Of a stretch of DNA of 64,000 bases, positions 1 to 64,000 are shown piece after piece. How positions within the stretch are numbered: the first letter of the stretch is position 1; each line of letters begins with the position of its first letter. The notes below the pieces were generated by a model, which worked only from the letters and a program-made list of their open reading frames with translations, did not search any database and was not told where the DNA came from. The stretch lies in the NCBI RefSeq assembly GCF_040537815.1, contig NZ_JBEWSZ010000008.1, positions 1 to 64,000 of the forward strand, read 5' to 3'. The position numbers and the translations under genes were made by a program. The stretch comes from Mesorhizobium shangrilense. Its GTDB lineage: Bacteria > Pseudomonadota > Alphaproteobacteria > Rhizobiales > Rhizobiaceae.

Positions 1-88
1 CGGTTACCGCGCTTCCCAACGCAGGCACCGCGCTGCCCGGAATACGGATGAAAGGGGTGAGTCACCGTCACAAACTGCAACGGGGACG

Positions 89-271
89 ATGAACCGCCTG
101 CATTTCCAAGTGAGTTACAAGCGTCTGGAGGACGGGAAGTTCTGCTGGCCTGCCATCACCGATGGCGTGGTGAGGTTGTCGGCGGCGCAATTGCAGGCGC
201 TCCTGGAAGGGTTGGATTGGCGGCGCGTGCATGACGCCCGCGAGACGCGCGCGCCGGTCGCGGCAAGTTGA
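89..271 (+). pseudogene. tnpB: C-terminal fragment of IS66 TnpB
   Basis: The last ~45 residues carry the conserved end of the IS66 accessory protein TnpB: YKRLEDGKFCWP, then an L-x-x-AQLQALLEGLDW segment. TnpB is normally about 115 residues. The sequence upstream of the YKRLEDGKF motif does not resemble the expected TnpB core, although the frame stays open to base 2, so the gene looks 5'-truncated or recombined. The first in-frame ATG, at 89, is probably not a native start. The fragment ends 58 bp before tnpC. Confidence 0.6.
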
Positions 272-329
272 TTCCATGGGAGGCTAGAGGCGCTGGCAAA
301 GCATTGGAATGCATGATTGAATCGGCTTT

Positions 330-1859
330 GTGAGCAACCCGGCCGAGCCTCAGACCAACGATCCGATCGCGCTTCAGGCGATGCTCGCGGCGGAGCGCGC
401 CGAGAACGAGCGGCTGCGCCAGATCATCAAGGAACTGCAGCGCCACCGCTTCGGCCGCAGGGCAGAGAGCCTGCCGGTCGACCAGCTGCTGCTGGGCCTG
501 GAAGAGGCCGAGCAGATCGAGGCTGAAGGCTTCGCCGCGGAGGACACCGCCGATACTGCCAAGCGCGAGGCTCGCGCCAGGAAGCGCCGCGCCAACCGTG
601 GATCACTGCCCGCGCATCTGCCGCGTATCGAGCAGATCATCGACATTCCCGACAAGATCTGCCCGTGCTGCAAGGGAATGCTGCATGTCATGGGCGAGGA
701 TCGCTCCGAGCGCCTCGACATCGTGCCGGCCCAATTCCGCGTCATCGTCACGCGCCGACCGAAATACGCCTGCCGGAGCTGCGAGGAGGTCGTGGTGCAG
801 GCACCGGCTCGGCCGCGGCTTGTCGAGGGCGGCATCCCGACTGAGGCGACCGTCGCCCATGTGCTGGTCTCCAAGTACGCCGACCATCTTCCCCTGTATC
901 GCCAGGCGCAAATCTACGCCCGCCAAGGCGTGAACCTGGATCGCTCGACGCTTGCCGATTGGGTCGGCAAGGCGGCTTTCCTGCTCCGCCCCATCCACGA
1001 GCGGTTGTTCGAGCGGCTGAAGGCGTCCGGGAAGCTCTTCGCCGACGAGACCACGGCGCCGGTGCTCGATCCCGGGCGCGGCCGCACCAAGACGGGCCAG
1101 CTGTTCGCTTATGCTCGCGACGATCGCCCCTGGGGCGGGATCGCTCCACCTGGCGTCGCCTATCTCTATGCACCCGACCGCAAGGCCGAACAGCCACTGC
1201 GGCACCTTCAGGGCTTCGTCGGTATCCTGCAAGTCGACGGCTACGCCGGATACCGGGCGTTGGCCGAGCGCAATGCCGTGAGCCTGGCGTTCTGCTGGGC
1301 GCATGTCCGTCGACGCTTCTACGAACTGGCCCAGTCCGGGCCCGCGCCGATCGCCACGGAGGCGCTCCAGCGCATCGCCGAGCTCTACAAGATCGAGAAC
1401 GAGATACGGGGACGCTCGCCCGAAGAGCGGCGCACCGCGCGCCAGGAGAGAAGCCGCCCCGTCATCGATACCCTCCAGCCATGGCTGCGCGAGAAGCTCG
1501 CCCTGGTCAGCCAGAAGAGCAAGCTCGCTGAAGCAATCCGCTACCCGCTCTCGCGCTGGGCCGGACTTGGTCGCTTCCTCGACGACGGCCGCGTCGAGAT
1601 CGACTCCAACGTCGTCGAACGCTCGATCAGGCCAATCGCCCTCAATCGGAAGAATGCGCTCTTCGCCGGTTCCGACGGCGGTGGCGAGCACTGGGCGACC
1701 ATCGCCTCGCTCGTAGAAACCGCGAAACTCAACGGCGTCGACCCGTACGCCTACCTCGCCGACGTCATCACCCGCATCGTCGCAGGCCATCCGCAAAGCC
1801 AGCTCGACGACCTGCTGCCCTGGGCCTATGCCCCGGCGCCACTCAAGGCCGTGGCCTGA
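330..1859 (+). CDS. tnpC: IS66-family transposase TnpC
   Basis: Full-length (509 aa) DDE transposase of the IS66 family. It has an N-terminal leucine-rich coiled segment (residues ~20-65), an IS66 zinc-binding motif around residue 111 (CPCC...CRSC), and the catalytic core. The first Asp lies in FADETTAPV (~residue 239), the second in QVDGYAGYRA (~302) and the Glu in DSNVVERSIRP (~430). The start is a GTG at 330. The frame is intact, so the protein could be functional, but tnpB is not complete here. The element borders the capsule locus, a common position for IS copies in rhizobial accessory regions. Confidence 0.93.
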   Translation: MSNPAEPQTNDPIALQAMLAAERAENERLRQIIKELQRHRFGRRAESLPVDQLLLGLEEAEQIEAEGFAAEDTADTAKREARARKRRANRGSLPAHLPRIEQIIDIPDKICPCCKGMLHVMGEDRSERLDIVPAQFRVIVTRRPKYACRSCEEVVVQAPARPRLVEGGIPTEATVAHVLVSKYADHLPLYRQAQIYARQGVNLDRSTLADWVGKAAFLLRPIHERLFERLKASGKLFADETTAPVLDPGRGRTKTGQLFAYARDDRPWGGIAPPGVAYLYAPDRKAEQPLRHLQGFVGILQVDGYAGYRALAERNAVSLAFCWAHVRRRFYELAQSGPAPIATEALQRIAELYKIENEIRGRSPEERRTARQERSRPVIDTLQPWLREKLALVSQKSKLAEAIRYPLSRWAGLGRFLDDGRVEIDSNVVERSIRPIALNRKNALFAGSDGGGEHWATIASLVETAKLNGVDPYAYLADVITRIVAGHPQSQLDDLLPWAYAPAPLKAVA

Positions 1860-2062
1860 GAACACCGGTTACCAAGAATCAACCAGCGCTAACCGATAGC
1901 TTTGCTTTCATTTTGACCACACGAGAGCCATTGACCGAGGAGGCGACCGGGGGCGGCTCCTCATTCCGGCACATGCGCCGAATGAATGAATGAATACACC
2001 GTCGCTCGGAACGACGTAGGGCGTCAACAATCAAGACAAATTTCGATTACCATAATCATACA

Positions 2063-4804
2063 CTATGGCAGAGAGATTGCCTTCCACAGGGATATTTCTG
2101 AGTCTTCATCAAGCATCTGAGGGTTCATCCTGAAGTATTCTTGACAGGTACGGTAGAACTGCATTGCGGCAGGTCCGCCATTGCGTATATCGAAGATCGC
2201 ATCGCGCAGGGCGTCCGGTGTTGCTGCCTTAATAGCCACGCCCATCTCGTCGAGCGGGATCGGTGGTCGCTCCTGGTGAAAGTCGGAGGCTATAACCGGC
2301 TTTCCGAGCATTGCCGCCTCAAGGCCAGTATTAGAGTAGCGCGTCACGACAATGTCCGCGGAAGCAAGCGATGCTGCGAGCGATCCATCCTTCTCGATCT
2401 CGGCGCTCGATCCGAGAGCAGCGGTGAGTGTGGACATACGTGTGATATCTGCGGGTCCTGAGCTAGGGTGAGTGCGAATGATAAGCTGGGCGTCCCGGTG
2501 CACTTCCATGATTTTGCATAGCGCAGCGATTACGGGCAGGCACCGATCCATAATCGGAGAGGCCGTAAACAGAATGCGGTAGCGTCCCGGTCCTGGCTTC
2601 TCAGCCCGGGCCGCTTTGAGCGAAGCGCTGTAACGCGGTGATCCTCCGATCAAGATTCGTTCCGGCGGTAGCCCGAAGAACGCCCTCATGAGCTGCGCCG
2701 AATGAGTGTCGATCACGACTTGTACGTCGCAGTTCGTTGGCTTGTAGCGTCGCCTTGGCCCAATAAAGACAGTCTGGACATCGAAGCTGTTCACACTGGA
2801 TGGCATTCGTGCTCGGATGTCGGCGGCGAGCATACGAGAGAGCCAGTCGCGTCCTGGCAAGCAGATGAGTCGAGCTGGGGCGGTAATGCGAACAATACTT
2901 CTAACATGTGCTGCTGAGATGAGTGTGGCAGGGAGAACTCGTTCAAGTAGACGTCGCAATTGCGGCTCAGAAAAGATAATATAGGGGCGCAGATTTTCCT
3001 CAGATCCCTCAAGTAGGGAGGAAAGAATATTTGATCCGTGGTTCTTTAGGCTTTCAGGGGTTTTTTCCCCGGCGATTAATCGGGCCTGGCGCTCCGGCTC
3101 TTCCCAGTGGGTAATCTTACGGGAGAAAGGAAGAACATCTGCAACTGAGATAGGAGCCTTGCCAGCCTGTGTTCGAGAAGATGTTGTGTTTACAAGATGC
3201 ACAGGGCCACTGTTGAGAGCGAGCGGCATTAGCGCCTTGAGATCGACAATGTAGTTTCGATCAAATGGGCGGCCTGCGAAAAGAGTTGCACTCGAGGGCG
3301 ATATCGGACGCGTATCCGAAGCCTCACCTAGAAGGCCTAGGTCCGAGATCCATCTGACGGCGTCAGACGCAGCCGATTCCGCAGGATGGGTCGGAGCAAT
3401 GTCGACGTCGTCATAGTCTGTCTCGACAGGTTTCGTCATGCGGATATCGATGGCGACGCCGGGATCGATATTTTGCGCAATTTTCGCCACGCACACCGCG
3501 AAAGGAATCGAATCGGTTACGATGGTGATGTGCTTAGGACTGCGTGCAAGGATGGCTTGCTGCGCCGCCCAGACAGGAATCATAGAGGAGAACAAAACAT
3601 CATCGACGCGTATCGCAGCTTCACGCATGAGATCCGCGAGAGGGGCGAGAGGCGTCCCCTGAAGAATTGCAGTATACCGCTCCATAATTGTCTTAGACAG
3701 CCGTGCTGTCTCAGCCGACAGCAGTTCCTCGGCTTCCGAATAAGGACCGGCGACGGTGGCGACAAGAGACGCGCGTTCCGCGAGGCCTGGCGCATCGCGC
3801 AGACTGCGCGGAGCAAATAATGTGTCAATCGGAAGAGACGCCCCCATAGCCTGAGGCAGGGGGCCGTCGACTATCACGAAATCAGCATCAAGAGGCTTCC
3901 AGTCGACTGCGACTATGCGGCCCTCGCTCCAATTGAAGCATTCAGGTGTCATCGCGACAAGCGACATCATCGCCTGGATTTCTAGCCGCAAATAGCGCTC
4001 GGCGACGAACCCCAGATCACCCGCGATGACCAATATCTGCAGGATCAGGAATTCGCTGCGCTGGTCCTCCGAATAATAGCAAGCATCAGCCATGGCACGC
4101 AGCGTTTGCAGACGGCCCTCGTTAAGTCGGAGACGGGCGATTATCCGATCCGCACGGATACGTCGGGCGCGAGCGAAACGATCTGCCGGATCCTGGGGAA
4201 GAAGGGAAGCCGCGACAAAAGCTAGCCTCGCCTCCCAGTCTTCGACGTTCATCAGAGTGTCGATCAATTGATCTACACGTACGACGGGAGCTAAGACTAT
4301 TCCGTCGTATTCGGAGGGGTCGACCGCGCTAGCCGAAGGATTGAAAAGCTGAGCAAAAGCAATGGGAAATTGGCCGTCGAGAGTACCGTTCTCCATCGCG
4401 ACGCGATGAGTTCCGCCGCCTTCCACGAGCTTCCGGGAGGATAGCGGAACCTCTTCGTCCAATCTTTTCCGTCGAACCGAGTTCGCGGACAAAGCGGGAA
4501 GAGTTACGATGGCGGGATGGGGTGAAACCGCCGAAGCTGTACTGGGATCGTGCTTTAGGCGACCGAGGCGTCGAGTAAACACAAGTTCGGCTGACTCAAG
4601 CGCGATAGGTGACGGCGAATTCAGGAACAAACCCCCTTTGTCCTTCCGTTTCTCGCCAATTGCCTTTATGGCAGCCTGGTCGCGAGCTACTACGGCGTAG
4701 TCAAAGACAGCGGCGCGATGAACGAGCCTATGCAAAGGGACATCGGCTCGTATGCTAGCGGCCCCGCCGTCTTCACCCGATGGGCGGATAGCAGGGCTTT
4801 TCAC
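2063..4804 (-). CDS. Large GT-B-like protein, candidate capsule glycosyltransferase
   Basis: A 913-residue protein I cannot assign to a named family with certainty. The C-terminal ~300 residues look like a GT-B glycosyltransferase of the polysialyltransferase/CDP-glycerol transferase type. An RTHP motif follows a Rossmann-like strand, and a TRYSNTGLEAAMLGKPVI segment near the C-terminus resembles the donor-binding Ser/Thr motif of CMP-sugar-using enzymes. The N-terminal ~550 residues show no familiar motif. There is no signal peptide or obvious membrane segment, so it is probably cytoplasmic. The gene overlaps the preceding one by 4 bp (ATGA) and ends a three-gene minus-strand operon that diverges from neuBDC. 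A role in polymerising or decorating the nonulosonate capsule is inferred from context. Confidence 0.6.
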   Translation of the reverse strand: MKSPAIRPSGEDGGAASIRADVPLHRLVHRAAVFDYAVVARDQAAIKAIGEKRKDKGGLFLNSPSPIALESAELVFTRRLGRLKHDPSTASAVSPHPAIVTLPALSANSVRRKRLDEEVPLSSRKLVEGGGTHRVAMENGTLDGQFPIAFAQLFNPSASAVDPSEYDGIVLAPVVRVDQLIDTLMNVEDWEARLAFVAASLLPQDPADRFARARRIRADRIIARLRLNEGRLQTLRAMADACYYSEDQRSEFLILQILVIAGDLGFVAERYLRLEIQAMMSLVAMTPECFNWSEGRIVAVDWKPLDADFVIVDGPLPQAMGASLPIDTLFAPRSLRDAPGLAERASLVATVAGPYSEAEELLSAETARLSKTIMERYTAILQGTPLAPLADLMREAAIRVDDVLFSSMIPVWAAQQAILARSPKHITIVTDSIPFAVCVAKIAQNIDPGVAIDIRMTKPVETDYDDVDIAPTHPAESAASDAVRWISDLGLLGEASDTRPISPSSATLFAGRPFDRNYIVDLKALMPLALNSGPVHLVNTTSSRTQAGKAPISVADVLPFSRKITHWEEPERQARLIAGEKTPESLKNHGSNILSSLLEGSEENLRPYIIFSEPQLRRLLERVLPATLISAAHVRSIVRITAPARLICLPGRDWLSRMLAADIRARMPSSVNSFDVQTVFIGPRRRYKPTNCDVQVVIDTHSAQLMRAFFGLPPERILIGGSPRYSASLKAARAEKPGPGRYRILFTASPIMDRCLPVIAALCKIMEVHRDAQLIIRTHPSSGPADITRMSTLTAALGSSAEIEKDGSLAASLASADIVVTRYSNTGLEAAMLGKPVIASDFHQERPPIPLDEMGVAIKAATPDALRDAIFDIRNGGPAAMQFYRTCQEYFRMNPQMLDEDSEISLWKAISLP

Positions 4805-5808
4805 GTCGCGGGCTTTTCTATGAAAAAATCGACAGGATCAATTAGAGTTCCCTCACATATGTAACGAGCTGCCCAAAGAACGCATACAGCAACGAGTTCT
4901 TCTTGGCTCACGAGCGACAGATCGTCCATGGAAATTCGTCGCTCCATCAACGGATTTGTATAAACATTTAGCCTTGACATAAAGATGCGCCGGGATACCA
5001 GCGGCCGAAATCCTCTAAGTAGCGCAGCTACGGCAAGGGGATGGTTATTAGTCATGACGGTAGAAGCTCGGCAGAGAGCTGAGTCAAAACGGTCGAGGGA
5101 GTCGTCCGACCAGTAACTGTTTCGACTAACCTGGAATGTTTCTATGGAGGCTCCCGCTCCAATAGCCTCATAGTCAATAGGGATATGACCCTGGTCGGAA
5201 AGCTGCGGCGTATCAGGCGTGTTTATAACCAGAGTGGTCGGCGTTATGGGATCCGGGAGTGCGATTCGAGCCGCGACAAAGGCGGCGTCGGCCCTCATCG
5301 CGGATGTCATAAGGCCTAAGCCATTCGTAAGTACGACTTCCATCTCGCTTAAGCGACGGGCCGACATCCAAGATGTTGACGGTTCCAGAACGTACCCATA
5401 GGCATGCCGGCCCTGATAGGTAAGCCGCGGCAACGGTGCAGGCGACAGACGCAGAATGTTGATTCCGCTGTCGCGCAACGCGACCACATGGCGGCGGCGA
5501 GCGGACGGTCCGACGATCGCGGTTGCTCCTAGGCGGATGATCTCGCTCACGCATCCATCGGGATCGGTTCGATTGCTTGCAAAAAGCAAGTCCCATTCCG
5601 GATAAGCGTGCTCAACCGTATGCCAAATCAACCGTTCCACACCTAGAACAACACCAATGGGACGAATGTCGGTGTTGGCTGACGAAGGAAAGGTTGTAAT
5701 AGCGCGCAGGGCGCCCTGGAACGGCTTTGGCAGCGCTCCCGCACGCGCTTGATCACGGACGAAGGAGGTGATGAACCGTCGCAGTTGGTCTTTGTTTTTC
5801 CGAATCAT
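4801..5808 (-). CDS. Hypothetical capsule-locus protein
   Basis: 335 residues of unrecognised family. It has alternating hydrophobic strands and helices (for example VVLGVERLIWHTVEHAYPEW, then ATAIVGPSARRRHVVALRDS) that suggest a Rossmann-like alpha/beta fold. It has no signal peptide or transmembrane helix and has a basic N-terminus. It overlaps both neighbours by 4 bp (ATGA at 5805-5808 and at 4801-4804), so translation is probably coupled to the secreted 314-aa protein upstream and the large GT-like protein downstream. A glycosyltransferase or polymer-modification role is possible. A KpsS-type role was considered, but no KpsS motif could be found. Confidence 0.6.
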   Translation of the reverse strand: MIRKNKDQLRRFITSFVRDQARAGALPKPFQGALRAITTFPSSANTDIRPIGVVLGVERLIWHTVEHAYPEWDLLFASNRTDPDGCVSEIIRLGATAIVGPSARRRHVVALRDSGINILRLSPAPLPRLTYQGRHAYGYVLEPSTSWMSARRLSEMEVVLTNGLGLMTSAMRADAAFVAARIALPDPITPTTLVINTPDTPQLSDQGHIPIDYEAIGAGASIETFQVSRNSYWSDDSLDRFDSALCRASTVMTNNHPLAVAALLRGFRPLVSRRIFMSRLNVYTNPLMERRISMDDLSLVSQEELVAVCVLWAARYICEGTLIDPVDFFIEKPAT

Positions 5809-6749
5809 GTCGGCTGGAGCATTGAGAACCCCAGTGCAATTAGATCGACGCGCACGCCACGCGGCACGCGCATCGTAAAGTGACGCTGAGAGTTGACACT
5901 AAACTCTATCTCCGCGCGCACCACATCTCCTTGACGCGCAACCGTAACGACATTGAGCCCCGACGATTCTCGTGGCAGCGTCATGATCATCACATCACCC
6001 GTTCCGCCGGTCGACGTGGCGGATACCTGGAGCCGCAATAGGCGACCCGTGGGGGGCACCATGTCTGTCGCATCGATATCGAGGAGCGTGTCGTCACCGA
6101 CGATCTCTCGCGCAACATAAAGTGGGCCATAGTTTGTCCGTGTCCAAATGCAAAAGGGTTGTGGCCAACCCTTGCAAATCATCGGCCTGAATCCCGTCGC
6201 AGGATCGAAGTAATACGCGATAGGCGCGCTCCGGCGCGCATCGAATGTTGGGTCGATATTGAGCGAATCTGGCCTGTTGATTCGTTGCGAAGACTGATGC
6301 CGGGTTAGGATCAGTTGGGCCGTGGCCTCAAGCCCGTTTTTCCCCTCTTTGGACTTACCGATATACACCGGCGTATACCAGCCGGCGAGCGGAAGACCCG
6401 AGAACCTCTGGCCGACGGCGTAGACGGCGTTCAAGCCGTCGGTCTCATTTTCGTGCTGGGCGAGATCCTCCCGCGTCAGAGCATTGTCGCGACCGCCTGG
6501 ACCAACCTTGAGAATGTCGGCGATAATCGAGCGCTCGGTGTAGAGGAGGAATCTGCCGCTATTGTCGGTTGCCGAGCCACGATAGGCACCGATCCGGTCG
6601 GCATCGAGCCGCATTGTCTCCATTCCGTTGAGCATTCGCAGGGGGAAATTGAACACTCCCCGGGAGCCTTGCACGGTCGCGGGCGCAGGCGCGCTAACAA
6701 TGACGGCTAAGAGGCTCAACGACAGTATCCTGTACGCGGACAACGGCAT
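5805..6749 (-). CDS. Secreted hypothetical protein of capsule locus
   Basis: 314 residues with a clear Sec signal peptide: hydrophobic core LSLSLLAVIVS, then a small-residue cleavage region around APAPATVQG (~residue 27). The mature part is rich in beta-prone segments and has a Cys pair in ICKGWPQPFCIW that could form a disulfide, which fits a periplasmic or surface protein. I do not recognise a family. It is the first gene of the minus-strand trio ending at 2063 and diverges from neuB across 180 bp. A role in capsule assembly, processing or anchoring is plausible only from position. Confidence 0.6.
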   Translation of the reverse strand: MPLSAYRILSLSLLAVIVSAPAPATVQGSRGVFNFPLRMLNGMETMRLDADRIGAYRGSATDNSGRFLLYTERSIIADILKVGPGGRDNALTREDLAQHENETDGLNAVYAVGQRFSGLPLAGWYTPVYIGKSKEGKNGLEATAQLILTRHQSSQRINRPDSLNIDPTFDARRSAPIAYYFDPATGFRPMICKGWPQPFCIWTRTNYGPLYVAREIVGDDTLLDIDATDMVPPTGRLLRLQVSATSTGGTGDVMIMTLPRESSGLNVVTVARQGDVVRAEIEFSVNSQRHFTMRVPRGVRVDLIALGFSMLQPT

Positions 6750-6929
6750 CGGCCACTACCTTGCCGGGGAATGATAATAGGAGCGATGTGAATGTCGGTG
6801 GACTGTTAGTGCGGATTTGGCCTATATCACAGTGTCCCTAGGGTACGCTAGTTGCGGCGTGCATCTGCTGTTGTCTTTGTGACTGGAGGCAGGCATGGGA
6901 GGGTGCGGCTATTTCGAAAGGGCGTAAGC
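6750..6929. promoter_or_regulatory. Divergent promoter region between capsule operons
   Basis: This 180-bp gap separates the minus-strand secreted-protein operon from the plus-strand neuB operon, so it must hold or border promoters for both unless neuB is read from further away. It contains AT-rich patches (for example around 6765-6782) but no single motif I can name. A longer in-frame reading of neuB from 6852 would occupy part of it, and that start is judged less likely. Confidence 0.35.
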
Positions 6930-8021
6930 ATGAAAGTCATCGCCGAGATCGGCGTCAATCACGATGGCGACGTCAATATTGCGCTCAAAATGGTTGATGC
7001 ATGCAAGCGTCTCGGAGCTGACTACGCTAAATTTCAGATTTTTGATGCCGCCAAGCTGGTGACCGCCAGTGCGCGCCGCGCCACGTACCAAACACAAACC
7101 GTCGGCGCCGGTTCGCAGTTTGATATGCTAAAATCCCTGCAACTCAGCTACGACGACTTTCGCACCCTCAAGGCATATTGCGACGAAATCGGCATTGCAT
7201 TTCTAGCCACGCCTTTTGACGAGGATAGCGCCTGTTTCCTCATAGATGATCTCGGTTGCCGTACGATCAAGGTCGGCTCTGGCGATATGGACAATCTTCC
7301 GCTACTGCTGCTTGTCGCGTCGAAGGGTGTCGAGATGATTGTCTCCACCGGGATGGCGACCGTAGATGAAATCCGCCGATCGGTTGACGCAATCGCTTAT
7401 GGGCAGCTCTGCTACAGACGCGGCTCCGATCCCTTTGCGTCGGGTTTTCCCACCATTGACATGATCACGGAAGCGGGCAGGTCTTTGCAAGAAGATGGCA
7501 CGCTAGCGGCCTTTCTTACCCTCCTACATTGCACGAGTGAGTATCCCGCACATCACCCGACGCTGAATATGTCGGCAATCGTCTTACTTAGGGAAGTATT
7601 TCACCCCGTTTCAATCGGATTCTCGGACCACTCAACGGACGACGTTGCCGCAATAATGGCGACCACTCTCGGGGCAACTGTGATCGAGCGCCACATCACT
7701 TATGACAAATTGGCCGAAGGCCCCGATCACGGTGCATCGCTTGACGAACGGGAATTCGCGCGCATGATGGATCGTATCAAAGCTACTGCTAATGCGCTGG
7801 GGAGCGGGCAGAAGAATCCATCTGACAACGAATTGGCTCTGCGTGGCGTTGCGCGCAAACGTATCGTTGCAGCGCGCCCGATCAGGGCTGGTCAGATCCT
7901 TACGCACAAGGATATAGCGCTCAAACGCTCATCCGAGGGACGCCCGGCAGGGGATATCTTTGACGTCATTGGTCGTACCGCGACTGTCGACGTCAACATT
8001 GACGATGCAATCAGTACATAA
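6930..8021 (+). CDS. neuB: N-acylneuraminate/legionaminate synthase (NeuB/LegI family)
   Basis: 363 residues when started at ATG 6930 (MKVIAEIGVNHDGD), the canonical NeuB N-terminus. The in-frame start at 6852 adds 26 residues unlike the family. The enzyme condenses phosphoenolpyruvate with a 6-carbon N-acyl sugar to give a nonulosonic acid. Visible signatures include the NHDGD loop, HCTSEYP, GFSDHS and AEGPDHGAS of the TIM barrel. A C-terminal SAF (antifreeze-like) domain starts near residue 300 with VARKRIVAARPIRAG. It is followed after 8 bp by neuD. The legB and legC homologues in this window suggest that the product is legionaminic acid rather than sialic acid, which sequence alone cannot prove. 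Confidence 0.93.
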   Translation: MKVIAEIGVNHDGDVNIALKMVDACKRLGADYAKFQIFDAAKLVTASARRATYQTQTVGAGSQFDMLKSLQLSYDDFRTLKAYCDEIGIAFLATPFDEDSACFLIDDLGCRTIKVGSGDMDNLPLLLLVASKGVEMIVSTGMATVDEIRRSVDAIAYGQLCYRRGSDPFASGFPTIDMITEAGRSLQEDGTLAAFLTLLHCTSEYPAHHPTLNMSAIVLLREVFHPVSIGFSDHSTDDVAAIMATTLGATVIERHITYDKLAEGPDHGASLDEREFARMMDRIKATANALGSGQKNPSDNELALRGVARKRIVAARPIRAGQILTHKDIALKRSSEGRPAGDIFDVIGRTATVDVNIDDAIST

Positions 8022-8029
8022 GAAGTTAG

Positions 8030-8905
8030 ATGAGCGAGGCCAGCTATCACTTGGTATTCCTCGGGGCCGGGGGGCATGCGCGCGTCGTTAGCCGCATTTT
8101 AACGCGGGCTGCCATTCACTCTGAAGCATGGCGCAACGAGGCCGGTAGCCGACTATTGCCATACAGATATGAGGCTATTCATATAGTTGCCTCTCAGGGA
8201 GAAACGAAGGAGATCGTCGAAGTCCTGCTCGTTGCTTTTGGCAATACGCCGGACAGCGCGTCCAATATGGGCGGAAAGGGGGCCATGGTCCACCACCACG
8301 CAAGTGATGGCGCTTGCATATCGCATATTGCCGGCCTCCCTGGTCCAGTCAAAATGGTTCTCGTCAATGGTATCGGGCAGCGGGCAACAATAATGAACGA
8401 TGGCCTGAATCCGCGGCTCACGGCGGTGGATCAATACGAATCAATGCAGTTGGTCAAAGAGGGTTTGACGGTTCTCGAACCGCCGATAGTCGATCCTGCC
8501 GCCATGCTACTGGACGCCTATGAGGTTTCCATGGGTGCGCTCAAATCGCGTGGAACAGACGGTCAGATCGCGCATGGCGCACAGGTCCACATAGGCGCCA
8601 ACCTGAGCGCGCAAGTCTATGTGGGACCACGCGCGATCATCAATACCGGGGCCAACATTGACCATGACTGCCAAATATCCGCCGGAGCTTTCATTGGTCC
8701 TGGCGCGATCCTCTGTGGTGGGGTCGTCGTTGGTCAGGCTGCATTTGTAGGGGCGGGCGCTATTGTTCTGCCGGGCGTGAGGATTGGATGTGGCGCCTTG
8801 GTTCCGGGAGGAGCCGTTGTCGATCGTGACGTCAAGGACAATGCCGTAGCCGAATCACGTGACGATCGCCGGATGCGTGCCGAACTACGTCGCCAGGATA
8901 GTTAA
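8030..8905 (+). CDS. neuD: NeuD/LegH-like sugar O/N-acetyltransferase
   Basis: 291 residues. The N-terminus is a Rossmann-like start (LVFLGAGGHARVV) typical of the NeuD/PglD group. The C-terminal third is a left-handed beta-helix of hexapeptide repeats (for example GANIDHDCQISAG, GPGAILCGGVVVG, GAGAIVLPGVRIG), with the INTGANIDHDC segment carrying the presumed catalytic His. These enzymes transfer acetyl from acetyl-CoA to an amino or hydroxyl group of the sugar. In the legionaminate route this would be the 4-amino group left by LegC (the LegH step), and no other acetyltransferase is present in the locus. The middle region (residues ~85-170) is longer than in standard NeuD. It is followed directly by neuC. 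Confidence 0.85.
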   Translation: MSEASYHLVFLGAGGHARVVSRILTRAAIHSEAWRNEAGSRLLPYRYEAIHIVASQGETKEIVEVLLVAFGNTPDSASNMGGKGAMVHHHASDGACISHIAGLPGPVKMVLVNGIGQRATIMNDGLNPRLTAVDQYESMQLVKEGLTVLEPPIVDPAAMLLDAYEVSMGALKSRGTDGQIAHGAQVHIGANLSAQVYVGPRAIINTGANIDHDCQISAGAFIGPGAILCGGVVVGQAAFVGAGAIVLPGVRIGCGALVPGGAVVDRDVKDNAVAESRDDRRMRAELRRQDS

Positions 8906-8906
8906 A

Positions 8907-10157
8907 GTGCAGATTTCCTCAGCAACGCGCCGCATCGCAATCGTGACGACCACTAGGGCAGAGTGGCACTTGCTCGAGCCGGTCGTCAACGAATTCGCCA
9001 CGAGGTCAGGCCTGGAAACGTTCGTGCTCGCTGGTGGCACCCATCTTAAAAAGGCCTTTGGTATGACTGTTCGGGCCGTCGAAGCATCGAGTCTATGCCC
9101 GATCCACCAGGTCGACTTCATGCCGAATGAAAGTATCGCATTATCCGACCATACTGCCATGACGCGGGTCATCGGGCAGGCCGTCATCTCGTTTGCCGAC
9201 GCCTTTGAACGTTACAAGCCGGACGTGGTCCTTGTACTTGGTGACCGCTTCGAAATCCTGAGTGCAGCTCTAGCTGCTGTGTCAATGCGCATTCCTTTGG
9301 CCCACCTTGAGGGCGGTCACGTTACCGAAGGGGCCGTAGACGAGCGCTATCGGAATGCGATAAGTAAACTTGCTGACATTCATTTCCCGGCCCTTTCCGT
9401 GCAGGGTGAGCGTCTGCGCTCTATCGGCGAGGTGGAATCGCGAATCGTCACGACAGGGCCAATCGGTGCCTCGCTCGCGCGTCGCGCGGAACCGTTGGCT
9501 GCAGTCGACATGGAAACACTTACAGGGTTTAATCCTGAACATCGTGCAATCCTGATCGCCACCATCCACCCCGAGACAGCTTCCACAATGAAAGCTGACC
9601 AAATCGCAGATGTCACAAGAAGGGTTGTAGAGGCCGTTCTCGACTTAAAGCTGTCACACAAAGGACCTAAGCCTGCCATCTTGTTTACGCTCGCCAACCT
9701 CGACCCCGGCGGGGATATAATCAACAAGGAACTCTACGCCTTGATGAAAAGGTTTCCAGAGGATGTTCATGTTCTGCCGTCGATTGGACACCTCTATATT
9801 CAAGCGCTTATGGCGTCCGCTGGAGTTATGGGGAATTCCTCCTCTGGCATTTTAGAGGCCTGCGCCGTTGGCGTCCCGGTACTCAACATCGGTAGTCGCC
9901 AAGAAGGACGGGACCGCTACGGCCCCGTAACGGATGTTCCTTGGGATGTCGCGATGATTGTGCCTGAAATCGAGAGCTTGTTGATGGGATTCCAATCCAG
10001 GCACATCGGAGATGTTTATCAACCGCGGGGTGGGATCGAGGCAAGACCTGCGCGTTCCGACGCGCCAGACCCATGGGTGATCATCGCTGATCATGTGTCA
10101 GGTCTCGATCTGGCAACACTTCGTAGTAAGCCTTCAGCATCCCTAAACCGAAGCTAA
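8907..10157 (+). CDS. neuC: UDP/GDP-sugar hydrolysing 2-epimerase (NeuC/LegG family)
   Basis: 416 residues from GTG 8907, one base after the neuD stop, with a weak ribosome site (ccagga) upstream. A GTG at 8859 inside neuD is the alternative. The N-terminus RRIAIVTTTRAEWHLLEPVV matches the start of NeuC (TTRAEW). Other family segments are VLVLGDRFEILSAALAA, LAHLEGGHVTEGAVDERYRN and GVMGNSSSGILEACAVGVPV. The family hydrolyses a nucleotide sugar and epimerises C2, giving the NeuB substrate. With LegB/LegC upstream the substrate is expected to be nucleotide-linked 2,4-diacetamido-2,4,6-trideoxyglucose. Third gene of the plus-strand neu operon. Confidence 0.92.
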   Translation: MQISSATRRIAIVTTTRAEWHLLEPVVNEFATRSGLETFVLAGGTHLKKAFGMTVRAVEASSLCPIHQVDFMPNESIALSDHTAMTRVIGQAVISFADAFERYKPDVVLVLGDRFEILSAALAAVSMRIPLAHLEGGHVTEGAVDERYRNAISKLADIHFPALSVQGERLRSIGEVESRIVTTGPIGASLARRAEPLAAVDMETLTGFNPEHRAILIATIHPETASTMKADQIADVTRRVVEAVLDLKLSHKGPKPAILFTLANLDPGGDIINKELYALMKRFPEDVHVLPSIGHLYIQALMASAGVMGNSSSGILEACAVGVPVLNIGSRQEGRDRYGPVTDVPWDVAMIVPEIESLLMGFQSRHIGDVYQPRGGIEARPARSDAPDPWVIIADHVSGLDLATLRSKPSASLNRS

Positions 10158-10223
10158 ATCTTCCGTTTTGACTTTAGAGACGAATAGGCTGCCAGTTCCA
10201 TCTGAGCCGTTCATAGTATCCGT

Positions 10224-11744
10224 TTGGAGATCAGATTGAGTGCTCATGCACGACGTGCTTTGTCAGTATCAAGCGCGGCGCTTGAACGGACGTCAGTCCT
10301 CTCCATGCTTCGATTACCGCAAATCAGCACCGTACCTGGAGATGGCCAACCCGTCCTTATCAACTCTTCCGAAATAGCCGACCGCCGACTGGGCGGCCGG
10401 ATGCCGGATTATGTAAGAGGCAAGCACCTCATGCTGAACGGGCGTTCGGAGGAACGTGTCTTTCGTATCGCTTATCAAGTCGCGGAGAAGCTATGCCGAC
10501 TTCTGCAGGTCAGCGGAACGGGGGTGCCGAAAGAGATTTGCGATCTGGCGTGTCGCCACGCCGCGGCGACCCGATTTCTCGTGATGAACGATCTTGTCGG
10601 GCTGCTGCGACCGCTTGTCGATGCGCTGGAAGTTTGCCGTGAAGGTGGTTATGAAGGGCCCTCCTTTCCTTTCCACGAGCGGCTCGCCGCGACAGCCGCA
10701 GAGGAGATCAAGGGATGGGACGAGGTGAACAATGGTCACCTATCCAATGCCTCGATGCACGGTGTGCATTTGGGATCAGCGCAATCCCATCTCGTAGATA
10801 CTTCGTCAATGCTGGGCCTGCCGGATGGCCTGCGCCCGGATATCGTTATCGAGCCGACGACCACTTTTCCTCAGTCATTTCGCCCGATTGGTCTCATTTC
10901 GGCTTTCCGTCTCTTACGGCAGGCAAGCGTGCCGCCGGCTCTATCTTTTCTATTGAGCCATGTCGTTCATCGCATCCTGAACGGCCGCCTTGAGCAATTG
11001 GCGGGAACCCCTCTGCAGCCTTGCGATCTTGCCGCCCACCCGATCGTCTATTGGACGAATATGTCATTGCGATCCGTATTCCATGCATCTAAGCGCCGGT
11101 TGTTAGGACTGCCTACAATCGCTGCACACACAATTTTAATGACGCAATCGGAGCGTTACATCTGCGATGTCTTCGATGCTATCCTTTCGGTCGGAACCGG
11201 ACAGCCGCTTGGAAATTCGCAGGCATTCCGCGGTAGAAGCGCCATTGAGCCGCGTATGCTGCAATCTTGCGGCCCTGTCATGCTAGCGCTTCAGCCCCAA
11301 CTGGATATTTTGCGGAATCTGTCGAGGTTCGGCCGCATAGCGGCTGAGGCTGGGCATAACGTCATCGTTCGCCCTCACCCCGCCCATAGACGCGCGCCCC
11401 AGGGACTAGTCGTTTGGAGAGAGATGGCTCCGCCTTGGGTCGAAGATTTCGATGTGACGCCGGGGACAGCAAGCCTTGTGGTGACTGGAACAAGCAATTT
11501 TGCGATCGAGGCTTGCCTCGCCGGCTGTCCAGTTGTGCTCGTTGCTTCGGACTTCGATCGTTACGCTATCTGGGGCAGGCATCCTGCTCCAGGGCTCCAT
11601 ATCGCGCCAGAACGACTCTTAGCACTTTCAACCCAGGATATCACTAATATCACTCTCTCCGCCTTCCAGGCGACACGATCATTTATCGATTACTATACAA
11701 AGCTTCCGGTATTCCATATTCCTGTTGCCTCCGAGGAAGCTTGA
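10224..11744 (+). CDS. GT-B-like protein, candidate nonulosonate transferase
   Basis: 506 residues from a TTG at 10224; later starts such as ATG 10302 are possible. No signal peptide. The C-terminal third holds a VRPHP segment (HP motif) followed ~45 residues on by VVTGTSNFAIEACLAGCPVV, the same HP plus Ser/Thr pair seen in polysialyltransferase-like GT-B enzymes and in the 913-aa protein at 2063-4804. This is motif-level resemblance, not an identified family. It ends the plus-strand operon 66 bp after neuC, directly behind the activated-sugar genes, which supports a role in transferring the CMP-sugar into the polymer. Confidence 0.6.
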   Translation: MEIRLSAHARRALSVSSAALERTSVLSMLRLPQISTVPGDGQPVLINSSEIADRRLGGRMPDYVRGKHLMLNGRSEERVFRIAYQVAEKLCRLLQVSGTGVPKEICDLACRHAAATRFLVMNDLVGLLRPLVDALEVCREGGYEGPSFPFHERLAATAAEEIKGWDEVNNGHLSNASMHGVHLGSAQSHLVDTSSMLGLPDGLRPDIVIEPTTTFPQSFRPIGLISAFRLLRQASVPPALSFLLSHVVHRILNGRLEQLAGTPLQPCDLAAHPIVYWTNMSLRSVFHASKRRLLGLPTIAAHTILMTQSERYICDVFDAILSVGTGQPLGNSQAFRGRSAIEPRMLQSCGPVMLALQPQLDILRNLSRFGRIAAEAGHNVIVRPHPAHRRAPQGLVVWREMAPPWVEDFDVTPGTASLVVTGTSNFAIEACLAGCPVVLVASDFDRYAIWGRHPAPGLHIAPERLLALSTQDITNITLSAFQATRSFIDYYTKLPVFHIPVASEEA

Positions 11745-11953
11745 CCGTCTGGCAGGCGGACGAAGATCCCTGCATTTCACGCTAACTCCGAGTTAGAAGA
11801 GAGCACTGTATCGTCGCTGCAAAGAGAAGGACGCCCTGCCATCCGAAGTCTGATAGCGCCGTCCAGGCGGAGTAAGGGCGTCCGAACTAGGAGGCTAGGA
11901 AGAGTTGAGGAGCCGCAGCGTAGCGTGATCTCGGATTTTTTGGCCTTAGGTCC

Positions 11954-12448
11954 CTATCCGCCGTACCGGCGCTCCAGCGCGTCGGCAATTCGCTCGCAAA
12001 GCAATTCCGAGGTCACGACTGTGAGGTGGAGACGGAGGCGAACTCCGTGTGTATCAACTAGGGTAGTGACAATACCGCGATCAGAGTACTCGGCGAGCTC
12101 GAGGACATCGTCGATGATGAAGTCTGGTATTTCTCGAAGCCTCTTAGAGCGCTCATCCACCGGGCTCTCCTCCCAAATTGGTGGCTTTCCGGGCAGGCCG
12201 AGTCTCATTCGCTGGAGTTCGGCGTAGCTCTCGGCAAGGTCTTGAGCGTTGAATAAATGCCGAGTTACGTTGCCATTTTCGACGACCTGAACAATCCATT
12301 GGCCGTCGACACTTTTCAATCGAACGTCATTCGGTTCTCCGATAACCATATCCGCGATCCGTTTCGACAATAAAGAACGAGTAATGACAGTGGAAGTCAA
12401 AGCCGGCGTATCCGTAGATGAACAACATTCGGCCAACATAATATTCAA
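11954..12448 (-). CDS. Hypothetical protein
   Basis: 164 residues, soluble and fairly acidic, of unknown family. It lies on the minus strand 97 bp beyond the end of the KpsT-like gene and converges with the 506-aa GT-like gene across ~209 bp that hold no other gene. The position makes it a possible last member of the ptmE-kpsM operon. Nothing in the sequence points to a function. Confidence 0.45.
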   Translation of the reverse strand: MNIMLAECCSSTDTPALTSTVITRSLLSKRIADMVIGEPNDVRLKSVDGQWIVQVVENGNVTRHLFNAQDLAESYAELQRMRLGLPGKPPIWEESPVDERSKRLREIPDFIIDDVLELAEYSDRGIVTTLVDTHGVRLRLHLTVVTSELLCERIADALERRYGG

Positions 12449-12545
12449 TTATAGCTTTTCTCTCGGCATGTTCGTCGCAACGCCATGCCAATCCGTTCGA
12501 TTGATTTAGAGCGCTCCACGCTTCAGCATAAGTCTCTACAGATCG

Positions 12546-13274
12546 TCAAATCAAATCAACGTCTTCGTACACCAACTCCGGTTCATCCGCCGGTGCCTCT
12601 TCACCAACGCTAGGTAATTGAGACGCCATGATCTCGTTACTTATGAACAATTTGCCGTCTGTGATGTTAACAGCGAGGTTCGCAAACGCGCGCGCCACAT
12701 TGAACTGCCGTGAAGAAAACAAAATGAGACGCCCTGCAACGTGCTCCGACAGCAGTCCCCCGACATAGCGAAGGAATCGCTCAGGAAACGCCGGGTGGGC
12801 CAAAGCGCCATCGATGACAAGAATGTCAACATCGATAAACCTTGCCATGGCTATCGATAATGCAAGACGCTGATGAGCTTCAGCCTTGTCGAGCCTGGTT
12901 TCAAGTATGTTGGGCCATGGCAGGATACCGTGGAGTTCGCGCAATGCATGGCTCGCATCGAAACCATATATCTCCCCCATGAAATTCACGATTTCAGCCC
13001 CACGTACCGGGATCGCAAAGGGACTGGTCCTCCCCACGGGATAGGAGCAACGACCCTCTCTGCTAATGGATCCCAGCGCTGGGTCTCTGCGTCCAACGAT
13101 CAGATCGACCAGACACCGCCGATCGTTCTCCTCGCCTGTGAGAATATAGCGATCCGCGGCGATGTCGACGCTGGCACCCGATAATACTATTCTGCGGCGA
13201 GAAGATCGCCCTACCGGCGAAACCCGCTCAACAAGGTGGACATCCCTTAAGCTTATACGCCCTGCTGACCTCAT
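12546..13274 (-). CDS. KpsT-like ABC protein with all ATPase motifs lost
   Basis: 242 residues from ATG 13274, which overlaps the KpsM-like stop by 4 bp (ATGA). A longer reading from 13355 would run back into kpsM. The overall layout follows KpsT, the ATPase of capsule ABC-2 exporters, including the CSYPVG segment matching the family's SWPVG. Every catalytic motif is altered. The Walker A loop reads GEENDRRCL (residues 47-55) where GRNGAGKST is expected, so Lys becomes Arg and Ser-Thr becomes Cys-Leu. The signature is KAEAHQRLALS instead of a YSSGMRSRL-type motif. Walker B reads ILVIDGA, with Gly in place of the catalytic Glu, and the switch His is replaced in LFSSRQ. The frame is intact and translationally coupled, so this looks like a retained pseudo-ATPase rather than decay. 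A second, active ATPase would be needed. Confidence 0.75.
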   Translation of the reverse strand: MRSAGRISLRDVHLVERVSPVGRSSRRRIVLSGASVDIAADRYILTGEENDRRCLVDLIVGRRDPALGSISREGRCSYPVGRTSPFAIPVRGAEIVNFMGEIYGFDASHALRELHGILPWPNILETRLDKAEAHQRLALSIAMARFIDVDILVIDGALAHPAFPERFLRYVGGLLSEHVAGRLILFSSRQFNVARAFANLAVNITDGKLFISNEIMASQLPSVGEEAPADEPELVYEDVDLI

Positions 13275-14347
13275 GCGTATTCCCCGTGTCGTGCGCGGGC
13301 ACGGCGGTTCATCACGGCACAGCCAAATCCGATAGCCAGCGTAGCGCAAAGGCAAGAGAAGACGTAAACAAACGATGCGTCCGTGCTATCATACGTATAA
13401 AACCAGCCACTCCGCGCAAATTGCGATAGGTGCAGGATGGGGTTCCATAAGACATACGCCGCATACTCCCCGGGGACCTGTTCGCTCACAAAGAACAAAC
13501 CCGAGAATGTCGCTATGATTCGTAGAATCATTACGTAAATTTTTCTAAGCCCTGGATAATAAAGAGAAGCGTGGTATGCAATTAGACCGCTACCAAGCCC
13601 AAGGGCGGCAGTCGACGCGAGTGCTCCCGCAAACATCAGCGGATTTTCCGGCAAGCGGGTCACCCCGGCCGCCACGCACCCACCAAGCATGACAATCCCA
13701 ATGCAGCTATTGACTATCACACCTTTGACCGAAGTTCCCACGATCACATCGAATCGCGAAACGTCGGGGTGATCAATTAAATGTACCAACGCGCCTGGCC
13801 CGGCTAGTGCTGCTAAGAAGGTCGTACGGAAGGTAAGCCAGACAATGACCCCAATAACTGCGAATGGAAAGGCCGGCATGTCGAACACTTCTCCACCGTG
13901 CAAGAGAAGTGTAGCAAACGTGATCAGGATTACGTGCAGAAGGGGCTCAACAAGCCACCAGAACATACCGAGCCGGTCACTATTCATATCTGTATGGAAT
14001 CTTAACCCCCATAACGCAGACCAAACTGCCAATGCAGGCGCGCGGCGGGGCGGACGCGGCACATCCACTGCCCCGACAATTCCACTGATCGATTGTATCA
14101 GGATTGCGTCCGCGCGTGGACTGCCGACACTAGTACGGACCTTGCGAGCCTGTGACTCGGCAATTTTCTTTCTGCGTCCCGATTCAAAAACAAGGACCTC
14201 GATCTCACGCCGGAGACGCTCGACAGGTCCAGTCGCCTGCTCCACATATCTGTTATATATCTCGATCCGCGCAGATGCTTCGGCCTCTCCAGCCATGGAG
14301 AGCGCCGATACATCCATGACGGCAGGCTCCTGTGGTTCCCGACTCAT
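13271..14347 (-). CDS. kpsM: KpsM-like capsule ABC-2 permease with N-terminal extension
   Basis: 358 residues. The C-terminal ~250 residues form a six-helix ABC-2 permease like KpsM: WWLVEPLLHVILITFATLLL, FPFAVIGVIVWLTF, then further hydrophobic helices to residue ~345, with the WNPILHLSQFARSGWF segment typical of the family. KpsM is usually ~260 residues; the extra ~95 N-terminal residues are polar and helical (VERLRREIEVLVFESGRRKK) and may form a coiled coil. It would form the inner-membrane channel for a Kdo-linked polysaccharide. It overlaps the TPR gene and the KpsT-like gene by ATGA at either end. Confidence 0.85.
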   Translation of the reverse strand: MSREPQEPAVMDVSALSMAGEAEASARIEIYNRYVEQATGPVERLRREIEVLVFESGRRKKIAESQARKVRTSVGSPRADAILIQSISGIVGAVDVPRPPRRAPALAVWSALWGLRFHTDMNSDRLGMFWWLVEPLLHVILITFATLLLHGGEVFDMPAFPFAVIGVIVWLTFRTTFLAALAGPGALVHLIDHPDVSRFDVIVGTSVKGVIVNSCIGIVMLGGCVAAGVTRLPENPLMFAGALASTAALGLGSGLIAYHASLYYPGLRKIYVMILRIIATFSGLFFVSEQVPGEYAAYVLWNPILHLSQFARSGWFYTYDSTDASFVYVFSCLCATLAIGFGCAVMNRRARARHGEYA

Positions 14348-15771
14348 CGGTTCCTGACATTATTCGCGGATATGCTCTTCGGGCGCTGCGCAGGAGTGAG
14401 CCTTGCACCAGCATATTGTATGATACGCATCATGGCTAAATCTTGTGGGTTGTTCTTGAGAACGGTCATTGCCCGGTGAAGCGCCTGACCATATTCCCCG
14501 CGCTCATGGTGTAGTTTTGCCTTGACCCCATTAGCTATCGAGTTTTCAGGCTCGATCAGCAACAGATTCTCAGCGATAGCCTCTGCCCGCCCGTAGTCCT
14601 TCGTGCGGAGAAAAAACCGCATAGCGGCGCCACTCACCTCAACGTCAGCGACATTGGCGATACTGTCCCACAAGGCCTCAACCTGGGAAACTACCCCGGC
14701 TCTTATGGCCTTCTGGAGGCTTCGATTAAGCTGTGTAATGGCAGCGGAACGCAGCTTAACCGCAACAACGTCGCCTTCATTTTGCGCTAGCACAAGATCC
14801 GCGAAGGCGATAACAGCCGCGTAATTCCCAGCAGTGGACGCTGCTTTGAGACCTATTCTGCTCGCGCGATGTACGAGCACCGCATTTTTATCTGTTTTAC
14901 TACCATCGAGCCGACGCAGATCGTCCACTTGCTCCTCTAGTGAGCGCGACGCAGACGAGGCAACGACGAATTGCGCCGAGATCCTAGGTTGTGTCAGATC
15001 GGCATTGGGAAGCCGCGCCAGCGAAACATAAGCCGAAGCAAGGTCGCCCATGTCAAGGCATGCCGCCGCGTGCAATCGCAAGGCCTCGGCATTTCGTGGG
15101 TCTTCATCGAGTACCTTCGCCGCGGCCTTCCTCAGTTCGCTTCCCGAAAGTTTACGGGCGGCAACGAGCTCTTTCTCGAACAGACGGGCGAGACCGCTCC
15201 GGGCGGACGCATCGTCGGGAGCGATGTCGAGAATACAATGGCAAAGAAGAGCCCTGTGAGCACGACTTTCATCATTCCCACCAGCGGTATTGCGCAACAT
15301 AGAGTGGCAACGGCGGACGGTTGGGGCAACAAAATCAGCAGCAAGAATTCCTTCTCGTAGGATCATATCACGCAACACGAATACAGCGTCAGCTCTTAGA
15401 AGAAGACCGACCACCGATGCTAATGTAGCTTGATCGAGAAGGCCAGCTTGCTTGGCCACCGTGCCAAGGATATCAATGTTTTTGCGCGAAATGCCAATAC
15501 GGGCAAGTGCCGCAAGGGCGGGCTTGTCCTTGGGTCGCTCAGAAAGGATATCCATATAAATTTTTATCGCGGATTCATGATCGCCTATACGGGTTATGGT
15601 CTGCGCCGAAATCATGCGAAAATCCCCACGTCCTGAGCTCGCTTCGCGTCGGCCAACACTGACTGACGCGTCGGATACAGCGAGCTTGGGTGTATCGAGG
15701 CGAGCCGGTGTCCGACGGCTCCGCGGCTGTTTCTGCCTCTGTGGCTGGTCCTTACCTACTTCATTTGACAT
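14344..15771 (-). CDS. TPR-repeat protein in capsule operon
   Basis: 475 residues when started at ATG 15771 (MSNEVGKDQ), which has a gaagg ribosome site; an upstream in-frame start at 15816 lacks one. The first ~60 residues are basic and Ser/Arg-rich. The rest consists of helical pairs with TPR-like spacing, clearest at GDHESAIKIYMDILSERPKD and in the last ~90 residues (YGRAEAIAENLLLIEPEN, YGQALHRAMTVLKNNPQD). No signal peptide is seen. TPR proteins scaffold complexes, and this one is translationally coupled to the KpsM-like permease and may organise the export or polymerisation complex. The function is inferred only. Confidence 0.65.
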   Translation of the reverse strand: MSNEVGKDQPQRQKQPRSRRTPARLDTPKLAVSDASVSVGRREASSGRGDFRMISAQTITRIGDHESAIKIYMDILSERPKDKPALAALARIGISRKNIDILGTVAKQAGLLDQATLASVVGLLLRADAVFVLRDMILREGILAADFVAPTVRRCHSMLRNTAGGNDESRAHRALLCHCILDIAPDDASARSGLARLFEKELVAARKLSGSELRKAAAKVLDEDPRNAEALRLHAAACLDMGDLASAYVSLARLPNADLTQPRISAQFVVASSASRSLEEQVDDLRRLDGSKTDKNAVLVHRASRIGLKAASTAGNYAAVIAFADLVLAQNEGDVVAVKLRSAAITQLNRSLQKAIRAGVVSQVEALWDSIANVADVEVSGAAMRFFLRTKDYGRAEAIAENLLLIEPENSIANGVKAKLHHERGEYGQALHRAMTVLKNNPQDLAMMRIIQYAGARLTPAQRPKSISANNVRNR

Positions 15772-15853
15772 GGAATAGCCTTCTATCTGGGATTTTAGGG
15801 CAGTTCTGCATTGCATGTGAGACTAGTCTAGACTTTGCCGACAGCGTTGCCCC

Positions 15854-16468
15854 CTAAGGAGGGTTTTCTTCCTGTGTGGTTCCGGGATACAGCGAAGTTA
15901 GATGTCTTGAGGCTATCTGGGTGAGGCCCTCGATACGTTCCGATGAGAGGCTGTCAAATCCGACCTTTCGCCATTGTCCCGCCATCTCGCAAAGCAATTG
16001 CGTTAGTTCTGATGTGTCGGGGATATGCTGAGCCACGAACAGAACGGCGTCGAACAACTCGCCGTCGACTCTTTTGCTTGAGAGGAGCGGTAACGTCGTT
16101 ACGAGAAGGTCGAATGTGCTAGGGATAGACTCCCCCTGAGCGATGGTTGACGCAACCTGCGTGCGCAATCCTTGAGCAAGCGCCCTTGAGAGGTCGACTG
16201 CCACTTCGTTGGTTGGCGACAATTGGATGGCAATCGCAATGAGTTCGACGAGACGCTGTTCGTCTAGCGGCCCACGAAGGGCCGCGGCGATCATTCGCGA
16301 CAATCGGCTAACCAGAGTAACTTCAGTTGCCGTCGGCACACGGTCTCGATCCAGGGAGCCTAGCAACCTGGCAGCCATTCCGAGGTCGCCCTTGCGCATG
16401 GACGTCGTGACCTTCGTCAGGACCTCCGATACCAGGGCATCCCTCTGTTTTGGCTCTGCATCTTTCAT
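15854..16468 (-). CDS. Hypothetical helical protein in capsule operon
   Basis: 204 residues, almost entirely predicted helix, with no membrane segment and no recognisable family. The start ATG at 16468 overlaps the neuA stop by 4 bp (ATGA), and the TPR gene starts 82 bp downstream. The amphipathic helices (VAVDLSRALAQGLRTQVAS and similar) resemble those of the neighbouring TPR protein, so it may be a degenerate TPR-like or partner protein. No function can be assigned. Confidence 0.55.
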   Translation of the reverse strand: MKDAEPKQRDALVSEVLTKVTTSMRKGDLGMAARLLGSLDRDRVPTATEVTLVSRLSRMIAAALRGPLDEQRLVELIAIAIQLSPTNEVAVDLSRALAQGLRTQVASTIAQGESIPSTFDLLVTTLPLLSSKRVDGELFDAVLFVAQHIPDTSELTQLLCEMAGQWRKVGFDSLSSERIEGLTQIASRHLTSLYPGTTQEENPP

Positions 16469-17241
16469 TCAGTTGGAGCCACGTTATCGATCGCCCCGGC
16501 TAAGGCAATTTTCTCAGCTGCGTCCCAATCCTCTATCGTGTCAATGTCAATAGCCTCAGATGCGGGGACAAGTGTGCCGGCGCAACGGGACAGTATAAAA
16601 GCCCCGCGTTCGACGAAGGCATTCCGTTCCACCGAGTAAGCCGCTCCTGTGATCACATGCGTCGGATTATCGAAATCGTCAGCCCTCTTCATACTCACGA
16701 TATTGAATTGACCTTCAGGATTTTTGGTCGGGATGGTTAGGCCTGTCGCGATCTCGGTGATACGCCGCATGCCGTTTGATTTCAGTGTGGGCGTCCATCC
16801 AGTTGAAGGGTCACGTTCACCAATGGCGCAAGCTGTAATGGCGGAGCCGGCAAAGCCACAAGACACCGATCTGATCACACTCGCGACTGATGCAACGGAT
16901 GCAAGCGGCGAAGTGGGTTGTAGAAGACTGACAATGTCCATTCGTCCAAACCGCATTTCGGCATTCAAAAGTGCATGAACCGCGGCATCGAACGATGTGG
17001 CGGATGACGTGGCCAGGTGCATAGGGCGCTCGATCGCCTCAATACCTTCGGGCGCGAGGTAGATGACTTCGGGATCATCGGTTGAGACCACGACATGATC
17101 GAGATGGCCCAGGTTGATTAGAGCGAGCGCGCGTTCGTAGGTCCAAGTTATCATTGGTTTGCCCGCGAACTCGCGAGTATTCTTGCCTGGAAGACGGACA
17201 GAGCCGGCCCGCGCAAGTATGATGCCGATGCGTCCGGTCAA
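16465..17241 (-). CDS. neuA: CMP-nonulosonate cytidylyltransferase (NeuA/LegF family)
   Basis: 258 residues. The nucleotide-binding N-terminus GIILARAGSVRLPGKN corresponds to the family motif (A-R-x-G-S-x-x-x-P-x-K-N). Further signatures are VVVSTDDPEV, SLLQPTSPLAS and the C-terminal AIDIDTIEDWDAAE. The enzyme activates a nonulosonic acid with CTP to CMP-sugar, the donor for capsule glycosyltransferases. It overlaps legC by 4 bp upstream and the 204-aa gene downstream. The length fits CMP-legionaminate/CMP-sialate synthetases without the extra C-terminal domain. Confidence 0.93.
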   Translation of the reverse strand: MTGRIGIILARAGSVRLPGKNTREFAGKPMITWTYERALALINLGHLDHVVVSTDDPEVIYLAPEGIEAIERPMHLATSSATSFDAAVHALLNAEMRFGRMDIVSLLQPTSPLASVASVASVIRSVSCGFAGSAITACAIGERDPSTGWTPTLKSNGMRRITEIATGLTIPTKNPEGQFNIVSMKRADDFDNPTHVITGAAYSVERNAFVERGAFILSRCAGTLVPASEAIDIDTIEDWDAAEKIALAGAIDNVAPTE

Positions 17242-18437
17242 GCGATTGCCGCCAGTCGCGTCAACAGAATATCATTGGCACCTTCGGTTTTGGCTAGAGC
17301 GTAGGCCAAAACGGCATGCACTTCATCGATCTGTCGATCGGTTATATTGGTCGAACACGGGAGAGGTAGAACCCTTCGCCATAGGGCGTCCGCCACGGGG
17401 TAAAGATCATCGGTGGAGAGACCTGCCTGCTTCAACGAGCTGAGAAGCGGAGCATAGGCCTCTTGGAGGTGCATCGGTTTCCAAAAGAGTCGAACGCCAA
17501 TACCACGGGAGTTGAGCACGGAAACGACATCGCGAATATCTGTTTCAGGCCGTAAGACTACACCGGAAAACCAATCGCCGCGCTCCGCCAAGCGGTGTCG
17601 TGGAAATACGTCCAGATCGTGCTTGTGCGCAAAAAGATCGTGCCGCGCCCGTATTCTCGCCTTGGCTGCGATGAAACTATCTAGGCGTGCGATCTGCGAA
17701 CGCCCGAGAGCCGCTTCGATATTGGTCATCCGCTCGTTGAAAGCGGGCCTATCATGATCATAATTGACTCCCAACCGCCCAGTCGACGCCAAGCTTCTTG
17801 CTGCTGCGATGAAACCGTCGTCACCCACGATGGCCCCGCCGCCGCCCGTGGTCATGGTCTTGTTGCCATTAAAGGAAAACGTCGTTGCGTCGGCGAGCCC
17901 TCCGACTGGGCGCCCATCAAAGGTCGAACCGATTGCCGCGGCCGCATCGGCAACAATCCGGATCCCATGGCGTTCAGCGAACACCTTGACATCGGTCATG
18001 TCGATCGGGTTTCCCATTGGGTACACAACTATGATTGCCCTCGGTTTGGGCAGGCCAACCGCAACCAGTCGGCTGACCATCTGTTCCGCGTGATTAATGT
18101 CAATTGCCCAAGTTGCCAGGTCGATGTCCACGAAGATCGGGTCAGCCCCCGCTGAGTGGATCGCGTTGGCGGTAGCAACGAAAGTGTATGTCGGACATAG
18201 CACCAGATCGCCGCGGCCGATCCCTAAGGCCCTCAACGCGATCATGAGAGCGGCAGTCCCAGAGGCAACCGCTACGGCAGAGGAGGTGCCGCTAGCAGCG
18301 GCAACAGCTTGCTCGAATGCAGGAACATCGGGGCCAACGGAAGACACCCAACCATCGGTCATTGCGGTATGGACAGATGCGATGTCCTCGGGACCAATAT
18401 TAGGTACGGCGAGCGGGATAGTGGAGACGGTTTGCAT
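17238..18437 (-). CDS. legC: LegC-like sugar aminotransferase (DegT/DnrJ/EryC1)
   Basis: 399-residue PLP enzyme of the DegT/DnrJ/EryC1 family. The PLP lysine is K193 in FSFNGNKTMT, followed by GGGGAI, and Asp164 in VADAAAAIG is placed to contact the pyridine nitrogen. The N-terminal segment DGWVSSVGPDVPAFE matches the LegC subgroup. It transfers an amino group to C4 of the 4-keto-6-deoxy nucleotide sugar made by LegB. It starts 2 bp after legB and overlaps neuA by ATGA. Confidence 0.92.
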   Translation of the reverse strand: MQTVSTIPLAVPNIGPEDIASVHTAMTDGWVSSVGPDVPAFEQAVAAASGTSSAVAVASGTAALMIALRALGIGRGDLVLCPTYTFVATANAIHSAGADPIFVDIDLATWAIDINHAEQMVSRLVAVGLPKPRAIIVVYPMGNPIDMTDVKVFAERHGIRIVADAAAAIGSTFDGRPVGGLADATTFSFNGNKTMTTGGGGAIVGDDGFIAAARSLASTGRLGVNYDHDRPAFNERMTNIEAALGRSQIARLDSFIAAKARIRARHDLFAHKHDLDVFPRHRLAERGDWFSGVVLRPETDIRDVVSVLNSRGIGVRLFWKPMHLQEAYAPLLSSLKQAGLSTDDLYPVADALWRRVLPLPCSTNITDRQIDEVHAVLAYALAKTEGANDILLTRLAAIA

Positions 18438-18439
18438 CG

Positions 18440-19468
18440 TTAGACTTCGTAGCGGCCAGGGTTGTAAAGAGCGAGATTAGCGGGATCGCGGAACCAGGCG
18501 ATCGTTTCTTCCAAACCGCGCTCAAAGCCGTCAAGACCACCGTAGATCGGCCTCCAACCTGCCCTGGTAAGCGCAAGACCATTGTCGCCCCAGAGGCGCT
18601 CGACCTCGCTTGCTTCTGGACGCAGGCGGGCCGCGTCAATCTCGATCGTAATCTCTACACCCATCTTGTGGGCGATCAGTTTCACCGCTTCACCGACCGA
18701 GATCTCATAATTTGATGCGAGATTGGTCACATGCCCAATCGATTTCGCCGATTTGGCGAGTGCTATGAAGCCAGAAACTGTATCCTTTACATAATTGAAG
18801 TCCCGCGTCGGCCGCGTATCCCCGAGCTTGATCGATGTGATCCCAGCAGCAATTTGCGTGATAATCGTCGGCAAGACGGCTCGAGCCGATTGTCTAGGGC
18901 CGTATGTGTTAAACGGGCGAACCACCGAAACTGGAGTGTCGAAGCTCTTGTGGTAGGATAGCGCTATCATATCTGCCCCAATTTTAGAGGCTGAATACGG
19001 ACTTTGCGCCTGCAGCGGATGGTCCTCCGTTATCGGAACGGCACGTGCGGTGCCGTAAACCTCACTAGTCGATGTGACTATACAACGTTCGACAGAATTA
19101 GACCGCGCCGCTTCAACAACGTTGGCGGTCCCACCAACATTAGTCTCCAAGTAGGCCTGTGGAGCTACATATGAATAGGGTATAGCGATCAACGCGGCGA
19201 GGTGGAAGACCACGTCGATGTCCTTCGTGATCGTGTTCACAAAGAATGGGTCGCGGATGTCGCCCGGACGGTAATCAATCGCCTCGCGGATGTCACGAGC
19301 AGCATGGTCGAGCCATCCTTTCGTACCAAGTGAATTGTAGATTGTGAGGGCCCGGACATTTGCGCCTTGGCGAACAAGCTCCTCGGTGAGATGCGAACCG
19401 ATGAATCCGTCCGCGCCAGTCACCAGAACTCTTTTGCCTGAAATTGTTAAAATGTCGTCTATCCGCAT
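18440..19468 (-). CDS. legB: LegB-like NAD-dependent nucleotide-sugar 4,6-dehydratase
   Basis: 342-residue extended short-chain dehydrogenase. The Rossmann motif GADGFIG lies at residues 18-24. Catalytic Tyr158 and Lys162 are in SPYSASKIGAD, with TSTSEVYG at ~132-139. The segments FHLAALIAIPYSY and RPFNTYGPRQSARAV are hallmarks of LegB rather than of the inverting PseB. It converts GDP- or UDP-GlcNAc to the 4-keto-6-deoxy sugar, the first committed step to legionaminic acid. It overlaps ptmE by 10 bp. Confidence 0.92.
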   Translation of the reverse strand: MRIDDILTISGKRVLVTGADGFIGSHLTEELVRQGANVRALTIYNSLGTKGWLDHAARDIREAIDYRPGDIRDPFFVNTITKDIDVVFHLAALIAIPYSYVAPQAYLETNVGGTANVVEAARSNSVERCIVTSTSEVYGTARAVPITEDHPLQAQSPYSASKIGADMIALSYHKSFDTPVSVVRPFNTYGPRQSARAVLPTIITQIAAGITSIKLGDTRPTRDFNYVKDTVSGFIALAKSAKSIGHVTNLASNYEISVGEAVKLIAHKMGVEITIEIDAARLRPEASEVERLWGDNGLALTRAGWRPIYGGLDGFERGLEETIAWFRDPANLALYNPGRYEV

Positions 19469-20568
19469 AGTACAGCAGCCTTAGTCTCCTTGAGTACCAT
19501 GACCTTGGCGCTCTCAATGGATAGCTCGTGACGGTGGTGGCCGGCCTCGACTTTAATTCGAGCGCGCTCGAGATCTGGCAGCGTTCCGACGTCAATCCAG
19601 TCCTCGATCAACGGAAACGCGCCGACTCGAAACCCGAGTGGAATTAGAGTTTCGATCAGAGACGGCATATCGACTTTACCCGCTGGGACGTGCTCCAGGA
19701 CCGACGGTGACAAGACATAGATCGCGACGTTGATCTGGTGGATGATTTTTGGCTTCTCGCGAATGCGGGAGATAAGCCCGTCGACCTGATCGATGACGCC
19801 AAATTGCATCTGGATAGGAAAGGGACGGACGCTAACGGTGATGTCATAACCTGCCGCGTTGTGGAACTCGACAAGGCGGCCGAACTGCGCAGTGGTTATG
19901 ACATCGCCGTTGACAACGAGGAGGGGGTGTTTGATCTCGCGAGGTAGCAGCGAAAGGCAGCCCGCCGTACCAAATGGCGTGGTTTCCTTGAGATAGCGAA
20001 CGCGAGCACCGAACGAAGATCCATCGCCAAAATGGTTCGTTACCACATCCCCTTCGAAGAAGAGTGACACGAAAATATCGCTGATGCCATTGTCTACCAA
20101 ATTGTCGAGCAAATGCTCGGCGATGGGCTTGCCGCCAACATCCAGCATTGGCTTAGGTGTGGTCTTTGTCAAATCGCCGAGCCTGCGTCCGAAGCCGCCT
20201 GCCATTATTAGTCCGTGCGCGTCGAGCCTCGTGGGGCTCGGCATGCGAATCTCTGTGTGTACAATACGATGCCCAGGCTCGTCATATTTCGCCTCAATGT
20301 GTGGGAAGCGGCTTTTAAGAGCCACGCGCGCAGGCGTTCGGCACTTGCGCTCTATCTCGTCATAAGAAGATAGCAAAAGCTCGATGCAGGTTTGGTCGTC
20401 AATGCCTAGCGCGAGCAGACGGCGCCACTCATGATGGTGGATTTCGGCCTGCAGACATTGCTCTTCGTCGACGACGAACATGTTCTCGAAAGTCGTCTCG
20501 GCGAAAAACGCAGTTACGCTCGAAGCCTTCTGATCAGCCCGTACAACACCAAGCATAAGCTCCCCCAT
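19459..20568 (-). CDS. ptmE: PtmE-like sugar-1-phosphate nucleotidyltransferase
   Basis: 369 residues. The C-terminal ~245 residues are a nucleotidyltransferase with LIMAGGFGRRLGDLTKTTPK (residues 120-139, with the G-G-x-G-x-R-L and PKP signature) and VNGDVIT carrying the metal-binding Asp. The ~115 residues in front include FVVDEEQCL, a CBS-like strand pattern. PtmE of Campylobacter has N-terminal CBS domains, but this region is shorter than a full CBS pair. PtmE makes GDP-GlcN from GlcN-1-phosphate at the start of the legionaminate route. This is the first gene of the eight-gene minus-strand operon, and its promoter must lie in the AT-rich stretch above 20568. Confidence 0.85.
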   Translation of the reverse strand: MGELMLGVVRADQKASSVTAFFAETTFENMFVVDEEQCLQAEIHHHEWRRLLALGIDDQTCIELLLSSYDEIERKCRTPARVALKSRFPHIEAKYDEPGHRIVHTEIRMPSPTRLDAHGLIMAGGFGRRLGDLTKTTPKPMLDVGGKPIAEHLLDNLVDNGISDIFVSLFFEGDVVTNHFGDGSSFGARVRYLKETTPFGTAGCLSLLPREIKHPLLVVNGDVITTAQFGRLVEFHNAAGYDITVSVRPFPIQMQFGVIDQVDGLISRIREKPKIIHQINVAIYVLSPSVLEHVPAGKVDMPSLIETLIPLGFRVGAFPLIEDWIDVGTLPDLERARIKVEAGHHRHELSIESAKVMVLKETKAAVLCG

Positions 20569-20869
20569 AACATTTGCTGGTCAATCGACCAGCTCCCATG
20601 CGGGTTAAGGTTAATCACAGACAATACTTCATTGCTTCGGGATCACGTAAGAATACATGCCGTCCGATTTTCATTATGATTCAGAGCTTATTACGCATAT
20701 CTAATATTACAGCGTTGTCTCTAAATCCATCCTCAGGCTTATCTTCAGACGCTTGTTTGTATTTGCGATTGCGCCGGCCTTATGGCAATTCATATTTGCT
20801 GAGTCAAGCTTGTCATGAATAATAGAATGTGCAATTTGTATGCCGTCTAATTGTCTGCGCGATCTTACT

Positions 20870-21013
20870 TTTATCGGCAGGAAAAACAACTGAGAGTGGA
20901 AGCAGTATTACAGTTGCGTTTCATGATTTCTTGCCATTTTTCCCATTCCTCCACGGAAGACTAAAGGGGGTTATTGGCGATGATTGAATCGATTGAAATG
21001 ACATTGGAGATAT
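20870..21013 (+). repeat. Left copy of ~150-bp inverted repeat
   Basis: On the plus strand this stretch shows the ordered blocks cttttatcg, agcagtattacagttgcg, gggttattggcgatg, aatcgattga and acattggagatat. The reverse complement of 29073-29214 shows the same blocks in the same order with few differences. Similarity is highest in the ttattggcgatg block. The two copies face each other across 8 kb containing glmS, kpsC and the export gene. A partial third copy (agtattacagttgc) occurs at 28627-28650. Confidence 0.65.
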
Positions 21014-22178
21014 GAGCCTCGTCACTACGAGGTGAAGTCCCGGATCAGGGGCTTGCCCTCAGGAACACGTGGCGATTTCGGCCGGACTATTCCCTGAAGG
21101 CCTGCTCCGGGACGAGCATCGCAGGACCGGTTGGACGCGCGCCGAGGCTGCGGCTGCCCCCGGGCCGTCGCGCCAATAGGCCATTCTCGGAAGGGTCAAA
21201 TGGGATGCAGACGCTGCCCCCTTGCCAAGGACGGGTTTCGTTATGGTCGAGGCGCAGTTTGTTCTCCGCCGCAAGAAGGCCTTGCTCGATAATCCTGTGA
21301 CATTGCTGCACTGGGATAAGTGTTTCGATGTTGGTCCCCGCGCTGGAAACCATGTTGAAAAGAGAACCTGGTTCGCATCGCGTCAGCTCAAGAGTCCTGG
21401 AGACGGCAAATGCCCCCGCACGCCCTTGCCGAGCACCCTGCCGACCAAACAGCAACAGTAACCTCATGTTTCAATCATGAAATTGCCCGTGAAAAAGGGC
21501 TCCCAGTGGTCTTCTGAATGGAGGCCGGAAAGCAGCCGGATTCGTCTGGATCGGGAGAAATGAGGAGATGGTCATGCGACAAAATGCCGTAATCGGTTTC
21601 AGTGGGGTCCGATTATCCTGATCGATCGAGCCACTCATCGGCGGTCGCCGGCAAGACGCGATCGCAGCGGCGGACGTTTCTGGCAACAGGTAGCTATCGA
21701 AGCGACGGCATGCTGATGACCGCGTGACCGGGACATCGCCCGAGCGCGCAACTTGTTACGAAGATGGGCCAGGGTAGACTTTCCGTAGAGGCGGCGATTG
21801 ATCTTGCTATCCGCTCCGTCACGAACTTGCGCCATTCTTTCTTGAACGGTCTTAATGTTCCCTGTCAAGGCTGAAGGCGAGAGGGAACAACTGCTTGGCG
21901 CGAGTGTGCAAAGCAGTCAGATTGGCTGGAACTGCACAGGGGCCGGGGGTGGAGCTCAGAGACGACGGTTCATCAGACTCTCATCCGCGGGTTGGATACC
22001 GCCTTCCGTGTCTTCGGCTCGGGGCTTTCCTCGGGTCTAGAGGGCGGGCGTCGGGCGGATTGGGCTCAGCGACATAACTAGCGACGGGAGTTTCCCCACC
22101 GTGGCACCACCCCCAGGCCCTGTACAGCGGGCTGGATCGGAGACTCCAATGACCCACAGGAAGGCGGCCATCTCGCCC

Positions 22179-22268
22179 GACTTCACCCGTGCGGCCGCCC
22201 TCGGCGATCGCCACCGCATGCTTCTTCTTGGCTACATCAAACGCGACAAATGCTTCGTTATACTCTCC
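22179..22268 (-). pseudogene. IS110-family transposase N-terminal remnant
   Basis: Read on the minus strand, this segment encodes GEYNEAFVAFDVAKKKHAVA and then IAEGGRTGEV. It is the start of IS110-family transposases, including the first Asp of the DEDD site in FDVAKKKH. Downstream the frame departs from the family at once, so only ~30 residues remain. It is evidence of a former IS110 element between the legionaminate operon and glmS. Confidence 0.65.
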
Positions 22269-22836
22269 GATGGGTCGTCCTCCGTGCGTGAGGATCGGCT
22301 CGGCCTATCCGAGCTTCCCTCGTTCTTAATCGCCCGTAATGGCGGGCCACCGATCTCAGGCCCTCGGAACATGACGTCTATCTAGGTGTGTCGGGCGGAG
22401 CATGCGCTTGCCCCGATCTGTTCAGTTCGCAAAGGATACGGATCGCGGCAAGCTTGGGTATGCGACGGCATGTGCCAGAATGCGAAAGGGCAGGCTTACT
22501 ACGCGGTCTTGGCCCCACAAAATCACGACTCGTCAGCGCAGAAGTTGGCCGTTGGTTTGTTCGATATGGATCCGCCAAGAGATCGCGCGCTGACTTTCTC
22601 CCACGCCCTGCCCCATGCCCGTGCCTCTTACCTTGAAAAGGCGATGCCCAGGGCGAGCATGGCGTGGTCTTCGGCCGCATGGAACGCTTTAACGGCCTCC
22701 AGCATGGTTCACCCCGACCACATCGGACTGGCCAGCGAGGCGGATAACCTGCGGTCGAATTGGTATAGCGCTTGCCCATGGTTGCTGGAACGGCAGAACA
22801 GCGCCTTTGTTGCGCCGCCACACCTTTCCGACCTTT

Positions 22837-22872
22837 GGCGATCCGCTAGCCCCAGGCGATCCGCTAGCCCCA
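22837..22872. repeat. Perfect 18-bp tandem duplication
   Basis: The 18-bp unit ggcgatccgctagcccca occurs twice head to tail (22837-22854 and 22855-22872) with no mismatch, 87 bp beyond the glmS stop. It looks like a recent slippage or insertion-excision scar. Confidence 0.85.
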
Positions 22873-22958
22873 CTGGAGACGCGGGTTGCAGCGCAACATT
22901 AGTGAACCGCAGCCCGGTTTGGAACTGCGAAGTTTTTAAAGACGGCGTGTTGCCGCAG

Positions 22959-24782
22959 CTATTCCACCGTCACCGATTTCGCCAGATTGCGCGGCTGGTC
23001 GACATCGGTGCCCATGAAGTCGGCAGTGAAATAGGCGAGCATCTGGATCGGTAGCGCATAGATGATCGGCGAGATGATTTCCGGCACGTCCGGCAGTACG
23101 ATCGTCTCCATCGTCTTGACGCTCGTAAGTGCCGCACCCTTGCTGTCGGTGATCAGGATGATCTTGCCGCCGCGCGCCGCCACTTCCTGCATGTTCGACA
23201 CGGTCTTTTCGAAGATGCGATCATGCGGCGCGATGACGATGACAGGCATGTTCTCGTCGATCAGGGCGATCGGCCCATGCTTCAGCTCGCCCGCGGCATA
23301 GCCCTCGGCGTGGATATAGGAGATTTCCTTGAGTTTGAGCGCCCCCTCCATGGCCAGAGGGAAATTGGTGTCGCGGCCGAGATAAAGCACGTTCTTGTAA
23401 TGGGCGAGGTCGCGCGCGATCTTTTCGATCTGATGGTCGAGCTTCAGCACCTGGTTGGCATAGCGCGGCGCTTCCGACAGCTCGCGCACAAATGTCTTTT
23501 CCTGCTCGCGTGAAATCGTGCCGCGCGCCACGCCGGCGCGCACGGCAAGCGATGCCAGCACCGAAAGCTGGCATGTGAAGGCCTTGGTCGAGGCAACGCC
23601 GATCTCCGGGCCGGCGAGCGTCGGCAGCACCACGTCGGATTCGCGCGCCATGGTCGATTCGCGGACATTGACGACCGCGCCGATCTTCATCCCGGCCTTG
23701 CGGCAGTAGCGCAGTGAGGCCAGCGTGTCAGCGGTCTCGCCCGATTGGGAGATGAAGAAGGCGGCATCGTTCGCAGACAGCGGCATTTCGCGGTAGCGGA
23801 ACTCCGAGGCGACATCGATGTCGACCGGCAGCCGGGCGTAGCGCTCGAACCAGTATTTGCCGATCAGGCCGGCGAGATATGCGGTGCCGCAGGCCGAAAT
23901 CGCCAGCCGGTCGATCTTGGCGAAATCAAACGGCAGGTCGAGCGGCTTGGACACGCCACCGACGAAGTCGATATAATTCGCCAGCGTGTGCGAGATCACC
24001 TCGGGCTGTTCATGGATTTCCTTCTCCATGAAATGGCGCCGGTTGCCCTTGTCGACCATGAAGCTGGTCGACAGCGACTGCTGCCGCTTGCGCTCGACTT
24101 GTCTGCCGTCTATGTCGAAGATGGCGACGCCGCCACGGCGCACCACCGCCCAGTCGCCGTCTTCCAGATAGGTGATCGAATTGGTGAATGGCGCCAGCGC
24201 AATGGCGTCGGAACCCAAAAACATCTCGCCATCGCCGTGGCCGACGGCCAGAGGCGGGCCATTGCGGGCGCCGACGATGAGATCCTCGTCGCCCTTGAAC
24301 ATAATCGCCAGCGCAAAGGCGCCTTGCAGCCGCTTCAGCGCCTGATGCGCGGCCTCGACCGGCTTCAGCCCCTTGGCCAGTTCGCGCGCCACCAAATGGG
24401 CGACGACCTCGGTATCGGTCTGCGAAGAAAATTCGTAGCCATCACGCTTCAGTTCGTCGCGCAATTCAGCAAAGTTCTCGATGATGCCGTTGTGGACGAT
24501 GGCGACGCCGTCGGAAAAATGCGGATGGGCATTGGTCTCGTTGGGCACGCCATGCGTTGCCCAGCGCGTGTGGCCGATGCCGATCGTGCCGTCGAGCGGA
24601 TCGTCCTTGAGCCGGCGCTCGAGGTTGATCAGCTTGCCTTCGGCACGGCGGCGGGCAAGCTGACCATGCTCGATGGTGGCGACACCGGCCGAGTCATAGC
24701 CGCGATATTCGAGCCGCTTCAGCGCGTCGACGATGAGCGGTGCAACCTGCGAGTGGCCGACGATTCCAACGATACCGCACAT
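22959..24782 (-). CDS. glmS: Glutamine-fructose-6-phosphate aminotransferase
   Basis: 607 residues from ATG 24782 (MCGIVGIVGH). Cys2 becomes the N-terminal nucleophile of the glutaminase domain after Met removal; an in-frame start five codons upstream would block it. The glutaminase domain (residues 1-~220) carries GHTRWATHG and HNGIIENF. Two SIS domains follow, with SACGTAYLAG, FISQSGETADT, EISYIHAEGYAAGELKHGP and a C-terminal DQPRNLAKSVTVE. It makes glucosamine-6-phosphate, the precursor of GlcNAc for the cell and of the legionaminate route, where Campylobacter uses the paralogue PtmF. Codon use is visibly more GC-rich than in kpsC next door, suggesting a separate origin, possibly a copy of a housekeeping glmS. 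It lies 120 bp beyond kpsC. Confidence 0.95.
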   Translation of the reverse strand: MCGIVGIVGHSQVAPLIVDALKRLEYRGYDSAGVATIEHGQLARRRAEGKLINLERRLKDDPLDGTIGIGHTRWATHGVPNETNAHPHFSDGVAIVHNGIIENFAELRDELKRDGYEFSSQTDTEVVAHLVARELAKGLKPVEAAHQALKRLQGAFALAIMFKGDEDLIVGARNGPPLAVGHGDGEMFLGSDAIALAPFTNSITYLEDGDWAVVRRGGVAIFDIDGRQVERKRQQSLSTSFMVDKGNRRHFMEKEIHEQPEVISHTLANYIDFVGGVSKPLDLPFDFAKIDRLAISACGTAYLAGLIGKYWFERYARLPVDIDVASEFRYREMPLSANDAAFFISQSGETADTLASLRYCRKAGMKIGAVVNVRESTMARESDVVLPTLAGPEIGVASTKAFTCQLSVLASLAVRAGVARGTISREQEKTFVRELSEAPRYANQVLKLDHQIEKIARDLAHYKNVLYLGRDTNFPLAMEGALKLKEISYIHAEGYAAGELKHGPIALIDENMPVIVIAPHDRIFEKTVSNMQEVAARGGKIILITDSKGAALTSVKTMETIVLPDVPEIISPIIYALPIQMLAYFTADFMGTDVDQPRNLAKSVTVE

Positions 24783-24902
24783 GCAGACAGCCCCCAATTC
24801 CCCATGGAAAACCAGCGAAAAGATTCGCCGACGATATAAAATAGAATCCGCATATTAGATACTTAAGTTAGCTTCGACCTCAACAATATCGCTTGAATAC
24901 TT

Positions 24903-27035
24903 TCAAAAGCGAAGACCGGATCGTTTGGCAAGCCCGGCCATGATCTTCAGTAATGGAGCTGTAAGCTGGTTAAGTCGTGGCGGTGCTAGCACACCCGCAC
25001 GGATCGCTTCGATCTCATCTAGGACGTCTTCGACCTCGCAACGCAGCCCGCTTTTAATACTAAGGTAGCGAGGATACAGGATCAGCGCTGCTGCCACCAT
25101 TTCGTCAAGCGTCGGGCGCCGCGTTCTTCTCGGACAGGAAAGGCAATCTTGAGTCAGGCCCCAACCAGCATAGAAGGGCATTCCATAGGTCGAAACTGGC
25201 ACCTCACGCATCAAGGCTTCAAACCCAGCGAGCGAAGTCGCTACATGTATCCGTTGGGTCGTTGTCAGCCAACTAGAGAGCGAACCGCCCGCGGATTGAA
25301 TATCGGCATGTAAGCTCGTACGATCGCCGTTCCTTAGCCCCGCCGCGACGTCAGGGTGGGCGCGGTATGCGATCTTAGCTCTTGGATAAAAAGTTCGGAC
25401 CAATTTCACAAGCTGATCGCCGGGTCGCGCGAGCGCACCGCCCATCAACACAGATTGGTCATCGACGACTTGACCAATGACAAGATGCACACACTCGTTC
25501 AGCACGGGTCGGGTGCCATCGTCGACATTGTATTTCTCGATTGCTGACCCCACTATGCGCGCTCGGAGCTTTGCAGCGCGGTCCACGAGTGGGTCCGTCA
25601 GTCCATCGCCTGATTCTATGATGGTCTCGATGCGGCTGGGCCGCGATGCGTCATAGTAAAGCCCGATGGGATCAAAGACGAGCGATGCGGGACTCACAAG
25701 GGCGGCTCCAAGACCCACCGACCGAATGAAGCCGTCTTCGACGCTTATGTAACCTTGCTCGCCACCTAAGTCCTTTCCGAAGGCACCCCAGATCAGGTTA
25801 TTCCGGCAGCTATTGAGTGCCCGAGGGCGAAGTCGCATAGAGAACGACACAGAAGCCCCAGGATGGGCTGCCATCGCTCGGACGGCTGCCCGTTTCCATC
25901 TGCCCGTTCCGTAGATGGTAATGGGCTTGTCGTCGAAACGTTCTGCCGCAGCCCACGAGGCAAGTCGATGCAGGCCTTGTAGCGCATCGCAGCGCTCGCG
26001 CTTCACTGGGTCCCACCACAAGGTCATTTCCTCGAGCACAACGGAGACGATTATGTCCGTCCGTCTTAAGATTTCATCCTTGGATTGCGGCGGATGGCAA
26101 GCCCGTCGCCCCAGAGCCACGATAGCGTCCGCGGAACCTGCGAGATCGGTTGTTAGGCCGAAACCTGCATAGAATGGCGCACCGAAGCATGTGACGGGAA
26201 TGCCCCTTACCAGGGCCTCGAAGCCCGCACTGCTGGTGAGCGTAAAAACCTCATCAATCTCGTCGAAGAAGATGGGCGCGGAGGAGCAATCTGACGTTGT
26301 GATATGTATTCCGTATGCCGCGCACATACGCGGCAAGATGGAGGCGAGCGCTGAATGGCCCCTTCCAGCGGCAACGTCTGGGTGGGTTCTGAGTACGAGC
26401 TCGGCACCCTCGCTGAGCGACCGGTCAATCGCGTGCTTGGCCATGGCTATCACAGCACTATCACTGCCGCCGCCGTGCAAGAGAGAACGGTCATGCTTAA
26501 CTTGGTCAATGATCCCTAGCTTAATCCGGCCTTGCTGGCGGATCGGTCGAAGGTAGTTGGAGGGAAGATTATACTTGCTTAGCCGTGCCCCTATTATTAA
26601 TTCCCGCAAATCCGTTTTCGGCAGGTCTCCTTGGTCGGCAATGCGTGCGACCATCAACCGTTCGGCGGCAGACCCTGCTCCGCTACAGTCATAAGCTGGT
26701 TGATTAGCATCGATCATAACGCCCACCGAAGGCGTCGCGTAGGACTGTTTCGAAAGCCCCCAAGAGCGAAAATAGGGATCCTCGAGGAATAAGAAGGGAA
26801 GTCCGCGCATCGCACAAAGGGTGCTTATCGACTCATTGCGCGGATTTCGACCCCAGCCACAGCCACCTTCAATCCCTCGGGCGTCACCGGCCCTCCGGAT
26901 GAGGCGGGCGTCTAGCAGTAAGCTTATTTGCGTGTCGCGCGACAGCGCTCTGGAGCCCGCAAGAATGTTCGCGCCACTCCGCCAGGGCAGCGATGGCCGG
27001 CGGGGAGATCTATGGCTGTTTGCTGTATTCGTCAA
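24903..27035 (-). CDS. kpsC: KpsC-like dual beta-Kdo glycosyltransferase
   Basis: 710 residues, about the usual KpsC length. Two homologous halves are visible. The N-terminal module has LRTHPDVAAGRG and TSSAGFEALVRGIPVTCFG followed by PFYAGFGLT. The C-terminal module has YRAHPDVAAGLRNG, TSLAGFEALMREVPVSTYG and PFYAGWGLT. The linker segment VEDGFIRSVGLGAALVSPAS is a KpsC hallmark. KpsC alternates two beta-Kdo transferase activities to build the poly-Kdo linker on the lipid anchor of ABC-exported capsules. KpsS, which adds the first Kdo, is not in the window. The gene lies 6 bp after the outer-membrane export gene, so both are probably in one transcript. Confidence 0.93.
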   Translation of the reverse strand: MTNTANSHRSPRRPSLPWRSGANILAGSRALSRDTQISLLLDARLIRRAGDARGIEGGCGWGRNPRNESISTLCAMRGLPFLFLEDPYFRSWGLSKQSYATPSVGVMIDANQPAYDCSGAGSAAERLMVARIADQGDLPKTDLRELIIGARLSKYNLPSNYLRPIRQQGRIKLGIIDQVKHDRSLLHGGGSDSAVIAMAKHAIDRSLSEGAELVLRTHPDVAAGRGHSALASILPRMCAAYGIHITTSDCSSAPIFFDEIDEVFTLTSSAGFEALVRGIPVTCFGAPFYAGFGLTTDLAGSADAIVALGRRACHPPQSKDEILRRTDIIVSVVLEEMTLWWDPVKRERCDALQGLHRLASWAAAERFDDKPITIYGTGRWKRAAVRAMAAHPGASVSFSMRLRPRALNSCRNNLIWGAFGKDLGGEQGYISVEDGFIRSVGLGAALVSPASLVFDPIGLYYDASRPSRIETIIESGDGLTDPLVDRAAKLRARIVGSAIEKYNVDDGTRPVLNECVHLVIGQVVDDQSVLMGGALARPGDQLVKLVRTFYPRAKIAYRAHPDVAAGLRNGDRTSLHADIQSAGGSLSSWLTTTQRIHVATSLAGFEALMREVPVSTYGMPFYAGWGLTQDCLSCPRRTRRPTLDEMVAAALILYPRYLSIKSGLRCEVEDVLDEIEAIRAGVLAPPRLNQLTAPLLKIMAGLAKRSGLRF

Positions 27036-27041
27036 TGTATA

Positions 27042-28241
27042 TCAGCCGGCGATCTGAGCGATCGAAATCGGCCCCCGAATGATGCCGTAAGTTTGGCTGA
27101 CAAGGCCGAGGAACTTGTCGATCTCGACTGAAGGAGCGTTGGCTACGTACAGGATATCTCGATCCAGAATGCGTACTCGGCTCATGACCAATAGCGAGGC
27201 GGGATCCGACAAGCGAATGCGGTAGACTAATGGGAAAACATAATCCTGCGACTCCGCGTTTCCTCGCGCTTTGCCCATGATATCCCAACCGATCACGGAG
27301 GGATCGATGCGATTGCCGAGCGCCCGAACGAGTTCGGGGCGTTCGAAGCGAAAAAGAAAGACGCCCGACTGGTCTGCGCGACTGTCGTTTAGCCCCCCTG
27401 CAGTTCCCAAGGCTTCCGACAAAGTGAAATCATTTGACGGAATCGGCAGCGTGCCTTGGCGGACTACAGCGCCTAACGCCGTGAAAGTGACGCGTTGCCG
27501 GATCACAAGAATAGTGTCTTGGGGTTGCACATAGATATTCTCGCTAGGTCGCGAAATTATCGTGTGGAGTGCGACTGAGGCCGTGCGCTGGCCACGCATC
27601 AGACGGACAATTACTTCTTGCTCCGGAGCCTTAATCCCGCCTGCCGCAGCGATAACATCGAGAATTCGTTCGCCGCGGATACCAAGATTGACCTTGCCTC
27701 CACTCGTAACTTCACCGAGCACCGACGCTGTGGCCGTTGCATTGTTGGCTACGGAAACCATAACTTGCGGTTCAAGCGCGCGAGGACCAAGCTTTTTCTG
27801 GATGTCGGCGGCAACCGCCTTCGGCGTACGACCGGCAGCTCGTACTGTTCCAGCATAAGGAATGGTTATCAATCCGTCTCGGTCAATGGTCTGGTTAGGG
27901 ATCACCGTCTGGTGCCCACCCGTAGCGAAGGGTCCGTCGGTCTGCGCGGTGAACAAGCCACCTGGGCCTGCCTCGAATACAGTGACGGAGAGGGTGTCGC
28001 CGATCCCGAGTTGTTGCGAAGGAGCCCCTGGATGGCTGCCAAACCCGTCTGCCAAGGAGGAACCCGATAGGCGCTCAAGGATCGAAGCCACGTCAGCGTC
28101 AAGGTCGACAACTTGATAGCCTTGGTTTGCGCGGCGTCCCTTCGGGTCTATTGTCGACGCATTTGGTCCGGACGCTGGGAGAGAAGCGCAGCCCCCGGTC
28201 GCAAAGAAAAGTCCAAAAATAAGAGTCCGCCGGGCGATCAT
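27042..28241 (-). CDS. Outer-membrane polysaccharide export lipoprotein (Wza/KpsD-type OPX)
   Basis: 399 residues. The N-terminus MIARRTLIFGLFFATGGCAS is a lipoprotein signal with the lipid-attachment Cys at residue 18. A polysaccharide-export domain follows (QQLGIGDTLSVTVFE, DRDGLITIPYAGTV, VMVSVANNATATASVLGEV). Soluble ligand-binding beta-grasp (SLBB) repeats come next (KVNLGIRGERILDVIAAAGG and TFTALGAVVRQGTLPI). The protein should form the translocation channel spanning the periplasm and outer membrane. It is the first gene of the export-kpsC group, and ~1.5 kb of mostly non-coding sequence lies upstream. A matching PCP (KpsE/CtrB) is not in the window. Confidence 0.92.
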   Translation of the reverse strand: MIARRTLIFGLFFATGGCASLPASGPNASTIDPKGRRANQGYQVVDLDADVASILERLSGSSLADGFGSHPGAPSQQLGIGDTLSVTVFEAGPGGLFTAQTDGPFATGGHQTVIPNQTIDRDGLITIPYAGTVRAAGRTPKAVAADIQKKLGPRALEPQVMVSVANNATATASVLGEVTSGGKVNLGIRGERILDVIAAAGGIKAPEQEVIVRLMRGQRTASVALHTIISRPSENIYVQPQDTILVIRQRVTFTALGAVVRQGTLPIPSNDFTLSEALGTAGGLNDSRADQSGVFLFRFERPELVRALGNRIDPSVIGWDIMGKARGNAESQDYVFPLVYRIRLSDPASLLVMSRVRILDRDILYVANAPSVEIDKFLGLVSQTYGIIRGPISIAQIAG

Positions 28242-28729
28242 GCGAAAGGCCGAATTACAATTTTAAGCAACATTGATCCATTCGTATCCATTCTTCCATG
28301 TCAACGTCATGAACCATTCGCACAAACACGGATTAAACGCACCCGTCGCTCATCGGAGGACGTACGGAAACATTCTCCGGTGCGGTTATCTCATCAGGCG
28401 GGTGAGGTTTCGCTTGAGTTGACAGGCGCTAACGTTAGCCTCCCGAGAAGAGGTCCTTACCTCGCTGCATTCCGTAGCTCCCCAATGCTAACTGGGACAT
28501 GCTCTGAACCATCGCTAGAGCCCTTGTCAATAAATTTTTCGCTCCCTATCAAAACATGACAGGATTGCGACAATATGAGGCCAATACATCCCCCAAAACA
28601 GGTGGCTCAACATGCTGAATTCCAAGCCATGCTCTTAGTATTACAGTTGCAATTTTCTTATAATGGGGGCTGGTATGCGAGGACTTGGTGAGCAAATATA
28701 CAGTGAAATGTGCAAGTGTCGAGGCGGTC

Positions 28730-28965
28730 TCGACAGCCGCCATCGTCTTCCTGACCCTAGTGCTGCAGGACGACAAAAAAAGGGGTTGCAGGTCAAGTAT
28801 GACGGAAGCTGGGTCGAGTGGCCCCGCTCCCCGGAACGCTTATTGTCAACATTGGCGAACTGCTCGAACTGGCATCGAATGGATTGCGGGCCACCGTGCG
28901 GGGGCAAGATCGAGTTCAACGGCACCGACATCACCGCTCTCGAATAGCCATCGTCGCCCTCCTGC
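28730..28965 (+). pseudogene. Chimeric remnant: 2OG-Fe(II) oxygenase plus ABC ATPase piece
   Basis: Joining three plus-strand frames gives FLTLVLQDD, GLQVKYDGSWVEW and PGTLIVNIGELLELASNG followed by LRATV. This is the core of isopenicillin-N-synthase-like 2-oxoglutarate/Fe(II) oxygenases, with at least two frameshifts. Immediately after, GKIEFNGTDITALE plus SHRR resembles the early part of a branched-chain amino acid or urea transporter ATPase (LivF/LivG type). The two families are unrelated, so the junction at ~28905 marks a recombination. Neither piece can encode a working protein. Confidence 0.6.
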
Positions 28966-29072
28966 GTCTGCGTTAGATATCTATGGCAAAGCGTTCCGAA
29001 AACTAGCGTCAGGTAAGTATTTGATTTAGTTTCTTCTTATTCTAAAAAGTCGCGGAGAAGCCCCGGGATATC

Positions 29073-29214
29073 GAATGTTGTCTCAATCGATTGAACCATC
29101 GCCAATAACCCCTTTTTGCCGCCCGTCACGGAATCGAAGAAATAAGTAATTCGCCTATGAAACGCAATTATAATACTGCTCTCGTTTTCCACTGCTTTTA
29201 ACGATAAAAGTAGT
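29073..29214 (-). repeat. Right copy of ~150-bp inverted repeat
   Basis: The reverse complement shows cttttatcg, gagcagtattataattgcg, ggggttattggcgatg, aatcgattga and acattcgatatc. The order and spacing are close to those of the plus-strand copy at 20870-21013. The copy sits ~830 bp upstream of the export-gene start and points toward it. Confidence 0.65.
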
Positions 29215-29808
29215 GCCGCGACTACAGTTTAGGCGGCACACAAATCTCATATTATCCTGTTCGAAACAACCTTGACTTAGCAAATCTGGATTGCCATAAC
29301 CTCGGCGCAATCAGAAATGATAGCATAGGGCGACTGGAGGAAGGGGTAAACGTGAGGATGGCTATGGAGCTCACGATACAATATTAGCAGCCACTAATAA
29401 AAATGGGATATTCCGTCAATCTGGAACTCGTGTACACTTACATGAATCCCGAACGATCAAGTATTGCGCACTGCTCATGACATCGGCCCGGCGATCGAGA
29501 CCAATCCGCTTTATGTCTCCCGCGCAGATCTCGAGGACTGGTCTATTTCGCCCTCTGGCTATGTCCGACCCTGATGCACATCTGCGGCACTGTCCTTGCG
29601 GAGAGCCTGCAGGCACTCAACGGCATCGGCCCCTTCACTTCAAGACGCTGGCGGGCTTTTCGGAAAGAGGCGGTCCGTCAGACGAGCATGGGCCGGCGCG
29701 AAATCCCGCTTCGACACGCCGCGAAGGGGTGGATTACATGGCCGCTCACCTTGCAGCATGCCTCTTGATGGAAAGCACGCTGAACGACTGGTTCTCTGGA
29801 CAGGCAAA

Positions 29809-30159
29809 ATGATCCCGATCGCACAAATGGAAAAATTGCTCGAAAACGGCCGAGCCTCAGCAGAGCGCGGACGCTCTCTCGATCATTTCCCCGTCGTTCG
29901 AATTATTTCGCTGGACACGGGATCGGAGTGGCTGCTCTCCGAAAGATCGCCACACAATGACATGCTCGCCTTCGGTGCTTTCTTCCCCGGCGACGGCAGT
30001 GTGCCGCTGATGGGTTGGGTATCAATCCCCGGGCTCATCTACAACCGATCCAGGGCGGGCAGGCTGCTCGACTTCGACCCGGACTACCGCCCGTCCAGAC
30101 CGATCGGGGCGATAGCCCCCGAGGTCCGTTTCGTCGGCGAAATACCGTCGAAACCATAA
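29809..30159 (+). CDS. DUF2958-like hypothetical protein
   Basis: 116 residues from ATG 29809; the frame is open further upstream, but those residues look non-coding. It resembles the DUF2958 family common on rhizobial plasmids and islands. It begins with a short helix (AQMEKLLENGRAS), then PVVRIISLDTGSEWLLSE, an acidic LAFGAFFPGDGSVPLMGWVS block, and ends with DPDYRPSRPIGAIAPE. The family has no known biochemical role and often sits near plasmid replication or transfer genes, none of which are seen here. Presence of the family suggests horizontally acquired DNA. Confidence 0.6.
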   Translation: MIPIAQMEKLLENGRASAERGRSLDHFPVVRIISLDTGSEWLLSERSPHNDMLAFGAFFPGDGSVPLMGWVSIPGLIYNRSRAGRLLDFDPDYRPSRPIGAIAPEVRFVGEIPSKP

Positions 30160-30418
30160 ATAGACGGGGAGGCTATGGCCGCCCTTTCGCCGTGGCCCCA
30201 CCGACGCTGGACCCCCTTCCTCCGGAGGCGTTCCCATCCGTCGGACCCTTGGGCAGGGCCCCTTTCGGCATCGGTGTCGGCAGACGACCGTTAGACGAAA
30301 CCCCGCCTGCGGATCCAGCAATGGCTGTTCCGTGTCGGTTTCGCCCTGCCTTTGGACATGATGGCCCTTCTCGCGGCAAGGCAGCATCATCCTCCCAGCT
30401 GTTCCATAGGGCCAGGCT

Positions 30419-32074
30419 TCAATGGCGGGGAAGGTGAAGGATTGACTGGTAGGGTTTGCGGGCCGAGCTTGTCGGCCGCTCAATCGAAAGCGTCATTTGA
30501 GGAGGGCACTCTCCCTCATGCAACTGGAAGACACGCTCGTCCAGTTCCTTGTCTACTTCCGTGAGACGATGGTTGAGGCGAAGGTAGTCCGTCCAGGTCG
30601 GCGTGCGGAACGTTTCTGTCCATTGCATAGGCTTCTGAAGGTTGCGCTGAAGCGTCCAGTTCCGAGCCCCGACGCGGCTGTGGACGTGCCGGCGCTCGCG
30701 CATAAGGTCGAGGAAGGCCTCGAGATTTCTCTCGGGTATCAGATATTCGACCTTGACCGCGATCGGGCCGCTTCTTGGCTTCAAATTGAGAGCGACTGCC
30801 GGGGCGTTGAATTCCTCCAAAGGATCCGGCTCAGATTCTCGACGTTCTCGGAGAGGAAACAGCACGCCGGCTGCAGCGACGAGCAGCAGCGCTCCAGCGG
30901 AGCCCTCCAGCGCCAAGGTCAGGGAATGGTTCTGCGTCACCGTGCCCCAAACCCAGCTGCCGGCCGCGATGCCGCCATCTATCAAAGCATAGTAGATCGA
31001 GATGGTGCGGCCCACGACCCAGCGCGGGCTCGCCAGCTGCACGCTTATGCCAACCCCGGACCAGGCGGTGACCCAACCCGCGCCGCCCAAGGCAAGCGCA
31101 ATTGCCGCCACCGTAATCGAAGAGGTCAGTGCCAGGGAGAGGGAGCATGCCGCGCACGCGACGCAGGCAAGCCGCATCAGTCGTTCTTGAGACAAGCTAC
31201 GTCTGAATGTGCTGTTGGAGATGCCAGCGAAGACGGCGCCAGTTCCAAAGCCGGCCATGAGCGTGCCATAGGCGAGCGGCCCCCCTCCCAAATGATCGCG
31301 GACAACCAGCGGCAGCAGCGCGAGTATGGCGATGCTTGCCAGGCCAAAGAGGGTTCCGCGGGCGATCGCCGCCTTGATTTCGGAAGACATCGCCGTGAAG
31401 CGCAGCCCGTCATAGATCGCCGTCCTCATCGACTCGCGCGGAAGAGGCGACGAGCGAACCTTCCACTTGCAGCGCCATATGGTGCCCAGCGGTACCAGAT
31501 AGGTGAGGGTGGTTACGGCGAAAGCCGTGAGAAGCCCGAAGGAGGCAACGACGATGCCGCCGAGCGCCGGGCCGACGGTCCGGACAGTGTTGAAGCCGAC
31601 GGAGAGCAGGGTGACGGCAGCGGGCACATCGCGTCGGTCCACGATATCGCCAACCGAAGCCTGCCAGGCGGGATCGTTGAGAGCGCCTCCAGATGCGATC
31701 AAAAAGCTGAAGCCGAGGATCATCCACGGACTGACAAAGCCCAGCGCCACAACAGCGGTCAGCATCGCAGAGGCTATCACCATAAGGCATCGGCCGGCGA
31801 ACATGACCCGGCGACGGCTGAAATTATCAGCGAGAACCCCGGCGAACACAGACAAAATGAAAGCGGGCAGGTTCGACGAGGCCTGGACCAGCGCAACCAT
31901 CAGATCGGAAGACGAAATCGTTGCCATCAGCCAGCTGATGGCAACAGTCTGCATCAACCAACCGAGGCTCGAGACCTGCGTGGCGAGCCAGATCGAACGA
32001 AAGGTCGGCTGCATGAGTGGCGCAAAGGTCGTTGGTGCAGCCAAATCTTCATTTGATCCAGCCACCCTACTCAT
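30419..32074 (-). CDS. MFS exporter (MFS_3/EntS-like) with C-terminal domain
   Basis: 551 residues. About eleven or twelve hydrophobic helices fill residues ~20-415, starting with FRSIWLATQVSSLGWLMQTV and LPAFILSVFAGVLADNFSRR (the conserved loop after helix 2). This matches the MFS_3/EntS group of efflux permeases. The remaining ~135 residues form a soluble C-terminal domain (VKVEYLIPERNLEAFLDLM ... QRNLQKPMQWTETFRTPTW) found in a subset of these proteins and resembling antibiotic-monooxygenase-like ferredoxin folds. The substrate is unknown. No regulator adjoins it directly; mucR is 285 bp upstream. Confidence 0.88.
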   Translation of the reverse strand: MSRVAGSNEDLAAPTTFAPLMQPTFRSIWLATQVSSLGWLMQTVAISWLMATISSSDLMVALVQASSNLPAFILSVFAGVLADNFSRRRVMFAGRCLMVIASAMLTAVVALGFVSPWMILGFSFLIASGGALNDPAWQASVGDIVDRRDVPAAVTLLSVGFNTVRTVGPALGGIVVASFGLLTAFAVTTLTYLVPLGTIWRCKWKVRSSPLPRESMRTAIYDGLRFTAMSSEIKAAIARGTLFGLASIAILALLPLVVRDHLGGGPLAYGTLMAGFGTGAVFAGISNSTFRRSLSQERLMRLACVACAACSLSLALTSSITVAAIALALGGAGWVTAWSGVGISVQLASPRWVVGRTISIYYALIDGGIAAGSWVWGTVTQNHSLTLALEGSAGALLLVAAAGVLFPLRERRESEPDPLEEFNAPAVALNLKPRSGPIAVKVEYLIPERNLEAFLDLMRERRHVHSRVGARNWTLQRNLQKPMQWTETFRTPTWTDYLRLNHRLTEVDKELDERVFQLHEGECPPQMTLSIERPTSSARKPYQSILHLPRH

Positions 32075-32358
32075 TTTTTGCGAGCCTTTGCTTTCCGTTA
32101 TTGGCAGCGGCGTATCGCACGTAATCTCGACTGCATCGTGGCGGCTGGTAATTGAGAGACCATGCCAATCGCGAATTTATTGCGCGTCGACGCTCCCTCG
32201 AGCGGGACATCGAGCTCTTGCCGCCGACGAATGCCCACGCGAGCAGCAGCCGCCGATCGCAAAGGCATTGGGGACGGAGCGGATCCAGCGGACCAGATTA
32301 TCCCCGAGTTCTCCGGTTGCCGAGCCTATCGACCATGCGCTGAGACGCTGGGACGCCT

Positions 32359-32778
32359 TCACGCCTTGGCAATTGCCTTGCGTCCGAGCCCGCTTGATTT
32401 CGCAAGCTGCGATCGCGAAGCAGAATAATTCTGGGCAACCATGGGATAATCCCGCGGCAGGCCCCACTTGGCCCTGTACGCGTCGGGCGACAGACCGTGG
32501 TGGATGTCGAGATGTCGCTTCAATGATTTGAACTTCTTTCCGTCCTCAAGGCAGATGATGTAGTCCGGGAACACCGACCTCTTGGGATTGATCGCAGGAG
32601 CTTGAGCCGGCTTCTCGGCTTCCGCCGGATGGCCGATCTTCGCAAGCGACAAATTCACACTCTCGATAAGCTCAGGGAGGGACGTAACTGGCACTGCATT
32701 CTTGCTGACGTAAGCAGACACAATGTCCGCCGTGAGCTCGATCAAAAGGCCTCGCGCGTCGGAATTTTCTTCTGACAT
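32359..32778 (-). CDS. MucR/Ros-family transcriptional regulator (zinc-binding type)
   Basis: 139 residues from ATG 32778, preceded by a gagga ribosome site; an ATG at 32793 is the alternative. The N-terminus LIELTADIVSAYVSKNAVP is the MucR oligomerisation segment. The DNA-binding part FPDYIICLEDGKKFKSLKRHL-type finger keeps Cys (CLEDG) and the His pair (DIHHGL), as in MucR proteins where Cys and Asp replace the classical CxxC pair. KWGLPRDYPMVAQNYSASRS completes the domain. MucR proteins bind AT-rich T-containing sites and control exopolysaccharide, motility and symbiosis genes in rhizobia. It is monocistronic and lies between the MFS exporter and small hypothetical genes. Confidence 0.92.
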   Translation of the reverse strand: MSEENSDARGLLIELTADIVSAYVSKNAVPVTSLPELIESVNLSLAKIGHPAEAEKPAQAPAINPKRSVFPDYIICLEDGKKFKSLKRHLDIHHGLSPDAYRAKWGLPRDYPMVAQNYSASRSQLAKSSGLGRKAIAKA

Positions 32779-33321
32779 CCCATAATTCCTCATCTGTCCC
32801 GCAACGTATCTTAGCCCGCTTTTGAGAGATGTTCACCTTGGATACGCGCCCTTCGACAGCCTCCTGTTGACCGGTAAACGCGAGTGCTTGCGATCACCCG
32901 CGGCGGTCGGCCGTGCGCCATCGATAATCGCAGTTCTCGAACCACCAATGATGTGAGACGTCGGTACACCATCCCACCGAGACAGTCGCGCCGCCCGCGC
33001 GGTTTAGTGCAGCCAGGGTTTCGCCAAGCCTCGCGCTCGCTCGGCCGCGCAACCCTCACCAGCTCCGCCGGCAAGCACTCACACCAGATCAATGAAGGGG
33101 CGCCCTGCGCGCCGATCCAGGGTCCCCATTCCGAGCCGATTGACACGCGAACTCCGCTTGCAGCCGTGCCTCTTTGCGCGATGATTCTTCGAGCGATTGC
33201 CATTTGTTTCTATGCCTTTGGCGCAAAACGGAGTACGACTTTTGCACCGGCGATAAGGAGCCAACGGCATCGTCGGCTGAGAGTGATTATCGCGCTTCCG
33301 CGCTCAAATATGGAGGGAGCG
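32779..33321. other. Gap without a supported gene
   Basis: About 540 bp between mucR and a small gene. The mucR promoter must lie at its left end. Open frames on both strands here are Arg/Pro-rich and carry no motif; I see no gene, repeat or RNA structure. Confidence 0.5.
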
Positions 33322-33522
33322 ATGACCAATTCCGAAAAATCCGTAAGCGGCATAGCCTACCCTGATGACCTCGCATTGCTGAAGCGAGTCTATGACCGGA
33401 TCTGTCAGGAAAGAGGAATCCGTGCCGGCTCTGCTGAAGCGGAGCATCTGGCCATGCGAGCTATGGACCTATTTGGTATGGGCATTTTCGAAGAAGATGC
33501 TCTTTACAAGAACCTGGCGTAG
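33322..33522 (+). CDS. Small conserved-looking hypothetical protein (66 aa)
   Basis: Starts at ATG 33322 with a strong ribosome site (ggaggg, 33312-33317). The 66 residues form a compact helical protein (DLALLKRVYDRICQERGI, AEHLAMRAMDLFGMGI), with a C-terminal EEDALYKNLA. Short proteins of this kind recur in rhizobial genomes, often near regulators, with no known function. A longer in-frame reading from 32884 is rejected because its first ~145 residues are low-complexity and Arg-rich. Confidence 0.6.
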   Translation: MTNSEKSVSGIAYPDDLALLKRVYDRICQERGIRAGSAEAEHLAMRAMDLFGMGIFEEDALYKNLA

Positions 33523-33582
33523 GCAGCTAATCGTTTTGGGCTCAAAGAGGGGATGGTTCGCGAACACGGGAGGAAATGATCG

Positions 33583-33786
33583 ATGGACTACGATTTTGGT
33601 ATTCGCAATCAGGATGAGGATCAGCCGTATGAGCTTACCTCTTTTGCCAAAAAGCATGGTCTGACGATCCCGATTGCGGACGCCGTACTGTTCGCAAAAG
33701 GTCCGTCTCGAACGGCGTGTGACACCGCCGCTTTGGCTTTCCTCTGCGCCGTCGCCGCATACGCCAGAAAACAACCGGCGCGTTAG
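33583..33786 (+). CDS. Small hypothetical protein (67 aa)
   Basis: ATG at 33583, with gggagga 8-14 bp upstream. The sequence ELTSFAKKHGLTIPIADAVL looks like a short helix-turn-helix-like element and is followed by a hydrophobic C-terminal helix (TAALAFLCAVAAYA). It lies 60 bp after the 66-aa gene in the same direction, so the two may be co-transcribed. No function is known to me. Confidence 0.5.
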   Translation: MDYDFGIRNQDEDQPYELTSFAKKHGLTIPIADAVLFAKGPSRTACDTAALAFLCAVAAYARKQPAR

Positions 33787-34010
33787 TTTTCGTCGAGAAA
33801 ATCCCAGCACCTGCGTGCGGCCTACCGTTCTCATCCCTTCGATGCTGGACCGGAGGCTCTCCCATACGTGCTTCCGAGCCCCGGATTCCCGCTTGTCGTT
33901 TGACGCAGCATGCTTCATCAACGGGCACTTTGCTGAGCGATGCCTTTTCGGGAGACGCGACCACGTTCCTTCGTCGGAAACTTACTCGCCGGCGGCGTTC
34001 GATGCGCTGA

Positions 34011-34295
34011 GTGTGGCTTGGGGGTGAGGGCTTGCAGATCTTTGACAGGATTGATTTGCTGATTGACGCAGACGATTGCCGGGCCGCGATCGAAGAGGCG
34101 CGCGCCTTGCTGCTTCAGCTTGAACAAAGGTCAGACGCGCTCAGACATGCGATCGATGACTTTCTGCTCGATCTGATGACGCTGGCTTTCATTGTTGAAT
34201 GTTACGGACGCGGCTTTGAATTTTTGGCGCGAACGCTTGCCCGTAGAAGACTGGCAAAGGTCAGGCTTTTGTCGGGAGGGTCGACTCCGCTATGA
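34011..34295 (+). CDS. Possible small hypothetical protein
   Basis: 94 residues from a GTG at 34011, with other starts possible. The central part is helical and well formed (DDCRAAIEEARALLLQLEQR, FLLDLMTLAFIVECYGRGFE), unlike the random frames around it. There is no good ribosome site and no recognisable family, so this is a tentative call. Confidence 0.35.
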   Translation: MWLGGEGLQIFDRIDLLIDADDCRAAIEEARALLLQLEQRSDALRHAIDDFLLDLMTLAFIVECYGRGFEFLARTLARRRLAKVRLLSGGSTPL

Positions 34296-34530
34296 GGAAA
34301 TGACACCTAAAAGCCTATGGCTGAAGCAGTCGCCCCGCGTTCCCGTATAGTGACGAAGGAAGCCCACGTCGTTTCGGAATTGCCTGTCGCATGGTCTATC
34401 GTCGGCCGCGGCAAAGCCATGGCGCGGCGAGGAACGGCGGTCGTCCGCGTCATACATGACGGAAGTCGGCGGCGTCTCACCGCGTCCACGATCTCGGCGT
34501 CCGAGCCGCGACCCCTCGCCAACCGATCGC

Positions 34531-35127
34531 TCAACCCGCGACATAAAGCTTCAACCCAGCCTTGGAACAAGCGAATCGCGCTACCATCGTTGCAGAGGAG
34601 CCGACCACCAGATAGCTCCAGTTGTAGTCCGCGCTTTTGGCCGACATAGCGGACCGACTCTCGCCACCGGCAAGGTTGAAGAGCGTTCCTTTGTTGCAGT
34701 CGTACTTGGCCTGCGTGAACCAGATGCCTGTGTTGGCGCTACTGCGTGAGCTAATCACGTTGACGACGCCAGCACCTTCATAGGCCAATTTCTGGACCAT
34801 GTACGTCGCATCAGGCTCCCCCGCCCGATCGACGCGAGTCGGTTCTGTAATCAAACCGCCGTCATATGGCGGTTCCACGGCGGCACTGGCGGCAGCCGTC
34901 TTGTCTGCGGCGACGGGCGGACGGTTCAGCATAACGCTAACGAACCCGCTGGTGGCAAGGACAAGCAGACCAAGCGCCGCGTAGAAGCCGTAGTCCGCTA
35001 AAGTTTGACTTGGAGGTGGAGGGGCAATGGGCCTGGTTTGTCTCGCCATGCCGACGTTGTCCGCACGCTTTCCGAAGCCTCTGAATTCCTTAGTGTCCAT
35101 CCAAACTCGACCGCCGCCCATCCCCAT
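34531..35127 (-). CDS. Hypothetical membrane-anchored protein
   Basis: 198 residues. A single transmembrane helix near residues 47-65 (YGFYAALGLLVLATSGFVSV) follows a basic, Pro-rich N-terminus, so the C-terminal ~130 residues are probably periplasmic. Two Cys (KYDCNKGT and RFACSKAG) could pair there. The ribosome site ggagga lies just upstream of two ATGs (35127 and 35121), and either may start the protein. No family is recognised. A 235-bp gap with no gene separates it from the preceding small gene. Confidence 0.55.
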   Translation of the reverse strand: MGMGGGRVWMDTKEFRGFGKRADNVGMARQTRPIAPPPPSQTLADYGFYAALGLLVLATSGFVSVMLNRPPVAADKTAAASAAVEPPYDGGLITEPTRVDRAGEPDATYMVQKLAYEGAGVVNVISSRSSANTGIWFTQAKYDCNKGTLFNLAGGESRSAMSAKSADYNWSYLVVGSSATMVARFACSKAGLKLYVAG

Positions 35128-35710
35128 TTATCCTCCGATATCTCAACAGTTCCTTGATGGCCTGCGAATTGCGTTCGGATATTCGGCGCATACAGGGGCC
35201 TCATCGCGCCGGGGACCTGCAATGCAACGGTGAAGTGCATAATGGGATTGACCGCGGAGGCGATGCCGCCGCGAAACGGGACACATCCCGCTCGAAGGTC
35301 GACGTCAATCCCGCAAGGCGCCATCAGCTCGCGCGGCGCGGATGCGGGAACCTAACGATTATACCTTTTTGAGCTCATTTCAGGGCTTTCGCTACGAATG
35401 ACATTCCAAAGAACGCGCGAAATTTCGTGCTCCATATATCCCGCAAAACCTCGCGAGCGCCCATCCGGTTTCGAGAAGATCGGCATGGCGCCGGGGCGCC
35501 GGCGGCCTTGATCGCCTGCCGGATAGCTTATGTGTCCTGAAAAGCCGACTGCGTTCGCATGTCGATGTGGCACCGCCAAGTGGCCTCGACGGAGCGCTTT
35601 TGGGCCTGGCGCCTCCAGTGTTTGATCTTGGCGAAGGACCTGCGCTACATCGGCAACCATCAAACCCGGCGAATGCAAGAATTACTTCGCACACGCCGGA
35701 TACGCTTCCG
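35128..35710. other. Gap without a supported gene
   Basis: About 580 bp between the membrane-anchored protein and the nuclease-like pair. Frames here lack motifs and ribosome sites. The right end lies just beyond the stop of the 175-aa gene; I see no terminator-like hairpin followed by a T tract. Confidence 0.45.
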
Positions 35711-36238
35711 TCAAAACGTGAAAGGCTCTGGCTTCGGAACGGTCTCTAAGGAGCAACCTTTGCGGGCAGGCGTCGCTAATTCGAAATTGGCATTCCACTC
35801 TGCAAATAGTTCAGGGACTTGATCGACACGAAAGTATCGTTCCGCGGCGGTCTTACTGGTTGCCTTGTCACGTCGCGCCAACCGCTCGGCTTCTGGCCGT
35901 GGGACGAGGTAGATTGCGCGAGCTTTGAACCCCTCGGATGGCAGCAGAACAATCGCCAGCCAATCGAATTGGTCATAGTCGTTGTAGCCGACATAGGCAG
36001 CACCCCGCTTAAATGTCCGCGACTTCACCGAAACACGTTGCGCTGGCCGGTCGAAAGGTTGCGCGATCACATCGTAGCCGGGCCAGTTGTCGGGAACTTT
36101 CAAGGCGGGGATACCCGCAAGCGTGAGTTCCGCGGCAACGATCATTTCACAAGCGTCGCCCATCTGCTTAGTCGTATACCGTTTTGGTGAAGTCGTCCCC
36201 ATGCTGGTCAAATTGGCGTCCAGTGGAGCTCTTAGCAT
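35711..36238 (-). CDS. PD-(D/E)XK-like nuclease-fold hypothetical protein
   Basis: 175 residues. The N-terminal half follows the order of a PD-(D/E)XK nuclease core: a helix with Glu37 (CEMIVAAELTLAG), Asp56 in PGYDVIAQ, then RVSVKSR with Lys72, and a following strand-rich DQFDWLAIVLL. The residue two before the Lys is Ser instead of Glu/Gln, so activity is uncertain. Such folds occur in DUF4365-like and intron-associated nucleases and in housekeeping hypotheticals. The start overlaps the end of the 228-aa gene by 7 bp, indicating coupled translation. Confidence 0.55.
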   Translation of the reverse strand: MLRAPLDANLTSMGTTSPKRYTTKQMGDACEMIVAAELTLAGIPALKVPDNWPGYDVIAQPFDRPAQRVSVKSRTFKRGAAYVGYNDYDQFDWLAIVLLPSEGFKARAIYLVPRPEAERLARRDKATSKTAAERYFRVDQVPELFAEWNANFELATPARKGCSLETVPKPEPFTF

Positions 36239-36918
36239 TTGAGAAAATCCTCATTGCCGGTGGCCCAGCCCAAGCGGAGCCGCTGCCCTGACTTTAGGAT
36301 CACCGTGCTCGACAGGTCAGGTTTAACTTCGGCACCGAAAAGGCTTGCGAAAGTGGCGAAATCCTCAAACCACATTCGGGCTGGTGAGAACGAGTGGACA
36401 ATCATGGCGCCTTCATCAGTCTTGAACCGCCGAGCCTCGATCAGCGCGGAAGCGGTCCGGTGCATCAGCTGATAACGGATTTGAAATGGGGGGACCTCCT
36501 CGAAACCGAGTAAGCTGCATAGGTGGCGCATGCGCACTCGCTTTCCCTGCGACGGATCGGCATACCACTCGCCCACGGTCGGGCCGAATGGCTCGCTTAC
36601 CTTGCCTTCGATGGTTGCAGCACAGGTCTGTTCGCCGAACCGGATTAGCGCAAACACGTCGTTCTGGCTGTCACGGTTGCCACCGTCGAGTCGCACCCTG
36701 TGCTCGGGCAAGGCCAGTAGTAACTCGGCCGGGCCGTCGAACATCTGCGCGACCTCGTGTGGCAAGCCATCAGCACTTTCCCAACAGTGAGCAAGCGTCT
36801 TTGCCGAGTAGCCGGTTCGCCATTGCCTCTCCGGTTCTGCGAGGAATGCTTGCCAACTCATCGGACCTTGGCTGGGGATATGAATCCGCGTCCCACGTAT
36901 ATTTCTCAGAATGCCCAA
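36232..36918 (-). CDS. Hypothetical protein with possible PD-(D/E)XK motif
   Basis: 228 residues from TTG 36918. ATG 36861 is an alternative, but the residues before it (RIHIPSQGPMSWQAFL) look like part of the protein. The central segment SQNDVFALIR ... ATIEGKVSEPF gives Asp87 and Glu104-x-Lys106, which fits a PD-(D/E)XK active site. The conserved-looking WRTGYSAKTLAHCWESADG lies N-terminal to it. The specific family is not certain. It is upstream of, and overlaps, the 175-aa nuclease-like gene, so the two probably act together. Confidence 0.55.
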   Translation of the reverse strand: MGILRNIRGTRIHIPSQGPMSWQAFLAEPERQWRTGYSAKTLAHCWESADGLPHEVAQMFDGPAELLLALPEHRVRLDGGNRDSQNDVFALIRFGEQTCAATIEGKVSEPFGPTVGEWYADPSQGKRVRMRHLCSLLGFEEVPPFQIRYQLMHRTASALIEARRFKTDEGAMIVHSFSPARMWFEDFATFASLFGAEVKPDLSSTVILKSGQRLRLGWATGNEDFLKC

Positions 36919-38178
36919 TGGAATACCCCGCTAGCACGTTCGACCTGCTGCTCACGCCTATTCTATCGGGTGAATAGTGAACTTCGGTTAAAAGTCTCGA
37001 CATATGGGGGGCATCTTGGTTGACGATAGAGCCGCCGCGCTGTCCTCGAACAGGTCGACGGTGCGCAGGTGGGGCGCTAAGACCGGCCTCGCTGCGGTGT
37101 CCAGTGATGGACGACTGTTCTATTGAAGCCGCCTTCTGCTTGCCCCCGGTGAACTCGGGGACAGTCCGTGCGCCTCCTTGCAGGGCTTCGTGCGAAATCG
37201 CGGTTCGCGAATCTGCCAGACTGGCCGGAAGAATGGCAGTGACTCTGCCGCGTGGAAGGCCCGCACGGGAAACCTGCCGAGTTTCAGTTCACCAGCCCTG
37301 CCTGCCGGGAGTTCGAGACAGCGCTGTATTCCGCAGCTATCGAAGAGGGGGGCGGCGATGCCGTCGAGTCCAAGGGAGGCTACGCGATCAGCTTCGAAGC
37401 TCAGCTCGGCTCCTGCTGCCAAATTTAGAACTTCGGCGATCCTTGCTGCAGACTTTGCCGTGGCGAGTGAGAGCAGCCGACCGCGATGGATGACGGGCTC
37501 GCCGTTCTCATTGTCCCAAATCTCCAATTGGCAACTTGGCGACAGCTCTCATGCCCATCAGCCCTTGCCGCCGCCACAGACAAGGCGGATGTCGGTCACT
37601 TCGATTTCGCAGCCTAGCGCCGCCGCAGCTTGCGCGAGACGCGGATGAACACGCAGACGGTACCGATACGGTTCTGGGGATAGTATGTCCGCAAGCCGGC
37701 ATTTCAGCGCTTCACAGGCCGGCATGTCGTTGGAATTGCCAACATCAAGCGAGGGTCGTTCGCATTTGCCGCTGGGGGCACCTGACGCATTGGAAACTCT
37801 TGGCAATAGCGCGACGCGGACAGGTCGCGACGATTTTCGGTCATGCGGATGCCCAGCGGGCTTCCGTTGGCATCGCCGGCAGCGCTGAAAAATGCACCTT
37901 CGTGCGGCAGGAACTCGGTGTCGATGGAGCACCGAATCTAGCTTGTTTGTGTCTTTCGAGCTGCCGGTGGCGCGGTGCCTGATCCCTTTGGCGATCCAAA
38001 CTGCTGCAAATATCTCGATATCGGCAACTTTACGATGAATGGGGCCAAGCCACAGAATCACGGCTTGATCTGAGGAACGAGGACGATCACGGGAACGCGC
38101 CGGCATTCTCTTCGAGTGGCTGACTTCCACCGGACCTACATCTGGGGTGGTCGCTCGACCGCCCCAATCACAGTGCTT
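36919..38178. other. 1.26-kb stretch with only weak open frames
   Basis: No gene can be supported well. Two minus-strand frames are the best candidates. 37120-37527 (MEIWDNENGEPVIHRGRLLS..., 135 aa) has a plausible N-terminal half and a random-looking C-terminal half. 37558-38130 ends in a plausible segment (YRYRLRVHPRLAQAAAALG, CEIEVTDIRLVCGGGKG) after a random-looking start. They could be remnants of one or two former genes, and neither matches a family I know. Confidence 0.35.
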
Positions 38179-39264
38179 CTACTCCGCTGCCGAAGCGGTG
38201 AGGCCGGGACGCGGCCGCCAGCCGAGTGCCGGCGCGATGGTCTCGATGAAATCTGTGATGATCTGCTCATATTCGTGCTGCTCAAATTCATAGGGAAGTT
38301 CGAGCCGCAACTCGTCCACCTTGACCAGGACCGGGTCGCTGGCCAGTTGCTCCAGTATCTGTTCTGACGTGCCGACGACGTCCTGGGCAAACAGCGTCCG
38401 CCTCTCGCCATGCGCCTTCAGGGTGCGTTCGTGGCGTCCGGCGGCATAGTCGGCATAGCGTTTTCGTGTCCGTGCGTCGGCGCTGTCAAAGGGGACGATC
38501 ACGCGGCCCAGCGCGGCGCGCCTTGGCCGCTCGCTCTGCTGGGCGAAGAACGTCTCCAGCTGGTGCAGTTGTGCCTCGAAGAAGTCGTCCGTGCCCTCGC
38601 CGGAGGTGACGTTGCCGAGCAGAAGATTGAGGCCATTGCGACCGGTCCACTCCACGGATTTCAGCGAGCCACCGCCGTACCAGATCCTGTCCGGAAGACC
38701 GGGCGCGTGCGGCTGAAGGCGAGGACGCACGCGGCCTCCGGGAAATTCGATGATCGCGCCGGGCTCGCCGATCGGATCGCCGCGCAGATTGTTGACGAGG
38801 CGCAAGATGCGCTCATGGGAGAAATCGAAATTCCGCCAGTCGCCGTCGAAGACAAGCGGGCCGAGGATTTCCGCATGCGGCGGGAAGCCGGCGCTCAAGC
38901 CGACATTCAACCGGCCCCGTGACAGCACGTCGACGGTCGACAGATCTTCGGCCAGGCGGTAGGGGCTCTCGTAGCCGATCGGGATCACCGCCGTGCCGAG
39001 TTCGATGCGGCTTGTGCGCTGCGTGGCGGCGGCCAGAAACGCGGCGGCAGAGGAGATGCCCGGCTCGAGATGGCGCTGCCGCACCCAGGCGCCGTCATAG
39101 CCGAGCCGCTCGCCGAGCTCGAACAGCTGCAGCGTCTTCTCGAGCCCTGAATGCGGGTCGCTGTCGGGGTAGTTGCCGGGCGTGAGGAAGGCGAGCTTGC
39201 GGATGCTGTGCGAGATTGTCGTCAAGGCCGCTGTCTCCCGGTTGCTGGCCGTTCCATGCCGCAC
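38179..39264 (-). CDS. Luciferase-like (LLM) flavin monooxygenase
   Basis: 361 residues of the bacterial luciferase-like family: LAFLTPGNYPDSD, LGYDGAWVRQRHLEP, IELGTAVIPIGYESPYRLAE and GRLNVGLSAGFPPHAE. These enzymes use reduced FMN and O2 to oxidise a substrate, often cleaving a C-S bond. A GTG start at 39264 lies directly after the stop of the upstream binding-protein gene (TAGGTG); a TTG at 39225 is possible. It is the last gene of the minus-strand cluster with two amino-acid-type binding proteins and a permease-ATPase fusion, so its substrate is probably what that transporter imports. Confidence 0.88.
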   Translation of the reverse strand: MRHGTASNRETAALTTISHSIRKLAFLTPGNYPDSDPHSGLEKTLQLFELGERLGYDGAWVRQRHLEPGISSAAAFLAAATQRTSRIELGTAVIPIGYESPYRLAEDLSTVDVLSRGRLNVGLSAGFPPHAEILGPLVFDGDWRNFDFSHERILRLVNNLRGDPIGEPGAIIEFPGGRVRPRLQPHAPGLPDRIWYGGGSLKSVEWTGRNGLNLLLGNVTSGEGTDDFFEAQLHQLETFFAQQSERPRRAALGRVIVPFDSADARTRKRYADYAAGRHERTLKAHGERRTLFAQDVVGTSEQILEQLASDPVLVKVDELRLELPYEFEQHEYEQIITDFIETIAPALGWRPRPGLTASAAE

Positions 39265-40203
39265 CTAGTACTTCTTTAGCCCAGGCGGATTGGTCCGTGA
39301 TTGCGCGATCTGCTCGGCGGAAAGGCTCCATCTTGCGAGCGCCTTGGCATAGGTACCCTCCTTGAGGGTTTCGTTGAGCGCCGCGGTGACCGCGTCGGCG
39401 ATGCCGCTGTCTTTCTTCGTCACGACGCCGACATCCGTCGTCAGCGGCCAGCCGGCGTTGACGGTTCCGACCGATCTGGTTTCGCCGGTAAGTGCCGCCT
39501 GATAGGCCTGAACCGAATTCATGGAGAAGATCGTATCGGCGCGACCGGACCGGATTGCCAGGCTCGATGCGGCGGTGTCGTCGAGATAAATGATCTCGAC
39601 AGGCTTCAGCCCGGCTTCGACATTGCGCCTGTTCCACTCGAGGATGATCTTTTCCTGGATCGCACCGGCATCGGTGATGACGCGCAGTCCGGCAATATCC
39701 TTTGGCTCCTTGATCGAGGTGATCGGGCTGTCGTTCCTCACATAGAAGCCGTGCAGGCCCTGCCGGTAGCTCGAAAAATCGTACTTCAGCTTGCGCTCTT
39801 CAGTGACGCCGACATTGCTGATGACGGCGTCGTATTTCCCTGACACCAGCCCCAGCGGCCAGTCCTCCCAGGCGACCGCGACGAGATTGAGCTTCCTGCC
39901 GAGCTTGTCGGCAATCAGCTGGGCGATATCGGGATCGGCCCCGACGACGGTTGCCGCGTCGGTCGCATAGGTGGCAATCGGAGGCGTTCCGCCAGGGGCG
40001 ATGCCAACCGTGAAGACGCCGTCCTCGACGAATTTGAAACGCTGCGGGATCGACGCGATGAGGGCGGGATCCTTCTCGGTCCGAGGGCGAGCGGACTGTT
40101 CGGGGCTGAGGTCAAAAGGCTCCGATGCAAGCGACACCAGGGAGGCCGCCAGAAACGCCGAAATGCCGATGACGGCAGGGATCGCTTTGGTTCTCAAGAA
40201 CAT
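39265..40203 (-). CDS. Polar amino-acid-type ABC substrate-binding protein
   Basis: 312 residues from ATG 40203; the open frame extends upstream, but the signal peptide MFLRTKAIPAVIGISAFLAA starts here. The mature protein is a family-3 (polar amino acid/cystine) binding protein: GVFTVGIAPGGTPP, TYATDAATVVGADPDIAQLI, YDAVISNVGVTEERK and DIAGLRVITDAG. It is closely related to the next gene (40335-41276), sharing the DLSPEQ mature start and the NPPGL end, so the pair arose by duplication. It sits 131 bp beyond its paralogue and immediately before the LLM monooxygenase. Confidence 0.92.
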   Translation of the reverse strand: MFLRTKAIPAVIGISAFLAASLVSLASEPFDLSPEQSARPRTEKDPALIASIPQRFKFVEDGVFTVGIAPGGTPPIATYATDAATVVGADPDIAQLIADKLGRKLNLVAVAWEDWPLGLVSGKYDAVISNVGVTEERKLKYDFSSYRQGLHGFYVRNDSPITSIKEPKDIAGLRVITDAGAIQEKIILEWNRRNVEAGLKPVEIIYLDDTAASSLAIRSGRADTIFSMNSVQAYQAALTGETRSVGTVNAGWPLTTDVGVVTKKDSGIADAVTAALNETLKEGTYAKALARWSLSAEQIAQSRTNPPGLKKY

Positions 40204-40334
40204 TGGATTTCCAATTTTTCGTGATGTTGTCCGGGCACGCCGCCGGCCTCCCGGCCAGATTTGCCCGAGAGCCGTTCGCACGCCTGCATGACTGAAGAGG
40301 CGGACGCCGATCGCGTCCGCCTTCAAGGTGAAGC

Positions 40335-41276
40335 TTAGCTGTTGGGCTTCGGCAGGCCCGGCGGGTTGGTGTGCGACTGGTCGATGGCCTCGGCGGTCAG
40401 ACTCCATTTCTTCAGCACCTCGCCATATTTGCCGGACGCGATCAGCTCGTTGATGGCGAGCGTGATGGCGTCGGCCAGGCCGCTGCCCTTGCGCGTCGCC
40501 ACCGCGATCTCGGCGGTCAGCGGCCAGCCGCCGCTGACGATGCCGACCAGCTTGGTCCTACCGTTCACGGCGGCAGAGTAGGCAAGCGTGGCGTTCGGAT
40601 TGAACTCGGCATCCGCGCGGCCCGACTGGATGGCGAGCTGGCTGGCGGCGGAGTCGTCATAGTACTGGACCTCGATCGGCTTCAACCCGGCAGCGACGTT
40701 CTCGCGGTCCCATTCCAGCAGAACCTTCTCCTGGTTGGTGCCCGCGCCGGTGATCACCCTCAGGCCGGCGATGTCCTTCGGTTCTTTGATCGAGCTGATC
40801 TTGCTGTCGGCCTTCACGTAGAAGCCGAGAACGTCCTGCCGGTAGGTCGAGAAGTCGAACTTCTCCTTGCGCTCCTCCGTCACCGTCACATTGCTGATGA
40901 CGGCATCATATTTTCCCGATGCGAGGCCGAGCGGCCAGTCGGCCCAGGCGACCGGAACCAGGTCGAGCTTGAGCCCCAGCGTCTCGGCAATCAGCACGGT
41001 GATATCAGGGTCGGTGCCGACGACGGTCTTGGCGTCGGTCGCATAGGTGCCAACTGGCGGATCCCACGGGCTGGTGGCGATGGTCAGATAGCCTTCCTTG
41101 GCGAATTTGAAAGTCGGCGAGATCGCTGCGGCCGCCTTGTCGCTCTTTTCGGTGTGAATTCGGCCCGGTTGCTCCGGGCTGAGGTCGAATTCCGCCGCCG
41201 GGGCGACGGAGGTGAAGGCGATGGCCGACAGGACCGCGCCGAAGGCGAGGGATAGCGGCTTCCTGTACAATGGCAT
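40335..41276 (-). CDS. Polar amino-acid-type ABC substrate-binding protein (paralogue)
   Basis: 313 residues from ATG 41276, with a ggagag ribosome site. The signal peptide LSLAFGAVLSAIAFTSVAPA is followed by AEFDLSPEQPGR. The binding-protein core parallels its downstream paralogue (GTYATDAKTVVGTDPDITVL, SGKYDAVISNVTVTEERKEK, GRADAEFNPNATLAY). It delivers an amino-acid-like ligand to the fused permease-ATPase encoded 93 bp upstream. Two binding proteins for one transporter suggest two related ligands. Confidence 0.92.
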   Translation of the reverse strand: MPLYRKPLSLAFGAVLSAIAFTSVAPAAEFDLSPEQPGRIHTEKSDKAAAAISPTFKFAKEGYLTIATSPWDPPVGTYATDAKTVVGTDPDITVLIAETLGLKLDLVPVAWADWPLGLASGKYDAVISNVTVTEERKEKFDFSTYRQDVLGFYVKADSKISSIKEPKDIAGLRVITGAGTNQEKVLLEWDRENVAAGLKPIEVQYYDDSAASQLAIQSGRADAEFNPNATLAYSAAVNGRTKLVGIVSGGWPLTAEIAVATRKGSGLADAITLAINELIASGKYGEVLKKWSLTAEAIDQSHTNPPGLPKPNS

Positions 41277-41369
41277 GGGTCTCTCCTTGCATGATGGACG
41301 TGCGGGCTGACGCTCCCGGCAGGGAGCCTGGAAAGCCGGCGGTTTGCACAAGCCGCCGGCCGGATCGAG

Positions 41370-43172
41370 CTAAAGAACCTTGGCGAGGAATTCGCGCGTG
41401 CGTTGGTGGGTGGGGGTGGTGAAGACCCGAGACGGCGTTCCGACCTCGAGGATTTTCCCGCCTTCCATGAACACGATGGTGTCGGCGACTTCACGGGCGA
41501 AGCCGATCTCGTGGGTGACGATCACCATCGTCGTACCGGAGGTCGCCAGCTCCTTGATGACATCAAGCACCTCGCCGACGAGCTCGGGATCGAGCGCCGA
41601 AGTCGGCTCGTCGAAGAGCAGCACCTTCGGCTTCAGCGCCAGCGCCCTGGCGATGGCGACACGCTGCTGTTGCCCTCCGGACAGATGGCGCGGATAGGCA
41701 TCGGCTTTCTCCGGCAGGCCAATGCGGGCCAACAGATCCTTGGCCAGCTCTACCGCCTCGGCGCGCGCAACGCCCTGCACCGAGACGGGCGCCTCGATGA
41801 TGTTTTCGATCACCGTCAGATGCGGGAAGAGATTGAAGTTCTGGAACACCATGCCGATCGCGGCGCGGCGTCGGCGGATCGCAGCTTCCTTGAGCTCGTA
41901 AAGCGTCTGCCCGTCGCGATGATAGCCGACCAACTCGTCGTCGATGGTCACGAAACCGGTATCGGTCCGCTCGAGATGGTTGATGGTGCGCAGCAGCGTC
42001 GACTTGCCGGCACCCGACGGGCCGATGATCGCCGTCACCGATCCCGGCGCGAGATCGAGGTCGACACCGTCGAGAACCGTCAGCGCGCCGAAGCGCTTGG
42101 AGACGTCACGGATTTCGATGCGTCCGACACCGCGCCGCGCCAGTTTTTCGCCCGCGGTAACCAGTGGCTTGCGAACCGCTGTGGTCGATGCAGGGGCCGG
42201 AGGAGGGGATTTCACTGCCGGCGCCGCGCCACGGCCGGATAGGAAGGCAAGGACGTTGGGCAGGAGAGGGCCGGACGGCGTGCGCACGGCGCCGCGTGCG
42301 AACCGTCGTTCGATGCCGAGCTGGACGATCGACAGCACGCTCATGATGATGAGGTACCATATGGTCGCCACCATCAAGAGCGGGATGACTTCCAGATTGC
42401 GCTTGTAGATGACCTGGACGGTGTAAAAGAGCTCGGGCAGAGCGAGCACGTAGACCATCGAGGTGGACTTGGCCAAGCCGATCATCTCGTTGAAGCCGCT
42501 GGGCAGGATGGCGCGCATGGCTTGCGGCAGGACTATGCTCAGCGCCTGCCGGCGCCGCGAAAGGCCGAGCGCGGCAGCGGCTTCGTGCTGGCCCTGGTCG
42601 ACCGAAAGAATGCCGCCGCGGATGATCTCGGCCGAGAAGGCGGCCTGGTTGAGGCTCAACCCGACCACCGCCACCCAGAACGGGGTGAACATCTCGACGG
42701 TGTTGTATTGCGCGAACAGCAGGCTGGTGAAAGGCACACCGACATCGATGGTCGGATAGAGATAGCCGAGATTGTTGAGGACGAGCAGAAGCACGATCAG
42801 CGGAATGGAGCGCAACAGCCAGATATAGGCCCAGGACACGCCCGACAGCAGCGGCGACGGAGAAACCCGCGCGAAAGCAAGCAGCGTCCCCAGAAGAAAG
42901 CCGAGTGCCGAGGCGAGCACAGTCAAAAGCAGCGTGCGGGCAAGGCCGACCAGCACAGGTTCGGAGAGGAAGAAGCGAGCAAAGACATCCCAGCCCCATC
43001 TGGGGTTGGTCAGAATCGACTGCAGCGTGAAGAAGATCAGCACGACGGCGACGACAGTGCCGACCACGCGCCAAGGATGCCTGGCCGGCACCACCCTGTA
43101 TCCCTGACGGTCGGGGCTGAACGGTACATTTCTGGGGGAGGCTACCTCGCCTATGTCGGCCGTCACTGTCAT
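41370..43172 (-). CDS. Fused amino-acid ABC permease and ATP-binding protein
   Basis: 600 residues from ATG 43172 (MTVTADIGEVASPR). The N-terminal ~310 residues are a HisM/GlnP-type permease with the EAAAALGLSRRRQALSIVLP coupling loop. After a Pro/Ala-rich linker, the C-terminal ~250 residues are a complete HisP/GlnQ-type ATPase: GPSGAGKST (Walker A), [15 protein letters not shown] (signature), VLLFDEPTSALDPE (Walker B) and VTHE (switch His). Usually these are separate polypeptides. Polar amino acid/cystine specificity is inferred from the family and the paired binding proteins. An AT-rich 185-bp gap upstream (43173-43357) probably holds its promoter. Confidence 0.93.
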   Translation of the reverse strand: MTVTADIGEVASPRNVPFSPDRQGYRVVPARHPWRVVGTVVAVVLIFFTLQSILTNPRWGWDVFARFFLSEPVLVGLARTLLLTVLASALGFLLGTLLAFARVSPSPLLSGVSWAYIWLLRSIPLIVLLLVLNNLGYLYPTIDVGVPFTSLLFAQYNTVEMFTPFWVAVVGLSLNQAAFSAEIIRGGILSVDQGQHEAAAALGLSRRRQALSIVLPQAMRAILPSGFNEMIGLAKSTSMVYVLALPELFYTVQVIYKRNLEVIPLLMVATIWYLIIMSVLSIVQLGIERRFARGAVRTPSGPLLPNVLAFLSGRGAAPAVKSPPPAPASTTAVRKPLVTAGEKLARRGVGRIEIRDVSKRFGALTVLDGVDLDLAPGSVTAIIGPSGAGKSTLLRTINHLERTDTGFVTIDDELVGYHRDGQTLYELKEAAIRRRRAAIGMVFQNFNLFPHLTVIENIIEAPVSVQGVARAEAVELAKDLLARIGLPEKADAYPRHLSGGQQQRVAIARALALKPKVLLFDEPTSALDPELVGEVLDVIKELATSGTTMVIVTHEIGFAREVADTIVFMEGGKILEVGTPSRVFTTPTHQRTREFLAKVL

Positions 43173-43357
43173 GGATCGCCGTCGCTCCAATGGAATAATG
43201 CGCGGAATACTGTATATTTTACAAGTAAACCTATTATACATTAACCGATATCGCGACTATAGCGTGACAATTGTTTTTATATTTACGGTGCTCCGGAGTT
43301 AAATCGTCTATATATAGCTGCCTTCGTGGGCGAGCTGCTGTGGCTGACGCGCTTCGA

Positions 43358-43882
43358 TCAGCTTGCCTTGCGGTCAAACGCGTTCGGCCCGAATTCCAAT
43401 GCCAGGGCGCTGATGTCCTTCACGAAAGGCAGCGTGCCGTGGATTTCCGGATCGACTTTGGAGTCGAACAGTGCGGTGTAGCCATTGTTGAGATAAAGTT
43501 CTGCGGCCTCCGGCTGGCGGAAGCCCGTGGTCAGGTAGAGCCTGATGTAGCCCTGGCGCGCCGCCTGCAATTCGAGTTCGGCGAGCACCTTGCGCGCCAA
43601 TCCCTGGCGGCGCAGATCGATATGAGTCCAGACGCGCTTGAGCTCGGCGGTGCGCTCGTCATAGCGCTTGAAGGCGCCGCCGGCGATCGCCGCGCCGGCG
43701 CGCAGCAACAGCAGGAAATTTCCATTGGGAGGCGCGAACAGCTCGGCGGGGTAGCGACGCATCTCCTCGCCGGGTTCGCCAAAGTGGTCGCCGTAGCGGG
43801 TCGTGTATTCCCAGGTCAGCGCTTCGATGAGCGGCGCCGCGCGCGGATCGAGGGGCGTGGTGTAGAGAAAACTGTCTGTCAT
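43358..43882 (-). CDS. GNAT-family N-acetyltransferase
   Basis: 174 residues of the GNAT superfamily. The acetyl-CoA loop is RRQGLARKVLAELE, preceded by ELKRVWTHIDL and followed by LYLTTGFRQPEAAELYLNNG, the typical motif A and motif B arrangement. In Bacillus, acetyltransferases of the yxe/ytm operons (YxeL, YtmI) N-acetylate S-modified cysteines before oxidation. The setting here (M20 amidohydrolase, LLM oxygenases, amino-acid transporter) is the same. Its start overlaps the amidohydrolase stop by 4 bp (ATGA). Confidence 0.9.
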   Translation of the reverse strand: MTDSFLYTTPLDPRAAPLIEALTWEYTTRYGDHFGEPGEEMRRYPAELFAPPNGNFLLLLRAGAAIAGGAFKRYDERTAELKRVWTHIDLRRQGLARKVLAELELQAARQGYIRLYLTTGFRQPEAAELYLNNGYTALFDSKVDPEIHGTLPFVKDISALALEFGPNAFDRKAS

Positions 43883-45108
43883 GGCGTGGGCCCTGTTGCC
43901 GGCTCACTTGTCCGCGGAGCCTCGTTCGCGGCGAGATAGTCCTGGACCAGCGCCACCCAGTAGCGCGCGGCATCAGGCAAGATGTCGTCGTTGAAGTCGT
44001 AGTTGGGGCTGTGTAGGTCGGCGCTGTCGCCATTGCCGATGAAGAGGTAGCTGCCCGGTCGCGCCTCGAGCATGAAGGCGAAATCCTCGCTGGCGGTGAT
44101 CACAGGGAAATTGGTCTCGATCCGTTCCGTGCCGAAATGCCGGAGCGCCACCTGGCGGGCGAACTCGGTCTCCTCGGGGTGGTTGACCAGTGTCGGATAG
44201 CCGCGCGGATAGGCGACCTCCGCAGTTGCGCCATAGCTTTGCGCGTGCGTCTCGGCCAGCGCGATGATGCGCGCGCGGATTTGTTCGCGGACAGCCTCAG
44301 TGAACGTCCGGATGGTGACTTTCAGCTCGACGCTGTCGGGGATGACGTTGGCGGCGATGCCGCCATGGATGGTACCGACGGTGACGACCGCCGTTTCAAG
44401 CGGGTCGACATTGCGCGAGACGATTGTCTGCAGCGCCATGATAAGCGAGGCGGCGGCGACGATCGGGTCCACGGCATGGCTCGGCCGCGCGCCATGGCCA
44501 CCCTTGCCGATGATCTTGATGATGGCAAGGTCGACCGAGGCCATGGCGGGACCGCTGAGGAAAGCGAACTGCCCGGCCGGCACGCCCGGCCAATTGTGCA
44601 GCCCGAAGACCGCGTCGACGGGAAAGCGCTCGAACAGCCCGTCGGCGATCATCGCCTTGGCGCCGGCGCCGCCTTCCTCGGCGGGCTGGAAGATCAGCCG
44701 GACCGTTCCCGAGAAATCTCGCGTCTCGGCGAGATGCCTGGCGGCGGCGAGCAGGATCGAGGTATGCCCGTCATGCCCGCAGGCATGCATGACGCCCGGC
44801 CTGGTGCTGGCGTAGGGCAGGCCGGTCGCCTCGACGATCGGCAAGGCGTCCATGTCGGCGCGGATGCCGATGCTTTTTTCACCGAGCCCGTTGCGCAGCG
44901 TGCCGACCACGCCGGTGCCGCCGATATTCTCAGCGACCTCATAGCCCCAGGATTGCAGGCGCTCGGCAACCAGTGCGCTGGTCTTCTTCTCCTGGTAGGC
45001 CAGCTCCGGCTCGCTGTGCAGCTTGCGGCGCAGCGCGACGAACTCGTCGGCGCTCTCCAGGATCGCCTCGGCGATCGCGGCCGAAGACGGAGCAGGCCGG
45101 ACCGTCAT
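43879..45108 (-). CDS. M20-family amidohydrolase (hippurate hydrolase/deacetylase type)
   Basis: 409 residues of the M20D metallopeptidase group. Metal-binding motifs are visible: MHACGHDGHTSILLAA, then FQPAEEGGAGAKAM with the catalytic Glu pair, HNWPG, KGGHGARPSHAVDPI in the dimerisation domain and TASEDFAFMLE near the end. Members deacylate N-acyl amino acids. In Bacillus YxeP removes the acetyl group from N-acetylcysteine after C-S cleavage, a role that fits this cluster. Start ATG 45108 shares its A with the stop of the upstream LLM gene (TGATG), and the downstream GNAT gene overlaps, so all three are translationally coupled. Confidence 0.93.
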   Translation of the reverse strand: MTVRPAPSSAAIAEAILESADEFVALRRKLHSEPELAYQEKKTSALVAERLQSWGYEVAENIGGTGVVGTLRNGLGEKSIGIRADMDALPIVEATGLPYASTRPGVMHACGHDGHTSILLAAARHLAETRDFSGTVRLIFQPAEEGGAGAKAMIADGLFERFPVDAVFGLHNWPGVPAGQFAFLSGPAMASVDLAIIKIIGKGGHGARPSHAVDPIVAAASLIMALQTIVSRNVDPLETAVVTVGTIHGGIAANVIPDSVELKVTIRTFTEAVREQIRARIIALAETHAQSYGATAEVAYPRGYPTLVNHPEETEFARQVALRHFGTERIETNFPVITASEDFAFMLEARPGSYLFIGNGDSADLHSPNYDFNDDILPDAARYWVALVQDYLAANEAPRTSEPATGPTP

Positions 45109-46457
45109 CAGGCTGCTTCCTCGGTGGTCGTCGTGGAAGCGGCGTGCTGCGCGTAACGGCTTTCCTTGAACGGCAATTCGAGATGGTCGCGCAGCGTCGT
45201 GCCGATCTGGTCGCGGACGTGGCGGCCGCGCTCTTCCAGAATGGGCAGGACATGCTTCTCGAAATCGTCGAGCCCGGCCGGGATGACCTGGAAGCCCAGC
45301 ACGAAACCGTCCGCCGCTCCGCCATCCACCCAGCGGATCAGTTCGTCGGCGATCTTCTTGGGCGTGCCGATGAAGGCGCTGCGCGACGTCGCCGCATCCA
45401 GTGCCACCTCGCGCAGCGTGAGCTTCTTCTCCCGGGCGACACGCTTGATGCGGTCGGTGGTGGAGCGGAAATTGTTCCTGCCGATGTCGCCGAGCTCAGG
45501 GAACGGATCGTCGACCGGATAGGCGGTGAAATCGTGATGATCAAAGAAACGGCCGAGATAGAGCAGCGCCTCGTGAACGCTGACGAGGTCGCGTATCTCG
45601 CGATACTTGCGCTCGGCCTCCTCTTGCGTCGAGCCGACGATCGGTGCGATGCCGGGGAAGATCTTGATATGGTCCGCACTGCGTCCGTGCGCCACCGCGC
45701 TTTCCTTGAGCCGGCGCGACAGGTCGCGGTTTTCCTCGAAGGCTGCAGCGTTGGCAAAGACGGCATCGGCATGCTGGCCACCGAGCGAGATGCCGTCATC
45801 CGAGCCCCCGGCCTGGAACAGCACAGGCTGTCCCTGCGCCGAGCGGCCGAGATTGAGCGGCCCTTCGGCTGAGTGGAACCTACCCTTGAAGTTCAGCCGG
45901 TGCATCCTGGAGAAGTCGGCATAGTGGCCGGCTTGCCGGTCGCGCACGAAAGCGTCGTCGTCCCAGGAATCCCACAGGCCCTTGACGATCTCGATATGCT
46001 CGGCAGCGATCTCGTAGCGCAGCGCGTGCTCGGGATGCTTGTCGCGGCCGTAATTTTTCGCCGAGCCTTCGAGCGGCGAGGTCACCGCGTTCCAGCCGGC
46101 GCGCCCGCCGCTGACAGCGTCGATCGATCCGAATTGCCGCGCGACGGTAAACGGATCGCTGTAGGAGGTGGACAGCGTGCCGACGAGACCAATGCTCTTT
46201 GTCGCCACCGCCAGCGCCGACAAAAGCACGATCGGCTCGAAGCGGTTGAGGAAATGCGGGATCGACTGCTCGTTGATGTAGAGGCCGTCGGCGACGAAGG
46301 CGAAGGCTATGCCGGCCGCTTCAGCCTGACGCGCGATACCGACGTAATAGTCGAAATTGATGCTTGCGTCGGCGGGAACGCTCGGATGCTTCCAGGCATT
46401 CATGTGCCCGCCGGGGCCTTGCAGCATGATACCGAAGGGAATTCGCTGGCTGATCAT
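45108..46457 (-). CDS. NtaA/SnaA/DszA-type flavin monooxygenase
   Basis: 449 residues from ATG 46457, which has a good ribosome site (aaggag); an in-frame ATG at 46481 lacks one. It is a large LLM monooxygenase of the NtaA/SnaA/DszA group: [65 protein letters not shown] and [20 protein letters not shown]. It uses FMNH2 from a separate reductase. Closest in logic to Bacillus YxeK/YtnJ, which oxidatively cleave the C-S bond of N-acetylated S-modified cysteines. It lies 24 bp after the smaller LLM gene and is coupled to the M20 gene. Confidence 0.92.
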
Positions 46458-46481
46458 GGGCAAGCTCCTTGGTCTGATCAT

Positions 46482-47468
46482 TCAGGCGGCGGCGGCGGGC
46501 CGTTGCCGCACCAGCGCCTCCACGGTTGCAAGTCGCCATGACCCGCCGACGGCTGGCTCGACGATGAACTCGACCGCTCCCGAGCGCGCATGCAGACGGT
46601 CGAGTTCGGAACGCACCTGGTCTGGCGTCCCGGCGATTACGCTCGGCTGCTTGGGCTCGATGCGATACTCGCTCGCTCCCAACTGGCGCGCATAATCCTT
46701 CGCCTGGTCCTCGTTGCCGACGGTCACGCTTTGCGCGCCTGGAACGTGGACCTTGAACAATTTGATCTTGGCGGCTTCGGCCTCGGCTTCGCCCCCGTAG
46801 TCGGAGGTGATGACCGAGACCGCGATGATCGGCGCGCGCCCGGTCGCGGCCCGATAGGCCGCAACGGTGTCGTCGAGAAGAGCGTCGTCGCCATTGAGGT
46901 GACGGGCGAAGACGAAATCCCATCCATGCGCCGCGGCAAGCTGTGCACTCTCGACGCTAGCGCCCAGCAGGAAGCGCTGCGGCGCGATCGAAGGACGAGG
47001 CGTCGCGCTCAGACCGGCGACCGGACCGGCGCCATCGAGATAGGCGCCGAGCTCGGCGACCTGCCGGCCGAAATCCGGCTTGCGGGCGGGATCGCGGTCC
47101 CCTTGCAGGGCTCGCGTCGAAAGCGGCAGGCCGCCTGGCGCCTTGCCGATACCGAGGTCAACACGATTGGGCGCCAGCGAGGCCAGCAGGTTGAAATTCT
47201 CGGCCACCTTGTAGGGGCTGTAGTGCTGCAGCATGACGCCGCCGGACCCAATGCGGATGCGACTGGTCTGCGTCAGCAGATGGGCGATCAGTATCTCCGG
47301 TGAGGAGCTCGCGAGCTCCGCGACATTGTGATGCTCGGCCACCCAGAACCGGCGATAGCCAAGCTTCTCGGCCAATTGCGCAAGCGCTACGGTGCGCTTG
47401 AGCGCATCGGTCGCGCTTTCACCTTTGGAAAGGGGACTCTTGTCGAGAAGGCCGAGCGCATAAGCCAT
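46482..47468 (-). CDS. LLM-class oxidoreductase (MsnO8/YtmO-like)
   Basis: 328 residues of the short luciferase-like group: ALGLLDKSPLSKGESATDAL, YRRFWVAEHHNVAELASSSP, IRIGSGGVMLQHYSPYKVAE and NRVDLGIGKAPGG. The same type of protein (YtmO) occurs in the Bacillus ytm operon beside cystine-type transporter and acetyltransferase genes. It is the first gene of the 47468-43358 operon, and its upstream region holds a perfect palindrome (47534-47550). The substrate is unknown. Confidence 0.92.
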   Translation of the reverse strand: MAYALGLLDKSPLSKGESATDALKRTVALAQLAEKLGYRRFWVAEHHNVAELASSSPEILIAHLLTQTSRIRIGSGGVMLQHYSPYKVAENFNLLASLAPNRVDLGIGKAPGGLPLSTRALQGDRDPARKPDFGRQVAELGAYLDGAGPVAGLSATPRPSIAPQRFLLGASVESAQLAAAHGWDFVFARHLNGDDALLDDTVAAYRAATGRAPIIAVSVITSDYGGEAEAEAAKIKLFKVHVPGAQSVTVGNEDQAKDYARQLGASEYRIEPKQPSVIAGTPDQVRSELDRLHARSGAVEFIVEPAVGGSWRLATVEALVRQRPAAAA

Positions 47469-47519
47469 GGGATCTCCGCATCGCGATCGCAGGAAGGCCG
47501 ACTGCCATCACTCGCAGAG

Positions 47520-47550
47520 ATTAATCTATTTAGTCTATAAACTTTATAGA
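47520..47550. promoter_or_regulatory. Putative sulfur-regulon operator with 17-bp palindrome
   Basis: Positions 47534-47550 form a perfect palindrome, tctataaactttataga, about 65 bp upstream of the LLM start at 47468. Directly beside it, the minus strand reads actaaatagat. This is a one-mismatch version of the actaaatcgat core in the element upstream of the FMN reductase at 54838. The AT-rich setting and spacing fit an operator overlapping or close to a promoter. The regulator is unknown; a CysB-like LysR protein or another sulfur-responsive factor is possible. Confidence 0.5.
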
Positions 47551-47645
47551 TATTATCCCTAATTTAGATCGCGAGGAGAAAAAACCTTGCTCGGGACCTT
47601 CCGGCTTTGAAACGTTCGGTCATGCCAAGGCCCATCAGTTGAAAC

Positions 47646-48029
47646 TCACGGATGCGGTGGAGGGATGAGCCCGCGCTCGACCAAGGCATCGATGATCGGT
47701 TCCGCGCCGGAGACGAATTTGCGGCCATTGGCTTCGCCGCTTGCATGGGCTGAAAGCTGGCCGGCCGGCAGCACCAGGACCGGAAGCGCCTGATTGGCTT
47801 CGCCGAGAAGCTCGATCACCTCGGCGCGCGGTCGCGGGAAGGCGATGCGGCGAACGTCAATCGCATCGAGAACTGCCGGAAACGAGGTCAGCACGCCTTC
47901 CACAAGCGCCGAGTGCCGGCAGAAGAAACGCTGGCCCGCAAATTTGGCGTCTTCGAAGTCAGGGGCGAGCAGGAACAGGACGGCCTTGTCTGAATTGGCA
48001 GAGGTCAAAGGATTTTCCACTTCGAACAT
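47646..48029 (-). CDS. DUF3088-family protein
   Basis: 127 residues. LFLLAPDFEDAKFAGQRFFC, then RHSALVEGVLTSFPAVLDAI and RRIAFPRPRAEVIELLGEAN, follow the DUF3088 pattern, whose F-x-C motif suggests a thioredoxin-like/redox fold. The ending ALVERGLIPPPHP is also typical. The biochemical role is unknown. It is monocistronic on the minus strand, 177 bp before the LLM gene and 145 bp after the sulfonate-transporter ATPase, so a role in organosulfur use is suggested only by position. Upstream AT-rich sequence (48030-48110) probably carries its promoter. Confidence 0.8.
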   Translation of the reverse strand: MFEVENPLTSANSDKAVLFLLAPDFEDAKFAGQRFFCRHSALVEGVLTSFPAVLDAIDVRRIAFPRPRAEVIELLGEANQALPVLVLPAGQLSAHASGEANGRKFVSGAEPIIDALVERGLIPPPHP

Positions 48030-48174
48030 TATATTCGGGCGGCCGACAACCTAGGCGGCCTCTTGGTATAGAGACGGTTGTCTTGCACTATAGAAAACAA
48101 GGGCAGTTGCCGGGTCGGACCGCGACATCCCGCGGTCAACGAGGCTGAGGCGCTGCTTTGAGCCATGTCGGCGG

Positions 48175-49008
48175 TCAGGCGCTGCGGCGAGCGAGTTCGG
48201 CGTCAGCATCGTTTCCAGTCCGCGACACGCCGAGCCAGGATAACACCTCGTCGCGAAGCCGAATGAAATTCGGATCGGAGCGGTCGCGAGACACTGCGTC
48301 GGTCACGGGCAGAATCGTGGCGATCCGCCCAGGATGGGGATGCATGATGACGATCCGATTTCCGAGATAGACTGCTTCATCGACGTCGTGCGTGACGAGC
48401 ACGGCGGTCGTGCCCTCGTGCCGGACGATCCGCTGAAGCTCGTCCTGCAAGCGCAGCCGGGTTAGCGCGTCGAGAGCCCCCAGCGGCTCGTCGAGCAATA
48501 GGAAGCGCGGCTTCGTCACGAGCGCGCGGGCGATTGCCACGCGCTGCGCCATGCCGCCCGACAATTGGGCAGGATAGGCTTTGGCGAATTGATCGAGGCC
48601 GACGAGATGCAGATGGTCGCGAACGAGTTCGCTCTTTTCGGCAGCGCCCAACCGACTTTGGCGCAGCGCCGCCGCGACATTAGCCTCGACATTGAGCCAG
48701 GGCAAAAGCCTGTGCTCCTGGAAAACGATCGAGCGGTCGAGACCCGGCCGTTCCACCTTCCGACCGTCGACCCGGATGTCGCCGTCATAGTCAGTGTCGA
48801 GGCCGAGGATGAGCCGCAGCAAGGTGGATTTGCCGCAACCGGAGGATCCTACGATGCTGACGAACTCGCCCTCGTCGACTGCAAGATGGATATGCGACAG
48901 AGCCTGGACCTGACGGCCGGCGACACTGAACCTCTTGCTGACGTCAGCAATCTCCAAAGCGTGGCTTTGGCCACGTCCCCGTTCGGAAATGGCGACAGGG
49001 CCGCTCAT
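48175..49008 (-). CDS. ssuB: SsuB/TauB-type sulfonate ABC transporter ATPase
   Basis: 277 residues from ATG 49008, which overlaps the permease stop by 4 bp (ATGA); a longer open frame from 49554 is a shadow of the permease gene. Motifs: Walker [11 protein letters not shown]-loop [11 protein letters not shown], signature [15 protein letters not shown], Walker [14 protein letters not shown] and switch VTHDVDEAV. This is the nitrate/sulfonate/taurine importer subfamily. It ends the operon 54838-48175. A short hairpin (48118-48137, 7-bp stem) lies beyond the stop without a T tract. Confidence 0.92.
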
Positions 49009-49829
49009 GGGATCCTCCAGCGCAGAAAGCGATGCTCCAGGGAGCCGGCGATGACATTGAAGACCACGCCGACGCCACCGAGGAGGAGAACGCACAGCAG
49101 CAATAGATCCATGTGGAACAGATGCTGGCCCTCGTTCATGCGCCCGCCAATACCTGGTGCGATGTTGAGCAGAAGCTCGGCCCCTACCGTCGCGGTCCAG
49201 GCGTAGATCAGAGCGGAATGAAGGCCCGTGAAGATTTGCGGCAGCGCACCCGGAATGGCGATAATCCGGGCGAAGTCGAACCAGTTGAAGGTCAGCACGT
49301 CGGCAAGCTCGCGATAGCTGCGCGGGATGCCGGACACGCCCTGCCAGGTGTTGATCAAGGTGGGCTGGAACGCTGCGAGCGCGATGAAGACGACCTTGCC
49401 GGCCTCGCCGCCGCCGAACCACATCGAGATGAGGGGAACCCACGCGAAGAGAGCGATCTGGCGGTGTACCAGCAGCACTGGCCCGAGCAGGCGTTCGATG
49501 AGGCGGGAAAAACCGATCGCCAGACCAAGCGCGATTCCGGCCGCACTGCCACACACGAAACCGATCAGGTCACGCTCCAGGCTCGCCAGTAGATTGACGC
49601 CGAGACCACCGTGGCTGAACTCGGCCACGCCGCGGGCCACCACCTCTTCGAGTGACGGTAGGAAACGCGGGTCGGCAGCGCCGGCATGCGCGAGCAACTC
49701 CCAAATCGCGAGCAGCGCAATTGGCACCGCAAGTGGCCGCAAATGTCGGCCGATGAAGCGGAAGGGCGGCGGTGCGATGGGAGCGCTGTGCGACAGCCGC
49801 TCCCGACCGTCAATCGTAATGATGCTCAT
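49005..49829 (-). CDS. SsuC-type sulfonate ABC permease (second)
   Basis: 274 residues from ATG 49829, overlapping the preceding permease by ATGA. Six or so helices, with the BPD-type coupling region PRSYRELADVLTFNWFDFAR followed by IIAIPGALPQIFTGLHSALI, as in SsuC/TauC. It is coupled both to a different permease upstream and to the ATPase downstream. Two permease genes in one sulfonate-type operon suggest a heterodimeric channel, whereas standard SsuC/TauC form homodimers. Confidence 0.92.
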   Translation of the reverse strand: MSIITIDGRERLSHSAPIAPPPFRFIGRHLRPLAVPIALLAIWELLAHAGAADPRFLPSLEEVVARGVAEFSHGGLGVNLLASLERDLIGFVCGSAAGIALGLAIGFSRLIERLLGPVLLVHRQIALFAWVPLISMWFGGGEAGKVVFIALAAFQPTLINTWQGVSGIPRSYRELADVLTFNWFDFARIIAIPGALPQIFTGLHSALIYAWTATVGAELLLNIAPGIGGRMNEGQHLFHMDLLLLCVLLLGGVGVVFNVIAGSLEHRFLRWRIP

Positions 49830-50668
49830 CGGGGGATCTCCGGACGCCAGCGTTGCAGATGGTTTTCGACAAGCGTGAGCAGGCCATGGATCACCAATCC
49901 GATCAGGCCGACCACGATCATGGCCGAAATAACAAGTTCCAATTGAAAGAGCTGACGGCCATAGGCCATCAGGTATCCGAGCCCTTCGAACGATGCGATG
50001 AGTTCTACCGCAACCAAGGTTTGCCAGCCGTTGGCAAGGCCTTCTCGCAGCCCTGTAAAGATCGAGGGCACGGCGGAGGGCAGCACGATCATCGTGAGTT
50101 TCGACCAGCGGCTGAACGAAAGGACCCGGCCAAGCTCCACATAAGCTTCCGGAACGTCGCGCACGCCTTGGGACGTGTTCAGGACGACAGGAATGAAGGC
50201 TGACCATCCGATGACGATGATCTTCAAGCCTTCGTCGATGCCGACGATCAGAATGACGATCGGCATCCAGCCGAGGGTCGGGACCTGGCTGAGGGCGAGG
50301 AACAGCGGATCGACGAATTCGCGAAGGGTCTTCGACAGGCCAACCGCCGTGCCGAAGACGAGACCCACCAGCGCACCGGCGGCGAATCCCTCCGCAACGC
50401 GCTCAAGGCTCGTCACCGTGCTGGACAGCAGCGAGCCGTCCTGGATGCCGTCCCATAAAGTGTCGAACACGATCCACGGCGGCGGCAGGATCTGCTCCGG
50501 CAACTGGCCGAGGAGAGCGGCGACGGTCCAGGCCGTCAGAAGCCCCAGCGGCACCACGAGGCCGAGAACCAGGATGCCGGCCGCGGGGAGAATGCGCCGG
50601 CGAGTGGGGGCAGCACCGGCGGTGCTGTCCCCATGGCCGGTCTGGGCCGCGGCTTGCCCGCCGCGCAT
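49826..50668 (-). CDS. ssuC: SsuC-type sulfonate ABC permease (first)
   Basis: 280 residues from ATG 50668, one base after the TAA of the binding-protein gene. Residues before it in the open frame overlap that gene and are not expected in the protein. Membrane helices begin at ILVLGLVVPLGLLTAWTVAA. The coupling segment RDVPEAYVELGRVLSFSRWS plus VLPSAVPSIFTGLREGLANG is typical of the nitrate/sulfonate/taurine permeases. It is clearly diverged from its downstream partner at 49005-49829. Confidence 0.92.
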   Translation of the reverse strand: MRGGQAAAQTGHGDSTAGAAPTRRRILPAAGILVLGLVVPLGLLTAWTVAALLGQLPEQILPPPWIVFDTLWDGIQDGSLLSSTVTSLERVAEGFAAGALVGLVFGTAVGLSKTLREFVDPLFLALSQVPTLGWMPIVILIVGIDEGLKIIVIGWSAFIPVVLNTSQGVRDVPEAYVELGRVLSFSRWSKLTMIVLPSAVPSIFTGLREGLANGWQTLVAVELIASFEGLGYLMAYGRQLFQLELVISAMIVVGLIGLVIHGLLTLVENHLQRWRPEIPR

Positions 50669-50669
50669 C

Positions 50670-51761
50670 TTAGTTGCTCGCCGCTTTGGTGTGTTCGACT
50701 TGGCCCTCGGTGACTTTCTGGCCCTTCGCGTCAAAGGTGGACCAGTAGTTCTTGAGCTCGAGGTCTAGCAGGGCCTGCTTGAGGTACTTGGTCTCGAACC
50801 AGCTATCGATATCGACGTCCTTCTTGATCAGGCCATAGGCTTTGGCGCGCTCGGCTTGGTCCTTGTAGCGCGCGATGATGAAGTCATCGACGACAGGCGA
50901 CAGGCGATGGGCCAGCGGTTCGTCCTTGAAATCGGCCTCGAAGCTTTCGACCGGCAGGCCGGCCTTCGACCAGAGCTCGAAGACTGCCTGGCGATTGGCC
51001 TCGTCTGAGCCGAAGCGCGCGGCCTTGACGAACGCGCGCACGACCTTGGCCGTGAATTCCGGGTGGGCCTTCTCGAACTCCGCGGTGACGAGGAGCCCGG
51101 AGTTGCGCCCGAGGGTCGGGTCGTCGTTCTTGGTCGAATAGATGATCTTGACCGCGCCGCGCTTGGCGAGGTCGAGATATTCAGAGCCGCCGAAGGAAGC
51201 CTCGACATTGCCCGAGACGAGCGCCGCCGTGGCGGCATTCGAGTCGAGACTGACGAAGCGGATATCCTTTTCGGTGAGGCCGTGCTTTTCGAGAACGCGG
51301 TCGGTGGCGATCTGCAAATTGGTACCGCGGAACTGCGCCACCTTATGGCCCCTCAGGTCCTCCACGGTCTTGAGCTGCGAATCCGGGGGCACCGCGAGAT
51401 AAAGCGCATCATGGCTGCCGGCTGAGGCCAGATATTTCGTCTGCAGGCCGCGCGAGCGGCCGACGATCGAAGGCAGATCGCCGAGGCCCGCGGCAAAATC
51501 GAGCTGGCCCGCGGCGAGCGACTCGTTGAGGGCCGGCCCGGCGCCGCGGAAGAAAGTCCAGGTGACCTTGACGTCCGGAACGTCCTTGAACTCGGCTTCG
51601 ACGAGTTGCTGCACATTGGCCACGGCGACATAGTCGCCATAGGCATAGGGCCGGTCGTCGATGCCGGTTCCGGGATAGCCGATGCGGATGAGGGTCTCGG
51701 CCGACGCGGGAGCGATGGCGAGGAGGCCGCCGATCAGGGCTGCGATATGCGCGAATTTCAT
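50670..51761 (-). CDS. ssuA: SsuA/TauA-type sulfonate-binding protein
   Basis: 363 residues. The signal peptide MKFAHIAALIGGLLAIAPAS is followed by AETLIRIGYPG, the standard start of a sulfonate/aliphatic-sulfur binding protein. Further matches are FFRGAGPALNESLAAGQLDF and SHDALYLAVPPDSQLKTVED followed by LRGHKVAQFRG. About 40 residues longer at the C-terminus than SsuA. It delivers an organosulfur ligand to the two SsuC permeases. It lies 28 bp after the tauD-like gene. Confidence 0.9.
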   Translation of the reverse strand: MKFAHIAALIGGLLAIAPASAETLIRIGYPGTGIDDRPYAYGDYVAVANVQQLVEAEFKDVPDVKVTWTFFRGAGPALNESLAAGQLDFAAGLGDLPSIVGRSRGLQTKYLASAGSHDALYLAVPPDSQLKTVEDLRGHKVAQFRGTNLQIATDRVLEKHGLTEKDIRFVSLDSNAATAALVSGNVEASFGGSEYLDLAKRGAVKIIYSTKNDDPTLGRNSGLLVTAEFEKAHPEFTAKVVRAFVKAARFGSDEANRQAVFELWSKAGLPVESFEADFKDEPLAHRLSPVVDDFIIARYKDQAERAKAYGLIKKDVDIDSWFETKYLKQALLDLELKNYWSTFDAKGQKVTEGQVEHTKAASN

Positions 51762-51789
51762 GAGTGAGGATCCTTGCTTGAGGGAAGGG

Positions 51790-52710
51790 TCAGGCGGCGC
51801 GGGTGACGGCGTCGCGAACCAGCTTCTTGCGGGTGACGCTGCGACGGCCGTCGACGCTCACCGGTACGTCGCCGTCGAGCGTGGTGCGGCGCACGACACG
51901 GGCGCGGTCGCCGTAGTCGTTGACGGCGTAGTGCTGGGTGGCGCGGTTGTCCCAGATGGCGACATCGTTTGCCTGCCAGCGCCAGCGCACCGTGTTTTCA
52001 ATCCGCAGGACATGAGACTGGAGGAGGGCGTAGAGCTGCTCGGAATCGCTCTTCGAATAGCCGACGAAGCGCTGCACGAAAGAGCCGAGTACGAGCGAGC
52101 GCTCGCCGGTCTCCGGGTGGACGCGCACCACGGGATGGTCGGTCTCGTAGACGGTGGAAGCAAAAACCTCCTCGTAGTGGCGGCGATCGGCCTCGGTGGC
52201 ATGCGGGCGCTGTGCGGCATAGTCATAGGCATTGCTATGGGTTGCCCACAGCTGTTCGGCGGTCGCCTTGAGCGCCTGTGGCAGGCTCTCGTAGGCCGCC
52301 ACGGTGTTGGACCAAACCGTATCACCGCCGACCTCGGGAATGGTCACGCCGCGCAGGATCGAGATCTTGGGATAGGCGTCGACGAAGGTGACATCTGTGT
52401 GCCAGGCATCGGCGCGGCCACCTCGTGACGCGTCAAGTTCAAGGATCGACGTCGTGCCGTTGCGTACATGCTCGGTCGGATGTGGAACGAGATTGCCGAG
52501 GCGCTTGGAAAAACGCTCCTGCTCGGCATCGGTCAGCTGATCCTGGTCGCGAAAGAAGATCACCTTGTGCTGCAGCAGGGCGGCATTGATGGCCGCGATT
52601 GTCTCGTCGGAAAGGCCGCCCGAAAGCTTGATGCCGGCGATCTCGGCGCCGATCCGGGCGGCGACGGGTTTGATCGTCAGTGAGGATACGGTGGCTTGTG
52701 ATGTGGTCAT
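51790..52710 (-). CDS. TauD/TfdA-family 2-oxoglutarate-dependent dioxygenase
   Basis: 306 residues. The Fe(II) ligands are visible: His104 and Asp106 in DAWHTDVTF and His260 in DNRATQHYAVNDYG, with Arg271/Arg274 placed to bind 2-oxoglutarate. The N-terminal VAARIGAEIAGIKLSGGLSD is typical. TauD releases sulfite from taurine, and AtsK uses alkyl sulfate esters; the present context (sulfonate transporter, NtaA-type oxygenase) fits either. ATG 52710 has a good ribosome site (aaggag). Confidence 0.93.
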   Translation of the reverse strand: MTTSQATVSSLTIKPVAARIGAEIAGIKLSGGLSDETIAAINAALLQHKVIFFRDQDQLTDAEQERFSKRLGNLVPHPTEHVRNGTTSILELDASRGGRADAWHTDVTFVDAYPKISILRGVTIPEVGGDTVWSNTVAAYESLPQALKATAEQLWATHSNAYDYAAQRPHATEADRRHYEEVFASTVYETDHPVVRVHPETGERSLVLGSFVQRFVGYSKSDSEQLYALLQSHVLRIENTVRWRWQANDVAIWDNRATQHYAVNDYGDRARVVRRTTLDGDVPVSVDGRRSVTRKKLVRDAVTRAA

Positions 52711-52778
52711 GACGGACTGCTCCTTGGTTGGCCGCCGGCGTCGCTCGGCCCATTGCCGGGTTGGTTGACTGGGAATGG

Positions 52779-54140
52779 TTACTCGGCCGCCTGACTGCCG
52801 GGCTCGCGGTGAGGGGCACGATGAGCGGGATGTTTCAACCCGAGGTTCTCGCGAAGGGTACGGCCCTCATATTCGGTGCGGAACAGGCCGCGGCGGCGCA
52901 ACTCGGGGATGACCAGCTCGATGAAATCGTCGAGCCCGCCAGGCACCGTCGGCGGCATGATGTTGAAGCCGTCGGCTCCGCCTTTCTTGAAGCGCTCTTC
53001 GAGTTCGTTTGCGATGGTCTCAGCCGTTCCGACAAGCTGCCAATGGCCCCGCGCCCCGGCGATGGTCTCGTAGAGCTGACGGATGGTTAGATTTTCCCGC
53101 CGGGCGAGATCGATGATCAATTGCTGGCGGCTCTTGCCGCGCTCGGTCTCGCTCAAGTCCGGCAGCGGCCCGTCGAGCGGATAGGCAGAAAGGTCGACCC
53201 CGCCCGAGAGGTTCGACAGGAGCTCCAGCCCGACGTCGGGATGGATCAGCGACTGGATCTCCTCAAACTTCTCGCGCGCCTCGGCTTCGGTTCGCCCCAC
53301 CACCGGAAAGACGCCCGGCATGATCTTCAAATCATCGGGATGGCGGCCATACTTCTCGAGGCGGCCCTTGAGGTCGGCATAGAAGCTCTGGGCCTCCGGG
53401 AGCGTCCGCTGGGCGGTGAAGACAACCTCGGCGGTGCGGGCCGCCAACTCTTTGCCTGCTTCGGAGGAGCCCGCCTGGACGACGATCGGGTGACCCTGCG
53501 GCGAGCGCGAGACCGTCAGCGGCCCGCGCACCCGGAAATGCGGTCCGCGATGCCCGAGGACATGCAGTTTCTCCGGGGCGAAGAAGAGCCCGCTATCCTT
53601 GTCGCGCCGGAAGGCATCATCTTCCCAGCTGTTCCATAGGCCAAGCACGACATCAGCGAACTCCTCCGCCCGTGCGTAACGGTCCTGATGGGCGAACTGG
53701 CTGATGTTGCCGAAATTCGCCAATTCGAGCGGATTGGACGAGGTCACGAGGTTCCAGCCGGCTCTGCCGGCGCTGATCTGATCGAGCGAGGCGAATTTGC
53801 GTGCCAGGTTGTACGGCTCATTGAACGTGGTGGAGGCTGTGGCCACCAGGCCGATGCGCTCTGTCACCACGGCGAGCGCTGACAGGAGCGTCAATGGCTC
53901 GAAGCCGACGGCCCATTCATCAGTCCGGGAGAGGGATTTGAGATCATCCGTGTGGGCCGCGACCCCATCAGCCAGGAAGATCAGGTCGAATTTCGCACGT
54001 TCGGCCGCCTGGGCAAATGCGATGCGCTGCCTGAGGCTCGTCGTGGCATCCGCGGCGGTATCCGGGTGACGCCATGCCGCCACGTGGTGGCCAGCTGGAT
54101 ACATAAAGGCGCCAAGCCGTAGCTTTCCAACCTTGCTCAC
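52779..54140 (-). CDS. NtaA/SnaA/DszA-type flavin monooxygenase
   Basis: 453 residues from GTG 54140, 8 bp after ggag; the in-frame ATG at 54167 has no ribosome site. LLM monooxygenase motifs: GAFMYPAGHHVAAWRHPDTA, AQAAERAKFDLIFLADG, GRAGWNLVTSSNPLELANFG, GHPIVVQAGSSEAG and GADGFNIMPPTVPGGLDDF. It resembles the protein at 58238-59602 throughout, including the FRT-YEGRTLRENLGL ending. It needs FMNH2, which the reductase encoded 140 bp upstream should supply. Substrates of the family include sulfones, sulfonates and chelators such as NTA. Confidence 0.93.
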   Translation of the reverse strand: MSKVGKLRLGAFMYPAGHHVAAWRHPDTAADATTSLRQRIAFAQAAERAKFDLIFLADGVAAHTDDLKSLSRTDEWAVGFEPLTLLSALAVVTERIGLVATASTTFNEPYNLARKFASLDQISAGRAGWNLVTSSNPLELANFGNISQFAHQDRYARAEEFADVVLGLWNSWEDDAFRRDKDSGLFFAPEKLHVLGHRGPHFRVRGPLTVSRSPQGHPIVVQAGSSEAGKELAARTAEVVFTAQRTLPEAQSFYADLKGRLEKYGRHPDDLKIMPGVFPVVGRTEAEAREKFEEIQSLIHPDVGLELLSNLSGGVDLSAYPLDGPLPDLSETERGKSRQQLIIDLARRENLTIRQLYETIAGARGHWQLVGTAETIANELEERFKKGGADGFNIMPPTVPGGLDDFIELVIPELRRRGLFRTEYEGRTLRENLGLKHPAHRAPHREPGSQAAE

Positions 54141-54280
54141 CTTCGATCTCCTTTTTTCGGTCAACAATAGAAATTCACGATGAGGACGGCGTTTTACGGG
54201 AGTGTGCGATCTGTCAGGATTTCAGCGATGTTGCTGTCGGCCAACACCTTGCCGGCGTCATCCTTTCCGCCGCACAACGC

Positions 54281-54838
54281 TTAGGCGGCCAGGCTGACCC
54301 CGCCGGTCTCTCCGACCAGCCGACACGCTTCGATTACCGCCTGTTCCATGCGGTTGCGGATGGCTTCGGATATGATAACGCCGTCGGCAAAGTCCCGGTC
54401 GGAGGCGTAGATACCTGTCGGGATGGTCAACGCCTCGAAGAAGCCGAAGAGCGGGCGAAGCTGATGTTCCACGACTAGGGAATGGCGCTCGCCGCCCCCA
54501 GTCGCCGCAAGGATGACTGGCTTTCCCTTAAGCGAGGACGGCTCCAGCAGATCGAAGAAATGCTTGAATAGCCCAGTGTAGCTGCCTTTGAACGTCGGCG
54601 AGCCGATCACCAGGACAGCGGCGCCCGTCAATTGTTCGACGATGTTTCGGGCCGATGGATCAAGATCGCTAAGCCGCCTGGCCTGTGCGAAGGAGGGGCC
54701 GAAATCCTCGATATCGAAAGTCGCTGAAGATGCGCCAATCTTCTTGGCCACCTGCCCAACTATGTGGTCGACGAATACCCTCGTCTTGGAAGGACGAGTA
54801 AGATTGCCCGACACCCCAATCACGAACTTTTTCGACAT
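54281..54838 (-). CDS. NAD(P)H-dependent FMN reductase (MsuE/SsuE-like)
   Basis: 185 residues from MSKKFVIGV (ATG 54838). Flavodoxin-like fold: GVSGNLTRPSKT at the phosphate loop, then VLVIGSPTFKGSYTGLFKHF and AATGGGERHSLVVEHQLRPL, the MsuE/SsuE signature. It supplies reduced FMN to the luciferase-like monooxygenases. It is very similar over its full length to the reductase at 57646-58203, and the two share a 25-bp upstream element. First gene of the minus-strand operon. Confidence 0.93.
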   Translation of the reverse strand: MSKKFVIGVSGNLTRPSKTRVFVDHIVGQVAKKIGASSATFDIEDFGPSFAQARRLSDLDPSARNIVEQLTGAAVLVIGSPTFKGSYTGLFKHFFDLLEPSSLKGKPVILAATGGGERHSLVVEHQLRPLFGFFEALTIPTGIYASDRDFADGVIISEAIRNRMEQAVIEACRLVGETGGVSLAA

Positions 54839-54868
54839 TACCTGGCTCCTCAAAGCGATTAGCGCCAG

Positions 54869-54893
54869 TTAACTCTATCGATTTAGTAGAATT
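54869..54893 (-). promoter_or_regulatory. 25-bp element upstream of FMN reductase (copy 1)
   Basis: Read on the minus strand, this element differs at 4 of 25 positions from the one at 57592-57616 upstream of the paralogous reductase. It starts with aattctac, has the core aaatcgatag and ends with ttaa. It lies 31 bp upstream of the start codon. Because most surrounding sequence has diverged, conservation of this stretch suggests a promoter or operator shared by two organosulfur clusters. Confidence 0.6.
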
Positions 54894-55262
54894 GGAAGAG
54901 AGAGCGTATTTCAAAAACAAGGCGCCAATCGGATGGAGTTTGCGAAACATCGACTGCAATTGGTTCATTCGATGCTGATTGAGACGGATGAGGCAACCGC
55001 GATCTCGTCTCTGGCGCTGCTGACGCGTAGGCGCCTTGAGCATTCATGATGCGCCAGGATGGATATTCTGCTGAATTTCACCTGCCGGCGCTGTTTCGTG
55101 GACGCGCGCTTGGGCCTCCCAATTTCTATTGCCCGTCTCGGCTCATGCGGGGCGGGCTTCTTTGCGTTCTGGGAGGATTTGCTCACCATGGTTCATAGTG
55201 GCGACGCAACCGTCCGGTGAGCGCCTCACCTGAGGGATTACACGGCGGCCATGGAGATCGCC

Positions 55263-55454
55263 TCAGAAGCGGCGCCCAATCGGAAACCTTAGCACCTTGG
55301 CGTTTTGGCGTGGCTGCTTGAACTCTTCGACGGCAACCGCCTCAATCAACAGGTCCAAGGCTTCGCGTCCCCTCCGGCTCATCGGGTCATCGCCACGAAG
55401 GTAGTGATACGCTCGATCTAAATGCACTCGGGCGGCGGAAAAATCGCTTGTCAT
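55263..55454 (-). CDS. Small hypothetical protein (63 aa)
   Basis: ATG at 55454 with aaaggg just upstream. The 63 residues are helical (AARVHLDRAYHYLRGDD, REALDLLIEAVAVEEF) with a basic tail ending RFPIGRRF. Small proteins with a YHYLRG-type motif recur in rhizobia, usually with no assigned role. It stands alone between the sulfonate operon and mucR, and the sequence on either side holds no other supported gene. Confidence 0.55.
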   Translation of the reverse strand: MTSDFSAARVHLDRAYHYLRGDDPMSRRGREALDLLIEAVAVEEFKQPRQNAKVLRFPIGRRF

Positions 55455-56137
55455 GTGACCCTTTCAGTAGCCGCCCGCGTCAGTCGTCTACGAGGTGAGG
55501 GTCGCGCAATCGTCAATATCCACAGACGGATTTGATTTAAATCGGGGACATCGGGGGAGTAGCCAGGACGTCGCCCACGGTGACTGAACCGGCTGACATC
55601 GAGGCCGAGGTCTCGGCGTTCCTCGCGCGCCTCGAGGCCGGGGGCCCCTGACATGATGCCGCACTCGAGCCCGCCGACGAGATGGCCTCAGGATAAGATT
55701 TGCAAGGGAGCGCTGGGACGGATGCGATCGCTCCTGTCAAAGAAGGGGAAGGATCGCAGCGATTGCGTGGACACGCTCCTTGATTTTCGTACTCAACCAT
55801 ACCGCCGAGACAGAGGTAAACCGGCCTTCGCCAGCATGGCAGCCACTTCCTTGGCGGTTTTCGTAGCACGCCGGTGAAGAGCCTCGACCGCTACGGTCCT
55901 GATCAAGACGCCGCCGAACCCCATTTTTAGGAAGCGCCGCCTGGCTGCTTCCACACACTCCAATCCAGCATGTCTGGGTCAACCTGATCGTCGCTGGTGA
56001 AATCTCGGATCAAGCCACTGTCGACCTATGCCAGCGAGGCTCGCCACCTCGGCCGTATCCACGTGTAACGTTCGCGACGGAACTCAACGCCACCCATCGG
56101 GGTAGCGTTGAATGCCGAAGGCGACAGCGGCCGCACC
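55455..56137. other. Gap without a supported gene
   Basis: About 680 bp between the 63-aa gene and mucR. Open frames on both strands (for example 55537-55869 minus and 55653-55877 plus) lack motifs, ribosome sites and coding character. No repeat or RNA was recognised. Confidence 0.45.
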
Positions 56138-56578
56138 TCAGGCCTTCGCCTTGCGTTTCGCCACAGGTTTCTTGGTTGGAGGCGCCTTCCTTCCCAAGCC
56201 AAGCGACTTTGCCAAAGCCGATCGGGTCGCCGAATAGTTCGGCGCAACCATGGGATAGTCTTTCGCCAAACCCCATTTCGCCCGATATTCATCAGGCGTC
56301 AGCCCATGGCTGGTCGCAAGATGGCGCTTAAGCGACTTGTATTGCCTCCCGTCTTCAAGGCTGATGATGTAGTCCGGAAACACCGACCTTTTAGGATTAA
56401 CTGCCGGCTTGGGGGCGGGCTCTGGGGTACGAGACGGCGGGCCAATATTCGACAATGCCGAATTCACGCTCGCGATCAAATCCGGTAATCCAGAGACTGG
56501 CACCGCGTTTTTCTGCACATAAGCGGCAACGATATCTGCAGTAAGTTCGATCATATTATTGTTAGGTTCCCCGGGCAT
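56138..56578 (-). CDS. MucR/Ros-family regulator lacking the zinc-binding cysteine
   Basis: 146 residues from ATG 56578 (ggag upstream). It is similar throughout to the regulator at 32359-32778: IELTADIVAAYVQKNAVPVS, NPKRSVFPDYIISLEDG, SLKRHLATSHGLTPDEYRAK and KDYPMVAPNYSATRS. Where the zinc-binding paralogue has Cys in CLEDG, this one has Ser (SLEDG), so the finger cannot bind zinc in the usual way. Zinc-free Ros/MucR domains that still fold and bind DNA are known from Mesorhizobium. The C-terminal tail is Lys/Pro-rich (PPTKKPVAKRKAKA). It may regulate polysaccharide or symbiotic functions; no target can be named from the window. Confidence 0.92.
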   Translation of the reverse strand: MPGEPNNNMIELTADIVAAYVQKNAVPVSGLPDLIASVNSALSNIGPPSRTPEPAPKPAVNPKRSVFPDYIISLEDGRQYKSLKRHLATSHGLTPDEYRAKWGLAKDYPMVAPNYSATRSALAKSLGLGRKAPPTKKPVAKRKAKA

Positions 56579-56627
56579 CAGCGTGCTCCTTCAATCACAA
56601 CGTCCTCATATCCGTCAAAGAGACGAT

Positions 56628-56924
56628 ATGCATCCAACCTATGCCATTTGGATTTTGTCTGATCAATCCGGGAATTTAACATTTCTGCGCGACGGCAGTG
56701 AGTACAACCTTGTAGCGATTGCATGGCGTGGTTTTCAACCATCACGTCATGTAGAGCGAATGCACGCCAAACAACCTCCTGGGTCGTGCACGGCAAAGGA
56801 TGTTGAAATTACGGGAGGTGACGATATTCTAAAGCGTCGAAGGCTGCCTCGGGATTACGCAAGGCTGGATATCATTGAATATAGATCGACAATTCCTAAT
56901 AAAGCCATTGCTGTTGCTACATAA
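56628..56924 (+). CDS. Possible hypothetical protein divergent from mucR
   Basis: 98 residues from ATG 56628 (MHPTYAIWILSDQSGNLTFL), with weak upstream agagac instead of a clear ribosome site. It reads away from the zinc-less mucR, 49 bp from its start. The first ~60 residues look protein-like (DGSEYNLVAIAWRGFQPSRH); the rest is less convincing. The base composition is more AT-rich than its surroundings. No family is recognised. Confidence 0.35.
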   Translation: MHPTYAIWILSDQSGNLTFLRDGSEYNLVAIAWRGFQPSRHVERMHAKQPPGSCTAKDVEITGGDDILKRRRLPRDYARLDIIEYRSTIPNKAIAVAT

Positions 56925-57082
56925 GGTCGCTAGGCAGGCTGCCTAACCGCTTACGAAAAACATCTCACCACCTAATGAGGTTCCTAAGTCGTGTGGATCA
57001 GGTTTGTCCACACGACTTAGCTATAGGCGTGGGACGATAATGCCAGCGATTCGGTGCTTCCGCCTGTACGCCCTTCCTTTAT

Positions 57083-57397
57083 GTGGCCGCGTCCGCGGAT
57101 GCGCCGAGATGGGGGCCAGAGAGCGCCCGCCTCCACGGGGCCCATGCCGCCGTACCAGCGGCGGCAGTCCTCAAGGCGCAGCTTTCCAGCGGAAATGGCT
57201 GGCCGGAGATTCGGTCCTGCTTCGATTTCCGAATGGCGACGTTCCTGCCCTTCAACAATGTCGGCAGGCTGCCGCTCGCTCTACGCTATCCGTCGGTCAG
57301 CCGCTGGTATCGCCAGCTCGACGCTCACGCGACCCCGTTCAACGGGCTGGATGCGCCAGAACTGCGTCCTGCGAGGAGCCAGGCCGAGCCGAACTAA
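57083..57397 (+). pseudogene. Remnant of a glutathione S-transferase C-terminal domain
   Basis: Two plus-strand frames together resemble a GST C-terminus: KWLAGDSV in one frame, then, in another, CFDFRMATFLPFNNVGRLPL, a LRYPSVSRWYRQLDA segment and FNGLDAPELRP. The shift between the frames falls at about 57225, and no thioredoxin-like N-terminal domain precedes it. Thus only a frameshifted C-terminal fragment remains. It lies ~250 bp upstream of the FMN-reductase cluster. Confidence 0.5.
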
Positions 57398-57591
57398 CAT
57401 TGGTCCGTGATTGCCGGAGAGGATTTCCTCGCGCGCGGGACCCCTCAGTCTAAACCGGAAAGGATCGGTGTTCGACGCCTGCGGTGACGACACCAACGCT
57501 CGAAAACCCGCATCAGCTGAACCAATGAACGGCGCGACGACGCAAACTCAATCCCCCTATTCCGCCAGTTTTGAAATCTTCTCGCTCATTT

Positions 57592-57616
57592 AATTCTACA
57601 AAATCGGTAGTCTTAA
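57592..57616 (+). promoter_or_regulatory. 25-bp element upstream of FMN reductase (copy 2)
   Basis: 21 of 25 positions match the element at 54869-54893 (starts aattctac, core aaatcggtag, ends ttaa). It lies 29 bp upstream of the reductase start at 57646, nearly the same spacing as copy 1. It is a candidate promoter/operator for the plus-strand operon 57646-62298. Confidence 0.6.
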
Positions 57617-57645
57617 TGAATAAACATCTGCGAGGAGAGCTTGGC

Positions 57646-58203
57646 ATGTCGAAGAAGCTGGTGGTGGGAATATCTGGCAATCTGACCCGTCCGTCGAAGA
57701 CCAAGGCATTCATCAGCCAAATCGCCGGCGAGACGGCGAACCGCATCGGGGCGACCTCGGCGATATTCGACATTGAAGATTTCGGTCCGTCGCTCCCGAC
57801 CGCACGGCGCCTCGGTGATCTCGATCCGGCGGCCCGCGCCATCATCGAACAGTTGGCCAGCGCCGACGTGCTGGTGGCTGGGTCGCCGACCTTCAAAGGC
57901 AGTTATACCGGCCTTTTCAAGCATTTGTTCGATCTGCTCGATCCCGCGTCGCTGCGTGGAAAGCCGGTCATCCTCGCGGCGACCGGCGGCGGCGAACGCC
58001 ATTCGCTGCTCGTCGAGCATCAGCTGCGGCCGCTCTTCGGCTTCTTCGAGGCACTCACCATGCCGACCGCGATCTACGCATCGGACAAGGACTTCGCCGA
58101 TGGCATCCTCGTCTCAGAGGCCATCCACGCCCGCGCCCAGCAAGCGGTCGCCGAGGTTTCCCGCATCGTCGGGGCGGCGCGCGCCGTCAGTCTCGCCGCC
58201 TAA
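57646..58203 (+). CDS. NAD(P)H-dependent FMN reductase (MsuE/SsuE-like, paralogue)
   Basis: 185 residues from MSKKLVVGI (ATG 57646, ribosome site gaggagag); the open frame upstream would add 25 unrelated residues. Signatures match its paralogue at 54281-54838: GISGNLTRPSKT, AGSPTFKGSYTGLFKHLFDL and GGGERHSLLVEHQLRPLFGF, including the same VSLAA C-terminus. It provides FMNH2 to the monooxygenase that starts 34 bp downstream. First gene of a five-gene plus-strand operon. Confidence 0.93.
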   Translation: MSKKLVVGISGNLTRPSKTKAFISQIAGETANRIGATSAIFDIEDFGPSLPTARRLGDLDPAARAIIEQLASADVLVAGSPTFKGSYTGLFKHLFDLLDPASLRGKPVILAATGGGERHSLLVEHQLRPLFGFFEALTMPTAIYASDKDFADGILVSEAIHARAQQAVAEVSRIVGAARAVSLAA

Positions 58204-58237
58204 TTGCCAAGCAGCCGTTTCGAACAAGGACCCACCC

Positions 58238-59602
58238 ATGACCAGCTCCAGCAAGTCCAGACAGATCAAGCTCGGCGCCTTTCTGCCTGGTGGCGGCCAG
58301 CATGTCGCCGCCTGGCGCCATCCCGAGGCGCCGGCCGACGGCGCGACCAATTTCGAGTTTCACAAGCAGCTCGCGCTGACTGCCGAACGCGGCCTGTTCG
58401 ACGCCTATTTTCTCGCCGACAATCTGACGGTCGGGCTCGGCGCCCGCGAGGGCGGCAATGGCAAGATCGCCGGTTTCGAGCCGGTGACGCTGTTTGCGGC
58501 GCTGGCCCCGCTGACGAGCCATCTCGGCTTCATCGCCACGGCCTCGACCACCTATGAGGAGCCTTACACGCTCGCCCGTAAATTCGCTTCTCTCGACCTT
58601 TTGTCGAATGGCCGGGCGGGCTGGAATGTGGTGACCTCGGCGGGCGACGAGACAGCGCGCAATTTCAATCGCGACGTCCAGCCCAACCACGCCGAGCGCT
58701 ATGCGCGGGCGCATGAGCATGTCGTGACGGTCAAGGCGCTGTGGGACAGCTGGGAAGACGACGCCTTCATCCGCGACAAGAAGACGGGCCGCTTCTACGA
58801 CAAGGACAAGCTCCACGACATCGACCACAAGGGCGAGCACTTCAGCGTGAAGGGGCCGCTTAACGTGCCGCGCCCGGTGCAGGGTCATCCGGTGGTGGTG
58901 CAGGCTGGGCAGTCGGAAGACGGGCGCGGGCTTGCGGCGGCCTCGGCCGAAGTCATCTTCACCGCGCATCAGAATCTTTCCTCAGCGCAGGAATTCTATC
59001 GCGACATCAAGGCGCGTGTGGCGACGGCCGGCCGCGATCCCGAACAGGTGCTGATCATGCCAGGCGTAGCGCCGTTCGTCGGCCGCACCGAAGAGGAGGC
59101 CCGCGCCAAATACCAGCAATTGAACGACCTGATCCTGCCCGAGGATGGCGTGGCGCTGCTCAATGCACTTGCCGGCCAGACGCTTGACATCAGGGGCTAT
59201 CCGCTCGACGGGCCGCTGCCACCGAGCAGGGAAACCGAAGGCATGAAGAGCCGCCAGGCGCTGATCCGCCAGATCGCCGACGAGCACAACTTCACCATCC
59301 GCCAGCTCTATCAATGGGTCGCAACCGCCCGAGGCCACTACACGGTGATTGGCAGCGCCGCCCAGGTCGCCGACCAGTTGGAGGAATGGTTCACCAACGA
59401 AGCCGCCGACGGCTTCAACATCCTGCCGCCATGGCTGCCCGGCGCACTCGACGATTTCGTCGACCTGGTGATCCCCGAACTGCAGCGCCGTGGCCTTTTC
59501 CGCACCGCCTATGAGGGCAGGACGCTGCGCGAGAATCTCGGCCTCAGGCGGCCGGAGAACCCGTGGACGGTTGCGCGCTCGACCGTGCTCGCCGCCGAAT
59601 GA
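58238..59602 (+). CDS. NtaA/SnaA/DszA-type flavin monooxygenase
   Basis: 454 residues from ATG 58238 (aagga 8 bp upstream); a longer frame from 57773 is a shadow of the reductase. Motifs: GAFLPGGGQHVAAWRHPEAP, LFDAYFLADNLTVGL, NGRAGWNVVTSAGDETARNF, GHPVVVQAGQSEDGRG and DGFNILPPWLPGALDDFVDL. It is similar to the enzyme at 52779-54140 but is coupled to a different transporter. The family oxidises sulfones, sulfonates, nitrilotriacetate and similar compounds using FMNH2. Confidence 0.93.
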   Translation: MTSSSKSRQIKLGAFLPGGGQHVAAWRHPEAPADGATNFEFHKQLALTAERGLFDAYFLADNLTVGLGAREGGNGKIAGFEPVTLFAALAPLTSHLGFIATASTTYEEPYTLARKFASLDLLSNGRAGWNVVTSAGDETARNFNRDVQPNHAERYARAHEHVVTVKALWDSWEDDAFIRDKKTGRFYDKDKLHDIDHKGEHFSVKGPLNVPRPVQGHPVVVQAGQSEDGRGLAAASAEVIFTAHQNLSSAQEFYRDIKARVATAGRDPEQVLIMPGVAPFVGRTEEEARAKYQQLNDLILPEDGVALLNALAGQTLDIRGYPLDGPLPPSRETEGMKSRQALIRQIADEHNFTIRQLYQWVATARGHYTVIGSAAQVADQLEEWFTNEAADGFNILPPWLPGALDDFVDLVIPELQRRGLFRTAYEGRTLRENLGLRRPENPWTVARSTVLAAE

Positions 59603-59621
59603 CCCGTTTGAAGCGAAAGGC

Positions 59622-60473
59622 ATGACGATGACTTTGCAGCACATCGAACGGTCGATCGGTATCGGCAGGCATGAAAGCGGCAACGGCTTCGGCAAGGAGG
59701 CCTTGCGGCTGGCCGGCCGGACCTCGGCGCGGATCCTGTCGCGCTACGGCGTGCTTCTCGGCTTCCTGGCGCTCTGGCAGGTGGCGGCGAGCAGCGGCTG
59801 GGTCAACGCGGCGGTACTGCCGCCGATCGACGCGATCGTCGTGGCACTCTGGAAGGGCCTCGCCGGCGGGAGCCTGCTCGGCGACATCGCCATCAGCCTG
59901 CAGCGCGCCGGCTTCGCCTTCGCCGCGGCGGTTGTTGTCGCCGTCCCGCTCGGTCTGGTCATGGGCCAGGTCCGCGCCGTCGAAACCGCGCTCGATCCGA
60001 TCGTGCAGCTTTTCCGCCAGACCTCGGCGCTGGCGCTCTACCCCGTCTTCATCCTGCTTCTGGGGCTGGGCGAGGCCTCCAAGGTATTCGTCATCTTCTG
60101 GGCGACGCTGTTTCCGCTGCTGCTCAACACGATCAGCGGGGTCAAGGAGGTCGATCCGAAGCTGCTCGAAATGGCGCGCGTCTACGGCGCCCGGCGGATG
60201 ACCGTGTTTCGCCGCGTCGTGCTGCCGGGGGCCGTGCCTTCGATCTTCGTTGGCCTGAGGCTCGGCGCCACCACGGCGCTGCTGCTCCTGATCGCCTCGG
60301 AAATGATCGGGGCCAACAAGGGCATCGGCTTCCAGGTGATGAATGCCCAGTACAATTTCCAGATCCCGCTGATGTTCGCGGCGATCGTCATCCTCGCAGC
60401 GCTTGGCCTGATCGCCAACCAGCTTCTGATCAGCTTGCAGCGGCGGCTCTGCCGCTGGAACACTTCCGTCTGA
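59622..60473 (+). CDS. ssuC: SsuC-type sulfonate/nitrate ABC permease
   Basis: 283 residues from ATG 59622, 19 bp after the monooxygenase stop, with gaaagg upstream. Helices start at YGVLLGFLALWQVAASSGWV. The coupling segment VDPKLLEMARVYGARRMTVF plus VVLPGAVPSIFVGLRLGATT is typical of the nitrate/sulfonate/taurine family. It is the single permease of this operon, in contrast to the two in the operon at 49-51 kb. Confidence 0.93.
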   Translation: MTMTLQHIERSIGIGRHESGNGFGKEALRLAGRTSARILSRYGVLLGFLALWQVAASSGWVNAAVLPPIDAIVVALWKGLAGGSLLGDIAISLQRAGFAFAAAVVVAVPLGLVMGQVRAVETALDPIVQLFRQTSALALYPVFILLLGLGEASKVFVIFWATLFPLLLNTISGVKEVDPKLLEMARVYGARRMTVFRRVVLPGAVPSIFVGLRLGATTALLLLIASEMIGANKGIGFQVMNAQYNFQIPLMFAAIVILAALGLIANQLLISLQRRLCRWNTSV

Positions 60474-60505
60474 GACGATGTCTCTAAATCCTTATTTCTC
60501 GAACC

Positions 60506-61519
60506 ATGAAAGACCGGATCATGACCATCACACGCCGTTCGCTTCTTTTGCGTGCTCCCATCGCCGTCGGCATCATCGCCGCCGGGCTGCCTACCATCGC
60601 GCGGTCGCAGGCTGCTTCCGTCAAGATTCGCTATCTCGCCGGCCGCGGCGGCATCTCTCCGCATGAGCTCGCCGACGCGCTCGGCTATTTCAAGGGCCTC
60701 GGCATCGAGCTCGAAAATGTCGGCTATGCCGGCGGCGGTCCGGAATCGCTGTTCGCGCTGGCCTCCGGCAGCGTCGATCTGGGTTCGGCGGCTACGCCAG
60801 CCGTGATCAACTCGATCGCAGGCGGCAACGACTTCATCGCGGCTTATCCAAGCAACGGCATCAACAAAGACGTGAAAAGCGTCTTCTATGTGCTCGAAGA
60901 CAGCCCGATCAAATCGATCGCCGACATTGCTGGCAAGACCATCTCGGTCAACACGCTCGGCGCCCATCTCGACTATACGGTGCGCGAAGCACTGCACAGC
61001 GTCGGCCTGCCGCCGGATGCCGCCAAGCTCGTCGTGGTGCCGGGGCCGCAGCTCGAACAGACCTTGCGCTCGCGCCAGGTCGACGTCGCGGGGCTCGGCT
61101 ACTGGCAGGCGACCTTCGCCGGCGCCCTGGTCAGCAATGGCGGGGTTCGCGGCGTGTTCAACGACACCGATGTGCTCGGCGAAATCGCCGGCGGTTTCGT
61201 CGTGCTGCGGCGGGACTTCATCGCCGCTAATCCCGACGCTGCCCGCAACTTCGTCGAACAGTCGGCGCGCGCCGCCGACTGGTCTCGGCAGAATCCCGAC
61301 GAGGCGCGCAAGGTTCTCGCCGACGTCCTGAACAAACGCGGCGAGAATGGCGATCTGGCGCGTTACTGGACCGGCTTCGGCCTGCGCGAGAAGGCGGTGG
61401 CGACCGACCACGACGTCGACTTTTGGGTGAGCATTCTCGAGCGTGACGGCCGTTTGCCGAAAGGCAAGCTCAAGGCCGCCGACATCCTCTACCGCCCAGG
61501 CGAAACCAAAATCAACTGA
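60506..61519 (+). CDS. ssuA: SsuA-type substrate-binding protein, probably Tat-exported
   Basis: 337 residues from ATG 60506; ATG 60521 (MTITRRSLLL) is an alternative. The N-terminus TRRSLLLRAPIAVGIIAAGL has twin arginines and a hydrophobic core ending at ARSQA, suggesting Tat or Sec export. The mature part is of the sulfonate/nitrate binding type: KIRYLAGRGGISPHELADAL, YAGGGPESLFALASGSVDLG, SIADIAGKTISVNTLGAH and RQVDVAGLGYWQATFAG. It binds the transporter's ligand in the periplasm. Confidence 0.92.
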   Translation: MKDRIMTITRRSLLLRAPIAVGIIAAGLPTIARSQAASVKIRYLAGRGGISPHELADALGYFKGLGIELENVGYAGGGPESLFALASGSVDLGSAATPAVINSIAGGNDFIAAYPSNGINKDVKSVFYVLEDSPIKSIADIAGKTISVNTLGAHLDYTVREALHSVGLPPDAAKLVVVPGPQLEQTLRSRQVDVAGLGYWQATFAGALVSNGGVRGVFNDTDVLGEIAGGFVVLRRDFIAANPDAARNFVEQSARAADWSRQNPDEARKVLADVLNKRGENGDLARYWTGFGLREKAVATDHDVDFWVSILERDGRLPKGKLKAADILYRPGETKIN

Positions 61520-61536
61520 ATATGGAGGCACGCGCC

Positions 61537-62298
61537 ATGGCTGTCGCAAGCGGCGGCGAGGTCACGATACGCGACCTGTCGAAATCCTTCGCACTCGGCG
61601 GGCGCCAGCTTGCCGTGCTGCGCTCGCTCAATCTCGACATCAGCTCAGGCGAGTGCCTGGTGATCGTCGGCGCCAGCGGCTCGGGCAAGACGACGCTGCT
61701 CCGCATCCTTGCCGGGCTGGAGAAGGCCGACGGCGGCGCTGTCGCTATCGACGGCAAGCGGATTGAGGGTGTCGGGGAGGAACGGGCGGTGATCTTCCAG
61801 GAGCCGCGGCTGCTGCCCTGGCTCACCGTGCTCGGCAATGTCGCCTTCGGTCTCGAAGTTCGCGGCGTGCCCAAGGCGGAGGCCGAGAAGAGGGCGCGCT
61901 TCTACATCGCGCTGGTCGGCCTTGCCGAGTTCAGCGATGCCTATCCACGGCAACTTTCAGGCGGCATGGCGCAGCGCGTCGGCATTGCCCGGGCGCTCAC
62001 GGTGCAGCCCGAGATCCTGCTGCTCGACGAACCGCTCGGCGCCCTCGACGCCATGACCAAGATCTCCATGCAGGAAGAGCTGGCACGCATCTGGAGCGAG
62101 GAGAACGTCACCATGGTCATGGTCACCCACGACTTGGAGGAGGCGATCTATCTCGCCGACCGGGTGCTGATCCTGCCGAAGGACAAAGGCGGCGCGGCAC
62201 GGCTGATCACCGTCGACCTGCCACGCCCCCGCGAACGCAGCGAAAGCCGCTTCGTGCGCTATCGCGAGGAACTGTTGCGCGAGTTCGGCCTGCACTGA
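61537..62298 (+). CDS. ssuB: SsuB-type sulfonate/nitrate ABC transporter ATPase
   Basis: 253 residues from ATG 61537, 8 bp after ggagg; the ATG at 61522 precedes that ribosome site. Motifs: Walker A GASGSGKTT, Q-loop IFQEPRLLPWL, signature [15 protein letters not shown], Walker [14 protein letters not shown] and switch VTHDLEEAI. It completes the five-gene operon (reductase, monooxygenase, permease, binding protein, ATPase). Confidence 0.93.
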   Translation: MAVASGGEVTIRDLSKSFALGGRQLAVLRSLNLDISSGECLVIVGASGSGKTTLLRILAGLEKADGGAVAIDGKRIEGVGEERAVIFQEPRLLPWLTVLGNVAFGLEVRGVPKAEAEKRARFYIALVGLAEFSDAYPRQLSGGMAQRVGIARALTVQPEILLLDEPLGALDAMTKISMQEELARIWSEENVTMVMVTHDLEEAIYLADRVLILPKDKGGAARLITVDLPRPRERSESRFVRYREELLREFGLH

Positions 62299-62461
62299 GT
62301 GTCGGCTGTTCGACGACGCTGCAGGCCGCCTCGGTACGCCGCGGAAGCGAACGGATAAAGAAACTTGCACCCCCTTGCACTCCAATGTGGCCGGCAATCA
62401 CGCATCCGGGACGTGCCGGGCTTTCACGCACGAACGCCTCGCATGGGAAAGGACCAAAGTC

Positions 62462-62805
62462 ATGACTGAAGACATCACCGCCGAAGTGAGCAGCGGCAAC
62501 GTGTTTGCGGACCTCGGCTTTGACAACCCGAAGAGGAATTGCTTAAGGCCAAGCTGGCCCGCGAGATCCGCGCCATTATCAAGCGCCGGCGCCTGACCCA
62601 GGCGAAGTCGGCCGAGCTGCTCGGGATGAAACAGCCCGACATCTCCGCGATCGTCACCGGGCGCACGGGGAAGTTTTCAATAGACAGGCTGGTTCGCTGC
62701 CTGGACCGGCTCGACTACAAGGTCGATGTGGTGGTGCGTCACAAGCTTCGCAAACACGGCGGTAGCCGACCCGACGCGGGGCGAATTGAAAAAGCCTGCG
62801 CATGA
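62462..62805 (+). pseudogene. Frameshifted HTH antitoxin-like gene (HigA/XRE type)
   Basis: ATG 62462 opens MTEDITAEVSSGNVFADLGF then DNP. The continuation EEELLKAKLAREIRAIIKRR is in another frame, starting at ~62529. Together they give a complete XRE antitoxin with the LTQAKSAELLGMKQPDISAI helix-turn-helix. A single missing base near 62529 breaks the reading. Such antitoxins usually follow a Gp49/RelE-like toxin gene, and none is found in the 160 bp upstream. The downstream half can be read alone from TTG 62539 (88 aa), so a shortened DNA-binding protein is possible. The ATG of the next gene overlaps the stop. Confidence 0.65.
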
Positions 62806-63179
62806 CGAAGCTGAGGAGGTTTAAGCCCCAGCCCGTCGGTCATTCCATCCTCAAGGAAATGCTGGCGCTGCACCTCCAGCAGCTTGAGATCGAGAATGGT
62901 GGGATGGAGGCCTTCCTCCCCAAGACGGGATTGGCGCGAGGGACCTACTACACGATGCTGCGCGGTATCGGAAATCCGACCCTCAAGACAATGGAGCGCA
63001 TCGCTTCCAGGCTCAATATGACCGTATTCGAGTTGTTGGGCTTCGAGATCGACGATGCGCGCAGAGCGCTGAAGAAGCGCGGCGTCGACTATGATGAGTT
63101 GACCTCAGCCATCCGGAAAAAAGATGAAACTACCCGGCGAATAGCGCGGAAGACCCGGTCGCAGAAGCTATCGGGCTAA
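62802..63179 (+). CDS. XRE-like helix-turn-helix protein
   Basis: 125 residues from ATG 62802, overlapping the preceding antitoxin-like frame by 4 bp (ATGA). The central part GMEAFLPKTGLARGTYYTML followed by GIGNPTLKTMERIASRLNMT and VFELLG fits a Cro/CI-type HTH. The C-terminus is basic and helical (ARRALKKRG, TRRIARKTRSQKLSG). Probably a DNA-binding regulator or antitoxin partner. Coupling to the frameshifted gene suggests that the two once formed one unit. Confidence 0.7.
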   Translation: MTKLRRFKPQPVGHSILKEMLALHLQQLEIENGGMEAFLPKTGLARGTYYTMLRGIGNPTLKTMERIASRLNMTVFELLGFEIDDARRALKKRGVDYDELTSAIRKKDETTRRIARKTRSQKLSG

Positions 63180-63540
63180 GAGAAACAGGCCGGCCATCGT
63201 CTTTTCGCATGGGCCTGCGAGAGAATCGAGCGAGGCATGCTCGGACGCGCGCCGTTATGCCGTGCCATCGCGCCCGGTGCAGTGGCGAAGCCGCAACGGC
63301 GGTTGCCCCATTCGGCATCACTGGCGACGCCAAGCGGTTTTCTTGCGGCCGTTTCGGCAACCATCGGACAACGCTCGAGACCGAAATGGCACAGACGCGG
63401 AGCATTCATCAGACGATCACCGACAGCATCGTCAACGCGATCGAGAACGGAACGGCGGGAGACTGGCAGATGGCCGGCTCGCCGAGAGAATCGCTTGGGC
63501 GTTTACGGAACCATGCGGGCACCTTTTTCCGCCCGAGGAT
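63180..63540. other. Gap without a supported gene
   Basis: About 360 bp between the HTH gene and the convergent partial gene at the right edge. Frames are Arg/Pro-rich shadows with no motif. No terminator-like structure with a T tract was recognised. Confidence 0.45.
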
Positions 63541-64000
63541 TCAGCTCGGGCCGAGGGCATGCCGCAAATTTCCTAGTTCCGAAAGGAGCCGCTGCCCAGC
63601 GGCTTGGAGTGATTTGACTGTTTCTTCGGCTTCGTTCTCTTCGATAACAAGGACCGTACGTTGCGGTTGCTTTGATCGGAAGGCAAGCGTTCGCAAGACG
63701 AGCAACCAACCCCCTCGTTGGTCGAGCACGACTTTGCCGACACCGTGGCCCAGCGACGTGCGCAGGCCCTCATGGGTGCGGAAGGCCGATAGTGCTGCTG
63801 CGGATGCCTTTCCTTCCAAAGCGAAAGCTCCGGCTGGTGCGGTCAAAGTTGCCAATTCTTCGAACCGTTGCCCGACGAGATGGGGCAGTTTCACGACAGT
63901 GCCACGCTGCGATGTATTCGCTAGCACCAAAAGCGTCTCACTAACGGCTGCCTCGCTTCGCGCAAATATATCGAGGCAACGTCCACGCCATGCGTTTGCA
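63541..64000 (-). CDS. Hypothetical protein, 5' end outside window
   Basis: The minus-strand frame is open from the window edge to the stop at 63541, at least 153 residues, so the start lies to the right. It reads WRGRCLDIFARSEAAVSETL, continues through KLPHLVGQRFEELATLTAPA and GWLLVLRTLAFRSKQPQRTV, and ends in a helix (VKSLQAAGQRLLSELGNLR). No family is assigned. An internal GTG at 63930 could be mistaken for a start. The composition looks coding, and there are no stops upstream within the window. Confidence 0.6.
   Translation of the reverse strand, partial: ANAWRGRCLDIFARSEAAVSETLLVLANTSQRGTVVKLPHLVGQRFEELATLTAPAGAFALEGKASAAALSAFRTHEGLRTSLGHGVGKVVLDQRGGWLLVLRTLAFRSKQPQRTVLVIEENEAEETVKSLQAAGQRLLSELGNLRHALGPS

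Follow-up and report, generated by a model that had tools for sequence, protein, structure and literature searches.

ATP hydrolysis by KpsT is the accepted motor of the capsule export pathway. What, then, is the role of a capsule gene whose product has the shape of KpsT and none of its catalytic motifs? The question is raised by a gene in a 64,000-nucleotide stretch of the Mesorhizobium shangrilense genome (contig NZ_JBEWSZ010000008.1), which we refer to in its entirety as the window. The genome measures 8.35 Mb and looks like that of a nitrogen-fixing plant symbiont. A preliminary description of the window had read the gene as a retained pseudo-ATPase, and we call its product pseudo-KpsT.

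Pseudo-KpsT Keeps the KpsT Fold and Lacks the Catalytic Motifs

The gene for pseudo-KpsT lies at 12546..13274 on the minus strand and is an intact frame of 242 codons. Its start overlaps, as ATGA, the stop of the gene for a KpsM-like permease (13271..14347, minus strand; NCBIfam KpsM, E = 1.3e-15, under the cut-off; 8tsh_C, E = 2e-28) that carries an N-terminal extension of about 90 residues. Pseudo-KpsT has the fold of an ABC nucleotide-binding domain (NBD), with KpsT as its nearest relative. In a profile comparison with solved NBDs the best match was 8tsh_A (1.7e-22), followed by TarH (1.3e-12). Residues 217–242 form a disordered acidic tail. Pfam and NCBIfam gave no match to the protein (P0001) at E ≤ 1, and the gene is therefore missed by profile-based annotation with these collections; for a family member from Caballeronia, the sole NCBIfam match was TagH, below the cut-off (E = 1.1e-5). 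Among named copies the closest, at 98.8% identity, comes from Mesorhizobium sp. AR07, a strain isolated from Oxytropis nodules, and sits on its plasmid pMspAR07b; the annotation there begins at a later start and calls the product a short hypothetical protein.

Motifs were counted in 24 family members (24 distinct cores, some of them near-copies) and 52 distinct canonical KpsT rows (59 with repeats); a separate column table set 16 thinned members against the 59 canonical rows. Where a Walker A motif (GxxGxGKS/T) would stand, pseudo-KpsT reads TGEENDRRC, and none of the member frames scanned contained the motif. The ABC signature SSGM is missing too, its Gly being present in 0/24 members versus 52/52 canonical proteins. 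The catalytic Glu after Walker B, which is Gly156 in the window copy, shows the same split (0/24 versus 52/52), and the switch His, replaced by Arg in the window copy, is found in no member and in 51 of the 52 canonical sequences. The motif readings of the preliminary description were thus right, as were the KpsT shape, the intact frame and the coupling to an extended permease that it reported. In KpsT of Schlegelella thermodepolymerans, E151Q alone abolishes secretion (PMC11041684).

Traces of the nucleotide site persist. The P-loop Lys position is basic in all 24 members (Lys in six, Arg or His in the rest, versus Lys in 52/52 canonical proteins), and the Walker B position is acidic in all 24 (Asp in 15 and Glu in nine, versus Asp in 52/52), so some nucleotide binding may survive. 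The family also has conserved residues of its own. Arg82, in the SWPxG loop, occurs in 24/24 members and 0/52 canonical proteins, Tyr43 in 24/24 versus 13/52, Arg63 in 23/24 versus 0/52, and Asp57 in 22/24 versus 0/52. An acidic C-terminal tail with a hydrophobic end was present in 20 of the 24 members and none of the 52 canonical proteins, by a rule defined after the tails had been inspected; P0005 and three other members lack the full pattern. A pseudo-NBD that binds a nucleotide or phosphate ligand (a CMP-sugar, for example) through its altered site, and serves as a nucleotide sensor or slow switch, would fit the basic and acidic positions and the invariant Arg82. However, neither the P-loop glycines nor the signature, Glu and His remain, and we regard such a switch as improbable.

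Pseudo-KpsT Lies in a Capsule Locus

The permease gene is ATGA-coupled to a gene upstream of it that encodes a TPR protein (14344..15816, minus strand; TPR_19, E = 2.8e-15). The same gene run includes a 204-aa protein with no significant family match (15854..16468). Further minus-strand genes encode an acylneuraminate-type CMP-sugar cytidylyltransferase (16465..17241; PF02348, E = 7.6e-17, and so annotated in AR07), a DegT/DnrJ/EryC1-type aminotransferase (17238..18437; PF01041, E = 2.1e-85), an NAD-dependent 4,6-dehydratase annotated as LegB in AR07 (18440..19468), a sugar-phosphate nucleotidyltransferase (19459..20568; PF00483, E = 7.3e-32), a GlmS-type glucosamine-6-phosphate synthase (22959..24797), a KpsC-type protein with Capsule_synth domains (24903..27035; PF05159, E = 7.4e-49) and an outer-membrane polysaccharide export protein (OPX) resembling KpsD and VexA (27042..28241; Poly_export, E = 7.7e-16). 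On the plus strand are genes for a NeuB-type nonulosonate synthase (6852..8021; PF03102, E = 8.7e-74), a hexapeptide acyltransferase whose position suggests a NeuD-like protein (8030..8905), a UDP-GlcNAc 2-epimerase annotated as NeuC in AR07 (8859..10157) and a 506-aa protein (10224..11744) that has no family match and, by its position, is possibly a glycosyltransferase. A weak likeness to glycosyltransferases marks a 913-aa protein (2063..4804, minus strand), and an IS66 transposase gene (330–1859) lies near the start of the window. The sugar genes point to a CMP-nonulosonic acid, probably of the legionaminic type given the LegB annotation in AR07.

The assembly splits the capsule locus, with genes for KpsE (TIGR01010, E = 4.2e-75, below the curated cut-off) and KpsS (PF05159, E = 6.3e-39) on contig C16 of the same genome; AR07 has it whole. 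With seven proteins of the M. shangrilense genome as tblastn queries (five from the window, two from C16), we found OPX, KpsC, pseudo-KpsT, the 913-aa protein, KpsS and KpsE within about 28 kb of pMspAR07b at 97.8–99.7% identity, and the seventh, a 164-aa protein, at 100%. The KpsM-type permease, KpsE-type PCP, OPX, KpsC and KpsS of a group 2/3 system were all found. Because the permease, KpsC, OPX, KpsE and KpsS stand together in one 28-kb stretch of AR07, the locus is, as far as genes alone can tell, a complete ABC-transporter-dependent capsule locus of the group 2/3 type.

The gene for the 164-aa protein lies downstream of pseudo-KpsT (11954..12448, minus strand). Its product is 85% identical over 131 residues to one encoded near another pseudo-KpsT locus (L131:2854-3237, genome G099), and the pseudo-KpsTs of the two loci are 23% identical. 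This likeness may come from recent exchange between the two loci, or the gene may be mobile. Three pseudo-KpsT loci (L020:18018-20351, L129 and L131) share a 777-aa protein that has no Pfam family.

The locus resembles the K-antigen locus of Sinorhizobium meliloti, which likewise belongs to a rhizobial plasmid with genes for a permease, an NBD, RkpR (so named in its annotation), an acylneuraminate cytidylyltransferase, a NeuB-family protein and NeuC. We take that locus to be rkp-3 and its NBD to be RkpS. Unlike pseudo-KpsT, the S. meliloti-type NBDs of Rm41 and strain R14 (L169 and L170) have all motifs intact.

A Rare Family of Single Origin

Pseudo-KpsT is one member of a rare, retained family known in Mesorhizobium, elsewhere in the same order, in Caballeronia and in one further genome of the phylum. 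Members were found in 7 of 146 genomes of the genus, the best matches in the other 27 matching genomes having E = 5.9e-15 or worse and being mostly long Wzt-type frames. The order survey (397 genomes) returned the M. shangrilense copy and seven others, the class survey (385 genomes) that copy only, and the phylum survey (398 genomes) that copy and one in G1170; three Caballeronia plasmids also carry members. These counts are lower bounds, because each genome contributed a limited number of scored candidates (19 at genus level; 7 at order, class and phylum level) and most weaker matches were left unfetched. Apart from a few semi-degenerate KpsTs, the remaining sequences fetched in the order, class and phylum surveys, a set that leaves out most of the weaker matches and for the phylum covers only part of the non-member matches, were canonical. 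At E ≤ 1e-32, 11 of the 384 other genomes in the class sample matched, and all 13 loci fetched from these 11 keep the P-loop GKS/T or a close form, the signature and the Glu, with L148 as an exception for the His. Sinorhizobium and Rhizobium matches at 24–27% were considered as members, and the four inspected (L169–L172) were all canonical. Protein homologue searches returned four proteins with P0001 as query and ten with a profile of eight. AR07 was the sole match when genome contigs were searched for related loci, and no title or abstract in the open-licence full-text literature described a degenerate KpsT family or this Mesorhizobium locus.

An extended KpsM-like permease adjoins pseudo-KpsT in 18 of 20 records or genomes, among which the same strain may count twice: the window, AR07, the three Caballeronia plasmids, AR02, 131-2-5, G031, G074, G081, G160, G099, G172, G340, G264, G292, G279 and G1170. 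The permease of G231 lies about 9 kb away on the opposite strand, and the two G401 contigs showed no recognisable permease. Caballeronia, AR02, 131-2-5, G031, G081, G099, the g56 carriers (G264, G292 and G340), G231 and one G401 contig have a KpsE-type gene next to pseudo-KpsT or close by; none was recognised near pseudo-KpsT in G172, G279 or on the other G401 contig.

In an IQ-TREE analysis of 54 rows, the 20 pseudo-KpsT rows fell on one branch with support of 100/99, and the same branch was recovered with the same support when the five motif blocks were left out. The family is, on this tree, of single origin. The branch leading to it is long (1.65), which leaves its exact point of attachment among the KpsTs uncertain.

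Three semi-degenerate KpsTs (L008 in G046, L101 on C16 of G172 and L114 on C12 of G231) sit outside the pseudo-KpsT clade on long branches. Like pseudo-KpsT, they are of the KpsT lineage and have lost the signature and switch His; unlike it, they have the P-loop GKS/T and lack Arg82, and two of the three have the Walker B Glu. The permeases of L101 and L114 keep the canyon residue Arg35, unlike the pseudo-linked permeases described below. The semi-degenerate proteins may represent independent steps toward pseudo-ATPases.

Purifying Selection on the Pseudo-KpsTs of Three Other Clades

The loss of all catalytic motifs could be read as ordinary gene decay, and the window and AR07 copies, which differ by three nonsynonymous and no synonymous changes, would agree with that. 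The rest of the family does not. Its 24 intact frames span deep divergence and form a single clade with conserved residues of its own. Nei–Gojobori estimates of dN/dS (computed with a script; pairs with dN < 0.35 reported in the main run) were 0.063–0.106 for Mesorhizobium clade B (six pairs), 0.139–0.208 for Caballeronia (three pairs), 0.097–0.103 for g56 (three pairs, true starts) and 0.166–0.189 for G1170 against Caballeronia (three pairs, dS > 1). In clade A, pseudo-KpsTs are 85–86% identical and permeases 84–85%, so pseudo-KpsTs diverge no faster than their permeases. Purifying selection thus acts on the pseudo-KpsTs of three other clades (dN/dS 0.06–0.21); the clade of the window, in which AR07 is the sole DNA relative, falls outside this measurement. 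At the level of the family, simple decay is refuted by the intact frames, the low dN/dS and the clade-specific residues, and for pseudo-KpsT we consider it extremely unlikely. No homologue with intact motifs was seen at the same kind of locus, and the proposal of a retained pseudo-ATPase is well supported.

No Second NBD in the Locus and No General KpsT Partner in Trans

An ATP motor could still be supplied by a second NBD. The preliminary description had suggested that pseudo-KpsT is the regulatory half of a heterodimer, or that the permease pairs with an ATPase encoded elsewhere. In heterodimeric exporters such as TM287/288, BmrCD and TmrAB, one of the sites is degenerate, nucleotide binding is kept and the partner NBD is intact. 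Pseudo-KpsT resembles them in the loss of catalytic residues from one NBD, but its locus has no second, intact NBD, and the first suggestion finds no support there. Across 19 stretches with pseudo-KpsT loci or parts of them (1,002 frames of at least 120 aa), the NBD-like frames were 18 pseudo-KpsTs and a single truncated frame at the L126 edge, and none of these 19 had the P-loop pattern GxxxxGKS/T. Two further frames, in L038 and L131, match that pattern and have no NBD likeness. The window itself has three ABC-like frames with intact P-loops at 41–62 kb, outside the locus.

For partners in trans, we searched 15 genomes (14 carriers and G046) with a canonical KpsT query at E ≤ 1e-20, scoring 150 of several hundred candidates in most of them. 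Canonical KpsT was found in 3 of the 14 carriers, namely the g56 carriers (E = 5.6e-66 or better), and semi-degenerate KpsT in two others (G172 and G231). Among the best candidates scored at this threshold, none of the seven Mesorhizobium carriers had a canonical KpsT; they had Wzt-type NBDs only, and any partner encoded elsewhere would therefore need to be a Wzt-type or unrelated protein. Eleven of the 14 carriers, including M. shangrilense itself (C1:2483848, 33% identity), have Wzt-type NBDs whose motifs are intact. In the three carriers without one, the search yielded just the semi-degenerate KpsT in G172, just the pseudo copy in G279 (a 100% complete genome) and no match at E ≤ 1e-20 in G401 (89% complete). 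A heterodimer of pseudo-KpsT with a semi-degenerate KpsT was also considered, and just G172 and G231 carry both.

The suggestion of an ATPase from elsewhere may therefore apply to Wzt-type proteins; canonical KpsT as the partner finds no support in the seven Mesorhizobium carriers at the threshold used. That the permease pairs with an intact NBD from elsewhere (a canonical KpsT, a Wzt-type protein or another ABC ATPase), with pseudo-KpsT as a silent half, would draw on the Wzt-type NBDs in most carriers and the canonical or semi-degenerate KpsTs in five. Against this, 9 of the 14 carriers lack a KpsT-lineage partner (E ≤ 1e-20; best 150 candidates in most genomes), the Wzt of M. shangrilense adjoins a permease of its own, and pseudo-KpsT has lost the signature that the ATP site of a partner would need. 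We consider this arrangement unlikely. Together, the scans of carrier genomes and locus frames indicate that pseudo-KpsT is not generally the silent half of a heterodimer, nor is a KpsT generally supplied from elsewhere.

The Permease Has Diverged Together with Pseudo-KpsT

Permease positions are numbered by 8tsh_C, shifted by 3. At the canyon positions Arg35, Trp45, Arg89 and Arg94, the window permease has Asp, Trp, Arg and Ala and so lacks the full StKpsM-type set. Among the listed rows, which include near-copies, all 16 from pseudo-linked or clade A permeases have Asp, Ile, Met or Ala at the Arg35 position, whereas Arg stands there in 17 of the 19 from canonical- or semi-linked permeases (two of these 19 being repeats). 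The same 16 rows all retain Trp45 and Arg89. At position 94, Arg remains in clade B, Caballeronia, G099, G172, G231 and g56 but gives way to Ala in the window clade and to Val in G279. The permeases thus appear to have co-diverged with pseudo-KpsT, being extended and lacking an Arg that is essential in the solved KpsM. In the StKpsM experiments described in PMC11041684, changing Arg35, Arg89 or Arg94 to Lys or Ala disrupted export in each case. Vi-type loci use another lipid (PMC12220298), so the Arg change may merely reflect a different substrate.

The absence of Arg35 from all 16 rows and the Ala at position 94 in the window clade would suit a permease–pseudo-KpsT pair that translocates nothing and serves in the membrane as a scaffold on which KpsE, OPX and the biosynthetic enzymes assemble, while the polymer takes another route. 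But Trp45 and Arg89 are retained throughout, and no obvious second polysaccharide exporter turned up in the scanned stretches. Besides the permease, frames with at least six predicted transmembrane segments occur only in the window (a 551-aa protein with eight, 30419–32074), L126, L129 and L130, and one of those in L129 is a glycosyltransferase. We doubt strongly that the pair is such a scaffold.

Proposed Role of Pseudo-KpsT

By its sequence, pseudo-KpsT is a KpsT-derived pseudo-ATPase, and we think it reasonably probable that it acts as a structural, adaptor-type pseudo-NBD that holds the export complex without hydrolysing ATP. Since the SWPxG loop and the NBD core are kept, we infer that it keeps the NBD shape and docks on the permease, and the docked domain would hold the complex of extended permease, KpsE and OPX in shape. 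The conserved new residues and the acidic C-terminal tail would make it an adaptor, possibly for the adjoining TPR protein. With an NBD of its own that presumably does not hydrolyse ATP, export would have to be driven otherwise, either by growth of the chain through cytoplasmic glycosyltransferases or by an ATPase in trans.

More tentatively, and with rather less confidence than in the adaptor role, we suggest that the permease and pseudo-NBD pass or anchor the polymer without ATP hydrolysis by the NBD, driven by chain elongation, and that the acidic tail docks on a TPR protein encoded in the locus. Binding of acidic C-termini is a known property of some TPR clamps. By Pfam, TPR proteins are encoded at the window, Caballeronia, AR02 and G231 loci and, with a weak match, in G099, and two g56 loci have a homologue of the Caballeronia protein. 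No TPR protein was found among the tested ORFs of G172, G279 and G401, or in ten ORFs from canonical or semi-degenerate loci. The Caballeronia TPR protein (L022:11809-13818) is encoded after KpsE and has homologues in g56 and G099 loci (L123, L125 and L131); its C-terminal part reads like an acyltransferase and may resemble VexE.

Compared with the solved KpsT of S. thermodepolymerans (PDB 8tsh/8tsi) and with group 2/3 KpsTs, pseudo-KpsT lacks the P-loop glycines, signature, catalytic Glu and switch His and has an extra acidic tail, and its permease is extended and lacks Arg35. Since the loci are otherwise complete, this family with its dead motor allows tests of which roles an NBD has beyond hydrolysis, and of whether polysaccharide synthesis can drive export. 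As the same dead motor is kept in other bacteria, the coat may be exported without an ATP motor of its own, and an ABC transporter would in that case have evolved away from its dependence on ATP.
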